A stretch of 51,262 nt of DNA from an uncultured Bacteroidota bacterium. Its GTDB lineage: Bacteria > Bacteroidota > Bacteroidia > Flavobacteriales > Flavobacteriaceae. The position numbers and the translations under genes are program-made. A model generated the notes under the pieces. That model made no database searches and was not told the DNA's origin. It saw nothing but the letters and a program-made list of their open reading frames with translations. Positions within the stretch are counted from its first letter, which is position 1. Every line of letters starts with the position of its first letter. Shown here piece after piece: positions 1 to 51,262 of this stretch. The stretch lies in contig CABXRK010000009.1 in the NCBI GenBank assembly GCA_902514625.1, forward strand, positions 1-51,262, read 5' to 3'.

Positions 1-303
1 GTTTCTTGTCTTACAGTAAATCTTACCGCTTCAGATCAATACCTTTCTATTGTTATCCCTGGTAAAATGTTTACTAAATCTTATGAAGAAAAAAAGCTAG
101 CTCCAGAAAACTTAAGTAGAACTTTAGAAGATTCAGGAACAGTTACATCTGTTTTAATTCCTTGGAATACATGTGGAGCTTATCAATCAGGAGTTCTTGG
201 TGTAAGTGTTTTTGATTACTTTATTTATGCTATTTTCAATTGGTTAAGCCCAATAATGACTTTATTTTATGCTTATTTTAAAATAAAGATTAATAAAATT
301 TAA
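1..303 (+). CDS. NhaC-type Na+/H+ antiporter, C-terminal end (5' truncated)
   Basis: The open frame runs in from the left edge and ends at 303, so only the last 100 residues are present. The text contains TASDQYLSIVIPGKMF followed by LSRTLEDSGTVTS and LIPWNTCGAY, which are signatures of the NhaC family of inner-membrane sodium/proton antiporters. A final hydrophobic helix and a short basic tail follow. These exporters use the proton gradient to expel sodium, which fits a marine cell, though substrate specificity within the family varies. An internal ATG at 67 is not the real start because the conserved text continues upstream of it. Confidence 0.85.
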   Translation, partial: VSCLTVNLTASDQYLSIVIPGKMFTKSYEEKKLAPENLSRTLEDSGTVTSVLIPWNTCGAYQSGVLGVSVFDYFIYAIFNWLSPIMTLFYAYFKIKINKI

Positions 304-390
304 TTTAAATACTAAAATATATATCCTATTTGTAATTAGATTCAATAATCCAATCATAATTTGTATTTTTACATTTATAGAATTTCTTGA

Positions 391-2688
391 ATGTTGAATA
401 AAAAAACACTGACTGAAGACCATAAAGGGTTAAAAAAAACTTCATCTAAAAAAAAACGATCTAGAGAAATTATTCTTGGTGGTTTTTTAATTTTAATTTC
501 AAGTTTATTATTCATTAGTTTTATTTCTTTTTTTTACAACTGGAAAACTGATTTCACTAGTATTGAAATGATTCTTGACAGAACTATAGAGAGTACTAAC
601 ATATTAAAAAAAATTGGTGCATGGGTTAGCCATTTTTTTATTTATAAATTTTTTGGAGCTTCATCATTTATTATTCCTTTTTTGTTGTTTATAACTGGAT
701 TTGTTTTATTTTTTAATCTAAATAAAACAAACATTTTAATAAATTGGATTTGGGGGCTTTATTATACTTTATGGTCTTCAGTTTTATTTGGAATGTTAGA
801 TGAAATTTATCCTATTTTAGGAGGTTTAGTTGGATTTGAGATCTCCCAATTTATTGTTGATTATATTGGAAAAATTGGTCTAATTACTTTATTGACTTTT
901 GGAGCTCTATTATTTATAGTTTTACATTGGAAGATAACTCCTGAATTAATATATAATTACCTAATCAAAATCAAAAAAACTAATACTGAGATAATTGATG
1001 ATACTAGTAATGAAGTAGTTACGGTAGAATTTGAAAATCAAAAAGAGACCCTTGAAAATAAAGATGAAATAAATAAAAAATCAGATATAAAAAGTGAATC
1101 AGATCAATTAGATCTTGAAATAAATAAAATTTCAGAAGAACAAACAACAAATAAACTTTCTCAAGATCTTGTTGATAAACATGGAGAATTTGACCCAAAA
1201 TTAGGATTAAGTAAGTTTAAATTACCTTCATTTGATTTATTAAAAGATTATGGAGATGGTAGTATTACAATAAATGAAGAGGAGCTAGAATTAAATAAGA
1301 ATAAAATTGTAGAAACTTTAAAAAATTATAAAATTGAAATTGCTCAAATTAAAGCTAATATTGGTCCAACAGTAACTCTTTATGAAATAGTACCTGCAGC
1401 AGGTATTAGAATTTCAAAAATTAAAAACCTTGAAGATGACATAGCGTTATCTTTGTCTGCTCTTGGAATAAGAATAATTGCACCAATACCTGGAAAAGGT
1501 ACAATTGGAATTGAAGTACCTAATCAAAAGCCTAGTATTGTATCTATGAAATCTGTTGTTTTATCCCAAAAATTTCAAAAAGCACAAATGGATTTACCTA
1601 TTGCATTAGGTAAAACCATTAGCAATGAAACTTTTGTGGTAGATTTATCAAAAATGCCTCACTTACTTATGGCTGGAGCTACTGGTCAAGGTAAATCTGT
1701 CGGAATAAATGCTCTTCTAACTTCTTTATTATACAAAAAGCATCCTAGTGAAGTAAAGTTTGTATTAGTAGATCCTAAAAAAGTAGAATTAAATATTTAT
1801 AATAAAATTGAAAAACATTATTTAGCTAAATTACCTGATTCTGAAGAAGCAATTATTACTGACAATACTAAAGTAATTTACACCTTAAATTCACTTTGCA
1901 TCGAAATGGAAAATAGGTATGAATTATTAAAAAATGCAAATTGCAGAAATATCAAAGAGTATAATTTTAAATTCAAAAATAGAAAATTAAATCCTGATGA
2001 TGGACATACTTTTCTTCCATATATAATTTTAATAATTGATGAATTTGCCGATTTAATTATGACAGCAGGAAAAGAAGTTGAAACCCCAATTGCTAGATTA
2101 GCTCAATTAGCAAGAGCAATTGGAATACACCTTATTATAGCAACTCAAAGACCTTCAGTAAATGTGATAACTGGTGTTATAAAAGCTAATTTTCCCGCGA
2201 GAATTGCTTTCAGAGTTACTTCAAAAATTGACTCTAGAACTATTCTTGATAATGGAGGTGCAGATCAATTGATAGGAAGAGGTGATATGCTTTACACTCA
2301 AGGCAATGAATTAACTAGAATTCAATGTGCCTTTATAGATACCCCTGAAGTAGAAAAAATTACTGATTTTATTGGGTTACAAACTGGATATAATAACGCT
2401 CACCTACTTCCTGAATATAAAGGTGAAGAAAATACAAAAATTGATATTAATATTGATGATAGAGATGTTTTATTTAGGGAAGCTGCAGAAGTTATTGTAA
2501 CAGCACAGCAAGGATCAGCTTCATTACTTCAAAGAAAACTTAAATTAGGTTATAACAGAGCTGGAAGAATAATTGATCAAATGGAAGCTGCTGGAATAGT
2601 TGGTCCTTTTGAAGGAAGTAAACCAAGACAAGTTCTTATCCAGGATTTAATGAACTTAGATAAAATTTTAAATGATGATATTTTATAA
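391..2688 (+). CDS. ftsK: DNA translocase FtsK/SpoIIIE family
   Basis: A septum-anchored ATPase that pumps DNA during chromosome segregation. Its 765 residues show a basic N-terminus, about four membrane segments between residues 27 and 180, and an acidic/Lys-rich linker to about 260. The motor follows, with Walker A GATGQGKS at 429-436 and Walker B ending in D550-E551 (LIIDEFADL). A C-terminal winged-helix gamma domain (LLQRKLKLGYNRAGRI, MEAAGIVGP) reads the polarity sequences in known FtsK proteins. The linker is short compared with the enterobacterial protein, as is usual outside that group. The stop overlaps the start of the lolA-like gene by 17 bases, suggesting co-transcription of 391-5927. 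Confidence 0.95.
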   Translation: MLNKKTLTEDHKGLKKTSSKKKRSREIILGGFLILISSLLFISFISFFYNWKTDFTSIEMILDRTIESTNILKKIGAWVSHFFIYKFFGASSFIIPFLLFITGFVLFFNLNKTNILINWIWGLYYTLWSSVLFGMLDEIYPILGGLVGFEISQFIVDYIGKIGLITLLTFGALLFIVLHWKITPELIYNYLIKIKKTNTEIIDDTSNEVVTVEFENQKETLENKDEINKKSDIKSESDQLDLEINKISEEQTTNKLSQDLVDKHGEFDPKLGLSKFKLPSFDLLKDYGDGSITINEEELELNKNKIVETLKNYKIEIAQIKANIGPTVTLYEIVPAAGIRISKIKNLEDDIALSLSALGIRIIAPIPGKGTIGIEVPNQKPSIVSMKSVVLSQKFQKAQMDLPIALGKTISNETFVVDLSKMPHLLMAGATGQGKSVGINALLTSLLYKKHPSEVKFVLVDPKKVELNIYNKIEKHYLAKLPDSEEAIITDNTKVIYTLNSLCIEMENRYELLKNANCRNIKEYNFKFKNRKLNPDDGHTFLPYIILIIDEFADLIMTAGKEVETPIARLAQLARAIGIHLIIATQRPSVNVITGVIKANFPARIAFRVTSKIDSRTILDNGGADQLIGRGDMLYTQGNELTRIQCAFIDTPEVEKITDFIGLQTGYNNAHLLPEYKGEENTKIDINIDDRDVLFREAAEVIVTAQQGSASLLQRKLKLGYNRAGRIIDQMEAAGIVGPFEGSKPRQVLIQDLMNLDKILNDDIL

Positions 2689-3331
2689 AAAATTTAATTA
2701 TAAACAAACCTTGTTCTTATTTTTAACTCTTTTTGCTATCAATACTTTCGGGCAAAATTCAGAATTAGCTCTAGAACTATTAAATAAAGTTTCAAATAAT
2801 CTAAGTTCTTTTGAAAACATAAATTTTCAATTTAGATATACTCTTGAAAATAAAACTGAAAATATTAGTCAAGAAATAAATGGAGATGCAACGATTTCAA
2901 AAAATTTATATTCTATTAACTTTCTTGGTATTACTCAATTTTTTGATGGCAATAAACTTTATACTGTTATCCCTGAAAATCAAGAAATAAATATAAGTTC
3001 TCCAGAAGAAGAAGAATTAAATTTAAACATTACTAAAATGTTCGGAATTTATAAAAAAGGATATTCATTTGAATGGGATATTGAACAAAAAGTTCAAGGT
3101 TCTACAATACAATATATTAAATTAACGCCCAAGACACGGAAAGATAATATTAAACATATTTTATTAGGATTAAATATTAATACCTTTAATTTATATAGAA
3201 TAATTGAAGTTGGATTTACTAACACTTTAACGACTCTAACAATTTTAAATCAAAAAGAAAATCTTAAATTAAAAAAAGATTTTTTTGAATTCAATAAAGA
3301 ATCTTATCCAAACTATTACATAAACGAATAA
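2672..3331 (+). CDS. LolA-like outer-membrane lipoprotein carrier protein
   Basis: A 219-residue secreted protein with a signal peptide ending near FGQ (about residue 28). The body has the LolA/LolB-like pattern: LALELLNKVSNNLSSFENINFQF, then GDATISKNLYSINFLG, FDGNKLYTVIPE and ISSPEEEELN. Known LolA chaperones carry lipoproteins across the periplasm to the outer membrane. The start overlaps ftsK by 17 bases, and two adjacent ATGs (2672, 2675) are possible. The stop codon directly abuts the LptF/G-like gene at 3332. Placement between ftsK and an LPS-export permease fits an envelope-biogenesis role. Family call is firm, exact partner inferred. Confidence 0.85.
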   Translation: MMIFYKKFNYKQTLFLFLTLFAINTFGQNSELALELLNKVSNNLSSFENINFQFRYTLENKTENISQEINGDATISKNLYSINFLGITQFFDGNKLYTVIPENQEINISSPEEEELNLNITKMFGIYKKGYSFEWDIEQKVQGSTIQYIKLTPKTRKDNIKHILLGLNINTFNLYRIIEVGFTNTLTTLTILNQKENLKLKKDFFEFNKESYPNYYINE

Positions 3332-4792
3332 ATGAAAATTTTAGACAAATATATCCTAAAGAGTTATTTGACTAAACTCCTAAGTGTATTTATTATTTTA
3401 ATGTTCATTTTTATTATTCAAACATTCTGGTTATTTATTGATGAATTTGCTGGAAAAGGACTTGACATGTCAATAATTATAAAATTTTTAATTTATTATT
3501 CACCAAAATTAATCCCATTAGTATTACCACTTTCTGTTCTTCTTTCTTCAATAATGACTTACGGAGAATTTGCAGAAAACTATGAATTTGCTGCAATGAA
3601 AGCTACAGGAATTTCATTAAAAAGAGCAATGGTTGCACTTTTATTTTTACATTTTTTTTTAGGTATTGGCACTTATTATTTCGCTAATTATATAATTCCC
3701 TATGGGGAATTAAAATATTTTAATCTAAGAAAAAATCTTGCAAAACTTAAACCTGCACTTGCTATAACTGAAGGAATTTTTAATGATATTGGTCAAATGA
3801 ATATTAAAGTAGAAAAAAAATATGGAGATGGTAATAGATTTTTAAAAGATGTAATAATACATGAAAAAACTCCGGATTTTAAAAATAGAATTGTAATAAA
3901 ATCTGAATCTGGAGAACTAAAAAGTGCTACTATTGATCAACAAATGCAATTAATTCTTTTTAAAGGTCATAGATATGAGGAAATCAAGCCAAAAAGCAAA
4001 GAATTTTATCCTCACTCGAAAGTGTTTTTTAAAAAGTATATTATGAATATTGATTTATCTCAATTTAACAATGTAAATCTTGATGAAGAACTTTACACAT
4101 CTACCTATAAAATGCAAAATGTAAATGAATTAAACTCTAGTATAGATTCATTACAAACAGAGTTTATTGAAGAAAAAAATATTTACAGTGCGAACTTTTC
4201 CAAAACAAATAATTTTAACCAAAATATTCCTAATACCTACTCTTCTTTTGGATCATTTGATTCAATTGAGAAGTTTAATTTTACTAATCCACTTGAATTC
4301 TCTGAAAAAGGTGAGCATCATTTAGGAAAACAAGATCAAATCATTAGTGCTGCAAGAACTACAATTGGGAATACTTTAAAAAATTTAGAGATTAATAAAA
4401 GAAAGTTTTTTATTTATCAAAAATTAATAAATCTTCATAAAAACTCATTAAATGAGAAATATACTCTAGGGTTTGGAGTATTTATCTTATTTATTATCGG
4501 TGCGTCATTAGGAGCAATAATAAGAAAAGGAGGTCTTGGTCTTCCAATGGTTTTAGCTGTATTAATATTTTTAACCTACCATTACATTGGACTTTTTGGA
4601 AGAAATGCTTCTGAAGATAATACTTTATCACCATTAATTGGAAGTTGGCTTTCTACTTTTATTATAACTCCTTTTGCTTATTATTTAATTAAAAGGGCTT
4701 CATCGGATAGAAGTATATTTACTTTTGAATTTGGATTAATCCAAATTAATAGAATATTTAATACTTTGAAAATGATTAAAAAGAAAAATTAA
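3332..4792 (+). CDS. LptF/LptG (YjgP/YjgQ) family permease
   Basis: A 486-residue inner-membrane permease subunit of the Lpt machine that lifts lipopolysaccharide toward the outer membrane. Three N-terminal membrane helices lie near residues 13-35, 53-75 and 100-120. A large periplasmic part follows, and three C-terminal helices occupy roughly 375-455. The conserved loop reads EFAAMKATGIS, and the last helices contain GFGVFILFIIGASLGAIIRKGGLG, typical of the family. The periplasmic part is long, with a Ser/Asn-rich insertion around 265-330, a common feature in Bacteroidota. It starts immediately after lolA and ends one base before ribBA. LptF versus LptG cannot be decided from this sequence. 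Confidence 0.88.
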   Translation: MKILDKYILKSYLTKLLSVFIILMFIFIIQTFWLFIDEFAGKGLDMSIIIKFLIYYSPKLIPLVLPLSVLLSSIMTYGEFAENYEFAAMKATGISLKRAMVALLFLHFFLGIGTYYFANYIIPYGELKYFNLRKNLAKLKPALAITEGIFNDIGQMNIKVEKKYGDGNRFLKDVIIHEKTPDFKNRIVIKSESGELKSATIDQQMQLILFKGHRYEEIKPKSKEFYPHSKVFFKKYIMNIDLSQFNNVNLDEELYTSTYKMQNVNELNSSIDSLQTEFIEEKNIYSANFSKTNNFNQNIPNTYSSFGSFDSIEKFNFTNPLEFSEKGEHHLGKQDQIISAARTTIGNTLKNLEINKRKFFIYQKLINLHKNSLNEKYTLGFGVFILFIIGASLGAIIRKGGLGLPMVLAVLIFLTYHYIGLFGRNASEDNTLSPLIGSWLSTFIITPFAYYLIKRASSDRSIFTFEFGLIQINRIFNTLKMIKKKN

Positions 4793-4793
4793 A

Positions 4794-5927
4794 ATGCTTA
4801 AAGAAATTAAACTAGACAAAATTAAAGACGCAATTAAAGCTATTAAAAAAGGTGAAATTATTATTGTAGTTGATGATCATAATAGAGAAAACGAAGGAGA
4901 TTTTATTGCTGCATCTGATAAAATCACTCCAGAAATGATAAATTTTATGGCTACTCATGGAAGAGGATTAATCTGTGCTCCATTAACTGAAAAACGTTGC
5001 TTAGAGTTAAATCTAAATAAAATGGTTGATAATAATACTGACCCTTTAGAAACTGCTTTTACTGTTTCTGTTGACCTAAAAGGCAATGGTGTAAAATCAG
5101 GAATATCAACCGCCGATAGATGTAAAACGATAAAAGCGCTAATTGATCCTAAAACAAAATCTAATAAATTAACTCGTCCGGGACATATATTCCCATTAAT
5201 TGCAAAAGAAGGAGGAGTTCTAAGAAGAACAGGGCATACTGAAGCAGCAATTGATTTTGCTCGATTAGCAGGGTTAAGACCAGCTGGGGTAATTGTAGAG
5301 ATTATGAATGAAGATGGTTCTATGGCTAGACTAGCACAACTTAAAAAAGTTGCTAAAAAATTTAATTTAAAAATAGTTAGTATTGAAGATTTAGTTGCTT
5401 ATAGAATGCAACATGATAGTTTAATACTAAAGCGTGAAGACACTATAATTTCAACTCGATATGGAAAATATAGATTACGCGTTTATCAACAAACAACTAA
5501 CAATCAGATTCATTTAGCATTGAGTAAAGGAAAAATAAATGAAAATGAACCTGTATTAACCAGAATAAATTCTTCTTTAATTAGTAATGATATCCTAGGA
5601 ATGCTTACAGGTAATCCATTTATTGGACTAGATAATATTTTTTCACTAATAAATAAAGAAAAGAAGGGAGCTATTGTATTTATTAATCAACAACAAAATT
5701 CAGAAAACCTTTTGTCACGAATTAATGAATTAAAAAAAATTCAATCGAAAGGTGACTTATTAAAAACACCTTTACTTAAAATGGATTTCAAAGATTATGG
5801 AATTGGGGCTCAAATACTTCATGATTTACAAATAAAAAAATTAAGGGTAATTAGTAATAGTAAACAAACTCCAAGAGTAGGAATAACAGGGTATGGGTTA
5901 GAAATTGTAGAATACGTTAATTATTAA
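4794..5927 (+). CDS. ribB: RibBA-type protein: intact DHBP synthase, degenerate GTP cyclohydrolase II domain
   Basis: The N-terminal domain (about 1-205) should make 3,4-dihydroxy-2-butanone 4-phosphate from ribulose 5-phosphate for riboflavin. It keeps DDHNRENEGDF (E32, E34), THGRGL, GISTADR, RPGHIFPL and the RTGHTEA loop. The C-terminal part (about 215-377) is clearly derived from GTP cyclohydrolase II: it retains DYGIGAQILHDL and GYGLEIVEYV. However, the region that should hold the three zinc cysteines (normally SEC...RCDCG) reads SSL...LTGNPF at 260-276, and the RQEGRGIG segment is replaced by NQQQNSENL. The second activity is therefore probably lost, and a separate ribA would be needed elsewhere. 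The frame is intact, so it is not a pseudogene. Confidence 0.92.
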   Translation: MLKEIKLDKIKDAIKAIKKGEIIIVVDDHNRENEGDFIAASDKITPEMINFMATHGRGLICAPLTEKRCLELNLNKMVDNNTDPLETAFTVSVDLKGNGVKSGISTADRCKTIKALIDPKTKSNKLTRPGHIFPLIAKEGGVLRRTGHTEAAIDFARLAGLRPAGVIVEIMNEDGSMARLAQLKKVAKKFNLKIVSIEDLVAYRMQHDSLILKREDTIISTRYGKYRLRVYQQTTNNQIHLALSKGKINENEPVLTRINSSLISNDILGMLTGNPFIGLDNIFSLINKEKKGAIVFINQQQNSENLLSRINELKKIQSKGDLLKTPLLKMDFKDYGIGAQILHDLQIKKLRVISNSKQTPRVGITGYGLEIVEYVNY

Positions 5928-6682
5928 TAGAACCATAATCTTATTGACATCAAGGATACTACAATTACCAAAACTATCTTTATAAAACCATCTCCTTTAT
6001 TAACCGATATCCTACTAGAAAACCAGCCGCCAATTGACATTCCTATTGCCAAAACAAATCCAGACTGCCAATCGATTTTATTGTTTAACCAAAAATAAAT
6101 TACGGCAGCAAAAGTATAAATTGAAACAATTGAAACCTTTGTGGCATTTGACTTAACAAGTGAAAATCTATTAAATTTATTTAAAAAAAGTAAAATAACA
6201 ATTCCAATTCCGGCATTAATAAAACCACCATATATTCCTATGAAAAAGAAAAAAAAAATTGATATCCATAAATGTTTTCCTTTAGTTATTTCTGAATAAT
6301 TGTTTTTTAAATGTTTAGGTTTTAATACAATTATTAATAATACAATTATCATAATTATAGATAAAACCTTATTAAAAAGTCCATCATCAATATCTATAGC
6401 AATTTTTGCTCCAATTAATGAGCCTAATAATGCTGAAATTCCTAAATAAATATTAAATGGATAATTCCATACTCCTTTACTTGCATAACCAGCTGAAGCA
6501 GAAGTTGCTTGAAATAAAATTCCAATTCTATTGGTTGCATTAGCAATGGTCGGCGGTAAACCTAAAAAAATAAGAATAGGAAGAGTTAATAAGGATCCTC
6601 CTCCAGCAAGAGTATTAACCCCACCTGAAATAAAACCAACTATTATAAGTGCAAAATATTCTAAAGGATGATCTAAATACAT
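5924..6682 (-). CDS. TSUP family permease (TauE/SafE-like)
   Basis: A 252-residue multi-pass membrane protein with two related halves. The first opens with GFISGGVNTLAGGGSLLTLPIL and the second has GIYGGFINAGIGIVILLFL, the paired glycine-rich motif of the sulfite-exporter TauE/SafE (TSUP) family. Members move small organic or sulfur-containing anions; the substrate here is unknown. The ATG at 6682 is preferred to an upstream TTG at 6691. The gene converges on ribBA and their stop codons overlap by four bases. Confidence 0.85.
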   Translation of the reverse strand: MYLDHPLEYFALIIVGFISGGVNTLAGGGSLLTLPILIFLGLPPTIANATNRIGILFQATSASAGYASKGVWNYPFNIYLGISALLGSLIGAKIAIDIDDGLFNKVLSIIMIIVLLIIVLKPKHLKNNYSEITKGKHLWISIFFFFFIGIYGGFINAGIGIVILLFLNKFNRFSLVKSNATKVSIVSIYTFAAVIYFWLNNKIDWQSGFVLAIGMSIGGWFSSRISVNKGDGFIKIVLVIVVSLMSIRLWFY

Positions 6683-6763
6683 TAATAACAAACTTAAAGA
6701 AAGTTTATCCTAAAATTTAATCATTTTTAAGAATCTTTTTTTTATATATCCAATTTTAATAAA

Positions 6764-6795
6764 TTTTTTTAACCGCAAAAACGAATGTATATTTG
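6764..6795 (+). promoter_or_regulatory. Candidate promoter of tRNA-Ser
   Basis: TATATTTG at 6788-6795 is an exact match to the Bacteroidota -7 box TAnnTTTG and ends ten bases before the tRNA 5' end. The -33 side has only a T-run (6764-6770) rather than a clean TTG, so the upstream half is weak. Confidence 0.5.
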
Positions 6796-6805
6796 ATAAA
6801 TTTTT

Positions 6806-6890
6806 GGAGAAATGGCAGAGTGGTCGAATGCGGCAGTCTTGAAAACTGTTGAGGGTCACACCTCCGGGGGTTCGAATCCCTCTTTCTCCG
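6806..6890 (+). tRNA. tRNA-Ser(UGA)
   Basis: A complete cloverleaf with a 7-bp acceptor stem (GGAGAAA at 6806-6812 pairing with TTTCTCC at 6883-6889), discriminator G6890 and the T-loop GTTCGAATCC. The anticodon loop is CTTGAAA with anticodon TGA at 6840-6842, reading UCA serine codons. The long variable arm typical of serine tRNAs (GAGGGTCACACCTC) is present. The 3' CCA is not encoded. Confidence 0.97.
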
Positions 6891-6903
6891 CAACTATGCT
6901 TGT

Positions 6904-6935
6904 AAACCCCTATTAATACTAGGGGTTTGTTTTTT
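6904..6935 (+). terminator. Rho-independent terminator after tRNA-Ser
   Basis: Nine perfect base pairs (AAACCCCTA at 6904-6912 with TAGGGGTTT at 6920-6928), a 7-base loop and a downstream G plus six T. It begins 14 bases after the tRNA. The T-run is on the plus strand only, so it should stop tRNA transcription rather than the convergent DUF1080 gene. Confidence 0.88.
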
Positions 6936-6965
6936 AGTGTAAGGTTCAGCTAAAAGTTAGAGAAA

Positions 6966-7748
6966 TTAATTTAACTCTCTGATTTTAATATTTTTAAAAT
7001 AAGCCTTTCCGGGATGATCCTGAAAACATATATAGCCTTTTCTAAACTTTGCAAAATCATACCACCTTTTATCTCCAAGATATTCAGATTCTTTAGATTC
7101 AGAATCGTTAAATTTACTTTTTGAAAACATTTTATCCCATGAATCTCCTTTTAATTCAAATTCGTTAATTAATTCGTTATTTAATTTAACTTGACCAAGA
7201 TTATTTTTTTGATCTATTTTGATGTAATATTTATTCCAATTCCCCGCCGAATTATATAAGTTGATTTCTTTTGGTGAATAGATATCGTAAACTGCACCCA
7301 AATAATGTTTTTTTTCATCCAAATCAGCTAATACATTATTCAATTCTATCTCTCCTCCCAAAACTTCATTGGGTTTATTATATATAGCAATATCAATTAT
7401 TTGAATTTCAGGACCTGTTTGATAAGGAAATCTATATTTTAAGTCTTCGTTTACCCCCCACATAAAACCACTGTTACCCCCCTTTTCAATTTTCCAATCA
7501 AATTCTATCTCAAAACTTGTATATTCTTTATTAGATAATAAACTAGCGTCTCCTTTACCTGATTCTAAATCTGAAATAGCGTCAAAAATTAATACTTGAT
7601 TCTCTACATACCAGCCTTTTTTTGTGCCATCATCTTGAAAAATATGCCAGCCTTCTAAAGAATTATTAATAATGAGATTTTTCCATTCATTATCTTTTGA
7701 GTTACATCCAAAAATTAAAAGAGAAAATAGTAATAAGAAGTTTTTCAT
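6966..7748 (-). CDS. DUF1080 (3-keto-disaccharide hydrolase-like) lipoprotein
   Basis: A 260-residue predicted lipoprotein with lipobox LIFGC (C15). The concanavalin-like DUF1080 fold is shown by NSLEGWHIF near the start, EFDWKIEKGGNSGFMWGV in the middle, GPEIQIID, and the closing YICFQDHPGKAYFKNIKIREL. Some members of this family hydrolyse 3-keto-glycosides made by sugar oxidoreductases; that is family knowledge, and the substrate here is unknown. It stands alone on the minus strand, divergent from the azurin gene. A second, diverged copy lies at 48843-49601. Confidence 0.88.
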   Translation of the reverse strand: MKNFLLLFSLLIFGCNSKDNEWKNLIINNSLEGWHIFQDDGTKKGWYVENQVLIFDAISDLESGKGDASLLSNKEYTSFEIEFDWKIEKGGNSGFMWGVNEDLKYRFPYQTGPEIQIIDIAIYNKPNEVLGGEIELNNVLADLDEKKHYLGAVYDIYSPKEINLYNSAGNWNKYYIKIDQKNNLGQVKLNNELINEFELKGDSWDKMFSKSKFNDSESKESEYLGDKRWYDFAKFRKGYICFQDHPGKAYFKNIKIRELN

Positions 7749-7790
7749 AGAAATATAAGTTCATGCATATGAATATAAATAATTTATTAA

Positions 7791-7798
7791 TATTTTTG
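7791..7798 (+). promoter_or_regulatory. Candidate -7 box upstream of azurin gene
   Basis: TATTTTTG matches TAnnTTTG and lies 21 bases before the azurin ATG. No TTG is found at the expected -33 distance, so the call is weak in such AT-rich sequence. Confidence 0.3.
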
Positions 7799-7819
7799 TT
7801 TTTTTAAAATTTAAATTTA

Positions 7820-8314
7820 ATGAAATATATATATTATACTCTTTTAATATTTTTATTTACTCTTAACTGTGAAAGTTCTCCAAAAAAGAATTCACAAAAT
7901 AAAAAAAACACAGAAAAAGATTTAAATGAAGTTAAATCTAATAGTAATAAAATTTTATTGTTATCTGATGATCAAATGAAATTCGATCAAAATATATTAC
8001 TTGTAAAAGTTGGTCAAAAAATCACTTTGACACTTAAACATGTTGGCAAATTAGATAAAACTATTATGGGCCATAATTTTGTGCTACTAAAAAAAGATGT
8101 TAGTGTTTCTAACTTTGCCCAACTGGCTAATGAATCGGCAAACAACGATTATATTCCAAATAACTCAAATGATATAATCGCCCATACAAAAATGATTGGT
8201 GGTGGTGAAAGTGATACAATAAATTTTGATGCTCCAGAAAAAGGCGTCTACACATATATCTGTAGTTTCCCTGGTCACTTTGCTTTAATGAGGGGAAAAC
8301 TTATTGTAGATTAA
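7820..8314 (+). CDS. Azurin-type blue copper lipoprotein
   Basis: A 164-residue periplasm-facing type 1 copper protein that passes single electrons between respiratory partners. The lipobox FTLNC puts the lipidated cysteine at C17, followed by a Lys/Asn/Ser-rich tether to about residue 45. All copper ligands are visible: H85 in MGHNFVLL, then C148, H153 and M157 in YICSFPGHFALM. The domain length is normal for azurin; lipid anchoring instead of a free periplasmic form is the notable point. Likely partners are cytochrome c or dehydrogenases such as the PQQ enzyme at 34352-36523, but no adjacent gene proves this. Confidence 0.93.
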   Translation: MKYIYYTLLIFLFTLNCESSPKKNSQNKKNTEKDLNEVKSNSNKILLLSDDQMKFDQNILLVKVGQKITLTLKHVGKLDKTIMGHNFVLLKKDVSVSNFAQLANESANNDYIPNNSNDIIAHTKMIGGGESDTINFDAPEKGVYTYICSFPGHFALMRGKLIVD

Positions 8315-8337
8315 TAATTTTTTAAATCATAATTATT

Positions 8338-9363
8338 TTAAAATTTTAAACTACTTAATACAGCTAGCACATAATTATGTTGTTTTTTTGTATAATCTCG
8401 ATGAGTAACTATTCTTAATCTATTGTTTCCCATATCAGAAATTCTAATTCCTTTTTTATTTAAAATTTCTAAAAGTAATCTATTATCTATATCATTTATT
8501 AATTCAAAAATTACAATGTTGGTTTCTACATGTTCAACTTTTTTAATGAAGGATAATTTTATTAATTCTTTTTCAAGATCCTTGGCTTTAAAATGATCTT
8601 CTTCTAAATCAGTCCAATGATTATCAATTGCATATGAAGCTGCTGCTGCTAAAATACCAGATTGTCTCATCCCGCCTCCTAAAACCTTTCGAATTCTAAG
8701 AGCTTTTTGAATAAATTCTTTTGAACTAATAAGAGCTGAACCCACTGGTGCTCCTAACCCTTTACTGAAACATACAGAAATAGAGTCAAACAAAGGTCCA
8801 TATTGACTAGGATTTGTTTTTGAAGCGATAATTGCATTCCAAATTCTAGCACCATCAAGATGTAATCCTAAGTTATTTTCTTTGCAAACAGCTTTAATTT
8901 TTTCAATTTCATTAATTGCATAAACAGCTCCACCTCCTTTATTAGTAGAATTTTCAAGGCATACTAAAGAAGTGAGTGGAGAATGATAAAAATCAGGTGG
9001 ATTTATTTTTGAAATAATTTGATCAGAATTAATCATCCCCCTATTTCCTTCTATAAGATTACAAGAAACTCCACTATTAAAACTTACACCTCCTCCTTCA
9101 TAATTAAAAACATGAGAATAATGATCACAAATCAATTGTTCGCCAGGACTAGTATGAATTTTAATTGCAGTTTGATTTGCCATTGTTCCAGAAGGAAAGA
9201 ATAATGCATCTTCTTTATTGAAAAGTTTCGCAACCTTCTCTTCTAATTCATTTATTGAAGGATCTTCTTTGTATACATCATCTCCTATTTTTGCTTTATT
9301 AATAGCATCTAACATTCCCTCAGAAGGTAAAGTTACAGTATCGCTTATTAAGTTTACTTCCAT
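8338..9363 (-). CDS. ltaE: Low-specificity L-threonine aldolase (beta-eliminating lyase family)
   Basis: A 341-residue cytoplasmic PLP enzyme expected to split L-threonine or L-allo-threonine into glycine and acetaldehyde. It opens with NLISDTVTLPSEGM and has GDDVYKEDP, FPSGTMANQ, HLDGAR (D170) and the PLP lysine K201 in CFSKGLGAPVGS. GGGMRQSG follows at about 229-236. Length and motif order match threonine aldolases throughout. It is followed on the same strand, upstream, by the PhzF-family gene but with a 64-base gap, so joint transcription is uncertain. Confidence 0.93.
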   Translation of the reverse strand: MEVNLISDTVTLPSEGMLDAINKAKIGDDVYKEDPSINELEEKVAKLFNKEDALFFPSGTMANQTAIKIHTSPGEQLICDHYSHVFNYEGGGVSFNSGVSCNLIEGNRGMINSDQIISKINPPDFYHSPLTSLVCLENSTNKGGGAVYAINEIEKIKAVCKENNLGLHLDGARIWNAIIASKTNPSQYGPLFDSISVCFSKGLGAPVGSALISSKEFIQKALRIRKVLGGGMRQSGILAAAASYAIDNHWTDLEEDHFKAKDLEKELIKLSFIKKVEHVETNIVIFELINDIDNRLLLEILNKKGIRISDMGNNRLRIVTHRDYTKKQHNYVLAVLSSLKF

Positions 9364-9427
9364 AAAATATATTATTATGATTTTAGTCCAAATTTCAAAA
9401 ATAAATACAAAAAGTATATAATAATTA

Positions 9428-10210
9428 TTAAATATTTATTTCACCTTTCATGTATTCAATTGCATTCCCAGTTATTCTAACTCTATCGCCAAGGTATTCA
9501 CATCTTAAAAACCCTCCTCTTTTAGATAGCTGTTTAGCTGTTAGTTTACTTTTTTTTAACTTTTTTGACCAAAATGGAATTAAAGTTGTATGTGCTGAAC
9601 CTGTAACAGGATCCTCTTCTAAAACCTGAGCATCAAAAAATCTAGAAACAAAATCTACTTTATTTCCAGGAGAAGAAACAATAATTCCTCTCTTTCCACA
9701 TTTATTTATCTGATTGTAATTAGCCTCTAAAGACTCAATTTCCTTTTGATTATCAAAAATTAATAGAAAATCATCTTTTCCTTCAAATACAGATATAGGT
9801 TCTATATTTAGAGAATTTGTTAACAATTTAGGGAATTTAATATTTGAAATATTATCTGAAGGAAAATCTAAGGTGTAATAAGAACCCTTTTTATAAACAG
9901 TTAATTTACCTCTATTTATAGATTGAAAAGTAATTAAATTATTTTCGATTTCTAAATATTTAAAAATAACAAAAGATGAAGCTAAAGTTGCATGACCACA
10001 AAGATCAACTTCAGAAATGGGAGTAAACCATCTAATATGGTATATGTTTTTTTCTTTAACAACAAAAGCCGTCTCTGAAAGGTTGTTTTCCATGGCTATT
10101 AACTGCATTTTGTTTTCATCAATCCAAGAATCAAGAATACAAACGGCTGCAGGATTTCCTTTAAAAAGAAAATCTGTAAAAGCATCAATATGATATAATT
10201 TTATCTTCAT
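9428..10210 (-). CDS. PhzF family isomerase/epimerase
   Basis: A 260-residue protein of the diaminopimelate-epimerase fold. The start MKIKLYHIDAFTD at 10210 is chosen because it is the conserved family N-terminus and sits 10 bases after the upstream stop; the longer frame to 10321 would add a non-conserved tail overlapping that gene. Motifs are FKGNPAAVC, NLSETAFV with the catalytic-type E46, CGHATLASS, and EDPVTGSAHTTLIPFW near residue 195. Family members include phenazine-biosynthesis PhzF, but no phenazine genes are here, so the substrate is unknown. Confidence 0.9.
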   Translation of the reverse strand: MKIKLYHIDAFTDFLFKGNPAAVCILDSWIDENKMQLIAMENNLSETAFVVKEKNIYHIRWFTPISEVDLCGHATLASSFVIFKYLEIENNLITFQSINRGKLTVYKKGSYYTLDFPSDNISNIKFPKLLTNSLNIEPISVFEGKDDFLLIFDNQKEIESLEANYNQINKCGKRGIIVSSPGNKVDFVSRFFDAQVLEEDPVTGSAHTTLIPFWSKKLKKSKLTAKQLSKRGGFLRCEYLGDRVRITGNAIEYMKGEINI

Positions 10211-10220
10211 ATTATTAAAA

Positions 10221-10643
10221 TCAAGGCATAAAAAATTCCTCTTCAGATATTCTAAAATAATTTCCCTCTTGAGAGGCATCGTAAAAAAAAGAAAAAGTGT
10301 GCTTTTCTCTTGCATTAACAACTGTTACAGTTCTTTCCTCAAAATAAAATTCTAGTGATTTAAACTGAACATATATTCTCGTAATTGGTAAATTTTTAAA
10401 AATGTATTTTTCTCTATTTCTTATATAAACATGTCTTACATATTTTTTATACTGATCTCTTATAACAACAATAATATCATGATCAACAGTATTTTTAAGA
10501 ATTAAAAATGACTCTGATATAAAGTTTTCTATATCTGGAGGAAATCTGTCACTAAATGTTTTATCTCCCGTCTCTCCTCTTTGACTACAAAGATTAAACG
10601 AAATAAAAAAAAATAATACTAATGTTATTTTAGTTTTTTCCAT
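10221..10643 (-). CDS. Secreted protein of unknown function
   Basis: A 140-residue protein with a signal peptide (MEKTKITLVLFFFISFNLCSQ). The remainder is rich in beta-type stretches (HDIIVVIRD, YVRHVYIRNREKYIFKNLP, FEERTVTVV) and ends in an acidic EEEFFMP. I do not recognise the family. The start at 10643 is chosen over 10655 because it gives a normal signal peptide and a shorter overlap (19 bases) with the esterase upstream. Tight packing with that esterase and the PhzF gene suggests a three-gene transcript from 11665 to 9428. A role with the esterase at the cell surface is only inference. Confidence 0.65.
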   Translation of the reverse strand: MEKTKITLVLFFFISFNLCSQRGETGDKTFSDRFPPDIENFISESFLILKNTVDHDIIVVIRDQYKKYVRHVYIRNREKYIFKNLPITRIYVQFKSLEFYFEERTVTVVNAREKHTFSFFYDASQEGNYFRISEEEFFMP

Positions 10644-11665
10644 GACATTAACCATTTAATAATTGTAGAATCTTTATAAATATTATTCCAACCCCAATGA
10701 CCAACACCCTTTTCAGTTCTAAATTTAATGTTTGCTCCAGAATTAAGTAAAATATCTGCCATAGTTTTAGCAATGGGATAAGAAGAAATTTGATCGACAT
10801 CCCCATGACTCATCCAAATTGGAAGATGTTTAACGTTCTCAGATAATTTAACATAATTATATGGATCATGATGGGGAGATAAAGGCATTAAAGCGGCAAA
10901 AGTTGTAGATAATTCTGAAGCAACAATAAATGTTCCTCTTCCACCCATACTTAATCCGGTAAGATAAATTCTATCTTCATCGATGCTTATATTTTCTTTA
11001 ATATTCTCAATTAAATCTTGAATTTTAATTGGATCCCAATCAATTTCAAGTTTTATAGGTGCTGCATAGATATATGGATCTTTATCAGAATAGTAAAAAG
11101 AGTTTCTAGTTTTTTCTCTTCCAACAAAACTTTCTGCTGTAGAGTTAACACTTCCATGAAGAAAAATCACAAGTGGATAATTATTATTTTTACTATAATC
11201 ATCAGGAATTTTAACTACAAAAGAATAACCACATTCCCATCTTCTAGAGTCATCAACGCAATCCTTAAATTTATGATTAGGCTGAACATATTCATCACCC
11301 CAATATGGGAAATCACTCCATGGATCAACACCATAATTAGTCCACCATGGTTCTATTTTCCAATAAATATTTGGAAATGCGTATTCAGGTTGATTATATT
11401 TTAATTTTGTTAAATTATTAACTTTAACAAGATCCCCTTTACTATAAGTTGGCCATTCTCCTATTCCTTTATTAATCTTATTCCTTGAAGCATCAAATTC
11501 ACATGGAGAGCAAATGTTAAACAAAGATTCTTTATCGATACTTTGATTTGATTTGAATTCAGAACAACTTAAAGTAAGACATGATGTTAATGTTAAAATA
11601 AATAAATTTAATAGGATACGTTTAAAATCCTTCACATATAAAATTTCAAAAAAAATCACTCTCAT
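10625..11665 (-). CDS. Alpha/beta hydrolase lipoprotein (PHB depolymerase/LpqC-like esterase)
   Basis: A 346-residue predicted lipoprotein (lipobox ending C34). The catalytic core shows the oxyanion region LVIFLHGSVNS, nucleophile S239 in GLSMGGRG, acid in HGDVD (D289 or D291) and H323 in GVGHWGW. About 140 residues precede the hydrolase core and include many aromatic residues (KIEPWWTNYGVDPWSDFPYW), possibly a binding extension. A GTG at 11635 would give a shorter, better-shaped lipoprotein signal peptide. Substrate could be a polyester, carbohydrate ester or peptide; the order of motifs matches secreted esterases of the depolymerase type. Confidence 0.82.
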   Translation of the reverse strand: MRVIFFEILYVKDFKRILLNLFILTLTSCLTLSCSEFKSNQSIDKESLFNICSPCEFDASRNKINKGIGEWPTYSKGDLVKVNNLTKLKYNQPEYAFPNIYWKIEPWWTNYGVDPWSDFPYWGDEYVQPNHKFKDCVDDSRRWECGYSFVVKIPDDYSKNNNYPLVIFLHGSVNSTAESFVGREKTRNSFYYSDKDPYIYAAPIKLEIDWDPIKIQDLIENIKENISIDEDRIYLTGLSMGGRGTFIVASELSTTFAALMPLSPHHDPYNYVKLSENVKHLPIWMSHGDVDQISSYPIAKTMADILLNSGANIKFRTEKGVGHWGWNNIYKDSTIIKWLMSWKKLK

Positions 11666-11720
11666 TGAATTAAGATTTAATAAATTTAAATTTAATATTT
11701 TAATTAATTTACAATAAACA

Positions 11721-13256
11721 TTGAAAAATAAAAAAGTAGTAATAATTGGTGCTGGAATAAATGGATTAATCTCTGCAAATTATCTTAAAAAAAATGGTTT
11801 TGATGTAACCATTCTTGAAAAGTCCAATAAAATTGGAGGCGCATGTACTTCAGAAAAAACATGTATTGAGAATAAAGAGATAAATTATTCTGTTGGAGCT
11901 ACTGTCTTTGGAATGATGCCAAATTTCATTTTTAAAGAAACTGGTTTAGAAAAAAAAGTAAAAATTTTTTCACCAAATCATCCAAAAATAGTTTACTTTC
12001 CAGGTGATGACATTGGCACAAAAATATTTAAGGATCCTAGAGAACTATCTAAAGAATTAAAAAAAAAATGGGATGAAAATGGAAGTTTAATCTCATTTAG
12101 AAATGATGAAAAAAAAGTTATTGACTTTATAAGAAATGGATATAAAAATGCTGAAACTCCATCTATTTATAAAGCAATTGAAAGGCTAGGGCTTTCCTTA
12201 ACTAATCTTTGGATTAAAGGAAGTGCTAGAGATTTATTAAATCATTATTTTACTTCAGAAAAAACAAAAACATACATAGGGATGACCGTAATTGAAAGTG
12301 GCCCTACATCATTTAATGATCCATTTAGTTCTTTCACAATACCTTTAATGGACTCAGGTTCAGTATTTGAAGGTTATTGGGGTTATGTTAAAGAAGGTAT
12401 TGGAAAAATAACTGAAAACTTGAATCAAATAAACAATGCCATTGGAATTACAACATTATTAAATATTAATATAGAATCAATCAACAGTAACAATTGTGAG
12501 ATAAAATTGATTAATAATGATAAAAAAAATAAAATTAAATATGATTACCTTGTCTTTGCTACTGATCCAGTTACGCCCTCAATTTTATTAAGTGATTCTA
12601 TTCTTAAAAAGAAGTTAGACTCAAAAAAATACACTGGATCAAGTGGAAAAATAACAGCTTTTTTTAGGAATCCTGTTGTTTGGAAAGAATCATCTGAATA
12701 TAAGGATTCAGATTCTGCATTTCGATTCATTTTTTCAGTTGACAATTTAGATGATTTTGAAAAAAATAGTCAAAGGGTTATTAATCCAAATTATAATTAT
12801 GAACCCGGATATATTCAGATTTATTGTGAAGGCGCTGCTCAAAGGAAACTAAATAATATTGAAGCTTTTGATAAACTTATATTATTTACAAAAAACTTTT
12901 CTTTTAACAAGAAAAGTGAAGATTTGGAAGTGATAAAAAATAAAATATTAAATAAAGTGTTTTGTCATATAAAAAACCCGGAAGATTGTATTTATTCAAA
13001 TTTTCTCACACCTTTAGATTTAAAAAATAAGTTTCATTTTCCTGAAGGAAATATTGATCATATAATGTTAACTAATAAACAAACATTTATGGATAGATCA
13101 TACTCGAATGATCCCAAAAACAAATTTTATCAATATTCTAACTATGAAAACATTTTTTATTGCGGTGCTGGAGCCTACCCTTGTGGCAGTGTTGGAGGAA
13201 CAGCTGGCTATATGCTTGCTAAGCAATTAATTAAATTACAATTTAATTCTAAATAA
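11721..13256 (+). CDS. FAD-dependent oxidoreductase, phytoene desaturase/carotenoid isomerase-like
   Basis: A 511-residue flavoprotein. The start is a TTG codon: the next residues are KNKKVVIIGAGINGL, the FAD-binding dinucleotide motif, and no ATG lies before it. Then come LEKSNKIGGACTSE at about 34-47 and a C-terminal FAD contact region FYCGAGAYPCGSVGGTAGYMLA at about 475-496. This architecture is that of the amine-oxidase/phytoene-desaturase superfamily (COG1233-like). There are no crtB or other carotenoid genes beside it, so desaturase, isomerase or another redox role are all possible. The 3' end overlaps the convergent beta-propeller gene by 21 bases. Confidence 0.82.
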   Translation: MKNKKVVIIGAGINGLISANYLKKNGFDVTILEKSNKIGGACTSEKTCIENKEINYSVGATVFGMMPNFIFKETGLEKKVKIFSPNHPKIVYFPGDDIGTKIFKDPRELSKELKKKWDENGSLISFRNDEKKVIDFIRNGYKNAETPSIYKAIERLGLSLTNLWIKGSARDLLNHYFTSEKTKTYIGMTVIESGPTSFNDPFSSFTIPLMDSGSVFEGYWGYVKEGIGKITENLNQINNAIGITTLLNINIESINSNNCEIKLINNDKKNKIKYDYLVFATDPVTPSILLSDSILKKKLDSKKYTGSSGKITAFFRNPVVWKESSEYKDSDSAFRFIFSVDNLDDFEKNSQRVINPNYNYEPGYIQIYCEGAAQRKLNNIEAFDKLILFTKNFSFNKKSEDLEVIKNKILNKVFCHIKNPEDCIYSNFLTPLDLKNKFHFPEGNIDHIMLTNKQTFMDRSYSNDPKNKFYQYSNYENIFYCGAGAYPCGSVGGTAGYMLAKQLIKLQFNSK

Positions 13257-14153
13257 TCTTGGAGAGCTTTTTTTACCCTCATCTTCTGAAGTAATCCAAA
13301 AAGTATTTAAATCTACAATTTTAATTCCTTCCATTTGAGCTTTATCTATTGGAAGAACAATTTTCTTTATATTATTTTTATTTATTTCGTATGGATTAAA
13401 ATTCTCCACCTTACATATAAATTGAGTTCCTGAAAAATCATACCCAACCAACATTAATAATTTTAAATTATCATTATAATCTGCTCCTGTTATTAAACCT
13501 TCAACATCAAATGAAAATGTTGGTTCAATTATATACTCTCCTGGTATTTTTGAAATTAAATAGCCTTCAGTAGTAAGAGATTTTCTGTTTTTACTAAACA
13601 TCAACAACATATCCTTAAAAGTTGTAATAGCTTCTGCGTCATACTCAGTATATTTATTTAAATTGAATTTAGTCTGATTTTTATAAGAAAACTTTATTTC
13701 ATCAATTTTCTTAAAATTATTAATACCAATTTTATAAATTTTGAGATTATCCCTAATACCATAATTATTTCCAATATCTCCAATAAAAAAACAATCATTA
13801 TCCTTAGCTAATGATTCCCAATCATAATTATTAGCATTATCAATATAAAATTCATTAATAATTTCACCACTAACATTAAATTCATATAAAACAGCCTTAG
13901 ATCCAGAATCATTTAATGTAATAAAGTTATCCCCGTGGTATTCCAAAGCAGAAGTCTCTTTCAAAACTTTTGGTAGTTTTATTACTTTATCAAAACTTTG
14001 ACAATATAAATTAATTGAGAAAGTGAGAATTAGAATATTTAGTGTTCTATTAATAATAGTTAAAATTTTTCTATCGAATATATAGAAATTAATTATATAA
14101 ATTAGTTGCAAATTTATTAAATTGTGTTCAAAATAATAAATCATGAAAAACAT
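13236..14153 (-). CDS. Secreted beta-propeller-like protein of unknown function
   Basis: About 305 residues if started at the only ATGs available (14153 or 14144), but that would overlap the divergent oxidoreductase start at 14143. The signal peptide (LNILILTFSINLYCQ) begins near residue 37, so the real start may be a non-ATG codon around 14060. The mature part has a repeated blade-like pattern: ETSALEYHGDNFITLNDSGSKAVLYEF, DWESLAKDND, FIGDIGNNYGIRDNLKIYKI, YDAEAITTF. Such Asp-Trp-Glu and GDIGNN motifs occur in calcium-binding six-bladed propeller proteins of Bacteroidota. No enzymatic role can be assigned. Confidence 0.65.
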   Translation of the reverse strand: MFFMIYYFEHNLINLQLIYIINFYIFDRKILTIINRTLNILILTFSINLYCQSFDKVIKLPKVLKETSALEYHGDNFITLNDSGSKAVLYEFNVSGEIINEFYIDNANNYDWESLAKDNDCFFIGDIGNNYGIRDNLKIYKIGINNFKKIDEIKFSYKNQTKFNLNKYTEYDAEAITTFKDMLLMFSKNRKSLTTEGYLISKIPGEYIIEPTFSFDVEGLITGADYNDNLKLLMLVGYDFSGTQFICKVENFNPYEINKNNIKKIVLPIDKAQMEGIKIVDLNTFWITSEDEGKKSSPRLFRIKL

Positions 14154-15495
14154 ATCTCGACGCTCATTTATTTCATCTTCAACTGCTCTATCTGCTGGAT
14201 TTTTTATTCTTCCTAACCTTTATGGGAATTCTCCAAATAACAAATTAAATATCGCTGTAATCGGTGTTGGAGGAAGAGGAAGAGCTAATTGGAGTTCAGT
14301 TAAAAACGAAAACATAGTTGCTATGTGTGATGTTGATTTTAACAGAGCTTCAAAAGGTTTTAATTTACATCCTAATGCTAGAAGGTTTAAAGACTTTAGA
14401 GTTATGTTTGATAAGATGGGAAAAGAAATTGATGCCGTAATAATTTCAACTCCTGATCATACACATTTTCCTGCTACAATGATAGCTATGGAATTGGGTA
14501 AACATGTATATGTCGAAAAGCCTCTAGCTCATAATGTATGGCAACTTAGAACTCTTAAAAAAGCAGCTAAATATTATAAGATTGTTTCTCAAATGGGTAA
14601 TCAAGGACATACTACAAATGGTATTAGATTAATAAAAGAATGGTATGATGCTGGAATATTAGGAGAAGTCAAAGAAGTTCACGCTTGGCATGGTGCTTTT
14701 AATTTCAGACCGAATTTTTACTGGACTAAGCCTGAAAGTTTTCCCCCTCCTGAACACAAAATACCAGAAAATTTTGATTATGATTTATGGTTAGGACCAG
14801 CTTCATACAGACCTTTTAATAGTGCATATCATCCACTTGCTTGGAGAGGTTTTTATGATTTTGGAAATGGAATGCTAGGAGATTGGTCATGCCATACTTT
14901 AGATGCTCCATTTTGGTCTTTGAATTTAGGAATGCCTGAAACTGTTGAAGCTATTGTTCCCAACCCAATGACTAAACATAGTTTTATAGCAGATCAATCA
15001 TTAACAATTTTTAAGTTTAATTCTCGTGGAGAAAAGCCTCCTGTAACATTAAAGTGGTATGAAGGTGGAGAAAAACCTAAAATAAACCCTGATTGGGGTA
15101 TTGAAAAATTAAAAGGTAGTGGAATGTTAATGATAGGTGATAAAAATATTTTAATTACTGGAGGACGTCCAGATAAACCAAAATTAGTTATGCCTGAAGA
15201 TCAATGGAGTGAATTTATAAAAAATGCTCCAGAAAAATCTATCCCTAGGGTTGCTAATAATAAACCTGTCGATGAATGGATTAATGCAATCAAAACAAAT
15301 ACTCTTCCAGGTTCAAATTTTAATTATGCTTCTGATCTCACTGAAATGGCTATTGTTGGTTCATTGGCTCAAAGATTTGCGGCTAAAATTGAATATGATA
15401 GTAAAAATATGAAAATCACTAACAGACCTGATATAGATGCTTTTATAAAAGAACCTGTTCGAGAAGGATGGTCTTTTGGAGATAGATTATTTTAA
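14143..15495 (+). CDS. Tat-exported Gfo/Idh/MocA family oxidoreductase
   Basis: A 450-residue NAD(P)-dependent sugar or polyol dehydrogenase-type protein. It begins with a twin-arginine signal (SRRSFI, residues 5-10, then a hydrophobic stretch to about 28). The Rossmann motif IGVGGRGRAN lies at 40-49, then STPDHTHF and VEKPLAHN with the family lysine K126. The C-terminal substrate domain includes GNGMLGDWSCHTLDAPFW, typical of the exported Bacteroidota/Planctomycetes group. Tat export suggests it folds with a bound cofactor before crossing to the periplasm. A TIM-barrel isomerase converges on it. Joint action with DUF1080 proteins on 3-keto sugars is family-based inference. Confidence 0.92.
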   Translation: MKNISRRSFISSSTALSAGFFILPNLYGNSPNNKLNIAVIGVGGRGRANWSSVKNENIVAMCDVDFNRASKGFNLHPNARRFKDFRVMFDKMGKEIDAVIISTPDHTHFPATMIAMELGKHVYVEKPLAHNVWQLRTLKKAAKYYKIVSQMGNQGHTTNGIRLIKEWYDAGILGEVKEVHAWHGAFNFRPNFYWTKPESFPPPEHKIPENFDYDLWLGPASYRPFNSAYHPLAWRGFYDFGNGMLGDWSCHTLDAPFWSLNLGMPETVEAIVPNPMTKHSFIADQSLTIFKFNSRGEKPPVTLKWYEGGEKPKINPDWGIEKLKGSGMLMIGDKNILITGGRPDKPKLVMPEDQWSEFIKNAPEKSIPRVANNKPVDEWINAIKTNTLPGSNFNYASDLTEMAIVGSLAQRFAAKIEYDSKNMKITNRPDIDAFIKEPVREGWSFGDRLF

Positions 15496-15500
15496 ATAAA

Positions 15501-16325
15501 TCACTTTATACTTTTTAAAAAATCTAAACTTAAAGGAATTTGTTTTAAAACTCTAGAAGATTCATCTTCAATAAACATATATCTAATTCCTAATTCTTTT
15601 CCTTTTTTAACAACACCCTCAATATCAATTTGTCCTTGACCTAAAACAACATTTGTTTCTACATCCTGATGGCCACTTTTATCACCCACCACGCCTTTTT
15701 TCATATCCTTCAGATGCATCATTACAAATTTATTTGGATATCTATTTAATAAATCTAATGGATCTTCTCCACCATGCTTAACCCAATAAACATCCATTTG
15801 AAAAAAGAAATTTTCAGAATTCTCAACGATGAAATCAAATAAAGTTTTGGATTGATATTTATAAAATTCATAACCATGTATATGATAAGTTAATATTACA
15901 CCATTATCACTTAAAACTTTTCCAGCATTATTAAAAACATTAACAGCTGATTTTGCATCTTTTATGCTAAAAACACCTTCATGTGGAATCCAAGCACACA
16001 TAACGTATTTAACATTGTATTTTTTTGTTTCTGCTAAAACCTTATCAATGTTATCTCTTAAATCCTCAAATGAAGCTCCAATGGAAACAATTTCAATCTC
16101 ATATTTATTTAATAATTTTATAAATTCTGAATCTGTCATCCCATATGAGTCTCCTCCTTCAACAACTTTAATTCCCCAATCACTAATTGTCTTAATTGAA
16201 TTTTCAATGTTAATTTTAAACTGATTTCTTAAACTATATAACTGGAGACCAAATTCTTGTGATTTCATTATATTAGAATTAGAAACAATACAAACAAAAA
16301 ACAAATAATATTTAATTGATTTCAT
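15501..16325 (-). CDS. Exported sugar phosphate isomerase/epimerase-like TIM barrel
   Basis: A 274-residue protein of the xylose-isomerase-like (AP endonuclease 2) TIM-barrel family with an N-terminal signal peptide ending near SQ. Visible strand-end residues that normally bind a divalent metal include E in KVVEGGDS, H in ILTYHIHGYEF, D in FQMDVYWVKHGG, H in VMMHLKDMKKG and E in RYMFIEDESS. Members isomerise, epimerise or cleave keto-sugars; no substrate can be read here. It is the last gene of a minus-strand run that includes GT9 and the M61 peptidase, 18 bases downstream of GT9. Confidence 0.82.
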   Translation of the reverse strand: MKSIKYYLFFVCIVSNSNIMKSQEFGLQLYSLRNQFKINIENSIKTISDWGIKVVEGGDSYGMTDSEFIKLLNKYEIEIVSIGASFEDLRDNIDKVLAETKKYNVKYVMCAWIPHEGVFSIKDAKSAVNVFNNAGKVLSDNGVILTYHIHGYEFYKYQSKTLFDFIVENSENFFFQMDVYWVKHGGEDPLDLLNRYPNKFVMMHLKDMKKGVVGDKSGHQDVETNVVLGQGQIDIEGVVKKGKELGIRYMFIEDESSRVLKQIPLSLDFLKSIK

Positions 16326-16343
16326 AAAAAAGTTTTGTTTAAA

Positions 16344-17396
16344 TTAAATAACTTTTAAAAATAAATCCAATTTTTCTTTAAATAAATCAAACTTAAATTT
16401 ATTGTATAACTGTCTGTTGTTTTTAATAATATAATTAGATTGTTTATTATAAAACAACTCTGGAAAATAATCTTGTAAATGAACTGCCAATTGATTAGAA
16501 ACATTTTTAGAATGCCAACCTTTAGTTTGAATCATAGGAGAAAATATTGCGAAAGTGGCTTTTGATAGAGCTTTTGCAATATTTATAGCCCCCCCTTCAT
16601 TTCCAAGAACAGCATCACTTTCATTTGCTATATAAATATACTCTTTAAGAGTTTTTGGAACATAATCTATAACATTCTCAAAAGTTTTTTTTTCAAGTTT
16701 ATCAACTATCTCATTAATAATTAAATCTTGATTTAGCATATAATTTAAAATAATATTACAATCAATTTTGTTACTAATAAAATCAATAAACTTAACCATT
16801 TCATTGATTGGATAGCTTTTTTGAGGAGTACTGCCTAGAAGGTTAATTAATATATTTTTTTTATTATTTTTTGTTAATGATCGTAATTTTTTTTTAAAAA
16901 AATTGACTTCAATTTTATTCAAATATATTTTATTAAAATACTCATAAGAAAAATCATTCCCTATAATAGGCTTTATTAATTCAATTCTGTTTATTACTGA
17001 AAGTTCAATATAAGAGTCTGATTTTTTAAATCGTTTTACTGTTTTTGAATAAATAAAATTTGTATACCATTTATAATACGATATCCTATTTCTAGAGTTA
17101 CTAAATAATGAAATTAAATTACTTTCTATTTTTGAATAGCAATCAATAACATAATCATATTTTGTTTTTCTAACCGAAAATAAAAATTTAATAAATTGAA
17201 TGTAATTGTATTTAAATTCTTTTTTAAATATTAAAATATTATCAATGTTGGGATTCTCTGATATAACATCAATAGTAAAATCATTAACAATAAAATCAAT
17301 CGAACATTTATTATTCCATTTTTTTAAATTATCACATAAAATAGAACTTCTTAGTACGTCGCCAATATATTTCTGTTGAATTATTAAAATTTTCAT
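16344..17396 (-). CDS. Glycosyltransferase family 9 (heptosyltransferase-like)
   Basis: A 350-residue GT-B-fold transferase. The start MKILIIQQKYIGDVLRSSILCDNLKK matches the GT9 N-terminus (normally IGDvl.t.p). The C-terminal donor site reads LGNEGGAINIAKALSKATFAIFSP around 263-288, equivalent to the DSGPMHLA segment, with Asp-Ser replaced by Asn-Glu. A middle stretch NILINLLGSTPQKSYP resembles the phosphate-binding loop. GT9 enzymes add heptose or related sugars to the lipopolysaccharide core on the cytoplasmic face. It is very AT-rich and Lys/Asn/Ile-heavy, as core-sugar genes often are. It starts 9 bases after the M61 gene's stop. Confidence 0.82.
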   Translation of the reverse strand: MKILIIQQKYIGDVLRSSILCDNLKKWNNKCSIDFIVNDFTIDVISENPNIDNILIFKKEFKYNYIQFIKFLFSVRKTKYDYVIDCYSKIESNLISLFSNSRNRISYYKWYTNFIYSKTVKRFKKSDSYIELSVINRIELIKPIIGNDFSYEYFNKIYLNKIEVNFFKKKLRSLTKNNKKNILINLLGSTPQKSYPINEMVKFIDFISNKIDCNIILNYMLNQDLIINEIVDKLEKKTFENVIDYVPKTLKEYIYIANESDAVLGNEGGAINIAKALSKATFAIFSPMIQTKGWHSKNVSNQLAVHLQDYFPELFYNKQSNYIIKNNRQLYNKFKFDLFKEKLDLFLKVI

Positions 17397-17405
17397 TAAA
17401 AATTG

Positions 17406-19289
17406 TTAATTATATAACCATGAGTTAAGAATTGACTTTTGCATTGTACTAGATTTTTCTGACTCTATGATCATTTCCGAATCCATATAGGTTTCAGTTA
17501 ATTCAGATTCAATTATTTTTTCTTTACCATCTCTTTCAATTGTAATTTTTATTTTTTCCCCTGGTTTCCATTGATACATATCACTTAATATTGAATTTAT
17601 ATTGTTAATTGAAACCTTTGATCCATCAATACTTTTAAATAAATCATCTTTTCTTATTCCCTGATTAGTCCAAAAAGAATTATTTGAAACATTAGAATTA
17701 AAATATATATTGTCATTTTCAGGATCAGCCCTAAGTATTAATGAGCCATTAGCCCTAATATAATTTGTTTTAACCTTCCCTTTTTTTAATTCTAAACCAA
17801 GTAATTCAAAAAAATCATTATAATTGATTGGTATTTCCCCTATCACATGATTATCAATGAATTCTCTAACTGAAGGATATGTTATAGCTTCTATTTCTGA
17901 GAACAATAAATCATCTTTGAACGGTTTATTTTTTCCATATTTATTAGATAGATCTTTCATCATAGATAAAATCCCTTTAGACCCTTCACTTTCATTCCTT
18001 AACAATATATCAATACACATGCCTATAAGAGCTCCTTTTAGATAAACATTATAATAATTTGATGCAAAAGGTTCTTCCAAGATGTTTTCGCTCATATTAG
18101 TAAAACTCATTGAATCATCATAACTTTTAGAAAGTCTAACCTTATCCATTACTACATTAAAAAATTCTTCAGAAGTAATTAGCCCCTGATTAACTTGAAA
18201 ATGCTGAGCAAAATATTCAGTGACTCCCTCATACATCCATAAATGTTTTGAAAAAGTAGGGTTATTATAATCAAAATAATGAATGTCTTCAGAATGTATT
18301 GATAACGGGGTTAAAATATGAAAAAACTCATGAGCAACTACATCTATAATAGATTTTTCTAACATTTCACTAGAAAAAGATTCCAAAAGAACAACAACAG
18401 TTGATTTATGATGTTCTAGTGCTCCTAATCCAGTTGGAGAATCTTCAGAATTTCCTGCTAAATATAAAAAAATATCATATCTGGAAGTAGTTTCAATAAC
18501 TCCAAGGTATTTTTTCTGAGCTGACATCATTTTATTAATCGTTTCCTTTAAAGACTTAGCGCTATGTAACTTATTTGGAGAATATACACTTAAAACTATT
18601 TTAATCTCATCAACCATGAATTCCTCAACATCTAATTTTCCATACATCATAGGGTTATCTGCTAAATCAAAATATCTGTTTGCTATGTACTTTGTTAAAA
18701 CTGTTTCATTGTTATCAGAAAAAATTTCTGCAACAATTGGAAGAGCAGAAGATCTAGAAAAATTACTTTTACTTTTAACATTCAATTCATAAGAACTATT
18801 CCTTAAAGATTTAAAATATCCTATAAACCCATATAAGTTTAACATGAAATTATCTAACTCAATATTAGTTCCTGAAGGTGAGAAAGGAGCCTCTTTCTTA
18901 ACGTTTTCAATATCAAAAGTATCATCAACATCGTAAGTTATTTTATCTAACTTTTTACCACCAAAAATCATCCAAGTGTTCTCATCCTTTGAAACACTCT
19001 TAAGAATACTACCATCATATCCATATGCTTTAAAATTACTTACATAACTTCCAAAATTACTAATAGCATATGTTCCTTGAACAACTTTAGGCATGAGGTA
19101 AAAAACTGTGTCAATTTTAAATTTTCCAGGGTTAATTTCAATAGGAACTTTATCTTCTTTAACTCTATTTAAGTCTATATAAGTTCTTATATGATTACTT
19201 ATTTCTGCACTAGAGTTTACAAGAATACCTGAAGAACTACACGATAAAAAAAAATTTATTAAAATAATATAAAAACTAATTTTTTGCAT
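17406..19289 (-). CDS. M61 family metallopeptidase with PDZ domain, lipoprotein
   Basis: A 627-residue predicted lipoprotein of the glycyl-aminopeptidase (M61) family. The zinc motif HEFFH is at 320-324 and the third ligand E354 lies in WMYEGVTEYFA. An N-terminal beta domain of about 200 residues precedes it, and a C-terminal PDZ-like domain (about 515-610: GIRKDDLFKSIDG, KPGEKIKITIERDGKE) follows. The start at 19289 is chosen because it gives a lipobox (FFLSC) at a normal distance; upstream TTG (19334) and ATG (19319) codons sit at or beside a good promoter. M61 enzymes remove N-terminal residues, with a preference for Gly/Ala in characterised members. Confidence 0.88.
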   Translation of the reverse strand: MQKISFYIILINFFLSCSSSGILVNSSAEISNHIRTYIDLNRVKEDKVPIEINPGKFKIDTVFYLMPKVVQGTYAISNFGSYVSNFKAYGYDGSILKSVSKDENTWMIFGGKKLDKITYDVDDTFDIENVKKEAPFSPSGTNIELDNFMLNLYGFIGYFKSLRNSSYELNVKSKSNFSRSSALPIVAEIFSDNNETVLTKYIANRYFDLADNPMMYGKLDVEEFMVDEIKIVLSVYSPNKLHSAKSLKETINKMMSAQKKYLGVIETTSRYDIFLYLAGNSEDSPTGLGALEHHKSTVVVLLESFSSEMLEKSIIDVVAHEFFHILTPLSIHSEDIHYFDYNNPTFSKHLWMYEGVTEYFAQHFQVNQGLITSEEFFNVVMDKVRLSKSYDDSMSFTNMSENILEEPFASNYYNVYLKGALIGMCIDILLRNESEGSKGILSMMKDLSNKYGKNKPFKDDLLFSEIEAITYPSVREFIDNHVIGEIPINYNDFFELLGLELKKGKVKTNYIRANGSLILRADPENDNIYFNSNVSNNSFWTNQGIRKDDLFKSIDGSKVSINNINSILSDMYQWKPGEKIKITIERDGKEKIIESELTETYMDSEMIIESEKSSTMQKSILNSWLYN

Positions 19290-19331
19290 TTTAGAACTTG
19301 AGACATTTAAAACACGCATAAACTTAATATA

Positions 19332-19361
19332 CAAAAGTATGAATTGTATAGTCTATTCAAA
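19332..19361 (-). promoter_or_regulatory. Candidate promoter of the M61-GT9-isomerase run
   Basis: Read on the minus strand, TTTG (19361-19358), 18 bases, then TACTTTTG (19339-19332) match the Bacteroidota -33/-7 pattern closely. Transcription would start near 19325, inside the longer possible M61 frame, supporting the ATG at 19289. Confidence 0.6.
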
Positions 19362-19375
19362 TTATTAACTAATAT

Positions 19376-21790
19376 TTATTTAAATTTAAAATTGTAAGAA
19401 ATAGAAATAAAAACACTATTAACAATTGAAAGAGTATAAGCTCCAAGAGGACTTCCTCCAAAAATATTTCCATATTCAGAGCCATTTCTTTCTGTATAAT
19501 ATCTGTTTATAGGATTATTAGCACCATATAAATTATATATAGTTAAAGTCCAATCCCCTCTCCATCTATCATATTCGTCTTTATTATAAGCAACTTTCCA
19601 TGAAAAATCTAGTCTATGATAAACTGGCAATCTAGCATTGTTTCTATTTAAAAAAATAGGAATTGATTTATCATTAATATCAAAAACACCATTTGCTACA
19701 GAATAAGGTCTACCTGATTGTAAAGTAAAATTAAAACTCCAAGTATTAAATTTATCCGTTTCAAAATTAACAGTACTATTAAAAGTATGAGGTCTATCAA
19801 ATTCAGAAGGATACCAATTGTTATTGTTTATTCTATCATTAATATTATTTTCATTTGTTTTAAGCATGCTTTTAGACCAAGTGTAATTCATCCATCCATT
19901 TATTTTACCTAAAGGTTTTCTTAAACTGAATTCCAAACCATAAGCCTTCCCTCTACTTTGAATAACATCACGTTCTATATTTTGTTCAAGAAAAAATTCT
20001 GCTCCAGGCTTATAAGTTAAATTGTTTTTTGTTGATCTATAATAGCCTTCCAAAGAAAGCTCTAAACCATATCTATTTAAATTTTTAAAAAACCCTAAAC
20101 CATAAGCATCATTGCTTTGAGGATTTATGAATGAGTCTGAGGTTTTCCATCTAGATGTTGGTAGAGGTGTAGTGGTATTATATATGTTTTGAATAAATTG
20201 ATTAATTCTTGCATAACTTAATTTTATAGATGATGAATTCTTAAACTTATAACTAAACCCAAGGCGAGGTTCTAAACCATTATAACCAATCACTTTTTCA
20301 CCTTTAGAATAATTTTTGTTTCCAATTATTTCTTCATTATTATTATATTGATTTTGAGAGAATGGGCCTAATAATCTAAAATCTGTAAATCTTAATCCTA
20401 GAGATAATAAAAATTTATCTTTAATCGTATGATTAAAATTTAAATAGCTAGAGAATTCGTAACTAATTTCATGATTTAATTTAACTGGAAGTATGCTGTT
20501 TCCATTGCCCGGATCTAGAGATCCAGGATTAATAACATATTTATTTGCTTGTAACCCTAGATAATAATTTGTATAATCATTTATTTTTTTTGAAAATTCT
20601 GAATTGAATTTTGAGAAGTTAATGTTTGAATTATATTTAATATTATTGTTAGATTCACTTTCTTGAAATAATGTTTTTGGATTATAATTACTTGAAACAA
20701 TAATTGTTTTTAAATAAGAATTATTTGAAAAATCATGTATCCAACTTAATGTATTATTAAAAGTTGAAAAATCGTAACTATTATCTTTTGAAGTAATATT
20801 TTCAATATTAGTGATTAAGTCAATTTTATAAAAATCATCAGAATAAAATTGAGTAAAAGTTATTTGATCATCCTCAGACGGTATATATAATAGTTTAATT
20901 GTACTATCAAAAAAGTTGGCTTTAGTATTTTTTAATCTTTTAGATACTATGGGGAATAAGAAGTCAGTAAAACCAGATCTTACACCAGCAATAACAAGAA
21001 GTTTGTCTTTAACTATTGGCGTTGTAATTGTTAATCTACTAGCAACTAAGCTAACTCCTCCTTCAAGTTTTAACTTATCAGTATATGGATTTTTAACCTT
21101 AATATCTAAAACAGAAGCCATCCTTCCACCATATTTTGCGGGTATATTTGCTTGATACATATCTACCCCTGAAATTACATCTGGAGTAAAAACTGAAAAT
21201 AATCCAAATAAATGTGTAGGGTTTAAAACTGGAGCATGATCATACAACATTAAATTTTGATCTAAAGAGCCTCCCCTAACAGAAATACCATTACTTATAT
21301 CACCAGCATTATTTACTCCAGCTAAAAGCGTCATCCCTTTTAAAACGTCAAATTCTCCAAGACCTGAGGGTATTTTAATCAAATCTCTACTTTTAAGTTT
21401 AAATACTCCTAATTGAGGCCTCTCAACATTTTTATTAATTGTCTGAGCTCTAACTATGACCTCAGACAATTCTTCTTTAGTTTCATTTAAAAAGACTTTC
21501 AAAATGGTATTATCATCTAATGAAACTAACCTGACTTCTTTAGAGAATCCTAAAAATGAAATTTCAATGTTATAAAGTTTTTTAGGAAGATTAATTTTAA
21601 ATACTCCATTTCTATCTGTTATTCCTCCACACTCACATTTATCTATTAAAATAGTAACATCACTTAATGGTGACTTATCATAATTATCGAATATTAATAA
21701 TTCTAAATTATAATCCTGAGAAAATAATAAAGTACTAATAAAAACAGTTAAAAAATTTAATATTATAATTCTTTTTCTCATCCTAATCAT
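19376..21790 (-). CDS. TonB-dependent receptor with carboxypeptidase-like regulatory domain
   Basis: An 804-residue outer-membrane receptor. After a signal peptide ending near FSQ there is a CarboxypepD-like domain (LLIFDNYDKSPLSDVTILIDKC... RNGVFKINLP), then a plug domain (FDVLKGMTLLAGVNN, GISVRGGSLDQNLMLYDHAPVLNPTHLFGLFSVF split by DVISGVDMY) and a C-terminal barrel ending in an aromatic/Lys strand (NFKFK). It energises uptake via TonB/ExbBD, which are not in this window. The upstream DUF4249 gene overlaps its start by 8 bases; a second ATG at 21781 avoids the overlap. The pair resembles, but is distinct from, SusC/SusD. The ligand is unknown. Confidence 0.9.
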   Translation of the reverse strand: MIRMRKRIIILNFLTVFISTLLFSQDYNLELLIFDNYDKSPLSDVTILIDKCECGGITDRNGVFKINLPKKLYNIEISFLGFSKEVRLVSLDDNTILKVFLNETKEELSEVIVRAQTINKNVERPQLGVFKLKSRDLIKIPSGLGEFDVLKGMTLLAGVNNAGDISNGISVRGGSLDQNLMLYDHAPVLNPTHLFGLFSVFTPDVISGVDMYQANIPAKYGGRMASVLDIKVKNPYTDKLKLEGGVSLVASRLTITTPIVKDKLLVIAGVRSGFTDFLFPIVSKRLKNTKANFFDSTIKLLYIPSEDDQITFTQFYSDDFYKIDLITNIENITSKDNSYDFSTFNNTLSWIHDFSNNSYLKTIIVSSNYNPKTLFQESESNNNIKYNSNINFSKFNSEFSKKINDYTNYYLGLQANKYVINPGSLDPGNGNSILPVKLNHEISYEFSSYLNFNHTIKDKFLLSLGLRFTDFRLLGPFSQNQYNNNEEIIGNKNYSKGEKVIGYNGLEPRLGFSYKFKNSSSIKLSYARINQFIQNIYNTTTPLPTSRWKTSDSFINPQSNDAYGLGFFKNLNRYGLELSLEGYYRSTKNNLTYKPGAEFFLEQNIERDVIQSRGKAYGLEFSLRKPLGKINGWMNYTWSKSMLKTNENNINDRINNNNWYPSEFDRPHTFNSTVNFETDKFNTWSFNFTLQSGRPYSVANGVFDINDKSIPIFLNRNNARLPVYHRLDFSWKVAYNKDEYDRWRGDWTLTIYNLYGANNPINRYYTERNGSEYGNIFGGSPLGAYTLSIVNSVFISISYNFKFK

Positions 21791-22943
21791 TTAAATTATT
21801 CAACCAAGCTTCAGGTTTAATAGCGGTACTATTTCTAGTTTCAATACATGGTGCAAAATACGTTAATGGTCCAGGTAAAGGCATCCCATAAACCTCAGGA
21901 TATAATCTGACATATCCAGCTCCAGAAACAACTTGTTTAGAATACTCAAGTCTATCTATAAAGACTTCAACATTAGACTCACCAGCAACAGTAAATCTAC
22001 CCAATACAAATTCATCGGAGTTAGCCGAATTAAAAACATTTCCAATTAAAGCAGCAGGAAGTGGCGAGTTTAAACTCGTTGTATTATCGGTTATATCTTT
22101 TAATGTCTTAAAATATTTAAAAGCTGATGGAGTAATTGAAAGTTGCTGAACCTCAACCAATAAATTTTGATAAGAATATAAAGGAATCGTCCCAATTTCA
22201 TATGAGTTTATATTTAACCCATTAGTGAATTTATCTGAAAAAATTGTGATTTCATCATTATATGTGATTTTCCAACATTCAGAATCACATCCATAGGTAA
22301 AATATTCAAATCGAAAATAAAAAGGAACACCCTCCGGCTCAATACATTTACCATTTCTAAGAACAGTTCCATAACAAACCTTACATGTTAATTCTTTTTC
22401 AAATAATTTATATCTAAATAAATAAAAATTTTCAATTTCTTCAGGATCGTCAAAAGACAATAAAACACCATGCCCAGGAATAATTTTATTATTATTTTTA
22501 TCATCTTTAACAACTTCCAATTCAGTTTTAAATTTTGCATTAATAGATTTTATAGGAACTGAATTTGGAGAGGTTTCTGGAATTGATCTATAAATTGTTC
22601 CATCTGTTAATTTAACTTCTACTTCCCATGTTTCCCCAGGAGAGACTTTAAATCCAAGAGGGGGATAATAAAAGTCTCCAGATTCAAATAATGAAATTGA
22701 TAGATTTGTATTGGAATTAATAAACTTTACAGAACATCCTTTAATTGTTTCTGTCTCGTAAACGCCATATTCTAATTTAGATTTTCGGACAGAAACATAT
22801 GAACCTTTTTCTTTAGTTGAAGCAAACCCTTCAATAAAAACTAGATCTTCAATGAATTCAAACTCTGGAGATACTGGATCAATGCATGAATTGAAATAAA
22901 AAAACACTATTAAATATGGTAAAAATTTAAATTTGTGTATCAA
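21783..22943 (-). CDS. DUF4249 family lipoprotein paired with TonB receptor
   Basis: About 386 residues. The start proposed is TTG at 22943, giving IHKFKFLPYLIVFFYFNSC with a lipobox; a TTG at 23009 lies inside a promoter-like box (23007-23014) and is less likely. Features of DUF4249 include CIDPVSPEFEFIEDLVFIEGF at the mature N-terminus, VSPGETWEVEVKLTDG at about 120, and the end region YPEVYGMPLPGPLTYFAPCIETR. Seven or more cysteines in the middle (CKVCYGTVLRNGKC, YGCDSECW) suggest disulfides or metal binding. The family is usually encoded next to TonB receptors, as here, and may act as the surface partner of the receptor. Confidence 0.82.
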   Translation of the reverse strand: MIHKFKFLPYLIVFFYFNSCIDPVSPEFEFIEDLVFIEGFASTKEKGSYVSVRKSKLEYGVYETETIKGCSVKFINSNTNLSISLFESGDFYYPPLGFKVSPGETWEVEVKLTDGTIYRSIPETSPNSVPIKSINAKFKTELEVVKDDKNNNKIIPGHGVLLSFDDPEEIENFYLFRYKLFEKELTCKVCYGTVLRNGKCIEPEGVPFYFRFEYFTYGCDSECWKITYNDEITIFSDKFTNGLNINSYEIGTIPLYSYQNLLVEVQQLSITPSAFKYFKTLKDITDNTTSLNSPLPAALIGNVFNSANSDEFVLGRFTVAGESNVEVFIDRLEYSKQVVSGAGYVRLYPEVYGMPLPGPLTYFAPCIETRNSTAIKPEAWLNNLND

Positions 22944-23006
22944 AATATCTTTATTAAAGATGAATATTATATTAAGGGCGTAAACATAAGTTATTGTTTT
23001 GAAAAT

Positions 23007-23014
23007 CAAAAATA
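23007..23014 (-). promoter_or_regulatory. Candidate -7 box upstream of DUF4249-TonB genes
   Basis: TATTTTTG on the minus strand matches TAnnTTTG; a start site near 23000 would leave a leader of about 55 bases before the TTG start at 22943. No clear -33 TTG is seen, so confidence is limited. Confidence 0.35.
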
Positions 23015-23052
23015 GTTTTATCTAAAAAAAAATGTAATTTGTTAAAAAAAAG

Positions 23053-23937
23053 ATGAAACTCAAATTAATAATTTTATTTACGCTCTTAATAAACAACTTT
23101 TCATTTACTCAAACTAGTATAATAATTGAAACCCTTAAAATTGAAAGCAAGATCCTTAATAGTACTAGAAATTTTGCTGTATATCTTCCTCCTGATTATA
23201 ACACCTCTATAAGAAGTTATCCCGTTTTATACTTATTACATGGTTATACAGACGATCATACTGGATGGATTCAATTTGGTGAGGTTAAACATATCACCGA
23301 CAAAGCAATTTCTGAAGGAAAAGCTACACCAATGATTATTGTTATGCCAGATGCTGACACAAAAATTCCTGGATATTTTAATACTATAGATAATTCATGG
23401 CGTTATGAAGATTTCTTTTTTGATGAATTAATGCCATATGTAGAAAATCTTTATAGAATTAAAAAAGAAAAAAGATATAGGGCTATCTCTGGTTTATCAA
23501 TGGGTGGCGGCGGAACCATGGTTTATGCACTTCATAGACCTGATCTTTTTTCAGCTGCATGTCCCTTAAGTGCCTGGTTAGGCCCATTAAGCATAGAAGA
23601 ACTTAAAAAAAGTTTAAATAACAATAAAGGAATATTAAAAACTCAATCAAAAAAAGATTATACTGAAAATCAACTAAAAATGTATTATAATAAACATAAT
23701 CCTCTTGAGTTATTAAACACTGTTTCTAAAAGTAAAATAAACTCAATTAGGTGGTATATTGATTGTGGAGATGATGATTTCCTTTATGAAGGAAATAGCC
23801 TGTTTCATATTAAAATGAAAAAACTTGAATTAAATCATGAATTTAGAATAAGAGATGGTGCTCATAATTGGACTTATTGGAGGAATTCATTGCCAAAAGT
23901 TCTTAGTTTTATTTCAGATTCGTTTCACCAATACTAA
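23053..23937 (+). CDS. Secreted CE1-like esterase (esterase D/feruloyl esterase family)
   Basis: A 294-residue protein with a signal peptide ending at about FTQ (residue 20). The alpha/beta hydrolase core shows YPVLYLLHGYTDDHTGW, nucleophile S149 in GLSMGGGG, acid in CGDDDF (about 240-242) and H271 in DGAHNW. The sequence N-terminal to the core (SKILNSTRNFAVYLPPDY) is typical of the CE1/esterase-D family, which removes acyl groups from carbohydrates or glutathione adducts. Export suggests a polysaccharide or ester target outside the cytoplasm. It is followed after 41 bases by an exported TIM-barrel enzyme, perhaps on the same transcript. Confidence 0.87.
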   Translation: MKLKLIILFTLLINNFSFTQTSIIIETLKIESKILNSTRNFAVYLPPDYNTSIRSYPVLYLLHGYTDDHTGWIQFGEVKHITDKAISEGKATPMIIVMPDADTKIPGYFNTIDNSWRYEDFFFDELMPYVENLYRIKKEKRYRAISGLSMGGGGTMVYALHRPDLFSAACPLSAWLGPLSIEELKKSLNNNKGILKTQSKKDYTENQLKMYYNKHNPLELLNTVSKSKINSIRWYIDCGDDDFLYEGNSLFHIKMKKLELNHEFRIRDGAHNWTYWRNSLPKVLSFISDSFHQY

Positions 23938-23978
23938 ATTTATTTTTTTTTTTTTAATTTTATTAAAATTAAAAATTT

Positions 23979-24929
23979 ATGGAATCAAATAGAAGAGATT
24001 TTTTAATTAAAGCTGGATTAGTTTCTACCGGATCATTAATTCCTAATTTAGTTATGTCTAGTGAAAAAAGCAATCGTTCTATCTTAAACCTATCAAACAA
24101 AATAAAACTTGGAGTAATAACTTATTCTTATAGAAGTCTTCCTGGAAATCTTTATAGCACGATAGGCTATTGTTTAGAAAGTGGTATTAATTCGATTGAA
24201 CTAATGTCTAATCCCGTTGAAAAATTTCTTGGGATTCCTAAAACTAGAAAATTACAAAGATCTTGGAGAGAAAACATTTCATTAGATAATTTTAAAAAGC
24301 TTAGAAAACTTTTTGATGAAGCTGGAATATCAATTTATGCATACAAACCTCATTCAATTGGTATTAATAATACTAATAAAGAAATAGAAAAATCTATTCA
24401 TGCAGCTAGTATATTGGGAGCTAAATCTGTAACTGTTGAAATTCTTGATGGAATTATTTATAAAATTCAAGATAAAAAGAAATATAATGAATACACTCAA
24501 AAATTAGGAGATATTGGAGAAAAATACAATGTTTACATTGGTTATCACAACCACACTCAAGGCACTGATACTCTTTGGGAGAATGTTTTAAGCCAGTCTG
24601 CCTACAATTCAATTAACTTAGATATTGGTCATTATATTGCTAGAGGAAGAGGTAATACTGATAAAACATTATTAAAATTTATTAAAAATAATCACGCTAG
24701 AATAACCAGTATGCATATTAAGGATAGACAAAATGATATAAATGGAGGGCATAATAAACCTTTTGGTAAGGGAGACACTCCTATTTTAGAGGTAGTTGAA
24801 TTAATTGATAAAAAAGAATATGATATCCCTCTTTCTATTGAATTAGAATATTCTATTCCTAAAAGATCAAACGCAGTAAAGGAAGTTAAAAAATGTTTAG
24901 ATTATTGTAAAAGTGCAATAAAAACCTAA
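23979..24929 (+). CDS. Tat-exported sugar phosphate isomerase/epimerase-like TIM barrel
   Basis: A 316-residue protein beginning with a twin-arginine type leader (NRRDFLIKAGLVSTGSLIP). The barrel has SGINSIELMS, AKSVTVEILDG, YIGYHNHTQGTD, NLDIGHYIARG, MHIKDRQ and LSIELEYS, the strand-end acidic and histidine residues of the xylose-isomerase-like metal site. It is a different sequence type from the barrel at 15501-16325 (longer, Tat rather than Sec signal). Family members act on keto-sugars or inositols; the reaction here is unknown. Its stop overlaps the convergent cyclase stop by four bases. Confidence 0.85.
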   Translation: MESNRRDFLIKAGLVSTGSLIPNLVMSSEKSNRSILNLSNKIKLGVITYSYRSLPGNLYSTIGYCLESGINSIELMSNPVEKFLGIPKTRKLQRSWRENISLDNFKKLRKLFDEAGISIYAYKPHSIGINNTNKEIEKSIHAASILGAKSVTVEILDGIIYKIQDKKKYNEYTQKLGDIGEKYNVYIGYHNHTQGTDTLWENVLSQSAYNSINLDIGHYIARGRGNTDKTLLKFIKNNHARITSMHIKDRQNDINGGHNKPFGKGDTPILEVVELIDKKEYDIPLSIELEYSIPKRSNAVKEVKKCLDYCKSAIKT

Positions 24930-26881
24930 GTTTTATTATTATTAAAAGACCAGTTTTTTATTGGTTTAGATTTACCCTTAAGTATAATAGGCTTACAACT
25001 TTTAAAAGCTTCTTCATTTTTTAAATTTTCATATACAGAATCTGAAATAATAATTTCTCCCGCCCTAGCAACCGAACATAATCTTGATGCTAGATTTACA
25101 TTATCTCCTATAACAGTATAATTCATCTGTTGATCTGAACCTATATTACCTGAAACCACTTTGCCATAATTAATTCCAATTCCAATTCCTAGTTCTGGGA
25201 ATCCTTTATTAGACATTTTTTTGTTAAAAACAGATAGTTCTTTGAGCATTTCAAAAGCAGAATTTACAGCATTTTGAGAGTCATTATCACTTTTTAATGG
25301 AACTCCATAAAGAACCATTAATTCATCACCAATAATTTTATCTAAAGTTCCATTATGCTTAAAAATAACATCAATCATAGCTTGAAAATAATTATTAAGA
25401 ATGTATACAACTTTAGAAGCTTCCATTTTCTCTGATAAAGATGTAAAACCTCTAATGTCAGCAAAAAGAACACACACTTCTTTTTCACTTCCTCCTAATT
25501 CTAAAAGGGTTTCATTTTTTAATAATTCATCAACTATATTTTCAGAAACATATTTTTTAAAAGTAGATTTAACTTTATTTATTCCCGATAAATCTTCAAA
25601 AGATAAAACAACTCCTGAACCTTCATTGTCATCATCAAAAACAGGTGAAATAGTTAAATTAATTTGATGTTTAGAGTCATTAAAATCGACTATATCAAAA
25701 TTACTTTCAAAAAGAACTTCTTTTTTTTGTTCTGTGTTTTCAATTAATCTTATCAGATTATTATTTTTTTCAAAAACCATGTAATAATGATTACCGATAA
25801 CGCTTTCAGAATTAAAACTGAAAACTTTCTTTGCAGATGAATTTATATATTCAATTTCACCTAAAATATTAATTTTAATAATACCTGTAGAAATAGAAGA
25901 CATTATATTATCAATTGATTTTTTTGATTCTTTAAGAGAATCTAACAGTAAAATATTATCAAAAGATAAACTTATTTTTTTTGAAATATTGTCAAAAAGC
26001 CTCAAATCAGAATCATTAAATAAAACCAATCCATCTCTAGATTCTTTATCATAAATAATTATAGATCCATGTATTTTTTTTTGACTTATAATTGGACTTG
26101 CAAGACAATTTAATTCAGAAAAATCTGATAAAGCATAATCTTTTATATTATTAATGATTTTCGATTTATTATCTGTTTTCAAATCATTCAATATTCCCTT
26201 AGAATCTCTTATCATTTTTTTATTCAAGGAATTCTCTTTTATTCCTATTGATGCTTTTATTTCATAGGTTCCAGAGTTAATATCTTTAATTAATAAAATA
26301 CCTTTAGATGCATTTAAGGTAGAGATTATATATAATAAAATATTTTGATGTAATTCGGATAAATTATCAACGTTTGAATTTAAAAGTTCAGTAATATTGA
26401 AAATAGATTCAATTTCTAGCATTATCTTCTGAAAAGAAGTTGTTCTGTTTTTTAATTTTAATTTTAAATTAAATTCTTTAAAGAAGCTATCAAAATAAAA
26501 GCTAATATGTTGAGAATAAGAGAAAAGATTCTCCTTGGCATTATTTGAAAATAAATAAAAAAAACCTACTGGTTTCTTTTTATAAAATAAAGCTGATATT
26601 ACTCCGCCTTTTTGAAAATTAGATTTTTCAAAAACATTTAAGTAATCAATGACTTTTTGATTAATTATTTTATGTGGAAATTTATTAAAAACTTTTTGAA
26701 AATTGATTTTTTCTGAATAAAAAAGATTATTCACTTCAAATTTTTTTATAAAATTTTTTGAAAAAAAATAAACTTGGAATTCAATATTGTTATTAAATAA
26801 AAAATCATTCAATAAAGAGATTTTTCCTTTAAATGATTTTTTTTTATTTAAAATAAAATTGAGTTCCGATAAATCAAACAT
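24926..26881 (-). CDS. Class III adenylate/guanylate cyclase with GAF and PAS domains
   Basis: A 651-residue soluble protein. Residues 1-165 are an unrecognised region, a GAF-like domain covers about 170-312 (NASKGILLIKDI, SPIISQKKIHGSIIIYD), a PAS-like domain 318-435 (NIMSSISTGIIKINILGEIEYIN), a short helical linker follows, and the cyclase domain spans 465-640. Catalytic residues are present: metal aspartates D475 (FADIRGF) and D519 (GDELM), K515 and T589 in the purine-selecting positions, N596 and R600 (NVNLASR). The Lys/Thr pair favours ATP and hence cAMP. The start codon overlaps the STAS stop as TAATG, implying translational coupling to that regulator. Confidence 0.92.
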   Translation of the reverse strand: MFDLSELNFILNKKKSFKGKISLLNDFLFNNNIEFQVYFFSKNFIKKFEVNNLFYSEKINFQKVFNKFPHKIINQKVIDYLNVFEKSNFQKGGVISALFYKKKPVGFFYLFSNNAKENLFSYSQHISFYFDSFFKEFNLKLKLKNRTTSFQKIMLEIESIFNITELLNSNVDNLSELHQNILLYIISTLNASKGILLIKDINSGTYEIKASIGIKENSLNKKMIRDSKGILNDLKTDNKSKIINNIKDYALSDFSELNCLASPIISQKKIHGSIIIYDKESRDGLVLFNDSDLRLFDNISKKISLSFDNILLLDSLKESKKSIDNIMSSISTGIIKINILGEIEYINSSAKKVFSFNSESVIGNHYYMVFEKNNNLIRLIENTEQKKEVLFESNFDIVDFNDSKHQINLTISPVFDDDNEGSGVVLSFEDLSGINKVKSTFKKYVSENIVDELLKNETLLELGGSEKEVCVLFADIRGFTSLSEKMEASKVVYILNNYFQAMIDVIFKHNGTLDKIIGDELMVLYGVPLKSDNDSQNAVNSAFEMLKELSVFNKKMSNKGFPELGIGIGINYGKVVSGNIGSDQQMNYTVIGDNVNLASRLCSVARAGEIIISDSVYENLKNEEAFKSCKPIILKGKSKPIKNWSFNNNKT

Positions 26882-27222
26882 TATTTTAATGCCTCTAATG
26901 CTTCTGCTTGAGAATTGAAAGTCTTACAATACTTAGTAAGTCCCATGATATTGAAAGTCTTTTCAATAATTGGTGCTAATTCACAAAATGACAATTTACC
27001 GTCTACTTCTTGAAGTTTTTCTATCAATTCAATTATAATAGAGGCTCCAATACTATTTACAATATTTGATTGACTTAGATTTAACAGAAAATTATTACTA
27101 CCATTATCTATATATTCAACAGCAATATTTTGAATTTCTTCACCCAAATCTTTATTTAAATACCCTTCAGTACTTATTACAACAAGTCCATTTGAATTAT
27201 CTACATTTAAAATTTTACTCAT
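26881..27222 (-). CDS. STAS-domain anti-sigma factor antagonist (RsbV/SpoIIAA-like)
   Basis: A 113-residue single STAS domain. The phosphorylatable serine is S57 in IVNSIGASIIIEL, aligned with the target serine of SpoIIAA/RsbV; LLNLSQSNIV precedes it as the central strand. In known systems the kinase phosphorylates this serine and a SpoIIE-type phosphatase reverses it, so the free form binds the kinase. It overlaps the kinase gene by 8 bases and the cyclase gene by 1, so all three are probably made together. Confidence 0.92.
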   Translation of the reverse strand: MSKILNVDNSNGLVVISTEGYLNKDLGEEIQNIAVEYIDNGSNNFLLNLSQSNIVNSIGASIIIELIEKLQEVDGKLSFCELAPIIEKTFNIMGLTKYCKTFNSQAEALEALK

Positions 27223-27640
27223 TTTTATCTTTATTTTTAACCATTGTTAAAGTCGTTCCAGAAGAATCTGAAACAAAATCGACATGATCCATTAATTCTT
27301 TAATTAACATTATGCCCCAACCGCGCTTTCTCTCACTACTTTTTAGTTTATTTTCAATATCTGGTATCTCAATTTCTGAAGCATCAAAACCAACACCTTG
27401 ATCAATAACTTTAACTGTTAATGATTCATCAGAAATTATAAAATGAATAAATATTTCTTCTTTTGATTCAGAGTGTTCAAAAGCATTAATACAAGCTTCA
27501 ATAATTGCCATAGAAATCTCTCCTGATTTTTCTTCTGAAAGATTCATATGTTTAGATACTACTTCCGCTGTCTGAGTTGCAATAAGTTCCATGTTTTTAA
27601 GAATAGGTAACTTTAATTCTACAGTAGGATTCTTACTCAT
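27215..27640 (-). CDS. RsbW/SpoIIAB-like serine kinase (HATPase_c_2)
   Basis: A 141-residue GHKL-fold ATP-binding protein. The N box is IIEACINAFEHS (E48, N52), the G1 box is DQGVGFD (80-86) and the G2 box is RGWGIMLIKELMD (106-118). These are the marks of anti-sigma serine kinases such as RsbW and SpoIIAB. It is the first gene of a three-gene minus-strand operon with the STAS antagonist and the cyclase. No sigma factor is encoded nearby, so the protein it holds or releases is not evident; the cyclase is one candidate. Confidence 0.92.
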   Translation of the reverse strand: MSKNPTVELKLPILKNMELIATQTAEVVSKHMNLSEEKSGEISMAIIEACINAFEHSESKEEIFIHFIISDESLTVKVIDQGVGFDASEIEIPDIENKLKSSERKRGWGIMLIKELMDHVDFVSDSSGTTLTMVKNKDKNE

Positions 27641-27688
27641 GATTTTAATTTATTTTAAATTAATCTATAATAATAAACATTTTATTTA

Positions 27689-27716
27689 AGTATTTTACCT
27701 AAAATACTAGTATTTT
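27689..27716. promoter_or_regulatory. Overlapping inverted repeats in the divergent region
   Basis: AGTATTTTA at 27689-27697 and TAAAATACT at 27700-27708 form a perfect 9-bp inverted repeat with a 2-base spacer. A third arm, AGTATTTT at 27709-27716, makes a back-to-back 16-base palindrome with the second. The site sits between the divergent kinase operon and the tandem lipoproteins and could bind a dimeric regulator. It contains only one C or G per arm, so chance in AT-rich DNA is a real alternative. Confidence 0.4.
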
Positions 27717-27719
27717 TTT

Positions 27720-27727
27720 TATTTTTG
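27720..27727 (+). promoter_or_regulatory. Candidate -7 box of the tandem lipoprotein genes
   Basis: TATTTTTG matches TAnnTTTG; the likely start of transcription near 27734 leaves a leader of about 47 bases. The inverted repeats at 27689-27716 occupy the expected -33 region, where no TTG is seen, so an activator or repressor at that site would be well placed. Confidence 0.35.
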
Positions 27728-27780
27728 ATGACTGGAGTAAATAAATAAACTTTTATATTAAATAACAAATAATATTTCTA

Positions 27781-28737
27781 ATGAAAAAATCAATTTTTGT
27801 TTTCTTTTTATCTTTCATAATTTTCTCTTGCGGAAACCCTACTTCTTCTGAAGAAAAATCTAATGAACTTAATTTAGAAGGATTCTATGAGCGGATAGGT
27901 ATTGTAGAATTAGTTAATTTTATTCCAGTTGATACAATCTTAACTACTGATGGATTTAGACAAACAAAATTTTTCTCAAAACAAGGACATATGTGGATGA
28001 ATAATGATAAGTTCACTAATAATAATTCTGATTCAATCCCTCCTTGGGGATATGGTGGTGGAATATATGGAGCATTTAAAGTTAAAAATGATTCATTATA
28101 CGAACTCGTCAAATATGGTTTTGGTCATAGGGCATCTTTTAATTCTATTCCTGTTGATACTCTTATTAAATATGGATGGGAGGTTGATTATAAGAATAAG
28201 TTAATGAAATATAAAGTTCCAATAATTGCATCAAATTCAAATGAATTTCTGCAAGTTTTTGGAAATGCAACAAATGGAACTGGACTTGCTGAGTATTATG
28301 TTAAAACCCCTGAAGGAGAATCTTCAGCTCTTGATGGTATATGGAAAAGGGAAGGAACTATTGAGCATGTTAACGAAGTTCCAGTAGATACAATATTTAA
28401 TTCAATGGATGATTTTGTTCAATATAAAATTTATTATAAAGGAAAGGCTATGTTTTTTACAAGAGATTTCACTGCTGATGACCCCTCTAAAGGAAATTTC
28501 TATGGAGGATCTTTCTACGGTAATTTTACTTATAAAGATAATGTCTTAACTGAAAGAATTGACTATGCTATGGCAGGTTTTGAAGAATTTCATAAAAATT
28601 TACCAGATAAAGATGAAAACGGTACATTTATTTCCTTTGATGTAGATCTAAAAGAAAACTCTTATAGTCAAAAATGGGGTCCAAATCAAAACGAGGGATA
28701 TTTAAATACAAGTGAATATTTTGTTAAAATAAAATAA
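27781..28737 (+). CDS. Tandem-repeat lipoprotein A, lipocalin-like repeats, unknown function
   Basis: A 318-residue predicted lipoprotein (lipobox FIIFSC, C17). The mature part contains two copies of a unit of about 140 residues. The first begins LEGFYERIGIVELVNFIPVDTI (about 31-52) and the second LDGIWKREGTIEHVNEVPVDTI (about 182-203); each continues with an aromatic Gly-rich stretch such as YGGGIYGAF or YGGSFYGNF followed by KNDSL or KDNVL. The G-x-W/Y plus beta pattern suggests a lipocalin-like barrel in each half, which is inference. A paralogue follows after only four bases. Position between partner-switching operons hints at an envelope sensor or output, unproven. Confidence 0.75.
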   Translation: MKKSIFVFFLSFIIFSCGNPTSSEEKSNELNLEGFYERIGIVELVNFIPVDTILTTDGFRQTKFFSKQGHMWMNNDKFTNNNSDSIPPWGYGGGIYGAFKVKNDSLYELVKYGFGHRASFNSIPVDTLIKYGWEVDYKNKLMKYKVPIIASNSNEFLQVFGNATNGTGLAEYYVKTPEGESSALDGIWKREGTIEHVNEVPVDTIFNSMDDFVQYKIYYKGKAMFFTRDFTADDPSKGNFYGGSFYGNFTYKDNVLTERIDYAMAGFEEFHKNLPDKDENGTFISFDVDLKENSYSQKWGPNQNEGYLNTSEYFVKIK

Positions 28738-28741
28738 AAAA

Positions 28742-29749
28742 ATGAAAAAACTATTACTCTTATTATCAACAATAATATTAATCTCCTGTGGAGAAAATAA
28801 AGTTTCTACAAAAAAAATAGAAAAAGAAAATAACTTTGAAGGTTTCTATGATAGAATTGGTACTATTCAATACGTTAAAGGTGTTGCAGTAGATACAGTT
28901 TTTTATAAAGACATTAAAGATTCCGAAGGAAAAATACCCAGACAAGTGAAGGCATATGTCGATGGTAAATTTTGTTGGATTAGTAATGACCCTACTCCTA
29001 AAACAGCCAAAGACAATGGTATTAAAATGCCTTGGAAGAGTGGTGCTGGAGGTTATGGTTCTTATAATTATTCAGCAAGCACTAATTATTCTCCTATGAA
29101 TGAATATATGACAAATATGATTGGTAATGGTTTAATGTGGGGTCCTAGTTTTGAGCAAAGAGGAGCTGTTAGAGATTCTATTTTAAAAAATAATTCTTTT
29201 AAGTGGGAATTTACTTCAACATTTGATGGTAATATATATAACCATAAATGGCTCCAGCCAGATTCTGTGACTACTATATATTCTGAATTAAATAAAAAAA
29301 TTGAATCATCTGCTGAACAAACTATTTTAGATGGAGTTTGGAAACATATTGCAAATGTTCGTTATGTTAATAATATACCTGTTGACACTATAGGTTTACC
29401 TGATGGACTTGACGATCATAAACTTTATCATAAAGGAAATGTTATGGTTAATTATGATTTCACTCTAGCTAAAGAAGGAGATCAAAATTTTGGAGGTGCT
29501 GGATTAATAGGTAAATTTACTTATAAAGATGGTGTATTAACCGAGTTCTTTGAAATGGGAACAGGAAATTGGACTCCGCCAGACACTAAAGTATGGTCTG
29601 ATGGGCAAAGTGCTGACATTGATATGATTGATAATGACACCTTTATTCAAATTAACAGGTATGCTACTGAAGATAATGGAGATGGTACATTTACATTTGT
29701 TGAAGCAAAAAAAGAAAAAAACGGACTTTTACACGTCAGAGTAAAATAA
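28742..29749 (+). CDS. Tandem-repeat lipoprotein B, paralogue of the preceding gene
   Basis: A 335-residue predicted lipoprotein (lipobox ILISC, C16) with the same two-unit layout as its neighbour: FEGFYDRIGTIQYVKGVAVDTV near residue 31 and LDGVWKHIANVRYVNNIPVDTI near 198, followed by FGGAGLIGKFTYKDGVL. The first unit is longer, with a Ser/Tyr/Asn-rich insertion (GYGSYNYSASTNYSPMNEYM). The C-terminal unit is closest in text to the second unit of the neighbour, so gene duplication probably followed duplication within the gene. It starts four bases after the neighbour, so the two are surely co-transcribed. Function unknown. Confidence 0.75.
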   Translation: MKKLLLLLSTIILISCGENKVSTKKIEKENNFEGFYDRIGTIQYVKGVAVDTVFYKDIKDSEGKIPRQVKAYVDGKFCWISNDPTPKTAKDNGIKMPWKSGAGGYGSYNYSASTNYSPMNEYMTNMIGNGLMWGPSFEQRGAVRDSILKNNSFKWEFTSTFDGNIYNHKWLQPDSVTTIYSELNKKIESSAEQTILDGVWKHIANVRYVNNIPVDTIGLPDGLDDHKLYHKGNVMVNYDFTLAKEGDQNFGGAGLIGKFTYKDGVLTEFFEMGTGNWTPPDTKVWSDGQSADIDMIDNDTFIQINRYATEDNGDGTFTFVEAKKEKNGLLHVRVK

Positions 29750-29779
29750 AAATGTTAGTAAATCTAACTAAAGTATTAG

Positions 29780-29809
29780 TTGATTAAAAAAATTAAAGTA
29801 ATATATTTG
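29780..29809 (+). promoter_or_regulatory. Promoter of the small Ser/Asn/Lys-rich lipoprotein
   Basis: TTG (29780-29782), 19 bases, then TATATTTG (29802-29809) fit the flavobacterial consensus TTG-N17-23-TAnnTTTG exactly. Transcription near 29816 would leave about ten bases before the ATG at 29826, so this gene can be expressed apart from the two lipoproteins upstream. Confidence 0.6.
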
Positions 29810-29825
29810 AAATATTAGAAAGTTT

Positions 29826-30170
29826 ATGTTAAAAAAAATATTTTTATTTTCCTTTACAATTTTATTATACAACTGTTCTAATGATGGCACAGAAGTTTCT
29901 AATAAGGTCTCTTTTGATTCAAGTGCCTTTAAAAAAGCTAAGTCAAGTGATTTTAATTCTGGTTATGGTGGTTCTGTAGTTAGCAATGATTCAAAATCAA
30001 ACAAAAACACTAGAGCTAATTACTCTAGTTATGGTAACTACTCCTCTACGAAAAAAAATAAAAGTAAAAAATCAGAAAACACTTCAAGTAAATCCCAAAA
30101 TTCTTCAAAAGTTAATTACGCTTCTGAAGCAAGAAAAAACGCTACTTATTCTGCTTACAGCAATTATTAA
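29826..30170 (+). CDS. Small low-complexity Ser/Asn/Lys-rich lipoprotein
   Basis: A 114-residue predicted lipoprotein (lipobox LLYNC, C17). The mature 97 residues are mostly Ser, Asn, Lys, Tyr and Gly with no recognisable fold: SGYGGSVVSNDSKSNKN, then SSYGNYSSTKKNKSKKSEN, ending in ATYSAYSNY. It is predicted to be disordered and strongly basic. The repeated short S-x-Y and Y-S-x-Y pieces recall surface-exposed tethers or adhesive low-complexity proteins, but no function is known. It has its own good promoter and its stop directly abuts the stop of the convergent SpoIIE phosphatase. Confidence 0.7.
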   Translation: MLKKIFLFSFTILLYNCSNDGTEVSNKVSFDSSAFKKAKSSDFNSGYGGSVVSNDSKSNKNTRANYSSYGNYSSTKKNKSKKSENTSSKSQNSSKVNYASEARKNATYSAYSNY

Positions 30171-33100
30171 TTATTTCCTTTTTACAACTACAAATGTAAC
30201 ATCATCATCTGGAATTATTCCATCCATCCAATTATCTAATTCTTGTAATAATAAAGTCTTTATTTCATCTGCAGATTTTGAAATATTCTTTAATATAAAC
30301 TCTCTAATCCTTTCATAATCATACATTTCATTATATTTATTTACTGCCTCAGGCAATCCATCAGATAACATAATTAAAACATCATCTTTTTTAAATTTCA
30401 TATTAAGTAAATCGTATTTTTCATTTCTTAATCCTCCTAAAGGAATCCCTTGAATTAAAATTTCTTCACATTCTTTTGTAGAAGCATTATAAAAATAAAC
30501 TGGCGGCATAGCTGCTGAGCTTAAAGTTAATTTGTCCTTTGAAATTTTAGAAATTACTAAACTCATTTTAATTCTTTTAAGATCTATCTTTTTAACTATG
30601 TTATTCAATTCCTCTAGTATTTTATTAACTGGAAGAACAGGTAAACTATTTAAAGCAGATTTAATAATTGAAACCATCATGCCTGATGTGGTTCCATGAC
30701 CTGTAGCATCACCACACACAGCAAAAACATCTCCATTTTCAGATTCAAAGAAATCATAATAATCACCTCCCACTTCAGTCGATGTTATTAATCCAGCAGA
30801 AATTTCAAAAAATTTAGATTTAGGAAAAACCTTTGGAAGCATATTTTGCTGCATTTTTTTAGCTTCTTCCAATTCAGCAGCTTTTCTTTTATTATCAGCC
30901 TTAGCTAGAGATTTTTTTGCCTGATATTTAATTAATAACCATATACTTATTATAAAAATAATTATATATAAAATCCAAGCAAGATAAGTCCGATAAAATG
31001 GAGGCTTAATTTTAAATTGATATGATAAGATTTCACTTTCATTACCATTTGTATCTTTAGCTTGAAAGAGAAAATTATATGACCCCAGATCTAAATTTGT
31101 ATATGATCTTTCTGAATTAGCTGACCACCCACTCCATTGCTCATCCTGACCTTCAAGAAAAACTCTATATTGATTATTTTCTTCCTTATTATATGAAGGA
31201 AATGCTAAATTAAATTTCATATTCCTGCTTATATCATATGAAATATCTTCAATAGAAAAATTGTGTAAATCTGCTCCTGTATAAATTTCTTTTATAAGTG
31301 GTTTTGGAATATCATTGAAACTATTCCTTTTTAATTTAGGTGACCATCTAATTATTTTAGAATCTTTAGATCCTAACCATATTGATTCAATGTTATTTTT
31401 AGTTTCCGCATAAAAAGATCCCTTTAATTCAGTAAAATCAATTTTTCCATAATTATATTTTTCCTTAATTACATATGAAGAATCACTAAATTTAACCTCT
31501 AAAAGACCATTAGTTGTCAAAAACCAATTGTTTCTTGTTTTTTTATTTACTGTAGTAAATTGATCAACACCGTTTATAATAGTATAGGGATTAAAATTAT
31601 TAATTCCATTTTCAAAAATTTGATCAATTTTTTTGTTTAATGCTAATAATTTATTGTCTGAAGTAAATCTATATATAATCCCATCAGTTAAATCAAAAGC
31701 AAGTAATCCAACTCCCGATTCAAAAACACATAATTTAGGTTCCATAAAATAATCTTCTAAATCACTATTTAAAAAAACTGTTCTTGGGAGTTTAAGTGAT
31801 TTAAATAAACTGTCATTTTTTGGAATTAAAAGTCTTTCAAAATTCAATTTTCCTTTATTGTTATAACTTCCAATAAAAGAACCTTCATCATCTGAGGATT
31901 CAATAAATAAAACTCCAGGTTTAATTTCTCTGAAACCACTAACTCCAACGTCAGAAGCCGGTTTATAGGAACTGATTTTTTTTAATATGCCTTTATTATT
32001 TCTTTTCAAAAAAACTATTCCATCAGAAGGATGAGAAATGATAAGTAATTCTTCTGATAAAGCACTTTGGATAGGTAGTTGAACTCCCCTATCAGAAAGA
32101 ATATTCATGATCTTTCCCTGGTTAAATTCAGTCAAACCAAAATTGTTTGCAGAAACTATTGCATTATTAAATAAATTAAAATCTCTAACATAGTCATCAA
32201 CGCCTAACTCAAGAATAGATGCATCTTCAAGAGCGTTCGAATTTGATTCAACAGAAAAAATATCTTCAGTGGTTGAAAAAAATATCTTATCATTTAACCT
32301 CTTTATTTTTGTAACAACACCTTTTATACCCTCAGATCTATCAAATGTAGTTAAAGAGTTATCAAAATTAATTTTTGCTGCAGTCAAAAGATTTGTTACA
32401 AATAAATCATCGTTGGCGTCAATAAATAAATCAGTAATCTGACTAGACAAAAGACCATCAGATTCATCAATTAAATTAATTATTTCTTGTTGTTGATTTA
32501 AAATTAAAATTCCATCATTTGAAATAATTGGAATTGAACCATCTGAAAAAAATGATAACTCAGAATTATATGTAACATTCGATTCAATCAACCATTTATC
32601 TAGTTTCTTATTTTTATTTTTAATAATTTTCTTTCCATTGAATTTATAAGCGCCATTAGTACTGCTTAAAATAGAAATATTTTGATTGTCAGAGTTAAAC
32701 ATAACTTCAATCCTATTATTAGAATAAATCTCTGAACCATTAACGAATTGAAAATCTTCGTTTCTATATTCTAATAAACCAACTCCCCATTGTCTGATAA
32801 ATAATCTATCTCCAACTTTAAATAAAAAATGTAATTTTCCAGGTGAATCGATACTTCCCTCATAATCTGAAAATTTCCAAATTTTATCAAATTTATTTCC
32901 GTCCCATCTAAAAATTTTTTCAGGAGTAGTAAAATATATTTTATTATTAAATTCCTTAGTACCAATAAATTGTTGTCGCTTATTATCTATAGAATCTGGA
33001 ATTTGATCTAGTAAAGAATTATATTGCTTAGATCCAAACTCGTTATTTTGCAAAAAACCTAAAACAGATCTCCCTGAAACAAAAATCTTTCCAAAAGAAG

Positions 33101-33407
33101 ATTCTATTATATTTCTTACATCCTCACTTCCAACTTCATTTTCAACAATACCTTTAATTTGAATTCTATTAACATTTTTGCCATCATATTCTATAATTCC
33201 ATTAAAAGTCCCATAATAAACCAAATTATCTTTGCTAGATTTAATTACAGATCTAATTGCTTCAGGTCTATCTAAAAATACATTATCATAATTTTTGATC
33301 ACATAATTTCCTAACTCTTCATATAATGAATTGGGGTTTTTAGAATCTTGTCCAAAAACAAAACTAAATGAGATAATAACGAAAAAAAGTATTAATCTAG
33401 TAAACAT
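30171..33407 (-). CDS. Membrane sensor phosphatase: periplasmic propeller, Y_Y_Y, TM, SpoIIE/PP2C
   Basis: A 1078-residue one-protein receptor. A signal peptide ends near FGQ (residue 20). Residues 21 to about 720 carry two-component-regulator-propeller-like repeats (DGIIEYDGKNV, DGSIPIISNDGILIL). A Y_Y_Y domain follows (YRVFLEGQDEQWSGWS, YTNLDLGSYNFLFQAKD), one membrane helix at about 807-828, a short coiled coil, and a cytoplasmic SpoIIE phosphatase at 850-1078. The metal aspartates are D882 (GGDYYDFF), D900 (CGDATGHG), D1016 (SDGLPEA) and D1068/D1069. The architecture parallels hybrid two-component sensors with the kinase replaced. Its likely target is a phospho-STAS protein such as the one at 26881-27222. 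Confidence 0.92.
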   Translation of the reverse strand: MFTRLILFFVIISFSFVFGQDSKNPNSLYEELGNYVIKNYDNVFLDRPEAIRSVIKSSKDNLVYYGTFNGIIEYDGKNVNRIQIKGIVENEVGSEDVRNIIESSFGKIFVSGRSVLGFLQNNEFGSKQYNSLLDQIPDSIDNKRQQFIGTKEFNNKIYFTTPEKIFRWDGNKFDKIWKFSDYEGSIDSPGKLHFLFKVGDRLFIRQWGVGLLEYRNEDFQFVNGSEIYSNNRIEVMFNSDNQNISILSSTNGAYKFNGKKIIKNKNKKLDKWLIESNVTYNSELSFFSDGSIPIISNDGILILNQQQEIINLIDESDGLLSSQITDLFIDANDDLFVTNLLTAAKINFDNSLTTFDRSEGIKGVVTKIKRLNDKIFFSTTEDIFSVESNSNALEDASILELGVDDYVRDFNLFNNAIVSANNFGLTEFNQGKIMNILSDRGVQLPIQSALSEELLIISHPSDGIVFLKRNNKGILKKISSYKPASDVGVSGFREIKPGVLFIESSDDEGSFIGSYNNKGKLNFERLLIPKNDSLFKSLKLPRTVFLNSDLEDYFMEPKLCVFESGVGLLAFDLTDGIIYRFTSDNKLLALNKKIDQIFENGINNFNPYTIINGVDQFTTVNKKTRNNWFLTTNGLLEVKFSDSSYVIKEKYNYGKIDFTELKGSFYAETKNNIESIWLGSKDSKIIRWSPKLKRNSFNDIPKPLIKEIYTGADLHNFSIEDISYDISRNMKFNLAFPSYNKEENNQYRVFLEGQDEQWSGWSANSERSYTNLDLGSYNFLFQAKDTNGNESEILSYQFKIKPPFYRTYLAWILYIIIFIISIWLLIKYQAKKSLAKADNKRKAAELEEAKKMQQNMLPKVFPKSKFFEISAGLITSTEVGGDYYDFFESENGDVFAVCGDATGHGTTSGMMVSIIKSALNSLPVLPVNKILEELNNIVKKIDLKRIKMSLVISKISKDKLTLSSAAMPPVYFYNASTKECEEILIQGIPLGGLRNEKYDLLNMKFKKDDVLIMLSDGLPEAVNKYNEMYDYERIREFILKNISKSADEIKTLLLQELDNWMDGIIPDDDVTFVVVKRK

Positions 33408-33444
33408 CTTAAAATTGATAAAAATAATTTAAAAATTACAAATA

Positions 33445-33475
33445 TTGTAAATATTTAAGTATAATAGAATATTTG
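33445..33475 (+). promoter_or_regulatory. Near-consensus promoter upstream of the DUF481-like gene
   Basis: TTG (33445-33447), 20 bases, then AATATTTG (33468-33475), one mismatch from TAnnTTTG. A start near 33482 would give a leader of about 38 bases. Confidence 0.4.
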
Positions 33476-33519
33476 TATATTAATAAACATATTAAAAAAT
33501 AATTATTCCATAGAAAAAT

Positions 33520-34293
33520 ATGAAAAAATATCCATTAAAAATATTATTTGTTTTTTATTCTATTAATTTATTTGGTCAAGTAATCATAGACACTGAATCC
33601 AGTTTAAAAAAAATTGATTCAACATTTCATGTGTTCGGAGAATTTTCAGGATTATCTACAAAGGGAAATATAAAAATGAGCATTTTAAATTCAAGTTTGA
33701 TTCTTGGGCAAAAAGTTGATAAAAATCTATATAGATTGTCTTTTCAAAATTCAATGACAAAGTTTAATGGGACTCTGTTTGACAATAACATAAGTGGTCA
33801 ATTTAGATATAACTATAATTATAAGTCTAATAACTCTCTCTTTAGTTTTATTCAACTTGGAAAGAGTTTAAGAGAATCAATTAATTCAAGAAATTTATAC
33901 GGTTTAGGATTAAGAAATAGAATCCTTACAAAAGAAACTAATTATTTAGATTTTGCATATGGACCTTTCTATGAAATAGAAAAATATCCTTCTTATATTT
34001 ATTCAAAAATACCTTATCCTAAATTCACAAAATATAACTGGAGGTTTTCTTTAAACTCATTTTCTTATATAAAAATAACCAATCAAGTTTCATTTCTCTC
34101 AACTATCTATTCTCAATTAAACCTAAATGATTTAAGAGATATTCGCTTATATCTTAATTTATATTTGTCTTACGCAATTACTAAAAACATCTCTGTTTTT
34201 CTTAGATATACTAGCAGATCATCTTCAATTCAATATGTTAAAGGAAATGTAAATGATTCAAGTATTTTATATGGCACTAAAATCTCTTTATAA
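33520..34293 (+). CDS. Outer-membrane beta-barrel-like protein (DUF481-like)
   Basis: A 257-residue protein with a signal peptide cleaved near FGQ (about residue 20). The rest alternates hydrophobic and polar residues in about ten strand-like segments (GQFRYNYNYK, NLYGLGLRNRILTKETNYLDFAYGPFYEIEKYP, RLYLNLYLSYAITKNISVFLRYTSR) and ends in a strand, ILYGTKISL. This resembles DUF481 salt-stress-type barrels. It carries many Tyr, Asn and Ser residues. There is no enzymatic motif. The next gene, the PQQ dehydrogenase, begins 58 bases later, so the two may be co-transcribed, but a joint function is not established. Confidence 0.65.
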   Translation: MKKYPLKILFVFYSINLFGQVIIDTESSLKKIDSTFHVFGEFSGLSTKGNIKMSILNSSLILGQKVDKNLYRLSFQNSMTKFNGTLFDNNISGQFRYNYNYKSNNSLFSFIQLGKSLRESINSRNLYGLGLRNRILTKETNYLDFAYGPFYEIEKYPSYIYSKIPYPKFTKYNWRFSLNSFSYIKITNQVSFLSTIYSQLNLNDLRDIRLYLNLYLSYAITKNISVFLRYTSRSSSIQYVKGNVNDSSILYGTKISL

Positions 34294-34351
34294 AAGAAAA
34301 TAAATTGATGTAATTATCTTTTAATTAAGTATATTAAATAAAAAATATTTG

Positions 34352-36523
34352 ATGTATCCAAAAGTTTCACTGAAATTGTTAACCATTTTTCTTTTATTCG
34401 GTTGTGAATCTATCCATAAAGAAACGGTTGATTTTATAAACTGGTCTGAATATTTAGGTGATAAATCAAGATCTCATTATTCATCATTAAATCAAATAAA
34501 TATTTCTAATGTTAAAAATATTAAAAAAGCATGGTCTTATAGTTCTGGAGATGTCGGGAAAAATAATAGGACTCAAATTCAGTGTAGTCCAATAGTAATT
34601 GACACTATTTTGTATGGAACAAATCCTCAATTAAAACTATTTGCAATTAATGCTAAAACTGGAAAAGAATTATGGAAATTTAATCCTGATGACAAAGTTT
34701 CCCCAGGATGGGGAGTAAATAGGGGTGTTATATATTGGGATGATAATGAAAATGGAAGAATACTTTATACTTCAGGAAAATACATCTATTCTATAGATGC
34801 AAAAAGTGGAAAAATAGAAAGTTCTTTTGGGGAAAATGGAAAAATCGATTTACGTAAGAATCTTGGAAGACCCTATGAAACAATTGTTGCTATTTCTAAT
34901 ACTCCTGGCGTTATTTTTAATGGCATTCTAATTCAAGGTACTAGAGTCCATGAAGGTCCTGGTGGATCCCCTGGTCATATAAGGGCATACGATTTAAGAA
35001 CCGGGGAATTAGTTTGGAGATTTAATACTATACCAAATCCTGGAGAATTTGGATATGATACATGGCCTAAAGATGCTTGGAAATATATTGGAGGTGCAAA
35101 TTCATGGTCTGGAATGACTCTTGATGAAGAGTCAGGAATAGTCTATATTCCAACTGGATCAGCTTCATATGATTTTTATGGTGGAAATAGAAAAGGAAAA
35201 AATTTATTTGCAAATTGCCTTATTGCTTTAGATGCTAAATCGGGTAAAAGAATCTGGCATTATCAATTTGTACATCATGATCTATGGGATAGAGATATTC
35301 CTGCTCCACCAAATTTAGTTGAAATAAATAAAGAAGGTAAAGTTATAAAAGCAATAGTTCAAATAACAAAATCCGGACATGTATTTGTTTTCAATAGAAA
35401 AAATGGTCAACATATATTTCCAGTTAAAGAATTTCCATTTCCTAAATCAGAACTTATAGGAGAAGAAGCATGGCCAACCCAACCTCTTCCTACTAAAATA
35501 CCCCCTTTCGCTAGACAAAAATTCACTAAGGATCTAATAAATGATATGTTTCCTAATTCAAAAGCATTATTGGCTTGGTCTCCATTGCAAAAGGATAAGG
35601 TGTCTGATAAAACTGTTGAAGAAGTATGGTTGACTTTAAATTCCTTAGGTCAGTTTCAACCACCTAGTGACAAAATAGCAACAATTACTTTTCCTGGATT
35701 AGATGGCGGAGGAGAATGGGGAGGAGCGGGATATGATCCCGAAAGTGGAATGTTATATATTAATTCTAATGAAATGCCTTGGGTGTCAAAAGCTTTCAAA
35801 TTAGACAAAATAAAAGATAAAAACGTTCAAAAATTCGGGAAATCAATTTACTTACAACAATGTTCTAGATGCCATGGACCTGAACTTCAAGGCATTTCTA
35901 ATCTTCCAGATTTAAAAAATTTAAAAAATAGATTTAATCAAAAAGAATTAGCATCAATAATTAAAAAAGGTAAAGGTTCAATGATGCCTCTACCTCACTT
36001 AAATAAATCTCAAATTAATGCTATTTCTTCTTACCTATTAGATGATGAAACTATAGAAATTGATCAATCATCTTTTAACGATCTTGATCCAAATGCACTA
36101 CCTTACTCAATAAAATATTATGGAAGATTTATGGATGAATATGGATATCCAGCCATTAAGCCTCCTTGGGGGACACTAAATGCAATTGATTTAAATAAGG
36201 GTGAATTAGCTTGGAGTGTTCCTTTAGGTGAATATGATAGTCTAACAAAAAAGGGATTCCCTAAAACTGGAACTGAAAATTATGGTGGACCAATTGTTAC
36301 TTCAGGGGGATTGATTTTTATTGGAGCAACAAATGATGAATACTTCAGAGCATTCAATAAAAAAAATGGTGAAGAATTATGGAAAACTAAACTTCCTGCA
36401 GGAGGATATGCAACTCCAATAACATATCAAATAGATGACAAACAATTCGTTGTAATTGCATGTGGAGGTGGGAAAATGGGAACTAAATCCGGAGACTCAT
36501 ATATAGCATATAGCCTGAATTAA
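34352..36523 (+). CDS. PQQ-dependent dehydrogenase with fused cytochrome c domain, lipoprotein
   Basis: A 723-residue quinohaemoprotein oxidising an alcohol or sugar outside the cytoplasm. It starts at ATG 34352, just after a less likely TTG. The lipobox LLFGC marks C18. Propeller and PQQ features include KELWKFNPDDK, GSPGHIRAYDLRTGELVWRFNTIP, WSGMTLDEESGIVYIPTGSAS, YQFVHHDLWDRDIPAPPNL and GGEWGGAGYDPESGMLYINSNE. A haem-binding CSRCH (C504, C507, H508) sits in a cytochrome c domain of about 490-570 inserted before the last propeller blades (TPITYQIDDKQFVVIACGGG). Electrons could pass to an azurin or cytochrome. The substrate cannot be read. It converges on the FG-GAP gene at 36569. Confidence 0.92.
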   Translation: MYPKVSLKLLTIFLLFGCESIHKETVDFINWSEYLGDKSRSHYSSLNQINISNVKNIKKAWSYSSGDVGKNNRTQIQCSPIVIDTILYGTNPQLKLFAINAKTGKELWKFNPDDKVSPGWGVNRGVIYWDDNENGRILYTSGKYIYSIDAKSGKIESSFGENGKIDLRKNLGRPYETIVAISNTPGVIFNGILIQGTRVHEGPGGSPGHIRAYDLRTGELVWRFNTIPNPGEFGYDTWPKDAWKYIGGANSWSGMTLDEESGIVYIPTGSASYDFYGGNRKGKNLFANCLIALDAKSGKRIWHYQFVHHDLWDRDIPAPPNLVEINKEGKVIKAIVQITKSGHVFVFNRKNGQHIFPVKEFPFPKSELIGEEAWPTQPLPTKIPPFARQKFTKDLINDMFPNSKALLAWSPLQKDKVSDKTVEEVWLTLNSLGQFQPPSDKIATITFPGLDGGGEWGGAGYDPESGMLYINSNEMPWVSKAFKLDKIKDKNVQKFGKSIYLQQCSRCHGPELQGISNLPDLKNLKNRFNQKELASIIKKGKGSMMPLPHLNKSQINAISSYLLDDETIEIDQSSFNDLDPNALPYSIKYYGRFMDEYGYPAIKPPWGTLNAIDLNKGELAWSVPLGEYDSLTKKGFPKTGTENYGGPIVTSGGLIFIGATNDEYFRAFNKKNGEELWKTKLPAGGYATPITYQIDDKQFVVIACGGGKMGTKSGDSYIAYSLN

Positions 36524-36568
36524 TTCTTTGATTTTTATTCTACGGATAAATTTTATCACTATAATTAA

Positions 36569-39500
36569 TTAAAAAGTTATGGTTCTAGTTTTATTACCAT
36601 CTTTTGAAAAAAAATCAATTGAAATCATATTCTCCATGACCAAAACTTTTTCAGATGATTGAGATTGAAACGATTGATTCCCATGTCTATATATCCTCTT
36701 TTGCTTATCACTTTTAAAAGTAATTAAACAACTTATTTCATGATCATTCCAATCAACAATTCTTTTGGATGAAGTAAATGTATTTTTATAAATTTTCAAC
36801 GAATCATTATTCTGAGAAAATATATTAATAAAGCCCTTATTTTTTATAAATAGCTTAACACTGCTTTTTGCATCTCCAGGAATTAATAAATTAGTTTGTT
36901 CTAATTCTAAAACATTAAATTTCATATTACCATTATTTAATAAAACTACTCCATTAAGAGCATCAGATCTTCCCTGGTTTGGCTCTAAGCCAAAATTATT
37001 TCCAATAAAAATAAAATCCTCAAATTGATCATTATTGATATTACTTTTTAGGATACCATAAATAGAAGAAAACTGTAATTTGTTAGGAAGTTCGATAATT
37101 TTAAATTTATTATTTCCTAAATTTTCAACCATAGCAGTTTTAAGGAAATTAGCTTCTAAATTAATAGATCCATTCAAATCAATTTTACTTAAAACTTCTT
37201 CTTTAGTGGCCTCACCATATTTTCCATGAGAATTGTAGAATTTTCTCAAATAGGGATATTGCTTAACAACATCTTCCCAAACATGATAGATATAGTTATT
37301 CTTTTTATTTCCAATACTATCTCTTACATAAAAAGATAAAAATGATTCTAAAGAGCTATTTGAGTCAAAATCTTTTGCAATTATAGAAATTGGTTCATTA
37401 AAATTAGCTTTAAACAATGTGTTTGTTCCAAAATTACCTACTAGATAGTCTAAATCACCATCATTATCAATGTCAGAAGAAAGTATACTATTCCACCAAC
37501 CAAAATATTTGTCTATACCTGAATTATTAACTTCATAAAGCTTCCCGTTATTATTTTCAAAAAATCTAAGATTACTCCATTCAGATACAATAATTAAATC
37601 TACTAAGTGATCACCATTAAAATCAGTCCAAATAGCATCATTTACAATTCCTATAGGCTTTTTAATAATTATTTTTTCAGTAGAATCAACAAATCCAATA
37701 TTATCACCTTCACTAATGTTCTCAATTAAATAAGAAGAATCAGAAAGCGGATAATTCGAGGGTTTTATTCCCGCTCCAACAAATAAATCAATGTCACCAT
37801 CATTGTCAAAATCTGCTCCTTTAACTGCAGACCCATTATTTCTATTAGGAGGTAGCTTGTCTGAATGATTAGAAAATTCTCCATGTCCATCATTAACCCA
37901 TAGTCCATCTTTATAATATTTACTTTTAAAAGGGAATTGGGCTGACCCTCTAACAATATAAATATCATTATCACCATCATTCTCAATATCAAAAATAAAT
38001 ATCCCAGAATCTTCTTCTAATAATTCTGAATCGCTTTTTAGATTGATTTGTTTCTTCTTAAACTTTCCATTTTCATTTTGAAAAAAAATAGTTTCTTTAA
38101 AATAAGAATTCCCTCCAATTATTAGGTCTTCCAAATCATCACCATTTAAATCTCCAACCGCTAATGAAGGTCCATTTTGTGAAAATTTCTTTGGAATTGT
38201 TGTTTGAAGATCGAAATCATCAAAATCATAATCAAAATCATTATAAAGAATCATAGTCTCATTAGAAACATCATCAAAAATTTTCTTTTTATAGATTTGA
38301 GTCCTTTTACTATTCTTTAACTTATTTTTTTTAATATAATTGACTTGATTAATTTTTACTTTAAATAAAGTTTGAGTGTTTTGATTCGCCCATCTAATTT
38401 GAATAGAATCAATTTTATTATTTTCACCTAATCCAAAATGTAAAATATTTTCTGATTGAGACAAATAACCTCTTTGATTTATTAATACTTGCTTTTGCTT
38501 TAAATTATTGTAATAAATGGTTACAGAACTTCCATATATTACGTTATCGTCATCAGAGCCAACTAATTTAAATCTAATGTGATTATTTTTAATTTCCTTG
38601 TTGTTAGATAAATTCTCAAGAATACTTGCTTTATCATTTACATTGTTTATTACTATATCTAAATCTCCATCATTATCTAAATCTGCATATGCAGCACCAT
38701 TACTATGACTTGGTTGCTCTATACCCCATGAATCTGTCATATCAATAAAAGTTAGATCTTTGTTGTTTTTAAAAACAAAATTTTTAGTTTTAACCTCAGG
38801 TAAAATTTTTAACAACTGTTTGGTTCTAAAGAAACTTCCCGAATTATTTCTGAAATCACTAAAATCTTTATCTAAAATATCTTTAGGAAATCCGTTAGCA
38901 ATAAAGAGATCATTCCATCCATCATTATCTAAATCTGCAAAAAATGATGACCAACTCCAATCTGTCTCACTTATACCAGACAACATTCCAATTTCTGAAA
39001 ATAATGGTAATTTTGTGTTTGGATTTAACCCCATATTTAATTGAAAAACATTTCTAAAATATTGATAATGATAATTAAATTTTTTTGTGATTTGTTCTTT
39101 TGAATAATTAGTTTGTCTTTGAAATAATTTTTTCCTTTTATTATAAAATGGTTGCATTTCAGAAACAAACAAATCTAATTTTCCATCATTATTTATGTCT
39201 GAAAGATCTGCCCCCATAGAACTTAAACTAAAATGTTTAAATATCTTACCTGATGAATCAGAAAATGTTTTATCTCTATTGTTGATATATAATATGTCAT
39301 TACTTAAAAAATCATTTCCTACGTATATATCTTGCCAGCCATCCAAATTAAAATCACTAATTAATACACTATTGGTTTGACCTTGAAATATAATTCCGGC
39401 TTTTTTTGAGACATCTTCAAAGACAGGATGTTTTAAACTGTCATTCCATCTATTTTCAAAAATTTTATCTACACTTATCGGGTTTTTATCTTTTGACATA

Positions 39501-40120
39501 TCACGATAAACATTTGGATTCATATCTTTTATCTGACTAACACCAATAAAAACATCTAGATCCCCATCATTGTCATAATCAAAAAATTGAGCGTTTGATG
39601 AATATGAGCTATCAGATAAATTATATTCTTCAGACATTTCTTTAAAAACTGGTATTAATTTATCATTTATTCCTTGGTTAATGAATAATAAATTTTTTCT
39701 AAAAGAACTATTTTTTCTTAATGTATTACAAACATAGATATCTAAAAGATCATCGTTATTTATATCAATTATATTAACACCAGATGACCATAATAATTTA
39801 TTTTTTTTTGAAAATTTTGATTCAATGGAAACATCCTCAAATGTTAAATCACCTTTATTTAAATAAATCGCATTATCAACTTGATTACCTGAAAAAACAA
39901 TGTCAGGCAAACTATCATTATTAAGATCACCTATGGCAACTCCTGCTCCATTGTAAAAATATTCATAATTTAATATGTTAACAGAATCATTTTCTTTAAC
40001 AATGTTTGAAAATTTAATATTTGTTTTACCCTCTGGAAGAGCTTTTAATAGTTTATTATTGGAGACTTCACATGAAATAGCAAGTATAAAAAAAATTAAA
40101 ACATTAAATATTTTATACAT
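36569..40120 (-). CDS. Giant FG-GAP/VCBS repeat protein with ASPIC/UnbV domain, lipoprotein
   Basis: A 1183-residue predicted lipoprotein (lipobox LAISC, C17). Two sets of FG-GAP propeller blades carry Ca-binding-like loops such as DLNNDSLPDIVF, DYDNDGDLDVFIG, DLDNDGWNDLFIA and DNDGDLDYLVG. Between them an ASPIC/UnbV domain spans about 513-598 (HIRFKLVG, GENNKIDSIQIRWANQ). Such proteins are common beside SusC/SusD genes in marine Flavobacteriia and are thought to bind ligands at the surface; no catalytic motif is visible. It lies 9 bases downstream of a sulfatase and ends the susC-to-36569 run. It is AT-rich with many Asp/Asn codons, consistent with local base composition. Confidence 0.9.
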   Translation of the reverse strand: MYKIFNVLIFFILAISCEVSNNKLLKALPEGKTNIKFSNIVKENDSVNILNYEYFYNGAGVAIGDLNNDSLPDIVFSGNQVDNAIYLNKGDLTFEDVSIESKFSKKNKLLWSSGVNIIDINNDDLLDIYVCNTLRKNSSFRKNLLFINQGINDKLIPVFKEMSEEYNLSDSSYSSNAQFFDYDNDGDLDVFIGVSQIKDMNPNVYRDMSKDKNPISVDKIFENRWNDSLKHPVFEDVSKKAGIIFQGQTNSVLISDFNLDGWQDIYVGNDFLSNDILYINNRDKTFSDSSGKIFKHFSLSSMGADLSDINNDGKLDLFVSEMQPFYNKRKKLFQRQTNYSKEQITKKFNYHYQYFRNVFQLNMGLNPNTKLPLFSEIGMLSGISETDWSWSSFFADLDNDGWNDLFIANGFPKDILDKDFSDFRNNSGSFFRTKQLLKILPEVKTKNFVFKNNKDLTFIDMTDSWGIEQPSHSNGAAYADLDNDGDLDIVINNVNDKASILENLSNNKEIKNNHIRFKLVGSDDDNVIYGSSVTIYYNNLKQKQVLINQRGYLSQSENILHFGLGENNKIDSIQIRWANQNTQTLFKVKINQVNYIKKNKLKNSKRTQIYKKKIFDDVSNETMILYNDFDYDFDDFDLQTTIPKKFSQNGPSLAVGDLNGDDLEDLIIGGNSYFKETIFFQNENGKFKKKQINLKSDSELLEEDSGIFIFDIENDGDNDIYIVRGSAQFPFKSKYYKDGLWVNDGHGEFSNHSDKLPPNRNNGSAVKGADFDNDGDIDLFVGAGIKPSNYPLSDSSYLIENISEGDNIGFVDSTEKIIIKKPIGIVNDAIWTDFNGDHLVDLIIVSEWSNLRFFENNNGKLYEVNNSGIDKYFGWWNSILSSDIDNDGDLDYLVGNFGTNTLFKANFNEPISIIAKDFDSNSSLESFLSFYVRDSIGNKKNNYIYHVWEDVVKQYPYLRKFYNSHGKYGEATKEEVLSKIDLNGSINLEANFLKTAMVENLGNNKFKIIELPNKLQFSSIYGILKSNINNDQFEDFIFIGNNFGLEPNQGRSDALNGVVLLNNGNMKFNVLELEQTNLLIPGDAKSSVKLFIKNKGFINIFSQNNDSLKIYKNTFTSSKRIVDWNDHEISCLITFKSDKQKRIYRHGNQSFQSQSSEKVLVMENMISIDFFSKDGNKTRTITF

Positions 40121-40129
40121 AAACAGAGT

Positions 40130-41476
40130 TTATTTATAGTCTTGCCAGGGAACTTTACCTCCTATTTGAATATGCTTCATAAGCAAAGAATTTAATTCTT
40201 TATATTTTTCAACTTCATTATTTATTAGATTATTCTTCTCTAGAGGATCATTTAATAAATTATATAATTCATAAGAATCATATGGTGAATTTTGAAGTAA
40301 TTTCCAATCCCCTTTTCTAAGTGCATAAATAGATTGACCCCCATATCTACTACCACCCTCTCTCCTTGTGAAATATATAGTTCTATTGTTTTTATGGTTA
40401 TTCTTAGGATTAATTAATTCAGAATAAAAACTTATTCCATCAATTTTATAATCCTTTTTTGAACCTGCTATTTCAAGAATAGTAGGGTATAAATCCATAG
40501 TAGATAGCATCATATTTGAGATACCTTTCTTATTTAATTTATCTTTCCAACTTATGACTGTTGGAACTTTCAATCCCCCCTCATAAACACTTTGCTTACC
40601 ATCTCTTAAAGGACCATTATTTGCTTTACTTGGTAAATGGCCTCCATTATCACTAGTAAAAATAATAACAGTATTGTCATATTTACCAGAATCTTTTAAT
40701 TCTTGAATTACTTTTCCAATCCCATCATCCATATGCTCAATAAATGCAACCAAATTAGCTCTGATACTATCAATTCCTATTTCCCTGTTTTTTACAATAT
40801 CTAAATTACTCTTTGGAGGTTGAACTGGAAAATGAGGAGCATTATATGCTAAATACAAAAAAAATGGGGTTTCTGAGTCACGATTAGATTTAATATACTC
40901 AATAGCCCAATTAGTAAAAAGATCTGTTGCATGACCTATTGGTTTAATAATTTGATCATTTAATCTCATATAATTAATTCCATGTCTAAGATGTTTCCAG
41001 TAATCATCCATCATGTCTCCTAACCAACCTTTAAAAAATTTAAATCCCCTTTCATTGGGAGTATTAGGAGATTTAAGGCCCAAATGCCACTTCCCAATTA
41101 AAGCCGTATTATAATTTAATTTATTTAATTGATCAGGAAGTAACTTTGCTTTTTGACTTAAATAGCCCCAGTTATTATTAGAAAAAGTCCTTATTACTCC
41201 GGGAACACCTGCAAAGTCAGGATATAAACCGGTCATCAATGAAGCTCTAGTAGGAGAACAAACAGGAGAATTAGCATAGAAATTATCAAATCTTATTCCA
41301 TTTTCACAAATTTTATCAATATTTGGAGTCTTAATGTCCTTAGTTCCATAATATGAAACATCATAATAACCTTGATCATCTGAGACAATCAATAAAATGT
41401 TTGGCTTATTTAAATTAGTTTTACTACAACTACTAAATATTAAAAAAAAAAGTACAACTAATTTTCTAATTGTCAT
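40130..41476 (-). CDS. Sulfatase (family S1, Cys-type), lipoprotein
   Basis: A 448-residue predicted lipoprotein (lipobox IFSSC, C17). The formylglycine-directing motif is CSPTR with C73 in NSPVCSPTRASLMTG. Other marks are NILLIVSDDQGYYD with metal-binding aspartates, ALIGKWHLGLK, and FTSDNGGHLP. Sulfatases hydrolyse sulfate esters, here presumably of a polysaccharide or oligosaccharide. The active Cys must be converted by an anaerobic-type or FGE maturase, neither encoded in the window. It overlaps the preceding sulfatase by 11 bases. The tandem pair may remove sulfate at two positions or act at two stages. Confidence 0.94.
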   Translation of the reverse strand: MTIRKLVVLFFLIFSSCSKTNLNKPNILLIVSDDQGYYDVSYYGTKDIKTPNIDKICENGIRFDNFYANSPVCSPTRASLMTGLYPDFAGVPGVIRTFSNNNWGYLSQKAKLLPDQLNKLNYNTALIGKWHLGLKSPNTPNERGFKFFKGWLGDMMDDYWKHLRHGINYMRLNDQIIKPIGHATDLFTNWAIEYIKSNRDSETPFFLYLAYNAPHFPVQPPKSNLDIVKNREIGIDSIRANLVAFIEHMDDGIGKVIQELKDSGKYDNTVIIFTSDNGGHLPSKANNGPLRDGKQSVYEGGLKVPTVISWKDKLNKKGISNMMLSTMDLYPTILEIAGSKKDYKIDGISFYSELINPKNNHKNNRTIYFTRREGGSRYGGQSIYALRKGDWKLLQNSPYDSYELYNLLNDPLEKNNLINNEVEKYKELNSLLMKHIQIGGKVPWQDYK

Positions 41477-42941
41477 TTTTAAGCTCTTCAGTTCTCATAT
41501 TATAACCATCAATTCTATCAACCAATTGATCAGGAGTTGATCCTTCAACATCTTTTAAATGTAAATCAATTGATTTTAACATTGTAGAAACAATTTTAGG
41601 TTTTTTATCTGAAACATCATACTTTTCAGAGATATCGCTATTTAAATCATATAGTTCAGGTTTATCTAGAATAATAGTTGGGCTACTATACATTACAGGT
41701 TTTCTTTGTTTAATATGAAGTTTCCATTTATCTTTCCTTATTGCATGTAACTCAGCAAAAGCCCAATAATGAAATTCATTTCTTGGACTAACCTCTTTTT
41801 CTGTGAGGACTTTAGATAAATCATAACCGTCCATTTTTCTATCTGTTGGTAATTCAGCACCTGACATTTCAGCAAAAGTATTTATTATATCTAAAGTAGA
41901 CCCCATTTCTGAAATGATTCCAGGTTTGACATTACCAGGACCCCAAAAAATTGTAGGAACTCTTTGACCTCCTTCAAAAGTAGTTCCTTTTCCTGCTCTT
42001 AAAGGCCCTGAAGAACCACCATGAGTTTTAAATAAAAGCCAAGGACCATTATCTGAAGTGAACATAACAATAGTATTTCTTTCTAAGTTATTGTCTTTTA
42101 AAGACTTTATTACTTGTCCAACACTCCAATCAATTTCTTCAATTACATCAGCGTAAAGTCCTCCTTTACTTTTTCCTAAAAAATTTTCAGATGCAAATAA
42201 TGGAATATGTGGAAGGCTATGAGCTAGATATAAGAAAAATGGATTAGACTTATTTTCATTAATAAAACTTACTGCTCTTTCAGTGTAACGTTTTGTTATA
42301 GTTGTTTGATCTGCTGGACGTTCAATATCTTTGGTGTTTTCAATTATTGGAACATTAAAACCCTCAATTTTAGCAATATAATCAGAGTTTATTGAATTGT
42401 TATAATATTCCATAAAAGTTCCCCTTTCTGCATCCATATCGTTAGAATAAGGAATTCCATAATAAGAATCAAAACCCTGACTTTGAGGTAAAAATTGAGG
42501 TAAGTGACCTAAATGCCATTTCCCAACTGCTGCACTTTTATATCCTTGTTCTTTTAAGACTTCAGCTATAGTAATTTCTTCAGACTTTAAACCATTAGCT
42601 GAATCAGGAAAAAAAACAGGTCTTACGGAAGATGTCATACCTGATCTAATAGGATATCTTCCTGTTAATAAACCGGCTCTACTAGGTGTACAAACAGGAT
42701 CAGCAACATAAAATTGAGTCCATTTTTGACCCTCATTAGCCATTATGTCTAGGTTTGGTGTTCTTATGATAGGGTTTCCAAAAGAAGCGATATCTCCATA
42801 GCCTAAATCATCACAAAAAATAATTACAAAATTTGGTTTTTGATTCTTTTCTTCATTAAACTGTTGAGTATTTCTACAAGAAATTAATACAAATAACATA
42901 CAGAATGTTATGCTGGAAAATATAAAATATTTTTTTTTCAT
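41466..42941 (-). CDS. Sulfatase (family S1, Cys-type), lipoprotein
   Basis: A 491-residue predicted lipoprotein (lipobox VLISC, C22). The active-site motif is CTPSR with C84 in ADPVCTPSRAGLLTG. The N-terminal metal site reads VIIFCDDLGYGD and the C-terminal half has SAAVGKWHLGH, FTSDNGPW and GGQRVPTIFWGP. It differs clearly from its neighbour in sequence and is about 40 residues longer, so it is not a recent duplicate. It is separated from susD by 112 bases with a strong hairpin, so its expression may be lower than that of susC/susD. The start follows a run of about 13 A residues. Confidence 0.94.
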   Translation of the reverse strand: MKKKYFIFSSITFCMLFVLISCRNTQQFNEEKNQKPNFVIIFCDDLGYGDIASFGNPIIRTPNLDIMANEGQKWTQFYVADPVCTPSRAGLLTGRYPIRSGMTSSVRPVFFPDSANGLKSEEITIAEVLKEQGYKSAAVGKWHLGHLPQFLPQSQGFDSYYGIPYSNDMDAERGTFMEYYNNSINSDYIAKIEGFNVPIIENTKDIERPADQTTITKRYTERAVSFINENKSNPFFLYLAHSLPHIPLFASENFLGKSKGGLYADVIEEIDWSVGQVIKSLKDNNLERNTIVMFTSDNGPWLLFKTHGGSSGPLRAGKGTTFEGGQRVPTIFWGPGNVKPGIISEMGSTLDIINTFAEMSGAELPTDRKMDGYDLSKVLTEKEVSPRNEFHYWAFAELHAIRKDKWKLHIKQRKPVMYSSPTIILDKPELYDLNSDISEKYDVSDKKPKIVSTMLKSIDLHLKDVEGSTPDQLVDRIDGYNMRTEELKNDN

Positions 42942-42964
42942 TTTTTTTTTTTTTGAAATTTAAT

Positions 42965-43001
42965 AAAAAACCTCCCAAAAAAAATTTATTGGGAGGTTTT
43001 T
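42965..43001 (-). terminator. Hairpin terminator or attenuator between susD and sulfatases
   Basis: A perfect inverted repeat, AAAAACCTCCCAA (42966-42978) and TTGGGAGGTTTTT (42989-43001), with a 10-base A/T loop. T-rich sides on both strands allow bidirectional action. Read on the minus strand it lies after susD and before the sulfatase start, so it may reduce transcription from susC/susD into the sulfatase genes. Confidence 0.75.
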
Positions 43002-43053
43002 CTCTAAATCTAAACAAAATTAACTCAAATCCAACTCTATTGTAAAAACTAAA

Positions 43054-44484
43054 TTAATATCCAGGATTTTGAGTCATCTCTTTATTAGCATCCATTTCGG
43101 CTAATGGTATTGGATAAAGTACATGATGATCTTGCGCAGGTTTCCCTTTTGATTGAGCAGTAGAAATATAAACGCCATTTCTAACTGCATCCTCTCGAAG
43201 TTTACCTTCCCAGAAAAACTCTCTTCTTCTTTCTTCCATCATAAAAGCTTTTAATGCGCTTTTTGTTGAATAAGCGGCAAGAGTAATTGCAGAAGCACCA
43301 GCTCTCGTTCTTATTTGATTAACTAAATCTATCACCTCTTGACTAGGGCCACTGGTTTCATTTAAAGCTTCTGCTCTATGCATTAATACATCACCATATC
43401 TAACATGAGGATAATCATTATTATTGGCAAATGCACCAGAAGCTCCAGGATCAATAGGATACTTTAACATTATACTTTCATTTATACCGTAACCAACAAT
43501 ATCAGCACCAGTATTACTCGTATAAGACCTTATCATATGATCCTTACCTCTAATATCATCAGGTTCAAAAAGATCCATAAACCAGTCATTTCCGTAAACA
43601 ACCGCAGCACAGGTTCCTTGATTATCTGGTCGAGGGTAATCCCTTGGAAGTGTAACACAAATTAACCACATCCCTTGAGAAGTACCAGCTTTTACTACAG
43701 GATATATTATCTCGCTATTTCCTTGATTATTAGCAGCAAAAACTGCAGTATAACTAGGGTCTAATGAATACTTTCCTAAATCCATTATTTGTTTACTTAA
43801 GGTAATAGCTTTGGAATATTGTTTTGTATTCATATAAAATCTTAATAAAGACCCCATAGCCATCCCTTTATCAAATCTTCCCCAATCAGACTGAGAACTT
43901 GGAAGCAAACCAATAGCTGCATTAAATTCAGTTTCAATAAATGTTTGCATTTCACCCTCAGAAGCTCTAGGATTTATAAGAGTTTCTGTTTCTTGAGTTA
44001 TTAAAGGACCAGGACCATAAAAAGCTAATATATCTTGGTATGCAGAGGCTCTTAATGCCCTAGCTTCACCCTCAACTTTACTTTTAAAATCTGCTGGAAA
44101 ATCATCACCTAGATTTTTTAATACAATATTAACATCTCTGATAGAGCGATAAAGGTCAACCCACATATCAGGAACAAAAAATGAAGCAGAATTCCATGTA
44201 AAATTAGTTAATGGTTCAGCAGTTCTTTCTTCCCAACTACCACTCCTTCCCCATGTATCCTGAAAAGGTAATTCTGAAGCAAAATATCTTTGAGGAGCAT
44301 GACTATTATTCATTTGTGAGTATGCAGAGAAAAGTAAAGTTTCAATACCATCTTGAGAAGTTAGATAGTTCCCAGCTGCTAATTGAGAAAAAATTTCTTC
44401 CTCAACAGCCGTATCACAATTCAAAGTAATTGCAACTAGTCCTACGCAAAATACTTTTAAAAATTTATTTATAATATTTTTCAT
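43054..44484 (-). CDS. SusD/RagB family nutrient-binding lipoprotein
   Basis: A 476-residue lipoprotein (lipobox ITLNC, C23). It has the family pattern: YQDILAFYGPGPLI in the TPR-like part, MALMHRAEALNETSG-like PHVRYGDVLMHRAEALNE, FMMEERRREFFWEG and the ending YPIPLAEMDANKEMTQNPGY. SusD sits on the outer face over the SusC channel and captures the ligand. It follows susC by 12 bases. Compared with the family norm of 500-650 residues it is a little short. The ligand cannot be read, but two sulfatases downstream point to something sulfated. Confidence 0.96.
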   Translation of the reverse strand: MKNIINKFLKVFCVGLVAITLNCDTAVEEEIFSQLAAGNYLTSQDGIETLLFSAYSQMNNSHAPQRYFASELPFQDTWGRSGSWEERTAEPLTNFTWNSASFFVPDMWVDLYRSIRDVNIVLKNLGDDFPADFKSKVEGEARALRASAYQDILAFYGPGPLITQETETLINPRASEGEMQTFIETEFNAAIGLLPSSQSDWGRFDKGMAMGSLLRFYMNTKQYSKAITLSKQIMDLGKYSLDPSYTAVFAANNQGNSEIIYPVVKAGTSQGMWLICVTLPRDYPRPDNQGTCAAVVYGNDWFMDLFEPDDIRGKDHMIRSYTSNTGADIVGYGINESIMLKYPIDPGASGAFANNNDYPHVRYGDVLMHRAEALNETSGPSQEVIDLVNQIRTRAGASAITLAAYSTKSALKAFMMEERRREFFWEGKLREDAVRNGVYISTAQSKGKPAQDHHVLYPIPLAEMDANKEMTQNPGY

Positions 44485-44496
44485 GATTTTTTTATT

Positions 44497-47400
44497 TTAA
44501 AATGATGCGGTTAATGACAAAATAATAGATCTAGCGGTTGGATATGATGAAATATCAGCACTAAAATTTCCACTTGAAAGTCTATTAGACTCTGGATCCC
44601 ATCCAGTATAATCGGTTACAGTTAACAAATTATCTCCTATTAAACCTAACTGTAGTGATTTAAGAAAATTAATATTATCAACAGGAACATTATAAGAAAC
44701 TGAAACTGTTTTTAATCTCATAAAAGAAGCATCTTCAACAGATAAGTTATTCACTTTACCACCGCCATAACTCGAAGTAAGAACTCCAGAAGGCCATTTA
44801 GTGTCAGTATTTGTTGGTGTCCATCTATTAAGACCATGTAATTTAAATAGATTCCTCCTATAATTTAAAGGATAAAGACTCTCCAGAGCATTAACATTTA
44901 ATAAATACTTACCTTCCTGACCATAAATAAATACATTTAAAGTCCAGTCTTTGTATCTAACAACATTATTTAACCCATATGTATAATCAGGAAATTGACT
45001 TCCTAAAGAAACTCTATCAGCAGCATTAATAGTTCCATCCGGTGAATGATCTATCCATTTTGGAGCTCCAGGTTTTGAGTTAGGGGTCGCTGAAGCAGCA
45101 ACCTCTCCTGCATTCTGAAGCAGACCATTCATCTCATATCCATAATACTCATTTAAAGACCATCCCGGCTTAATCACACCAGTAGTTCCAATTGCTTCAA
45201 TGTTTCCTGTACTAATTTCACCAAGGCCTCCAATATCGGTTACCTCATTTTTAGTAGTAGTAAAGTTAAAAGTAGTTTCCCAGCTAAGGTCTTGAGTTTT
45301 AATTATTCCTCCACTTATTAAAAGTTCTATTCCAGAATTTTTAACACTACCAACATTTTGAAGCACACTAGCAAAACCAGATGATGTTGGTAATGGAAGG
45401 TCTAATAATAAGTCTTTAGTATCCTTAACAAAATAATCAATACTACCGCTAATCCTATTGGCGAGAATTCCAAAATCTATTCCAATATTAGTCTGTTCAG
45501 AAGTTTCCCACTTTAAATCAGGATTAGCAACTCTAGATGGAGCAATTGCAGTATAGGGACTATTATTAAATGTAGCATTACCTCCACTTCCATAAGTTTG
45601 TTGAGATGCAGCTATTGCTACAGCCTCATTTCCTACTTGTCCCCAACTTGCTCTAACCTTTAATTGATTAAATAATTCGGAAACAAAACTCTCCTCATCC
45701 AATTTATACCCTAAAGCAAAAGCAGGAAAAGTTCCCCACTTATTATTTAAACCAAACTTTGAAGAACCATCTCTTCTTAAAGTTGCTGTAACTAATAATT
45801 TGTCTGCAAAAGAATAATTTATTCTTCCAATATAAGAGAACAAAGAAGAAACAATTTTATCACTTGCTACAAAATTCTTTTCTCCATTCCCTAGTCCTAC
45901 ATTATTAGTATATGTTCCTTTAGCAGCAAAATCTTCAGCTCTGATCTGGGTAGTCATTCTAGAAAAATCTTGATATGTAACTCCTCCTAAAACATTTACT
46001 GAATGAATATCATTAAATTGTTTGTCATAAGTTACAGTCCACTCAAACAAATTATTAATTCCACTTAATGTGGAAATACCAGCTATTTCATTCCTAGAAA
46101 ATCCAGTAGAGGTATATGTATTTAAGTGTGCATCTGCTCTTACATTAGTTATGTCTGTTCCAGCATTAATTTTAGTAGATAAACCTTCAATAACATCCCA
46201 ATTTAAATTCACATTGGTCATTATTCTATTGGTTATAGCGCTCTTTGTATTTGCTTCAAGAACTGCAACAGGATTATTTATATTAAATAAAGTTGAATTA
46301 TAATAAGGAACAAGAGGATTTGTTATCGGATCATTAAAAATAGGCGCAGTTGGATCATAAAGCATAGACGTATTAACAGTACCTGCTACCTCATTATTTC
46401 TTGAAGTCTCTAAGCTAGGATTATCATCTAATCTACTAATAGTCATATTTAAATCCACACTAAATTTCTCTCCAATCTTTTGACTTAAGTTCAATCTGGC
46501 AATATATTTTTGAAGATCAGTATTTTTTACAACTCCTTCATGATCAGAATAATTCAAAGATGCATAATATCTAGTATTTCCATTTCCAGATCCACCGGAA
46601 ACTGAAAGATTGTGCTCTTTAAGTAATCCATCTCTAAATACTTGATCTTGCCAATTGGTGCCATTTCCTATTAAAGCCTTATCTGACTCTGAAAATATAA
46701 TTCCATTTCCTAGGTCTTGACTTATTCCATTGAAAACTTGCATGTATTCTTGAGCATTAAGAACCTCAATTTTATTAGCAATAGATTGTGTGCCATAAGT
46801 AGTTGAATAAGTTATATTTGTTTCACCTGCCTCTCCTCTTTTGGTTGTAATTAAAACTACACCATTTGCAGCTCTAGCTCCGTAAAGAGCAGTTGCAGAA
46901 GCATCTTTCAATATATCAATTGATTCTATATCATTTGGATTTAATGTGTTCAATGGGTTTTTTGCTGCTTCATTTCTGTTATCTGCAGCTAAAGCCGATG
47001 GACTTAAACTGGGAGTATTATCAATTATCAACCCATCAATAACATATAATGGTTGATTTGAAGCAGTAATAGAACTAGAACCTCTAATGTTTACAGATAA
47101 TCCAGCTCCTGGTTCACCATCAAAACTGTTGATTTGAACACCACTTACTCTACCTTGCATTAATTGATCGACTGAAGTAACATTGCCAATATTAAAATCC
47201 TCATCACCTAATGATGACATAGATCCAGTAACATCACTTTTCTTTATAACACCATAACCAGTAAGAACAACTTCTTCTAATTCGGTGTCAGCAGCAAGTA
47301 ATATACTAAACGATTCCTGATTATCAACTTCTATTTCTTGAGTCTTATATCCAACGTAAGAAATTAATAAAATGTCATCATCACTTGCAATAATCGAAAA

Positions 47401-47583
47401 ATTTCCATCAAAATCAGAGGTGGTTCCAGCATTCGTTCCTTTCACAATTATCGTTGCACCTGGTAAAGGTCCATCATCACTCGAGATATTACCTGTCAAC
47501 GACTTTTGAGAAAAAACGCTCTGTACACTAAATAAAAACACTCCTAGAGTGGTCATAAGTATGATACTAAAATATTTTCTCAT
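44497..47583 (-). CDS. SusC/RagA family TonB-linked outer membrane transporter
   Basis: A 1028-residue receptor with a signal peptide ending near FSQ (about residue 26). A carboxypeptidase-like domain follows (GNISSDDGPLPGATIIVKGTNAGTTSDFDGNFSI), then the SusC signature EEVVLTGYGVIKKSDVTGS, the plug (SVNIRGSSSITASNQPLYVIDGLII, DILKDASATALYGARAANGVVLITTKRG), and a barrel ending ARSIILSLTASF. It forms the TonB-driven channel paired with SusD. It is the first gene of the minus-strand locus and starts about 150 bases from the divergent GntR-type regulator gene. Confidence 0.97.
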   Translation of the reverse strand: MRKYFSIILMTTLGVFLFSVQSVFSQKSLTGNISSDDGPLPGATIIVKGTNAGTTSDFDGNFSIIASDDDILLISYVGYKTQEIEVDNQESFSILLAADTELEEVVLTGYGVIKKSDVTGSMSSLGDEDFNIGNVTSVDQLMQGRVSGVQINSFDGEPGAGLSVNIRGSSSITASNQPLYVIDGLIIDNTPSLSPSALAADNRNEAAKNPLNTLNPNDIESIDILKDASATALYGARAANGVVLITTKRGEAGETNITYSTTYGTQSIANKIEVLNAQEYMQVFNGISQDLGNGIIFSESDKALIGNGTNWQDQVFRDGLLKEHNLSVSGGSGNGNTRYYASLNYSDHEGVVKNTDLQKYIARLNLSQKIGEKFSVDLNMTISRLDDNPSLETSRNNEVAGTVNTSMLYDPTAPIFNDPITNPLVPYYNSTLFNINNPVAVLEANTKSAITNRIMTNVNLNWDVIEGLSTKINAGTDITNVRADAHLNTYTSTGFSRNEIAGISTLSGINNLFEWTVTYDKQFNDIHSVNVLGGVTYQDFSRMTTQIRAEDFAAKGTYTNNVGLGNGEKNFVASDKIVSSLFSYIGRINYSFADKLLVTATLRRDGSSKFGLNNKWGTFPAFALGYKLDEESFVSELFNQLKVRASWGQVGNEAVAIAASQQTYGSGGNATFNNSPYTAIAPSRVANPDLKWETSEQTNIGIDFGILANRISGSIDYFVKDTKDLLLDLPLPTSSGFASVLQNVGSVKNSGIELLISGGIIKTQDLSWETTFNFTTTKNEVTDIGGLGEISTGNIEAIGTTGVIKPGWSLNEYYGYEMNGLLQNAGEVAASATPNSKPGAPKWIDHSPDGTINAADRVSLGSQFPDYTYGLNNVVRYKDWTLNVFIYGQEGKYLLNVNALESLYPLNYRRNLFKLHGLNRWTPTNTDTKWPSGVLTSSYGGGKVNNLSVEDASFMRLKTVSVSYNVPVDNINFLKSLQLGLIGDNLLTVTDYTGWDPESNRLSSGNFSADISSYPTARSIILSLTASF

Positions 47584-47638
47584 AATAAATTGGTTTTATT
47601 TTTCATTAAAATTTCTCAGAATTTACTTAAAAAAAATA

Positions 47639-47669
47639 CTTTAACTGTCCTGAAGTATGCTGGTCAAAG
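47639..47669. promoter_or_regulatory. Candidate operator between susC and the GntR-type regulator
   Basis: CTTTAAC (47639-47645) and GTCAAAG (47663-47669) are inverted with one mismatch and a 17-base spacer. The span is markedly richer in G and C than the AT-rich flanks. Its position in the 150-base divergent region makes it a plausible binding site for the adjacent regulator. No strong promoter box was found here; TTTG at 47669-47666 on the minus strand could be a -33 element for susC. Confidence 0.35.
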
Positions 47670-47733
47670 ATTATGTTTATTTTAATTAACTCTAAACTAG
47701 ATGATTAAATAGTTATTTTTTTGTAATTTAAGT

Positions 47734-48846
47734 ATGTTTAAGATTAAATATGTGGGTATGGAATTTTTAAATGTTAAAAATATTACCGTTAAAAATGGGT
47801 CAAGTGTTCCTAAATACAAACAAATAATCAGTTTTTTTATTTCTAAAATTAGATCAAAAGAAATACTTCCAGGAACAAAAATCCCTTCAATTAATGAAGT
47901 TAGTTTTGATAAAAACATTTCCAGGGATACAGTTGAAAGAGCATATAATTTCCTTAAAAAAATCGGGTTAATTATATCTGTAAAAGGATTAGGGCATTAT
48001 GTTAATCCAAAATCAAATAAAACAAACACTTATATACTTAAAGAAGATGGAATTACTTATAATTTAGATAGATTAAATATTTTAAAAAATTTATTAAATT
48101 CTATTTCTAATAATGATTCTCGAACTATTAATTCTATCTACCATAATGATCTTAAACATATTAATCCCAACGATAAAGTATTAAACAAAAAAGAACGGTT
48201 AGATCATATTACTACCATTACCATTCTATTTGATAAAATTACTTTTGAAAAAATAGAGGTTGAATATATTCATCCTCAATTCAATCAGAAAATAATTCAT
48301 AGAGATCAAAATTGGACAAATCTTTGGACTATTTTTAGCGGTATTGGTAAATTTTCAAAAAAAAGATTTAGTGTGCCAATCCATCTTTCACATCAATGGG
48401 TTGGAAATAAAATAATTAAAGAAATTCAATTCTTTAATACATCCTTTTATGAAAATGAATTTTTAGCGAAAGAAGATCGATTTTATTTTCAAAAGAATAA
48501 ATTTAAAATGCCATCCGTTGAAAAATATGATACTTTGAAAAAAATTATAAATACTATATCTAAAAATAAACTTGGAGCTACTGTAGTTAATGATAAAAAT
48601 AAAATAATTGGAATAATTACTGATGGTGATATAAGAAGAATTATAGCAAAAAAAAGTGTGCTTTCAAATATATCGGCAATTAATTTTATGACAAAAAACC
48701 CTTTAACTATAGATTATACAACACGAAAAAGCACAGCTCTAAAATATATGTTAAATAATAAAATTAATCATTTAATACTTACAAATAAAAAAGGAGCTTA
48801 TCTAGGAATCACTCATATACTAGACTTAAGTAGAGATTTAACTTAA
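47734..48846 (+). CDS. GntR-type transcription regulator fused to NTF2/SnoaL-like and CBS domains
   Basis: A 370-residue protein. Residues 25-92 are a GntR winged helix (YKQIISFFISKIRSKEILPGTKIPSINEV, SRDTVERAYNFLKKIGLI, KGLGHYV). About 112-245 resemble an NTF2/SnoaL fold (IYHNDLKHINPNDKVLNKKER, then VPIHLSHQWVGNKIIKEIQFFNTSFYENE). Residues 258-370 form a CBS pair like that of arabinose-5-phosphate isomerases (VVNDKNKIIGIITDGDIRR, MTKNPLTIDYTT). Usual GntR effector domains (FadR, HutC, MocR) are absent. Divergence from susC suggests it controls that locus. ATG 47734 is used; an in-frame ATG at 47758 is possible. Confidence 0.85.
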   Translation: MFKIKYVGMEFLNVKNITVKNGSSVPKYKQIISFFISKIRSKEILPGTKIPSINEVSFDKNISRDTVERAYNFLKKIGLIISVKGLGHYVNPKSNKTNTYILKEDGITYNLDRLNILKNLLNSISNNDSRTINSIYHNDLKHINPNDKVLNKKERLDHITTITILFDKITFEKIEVEYIHPQFNQKIIHRDQNWTNLWTIFSGIGKFSKKRFSVPIHLSHQWVGNKIIKEIQFFNTSFYENEFLAKEDRFYFQKNKFKMPSVEKYDTLKKIINTISKNKLGATVVNDKNKIIGIITDGDIRRIIAKKSVLSNISAINFMTKNPLTIDYTTRKSTALKYMLNNKINHLILTNKKGAYLGITHILDLSRDLT

Positions 48847-49601
48847 TAAACAATCTTTTTTAATTTTATATTTCTAAACCATAAAGAACTTCCATGATCT
48901 TGAAAAGAAATATAGCCTGTTTTGTATTTTCCATAATCAGGATAATCATTCCATTTACCAGAGTTTCTTAATTTATCCCATTCCTCAGACCAAGGAACAA
49001 ATGACAAAAGTTTTACACCATTTAACCAATGTTCAACATTTTCATTTGTAAAAATAATTCGAGTTGAATTCCATTCCCCAGCTGGGAAAAGAACTTTTTC
49101 AACCCCCTCAGAAACTGTGTGCATAGCATAATTAGCTCCTGTTTTTTGCCAGTCTTGAAGTTTTTCCGGTTCAGACTCTCCAAAACTTTTATTATACTCT
49201 GTCACATCATGAATTTTGGTATAATTAACATCATCAATAAGTTGATATTCTGGTGAAGCTTCACCAGGGAAGTTGTATCCTTCTTGAACATGATAAAAGA
49301 TTCCACTGTTACCTCCAGGAGGAATTTTCCATTCAAGATATAATTCAAATTCATCAAATTGTTCCTTATAATAAATTAAATCTCTACCTCCTTCATAATC
49401 TTGTTCTAATTGAAGATCTTTTCTTTCAAACATTAACATACCTTCTTTAGCTATCCAACCTGGTGGAATTTCATTTGAATTATATCCTCTCCAACCATTT
49501 GTAGTTTTACCATCAAATAGAAAAATCCAATTACTTTCCTTTTTTGGATTTGATTCGCATCCAATAAATAAAACGGCTATGATTAATAAAAAACACCTCA
49601 T
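48843..49601 (-). CDS. DUF1080 (3-keto-disaccharide hydrolase-like) lipoprotein
   Basis: A 252-residue predicted lipoprotein (lipobox LFIGC, C15). It shows the fuller DUF1080 pattern: IFLFDGKTTNGWRGY, FELYLEWKIPPGGNSGIFYHV, EYQLIDD, AGEWNSTRIIFTNENVEHWLNGVKLL and TGYISFQDHGSSLWFRNIKLK. It is closer to the classical family text than the copy at 6966-7748. Family members studied elsewhere cleave 3-keto-glycosides; the substrate here is unknown. Its stop overlaps that of the convergent regulator gene by four bases. Confidence 0.92.
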   Translation of the reverse strand: MRCFLLIIAVLFIGCESNPKKESNWIFLFDGKTTNGWRGYNSNEIPPGWIAKEGMLMFERKDLQLEQDYEGGRDLIYYKEQFDEFELYLEWKIPPGGNSGIFYHVQEGYNFPGEASPEYQLIDDVNYTKIHDVTEYNKSFGESEPEKLQDWQKTGANYAMHTVSEGVEKVLFPAGEWNSTRIIFTNENVEHWLNGVKLLSFVPWSEEWDKLRNSGKWNDYPDYGKYKTGYISFQDHGSSLWFRNIKLKKIVY

Positions 49602-49641
49602 AAAGAACTCGAATTTATTAAAATAAATCTGATCATATAAC

Positions 49642-50484
49642 TTATTTTAAATATTTTTTAATAACGGTTGGTTTTTGATATGGTTGAAAAGGTTGCTTTA
49701 ATAATTCATTAATATTGCTGTTTTTTTTCTCATCAGGAAAAACATCAACTCCATAAATTATTTTTTTTCGGTCCAAATTAATATATGTTCCAAAAATCCT
49801 ATCCCATATAGAAAAAATATTTCCATAATTTGCATCAGTATATGGTAATCTATAATGGTGATGAATTTTATGCATATCAGGAGAAACTATGATATAACTT
49901 ATAATATTATCAATTGTTTTTGGAAGTTTAATGTTTGCATGGTTAAACTGACTTAAAACTACTGATAATGATTGGTATAACATTACGTATCCTATAGGTG
50001 CTCCAACAATTAAAACAGCTAATAGTGTAAAAAAAAATCTAATTAAACTCTCAAAAGGATGATGCCTATTTGCAGTAGTTGTATCTACGTTATGATCCGA
50101 GTGATGTACCAAATGAATCATCCAAAAGGGTTTAAATTTGTGTTCTACATAGTGTGCTAAATACGCACCAATAAAATCTAATAAGAAAATACAGAAAATG
50201 ATTTTTATCGCTATGGATGAATTGTTAATTAAAGATATTAATCCAAAATTATTTTCAACTACATAATCAGAAGCATTAATCAAAATAAAAGCTAATAAAA
50301 AATTAATGACAATAGTAGTTAACGTGAAAAAAAAATTCGGAATTGCATGATTCCATTTTTTATAATCAAATTTGAATAATGGAATACTTCCTTCAATTAT
50401 CCAAAAAAAAGAAATACCACCTATAAGTATTATAGATCTGTGTAGGCTGGGTATATTTTCAAAATATTGTATTATATTTTCCAT
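49642..50484 (-). CDS. Sterol desaturase/fatty acid hydroxylase family membrane protein
   Basis: A 280-residue integral membrane di-iron oxygenase-type protein. Histidine clusters are HYVEH (H111, H115), HLVHH (H124, H127, H128), NRHH (H141, H142) and, later, HKIHHHY with YGNIFSIWDRIFGTY downstream, matching the fatty acid hydroxylase superfamily. Membrane helices lie near 18-35, 50-75 and 92-110. Such enzymes hydroxylate or desaturate lipids, sterols or carotenoids, and the bacterial substrate is often unknown. It stands between the DUF1080 gene and the symporter on the same strand, with 40 and 85 base gaps, so it is probably expressed separately. Confidence 0.9.
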   Translation of the reverse strand: MENIIQYFENIPSLHRSIILIGGISFFWIIEGSIPLFKFDYKKWNHAIPNFFFTLTTIVINFLLAFILINASDYVVENNFGLISLINNSSIAIKIIFCIFLLDFIGAYLAHYVEHKFKPFWMIHLVHHSDHNVDTTTANRHHPFESLIRFFFTLLAVLIVGAPIGYVMLYQSLSVVLSQFNHANIKLPKTIDNIISYIIVSPDMHKIHHHYRLPYTDANYGNIFSIWDRIFGTYINLDRKKIIYGVDVFPDEKKNSNINELLKQPFQPYQKPTVIKKYLK

Positions 50485-50569
50485 AAATAATTCAGCTAAT
50501 TTAATAAAAAACCTAATGAATAAAGAACAATTATAAAGTAGCTAAATATGCTTCTCTATAAATGAATAT

Positions 50570-51262
50570 TTAATTTTTGTTTTTTAAATTAAAAACCAAA
50601 CTAGCTATATATCCAATAACAAAACAAGAAACTACTCCTGTAGCCGAATACATTAAAAGGTGAAATGTTTTTGATGAGCTAATAAATAATTGGAAAATAA
50701 AACTAAAAATAAGCCCAGTTAAGACTCCTTTACTATTTGCCTTTTTTGTTAAAACACCTAATAAAAAAACACCTCCTAAACTCCCTATAACTAATCCTAA
50801 AATTTTATTAAATTCATCCCATAATGATTTTATATCATAAGAGGCCATAAAAAAAGCAAAAAAAATGCCTAATAAACCAATAATTAATGTTGATAATCTT
50901 GCAATTTTAAGAGATTTATTTTTTCTGCTAAATCTGAATCTAAGATGAATATCATTTAAATATGAAGCAGCTGCAGAATTCATACTAGAACTAAGACTGC
51001 TCATTGCGGCAGCAAAAATAGCTGCAATCATAAGGCCCGACAAACCATTTGGCAATTGTGTGATTATATACCAAGGGAAAATCGCATCATTTAAAATAAA
51101 ATCAGGGCTTAATTCGTTAGGGAAATTTTTAAAATAAACAAAAAGTGCTGTTCCAACAAAAAAGAAAATTACTGATGCAGGAATAGACAATATAGCGTTA
51201 ATCCAAACACTTTTATTAGCTTCATTGATGTCTTTTGTAACTAAATATCTTTGAACAATTGT
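50570..51262 (-). CDS. Sodium/solute symporter (SSS family), C-terminal part (5' truncated)
   Basis: The frame is open to the right edge of the window, so the N-terminal part of the gene lies outside. The visible 230 residues include QRYLVTKDINEANKSVWINA, an SSS-family loop, GLSGLMIAAIFAAAMSSLSSSMNSAAASY in the helix that lines the sodium site, and several further membrane helices ending in a short basic tail. Members co-transport sodium with sugars, sialic acid, amino acids or carboxylates; the substrate cannot be set from this part. An internal ATG-like TTG at 51190 is not a real start. Confidence 0.9.
   Translation of the reverse strand, partial: TIVQRYLVTKDINEANKSVWINAILSIPASVIFFFVGTALFVYFKNFPNELSPDFILNDAIFPWYIITQLPNGLSGLMIAAIFAAAMSSLSSSMNSAAASYLNDIHLRFRFSRKNKSLKIARLSTLIIGLLGIFFAFFMASYDIKSLWDEFNKILGLVIGSLGGVFLLGVLTKKANSKGVLTGLIFSFIFQLFISSSKTFHLLMYSATGVVSCFVIGYIASLVFNLKNKN

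Follow-up and report, generated by a model that had tools for sequence, protein, structure and literature searches.

Judged from its sequence, the window (the whole 51,262-nucleotide stretch of DNA analysed here) likely encodes a partner switch that has a class III adenylate-type cyclase as its output in place of a sigma factor; the direct target of the switch is thus probably the production of a second messenger and not transcription. The gene set occurs in a small group of marine bacteria, often together with a phage-defence-type membrane protein. In the window, the three genes of the switch and cyclase span 24926-27640 on the minus strand; the kinase and STAS genes overlap by 8 bases and the STAS and cyclase genes by 1 base (TAATG), while the SpoIIE gene lies 2,530 bases past the kinase start (Table 1). 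These coordinates agree with an earlier sequence-only reading of this DNA, which had described an overlapped kinase-STAS-cyclase operon and a transmembrane SpoIIE phosphatase 2.5 kb away.

Table 1. Features of the locus, in window positions.
Feature	Position	Strand	Basis or detail
Class III cyclase, 651 aa, GAF-like / GAF / PAS / catalytic domain	24926..26881	-	ORF, Pfam and structure model
Catalytic domain of cyclase (PF00211)	24962..25483	-	D475, K515, D519, T589, N596, R600
PAS domain of cyclase, residues 332-432	25586..25888	-	Pfam
Second GAF domain of cyclase, residues 173-304	25970..26365	-	Below Pfam cut-off; weak structure model agrees
Single-domain STAS protein, anti-anti-sigma type, 113 aa	26881..27222	-	ORF, Pfam and PDB profile match
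Codon of S57, expected phosphorylation site	27052..27054	-	Alignment
RsbW/SpoIIAB-type serine kinase (HATPase_c_2), 141 aa	27215..27640	-	ORF, Pfam and PDB profile match
Two tandem lipoprotein-like genes, one unnamed family, 318 and 335 aa	27781..29749	+	ORFs
Transmembrane SpoIIE phosphatase	30171..33407	-	ORF, Pfam and profile match
SpoIIE (PP2C-type) phosphatase domain	30177..30737	-	Pfam
DUF481 outer-membrane type protein	33520..34293	+	

The kinase matched HATPase_c_2 in Pfam (87 bits), and its profile retrieved RsbW (6m36, E 3.1e-10) and SpoIIAB from the PDB; the NCBIfam RsbW model, whose cut-off is 145 bits, reached 59.7. Residues E48, N52, D80, G82, G84, G107 and G109, which we take to be the N-box and G motifs of GHKL kinases, were invariant across seven aligned sequences. 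For the STAS protein, we obtained a STAS family match of 40 bits and a profile match to SpoIIAA (1th8_B, E 3.7e-10). Its S57, singled out in the earlier reading, pairs with the SpoIIAA serine known to be phosphorylated, in the context VNSIG here versus MDSSG in SpoIIAA. It was retained in all eight STAS proteins compared, within a motif (SNIVNSIGAS) that was invariant in the seven aligned.

The phosphatase consists of an N-terminal hydrophobic stretch, a sensor-like ectodomain with a Y_Y_Y domain (above the Pfam cut-off), a transmembrane segment at about residues 808-826 and a SpoIIE domain at 891-1077 (100 bits). The sequence-only reading had a propeller sense an outside signal. Pfam found no propeller in the window phosphatase, but a profile of five aligned phosphatases matched the periplasmic sensor domains of hybrid two-component systems (HTCS; PDB 3v9f, E 4.6e-36). 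The structure model of this protein was poor (mean pLDDT 45.0). Its substrate would be the STAS antagonist. By sequence, kinase, STAS protein and phosphatase all appear to be those of an RsbW/SpoIIAB system, while a cognate alternative region-3 sigma factor is the one component that appears to be missing.

We found the cyclase to have the active site expected of an adenylate cyclase. Its catalytic domain scored 114 bits against Guanylate_cyc, the PAS domain was above the cut-off, and GAF_2 fell below it (17.8 against 28.6). The six catalytic residues listed in Table 1, described earlier as intact, were present in the window protein and in 8/8 cyclases; we take them to be two metal-binding Asp (D475, D519), the adenine-type Lys and Thr/Asp (K515, T589) and the transition-state Asn and Arg (N596, R600). 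The same Lys/Thr pair, likewise found in 8/8, occurs in the adenylyl cyclase PaCyaB (3r5g), and on these active-site residues the protein can be assigned to the adenylate-type class III cyclases. No GGDEF family appeared among its Pfam matches at E 0.01, and an NCBIfam match named diguanylate cyclase spans only the PAS region. From the weak structure model (mean pLDDT 64.9) only domain order and secondary structure were used; Foldseek supported the catalytic domain; its longest alignments, to 6fht, had query TM-scores of about 0.26. In the GAF domain, D/N, K, F and D of an NKFDE-like motif were kept in 8/8 proteins and the E was replaced. As the motif is incomplete, we do not claim self-activation by cAMP via GAF2.

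None of the eight window proteins run against Pfam matched a sigma factor family, in line with the earlier statement that none is encoded nearby. That reading had also named a cognate anti-sigma target elsewhere as evidence against its proposal. Upon surveying seven genomes for region-3 sigma factors (ECF sigmas lay outside this survey), we found a single Sigma70_r3 protein per genome, which at about 290 aa is RpoD-sized, and none of the SigB/SigF type. A separate contig carried its gene, except in G102, where more than 400 kb lay between it and the island.

The kinase-STAS-cyclase order, whose conservation in related genomes the sequence-only reading had put forward as a check, was kept in 8/8 genomes: the window's own and seven others, one of them outside the class. 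Six of the seven were reached via the cyclase and one (G508) via the kinase. Across these genomes, the kinase-STAS overlap ranged from 1 to 17 bases and the STAS-cyclase spacing from -1 to 44 bases, and the three genes were closely spaced or overlapping in every case. Because it recurs in this way, the arrangement is not due to chance. In five genomes (G102, G198, G199, G200 and G508), the SpoIIE gene meets the cyclase gene tail to tail, with an overlap of 4 bases. A kinase match above 270 bits and a full-length cyclase occurred in the identical 4 of 198 relatives. In 7/7 module genomes (all but G508), the island held the genome's one PF13581 protein over the cut-off, its one small STAS protein and its one SpoIIE protein; the window kinase and phosphatase are the sole PF13581 and SpoIIE matches of their own genome. 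Other STAS matches in the seven genomes were frames of 551-617 aa, a size that suggests SulP transporters. Given completeness values of 63% for the window's genome (G000), 66% for G084, 90% for G001 and 95% for G102, absences carry some weight only in G001 and G102. Of the other neighbours, the lipoprotein-like family has relatives near the module in G001, G084, G199 and G200, and the DUF481 gene recurs near it in G001, G102, G199 and G200.

More distant kinase-STAS pairs looked different. At 19 loci of other families (kinase 89-146 bits) no cyclase was nearby, indicating that a cyclase is no general requirement of the kinase-STAS pair. In outgroup loci, a SpoIIE phosphatase of about 535 aa occupied the cyclase's slot. 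In the kinase tree, the support value belongs to the branch around this phosphatase-linked group, not to the cyclase-linked group by itself. We considered a docking domain common to the third-slot phosphatase and the cyclase, as hhalign gave 96% probability for their N-terminal halves, and rejected it. Run over 21 outgroup genomes, the profile of the cyclase N-terminus hit the third-slot protein in just three (G230, G322 and G419; about 20-21 bits), where other proteins outscored it at 33-38 bits. In two third-slot proteins examined with Pfam, SpoIIE alone matched. This poor reach and the higher-scoring other proteins suggest a general GAF similarity rather than a shared dock. The earlier proposal that kinase and STAS may gate cAMP production is partly supported: it is favoured by the exclusive co-occurrence and the single-copy components, together with the conserved order, while the distant pairs without a cyclase count against it.

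Extrapolating from RsbW/SpoIIAB systems, the kinase would phosphorylate the STAS protein at S57 in the resting state. An outside signal at the HTCS-like ectodomain may then activate the cytoplasmic SpoIIE phosphatase, which would dephosphorylate the STAS protein, and the latter would swap partners and thereby change cyclase activity. It could do so by binding the cyclase itself, as in SiaC-SiaD and HsbA-HsbD, or by pulling the kinase off the cyclase. We lean slightly toward direct STAS action, and consider docking more likely on the conserved region from GAF2 to the PAS-catalytic linker than on GAF1, where conservation is lowest. We infer all of these interactions, and likewise which way control runs and that ATP is the substrate.

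Diguanylate cyclases are already known as targets of partner switches. In SiaABCD of Pseudomonas aeruginosa, SiaA is a phosphatase and SiaB a kinase. The cited paper describes a nucleotide cyclase under a phosphorylation switch, in which SiaC binds SiaD directly and activates it (PMC8457831). In our locus, too, the cyclase is encoded with a phosphatase, a kinase and a switch protein; SiaD, however, is a diguanylate cyclase, whereas the enzyme here is adenylate-type without GGDEF, and the switch here is built from a kinase resembling RsbW and a STAS protein resembling SpoIIAA. In HsbA-HsbD of the same species, an anti-anti-sigma protein likewise interacts with a cyclase, but, as far as the cited text goes, with a diguanylate cyclase in a pathway fed by HptB (PMC5085249), and we saw no such phosphorelay here. 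In Moorella, a kinase of the RsbT type has a diguanylate cyclase as its downstream target, as part of a stressosome according to the cited passages (PMC4976288); here, one small STAS protein per genome (7/7) means that there is no RsbR/RsbS pair, and no stressosome of RsbR, RsbS and RsbT was recognised in the seven genomes searched for STAS proteins. The Bacillus RsbU/RsbV/RsbW and SpoIIE/SpoIIAA/SpoIIAB systems (PMC8256260) share the three families and, by our profile matches, the serine position, but here a cyclase gene stands in the sigma position and no SigB/SigF-type sigma factor was found. In the open literature searched, we found no report of a class III adenylate cyclase as the target of a kinase/STAS switch.

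The strongest rival, which we nonetheless judge unlikely, is that kinase and STAS act on a transcription target elsewhere, be it RpoD, an ECF sigma or some other regulator, and the cyclase is a co-expressed parallel branch. Described partner switches end mostly in sigma factors, one in Chlamydia being tied to the housekeeping sigma in the passages cited (PMC8256260), and the distant pairs stand without a cyclase. Mean identity is moreover 79% for the kinase and 70% for the STAS protein against 28% for the GAF1 region of the cyclase N-terminus, such that some other constrained partner of the switch may exist. Yet the single RpoD-sized sigma per genome, the close or overlapping genes in 8/8 and a strong kinase match that never occurs without this cyclase in 198 relatives all speak against this rival. 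Still less probable is that the phosphatase sets the STAS state while the cyclase obeys its own GAF/PAS ligands, the operon coordinating dosage only. The two GAF-like domains and the PAS domain would suit such independence. CyaB1 has the domain order GAF-GAF-PAS-catalytic, and we know of no partner switch on CyaB2. Cyanobacterial CyaB2 carries tandem GAF domains ahead of a class III catalytic domain and, as described in the cited text, is controlled and activated by cAMP itself binding to them (PMC4411481); the incomplete NKFDE-like motif speaks against the same control here, and dosage alone hardly explains exclusive co-occurrence and close gene coupling.

CRP as the effector of cAMP provides no general answer, since no CNB-domain protein (PF00027) was found in five of seven genomes searched (G000, G001, G198, G199, G200); G102 had two over the cut-off and G084 one below it. 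Four relatives (G084, G102, G199 and G200) carry a PycTM-type membrane protein in the island; G198 has one at a matching contig end, which also bears the DUF481 gene, G001 one 18 kb from the module, and G508 a weak match elsewhere. PycTM was found neither in the window's own genome (63% complete) nor in 14 outgroup genomes. The earlier reading missed this likely candidate for an effector because it lies outside the window. The PycTM gene is co-directional with the phosphatase gene in three relatives, and PF18967 exceeded its cut-off in 3/3 island membrane proteins tested; the PycTM profile gave nothing credible against the PDB (best E 0.15). A chain from outside to membrane, from HTCS-like phosphatase through kinase/STAS switch and adenylate-type cyclase to PycTM as cAMP-gated effector, is a tentative proposal that we consider possible.

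Since PADLOC scored the cyclase at up to 92.7 bits with its PycC models and the membrane proteins of the island at up to 65.6 bits with its PycTM models, and PF18967 matched as well, the locus could also be a Pycsar-like phage defence, with a phage-triggered cyclase, a PycTM effector and the partner switch as trigger. We regard this as the least probable reading, and as very unlikely. Pycsar (PMC11224242) has a class III cyclase and a PycTM-type effector in common with relatives of the window, but the locus here differs from it by an active site of adenylate type, by its sensory input domains and by the partner switch. The PycC matches fall in the catalytic domain and may reflect class III cyclases generally, a sensor in the periplasm points to a signal from outside, and the window's own genome yielded no PycTM. 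Relative to the second metal Asp, the passages cited give R and Q at -4 and -2 for clade E and K at -2 and F at +3 for clade D (PMC11224242). The window cyclase has K515, I517 and M522 at -4, -2 and +3, such that for these two clades, the ones compared, the pyrimidine-selecting residues are unmatched save for a common F two before the first Asp.

Several partner-switch STAS proteins, among them SypA and HmpV, have no known target according to the cited text (PMC8256260). Here, the candidate target is an enzyme with a simple readout in the same operon and the switch components are single-copy, which makes gating of a cAMP cyclase by a Ser-phosphorylated STAS protein testable in vitro. If PycTM is the effector, it would link phage-defence effectors to everyday cAMP signalling and could serve as the receptor of cAMP where our searches found no CNB-domain protein. 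If the whole chain holds, an output part of phage-defence type would serve ordinary environmental signalling in bacteria most of which had no CNB receptor found, and a wider pairing of PycTM with adenylate-type cyclases would give PycTM the role of a general cAMP effector across this bacterial family.

The sequence-only reading had described overlapping kinase, STAS and cyclase genes with a transmembrane SpoIIE phosphatase close by, and rereading the window together with Pfam searches bore this out, the overlaps being 8 bases between kinase and STAS and 1 base between STAS and cyclase. The GAF_2 match of the cyclase fell below its Pfam cut-off, and an AlphaFold model of low overall confidence (pLDDT 64.9) is compatible with a GAF-like region at residues 1-150, a GAF domain at 174-310, a PAS domain at 332-430 and a catalytic domain at 466-647.

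Genes of the switch island and its surroundings in the window
Feature	Positions	Strand	Evidence or content
Cyclase, PAS + Guanylate_cyc	24926-26881	-	ORF reading; Pfam over cut-off
STAS protein	26881-27222	-	ORF reading; Pfam STAS over cut-off
Kinase, HATPase_c_2	27215-27640	-	ORF reading; Pfam over cut-off
Duplicated lipoprotein-like family	27781-29749	+	
SpoIIE phosphatase	30171-33407	-	N-terminal hydrophobic stretch, Y_Y_Y, one TM ~808-826, SpoIIE domain
Quinoprotein (PQQ propeller)	34349-36523	+	cytochrome c domain, residues 497-564
SusC/SusD pair, two sulfatases, FG-GAP/UnbV protein	36569-47583	-	resembles a utilisation region for sulfated polysaccharides, near the island

Judged by their residues, all three proteins look active. 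The kinase N-box and glycine residues are invariant across seven aligned kinases, as is the motif SNIVNSIGAS across seven STAS proteins, an eighth (from G508, a genome outside the class) reading SKIVNSIGAS. S57 of the STAS protein aligns with the serine on which SpoIIAA is known to be phosphorylated. The cyclase had been said to keep its catalytic residues, and both metal aspartates, the base-selecting pair K515/T589, N596 and R600 are indeed present in all eight cyclases, the window's included. In the same alignment output, the solved Pseudomonas aeruginosa adenylyl cyclase CyaB also carries the K/T pair; in 2w01, an entry with the title guanylyl cyclase Cya2, E and G stand at these places.

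Conservation of the kinase-STAS-cyclase order in relatives, proposed as a check on the sequence-only reading, was found in 8/8 module genomes: the window's own (1.25 Mb in 60 contigs, 63% complete), G001 of the same genus, G084 and G102 of the same family, G198-G200, and G508. With gene starts set at the first start codon, kinase-STAS overlaps range from 1 to 17 bases and STAS-cyclase spacings from -1 to 44 bases. Among 198 relatives, a full-length cyclase search was positive for G001, G084 and G102 besides the window's genome, and exactly these four gave strong kinase profile matches (>270 bits), the remaining kinase matches listed scoring <30 bits. G198-G200, three records of uncultured marine-type Bacteroidetes, each encode a full-length cyclase, while that of G508 was reached through the kinase. 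The catalytic domain alone is common, with some match in 79 of the 198 relatives, and the catalytic-domain-only loci that were scored had no kinase or STAS match. Neither kinase nor full-length cyclase was found in the same-genus G002 (63% complete) and G003 (91%).

The components are single-copy. One PF13581 protein over cut-off, one small STAS protein and one SpoIIE protein were found per genome, each in the island, in 7/7 module genomes (all but G508); G102 has a second PF13581 match below cut-off, and further STAS matches are frames of 551-617 aa. For further cyclases, the search covered four of the eight module genomes and yielded a single match per genome: G000 (the window's genome), G001 (6/7 candidates scored), G084 and G102.

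Its position across the eight genomes marks the phosphatase as part of the set: in G102, G198-G200 and G508 the phosphatase and cyclase genes meet tail to tail and share 4 bases, and in the window, G001 and G084 the phosphatase is found on the kinase side. In the PDB, a profile built from an alignment of five phosphatases finds its matches among hybrid two-component systems, in their periplasmic sensor domains (3v9f, 4a2l). Relatives of the lipoprotein-like family also occur near the module at four fetched loci (L003, L004, L037, L039), and no Pfam match was obtained for the members tested.

Weaker kinase matches occur in many of 395 phylum genomes, from which we fetched 20 loci: that of G508 plus the 19 ranking after it, whose kinases score 89-146 bits. 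A SpoIIE protein of 531-540 aa follows the kinase in 17/19 loci (L155 has a shorter reading and L145 differs), a small STAS protein was scored in 16/19, and scoring of the genes up to 7 kb from the kinase gave no cyclase (0/19). The layout at L146-L163 is kinase, STAS, a SpoIIE protein of ~535 aa and, in most cases, a second and larger SpoIIE protein, no cyclase being near; at L146 the large protein next in line matches Reg_prop, Y_Y_Y and SpoIIE. In a 35-row kinase tree, the 8 kinases linked to a cyclase separate from the 17 linked to a phosphatase, with support of 98/99 for the branch around the phosphatase-linked group and only 89/4 for the cyclase-linked fork, long branches leaving the remainder of the topology unsure. 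Because the phosphatase-linked branch has no cyclase nearby, the kinase-STAS pair can occur without one.

As for receivers of the messenger, the cAMP receptor family PF00027 was not found in five of the seven module genomes searched; G102 has two matches above the cut-off, and the single match in G084 falls short of it. Islands of G084, G102, G199 and G200 encode a membrane protein of 177-179 aa, and all three tested match PF18967 (PycTM) over cut-off; PADLOC PycTM models also match. The gene is co-directional with the phosphatase in G102, G199 and G200, with a single TPR-type protein between (gaps 5 to 54 bases), overlaps the cyclase end by 4 bases in G084, sits at a contig end beside the same lipoprotein-like and DUF481 neighbours in G198, and lies 18 kb off the phosphatase in G001. 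Against PycTM as the effector count its absence from the 63%-complete genome of the window, a weak match only (32 bits, on a different contig) in G508, its presence without the module in G003, and its absence from every one of the 14 outgroup genomes of phosphatase type (among 19) that were searched. The PycTM surroundings in G003 (L185) resemble those of G001, minus kinase and cyclase matches.

In other relatives, at least 21 of 27 PycTM genes among the matches listed have a cyclase no more than 5 kb away, a tally leaving out G001, G003, G084, G102 and a weak match in G181; loci were fetched for 15 of these 21 and for 3 of the remaining six, and a cyclase ORF was present in all of the 15 and in none of the 3. 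At their base-selecting positions, these 15 cyclases all pair K with either T or D (L192 incomplete, L190 without the Arg), as does 1 of 11 cyclases without a nearby PycTM match, the latter being the best other matches rather than a random sample. The K/D pair is adenylate-type. At L186-L199 and L203, PycTM genes adjoin sensory cyclases, either response-regulator type (~346 aa) or larger (~605-655 aa), one of the larger having TPR repeats by Pfam. Cyclic pyrimidines are the signals answered by known PycTM effectors (PMC11224242), so cAMP is a putative ligand here.

The island was also compared with two known kinds of system. In sigma-releasing systems the kinase frees a sigma factor, and the sequence-only reading had noted none nearby; this holds for the island in 7/7 genomes, with the addition that each encodes one Sigma70_r3 sigma (~290 aa frame) elsewhere, in a survey that left ECF sigmas aside. 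Since no such sigma was found, we do not class the island with these systems, nor with Pycsar, judged by the residues typical of the clade D and clade E active sites. The predicted gating of the cyclase came through the genomic tests run. In the simplest reading, an outside signal would switch the phosphatase on, the STAS protein would be dephosphorylated, and its change of partner would alter cyclase activity. That a switch protein can act on a cyclase has precedents in two P. aeruginosa switches, SiaC binding the stalk of SiaD (PMC8457831) and HsbA-HsbD (PMC5085249). Mean pairwise identity among seven cyclases is 28% in GAF1, 53% in GAF2, 62% in PAS, 83% in the pre-catalytic linker and 70% in the catalytic domain, so that a candidate conserved dock more likely lies in the better conserved regions after GAF1; linker conservation is a hint only, because catalysis alone may explain it. 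Overall, the island would work like a SiaABCD-type cyclase switch made of RsbW/SpoIIAA-type parts, and this cyclase version appears to form one branch of a broader switch in Bacteroidota, the other branch carrying phosphatases but lacking a cyclase.
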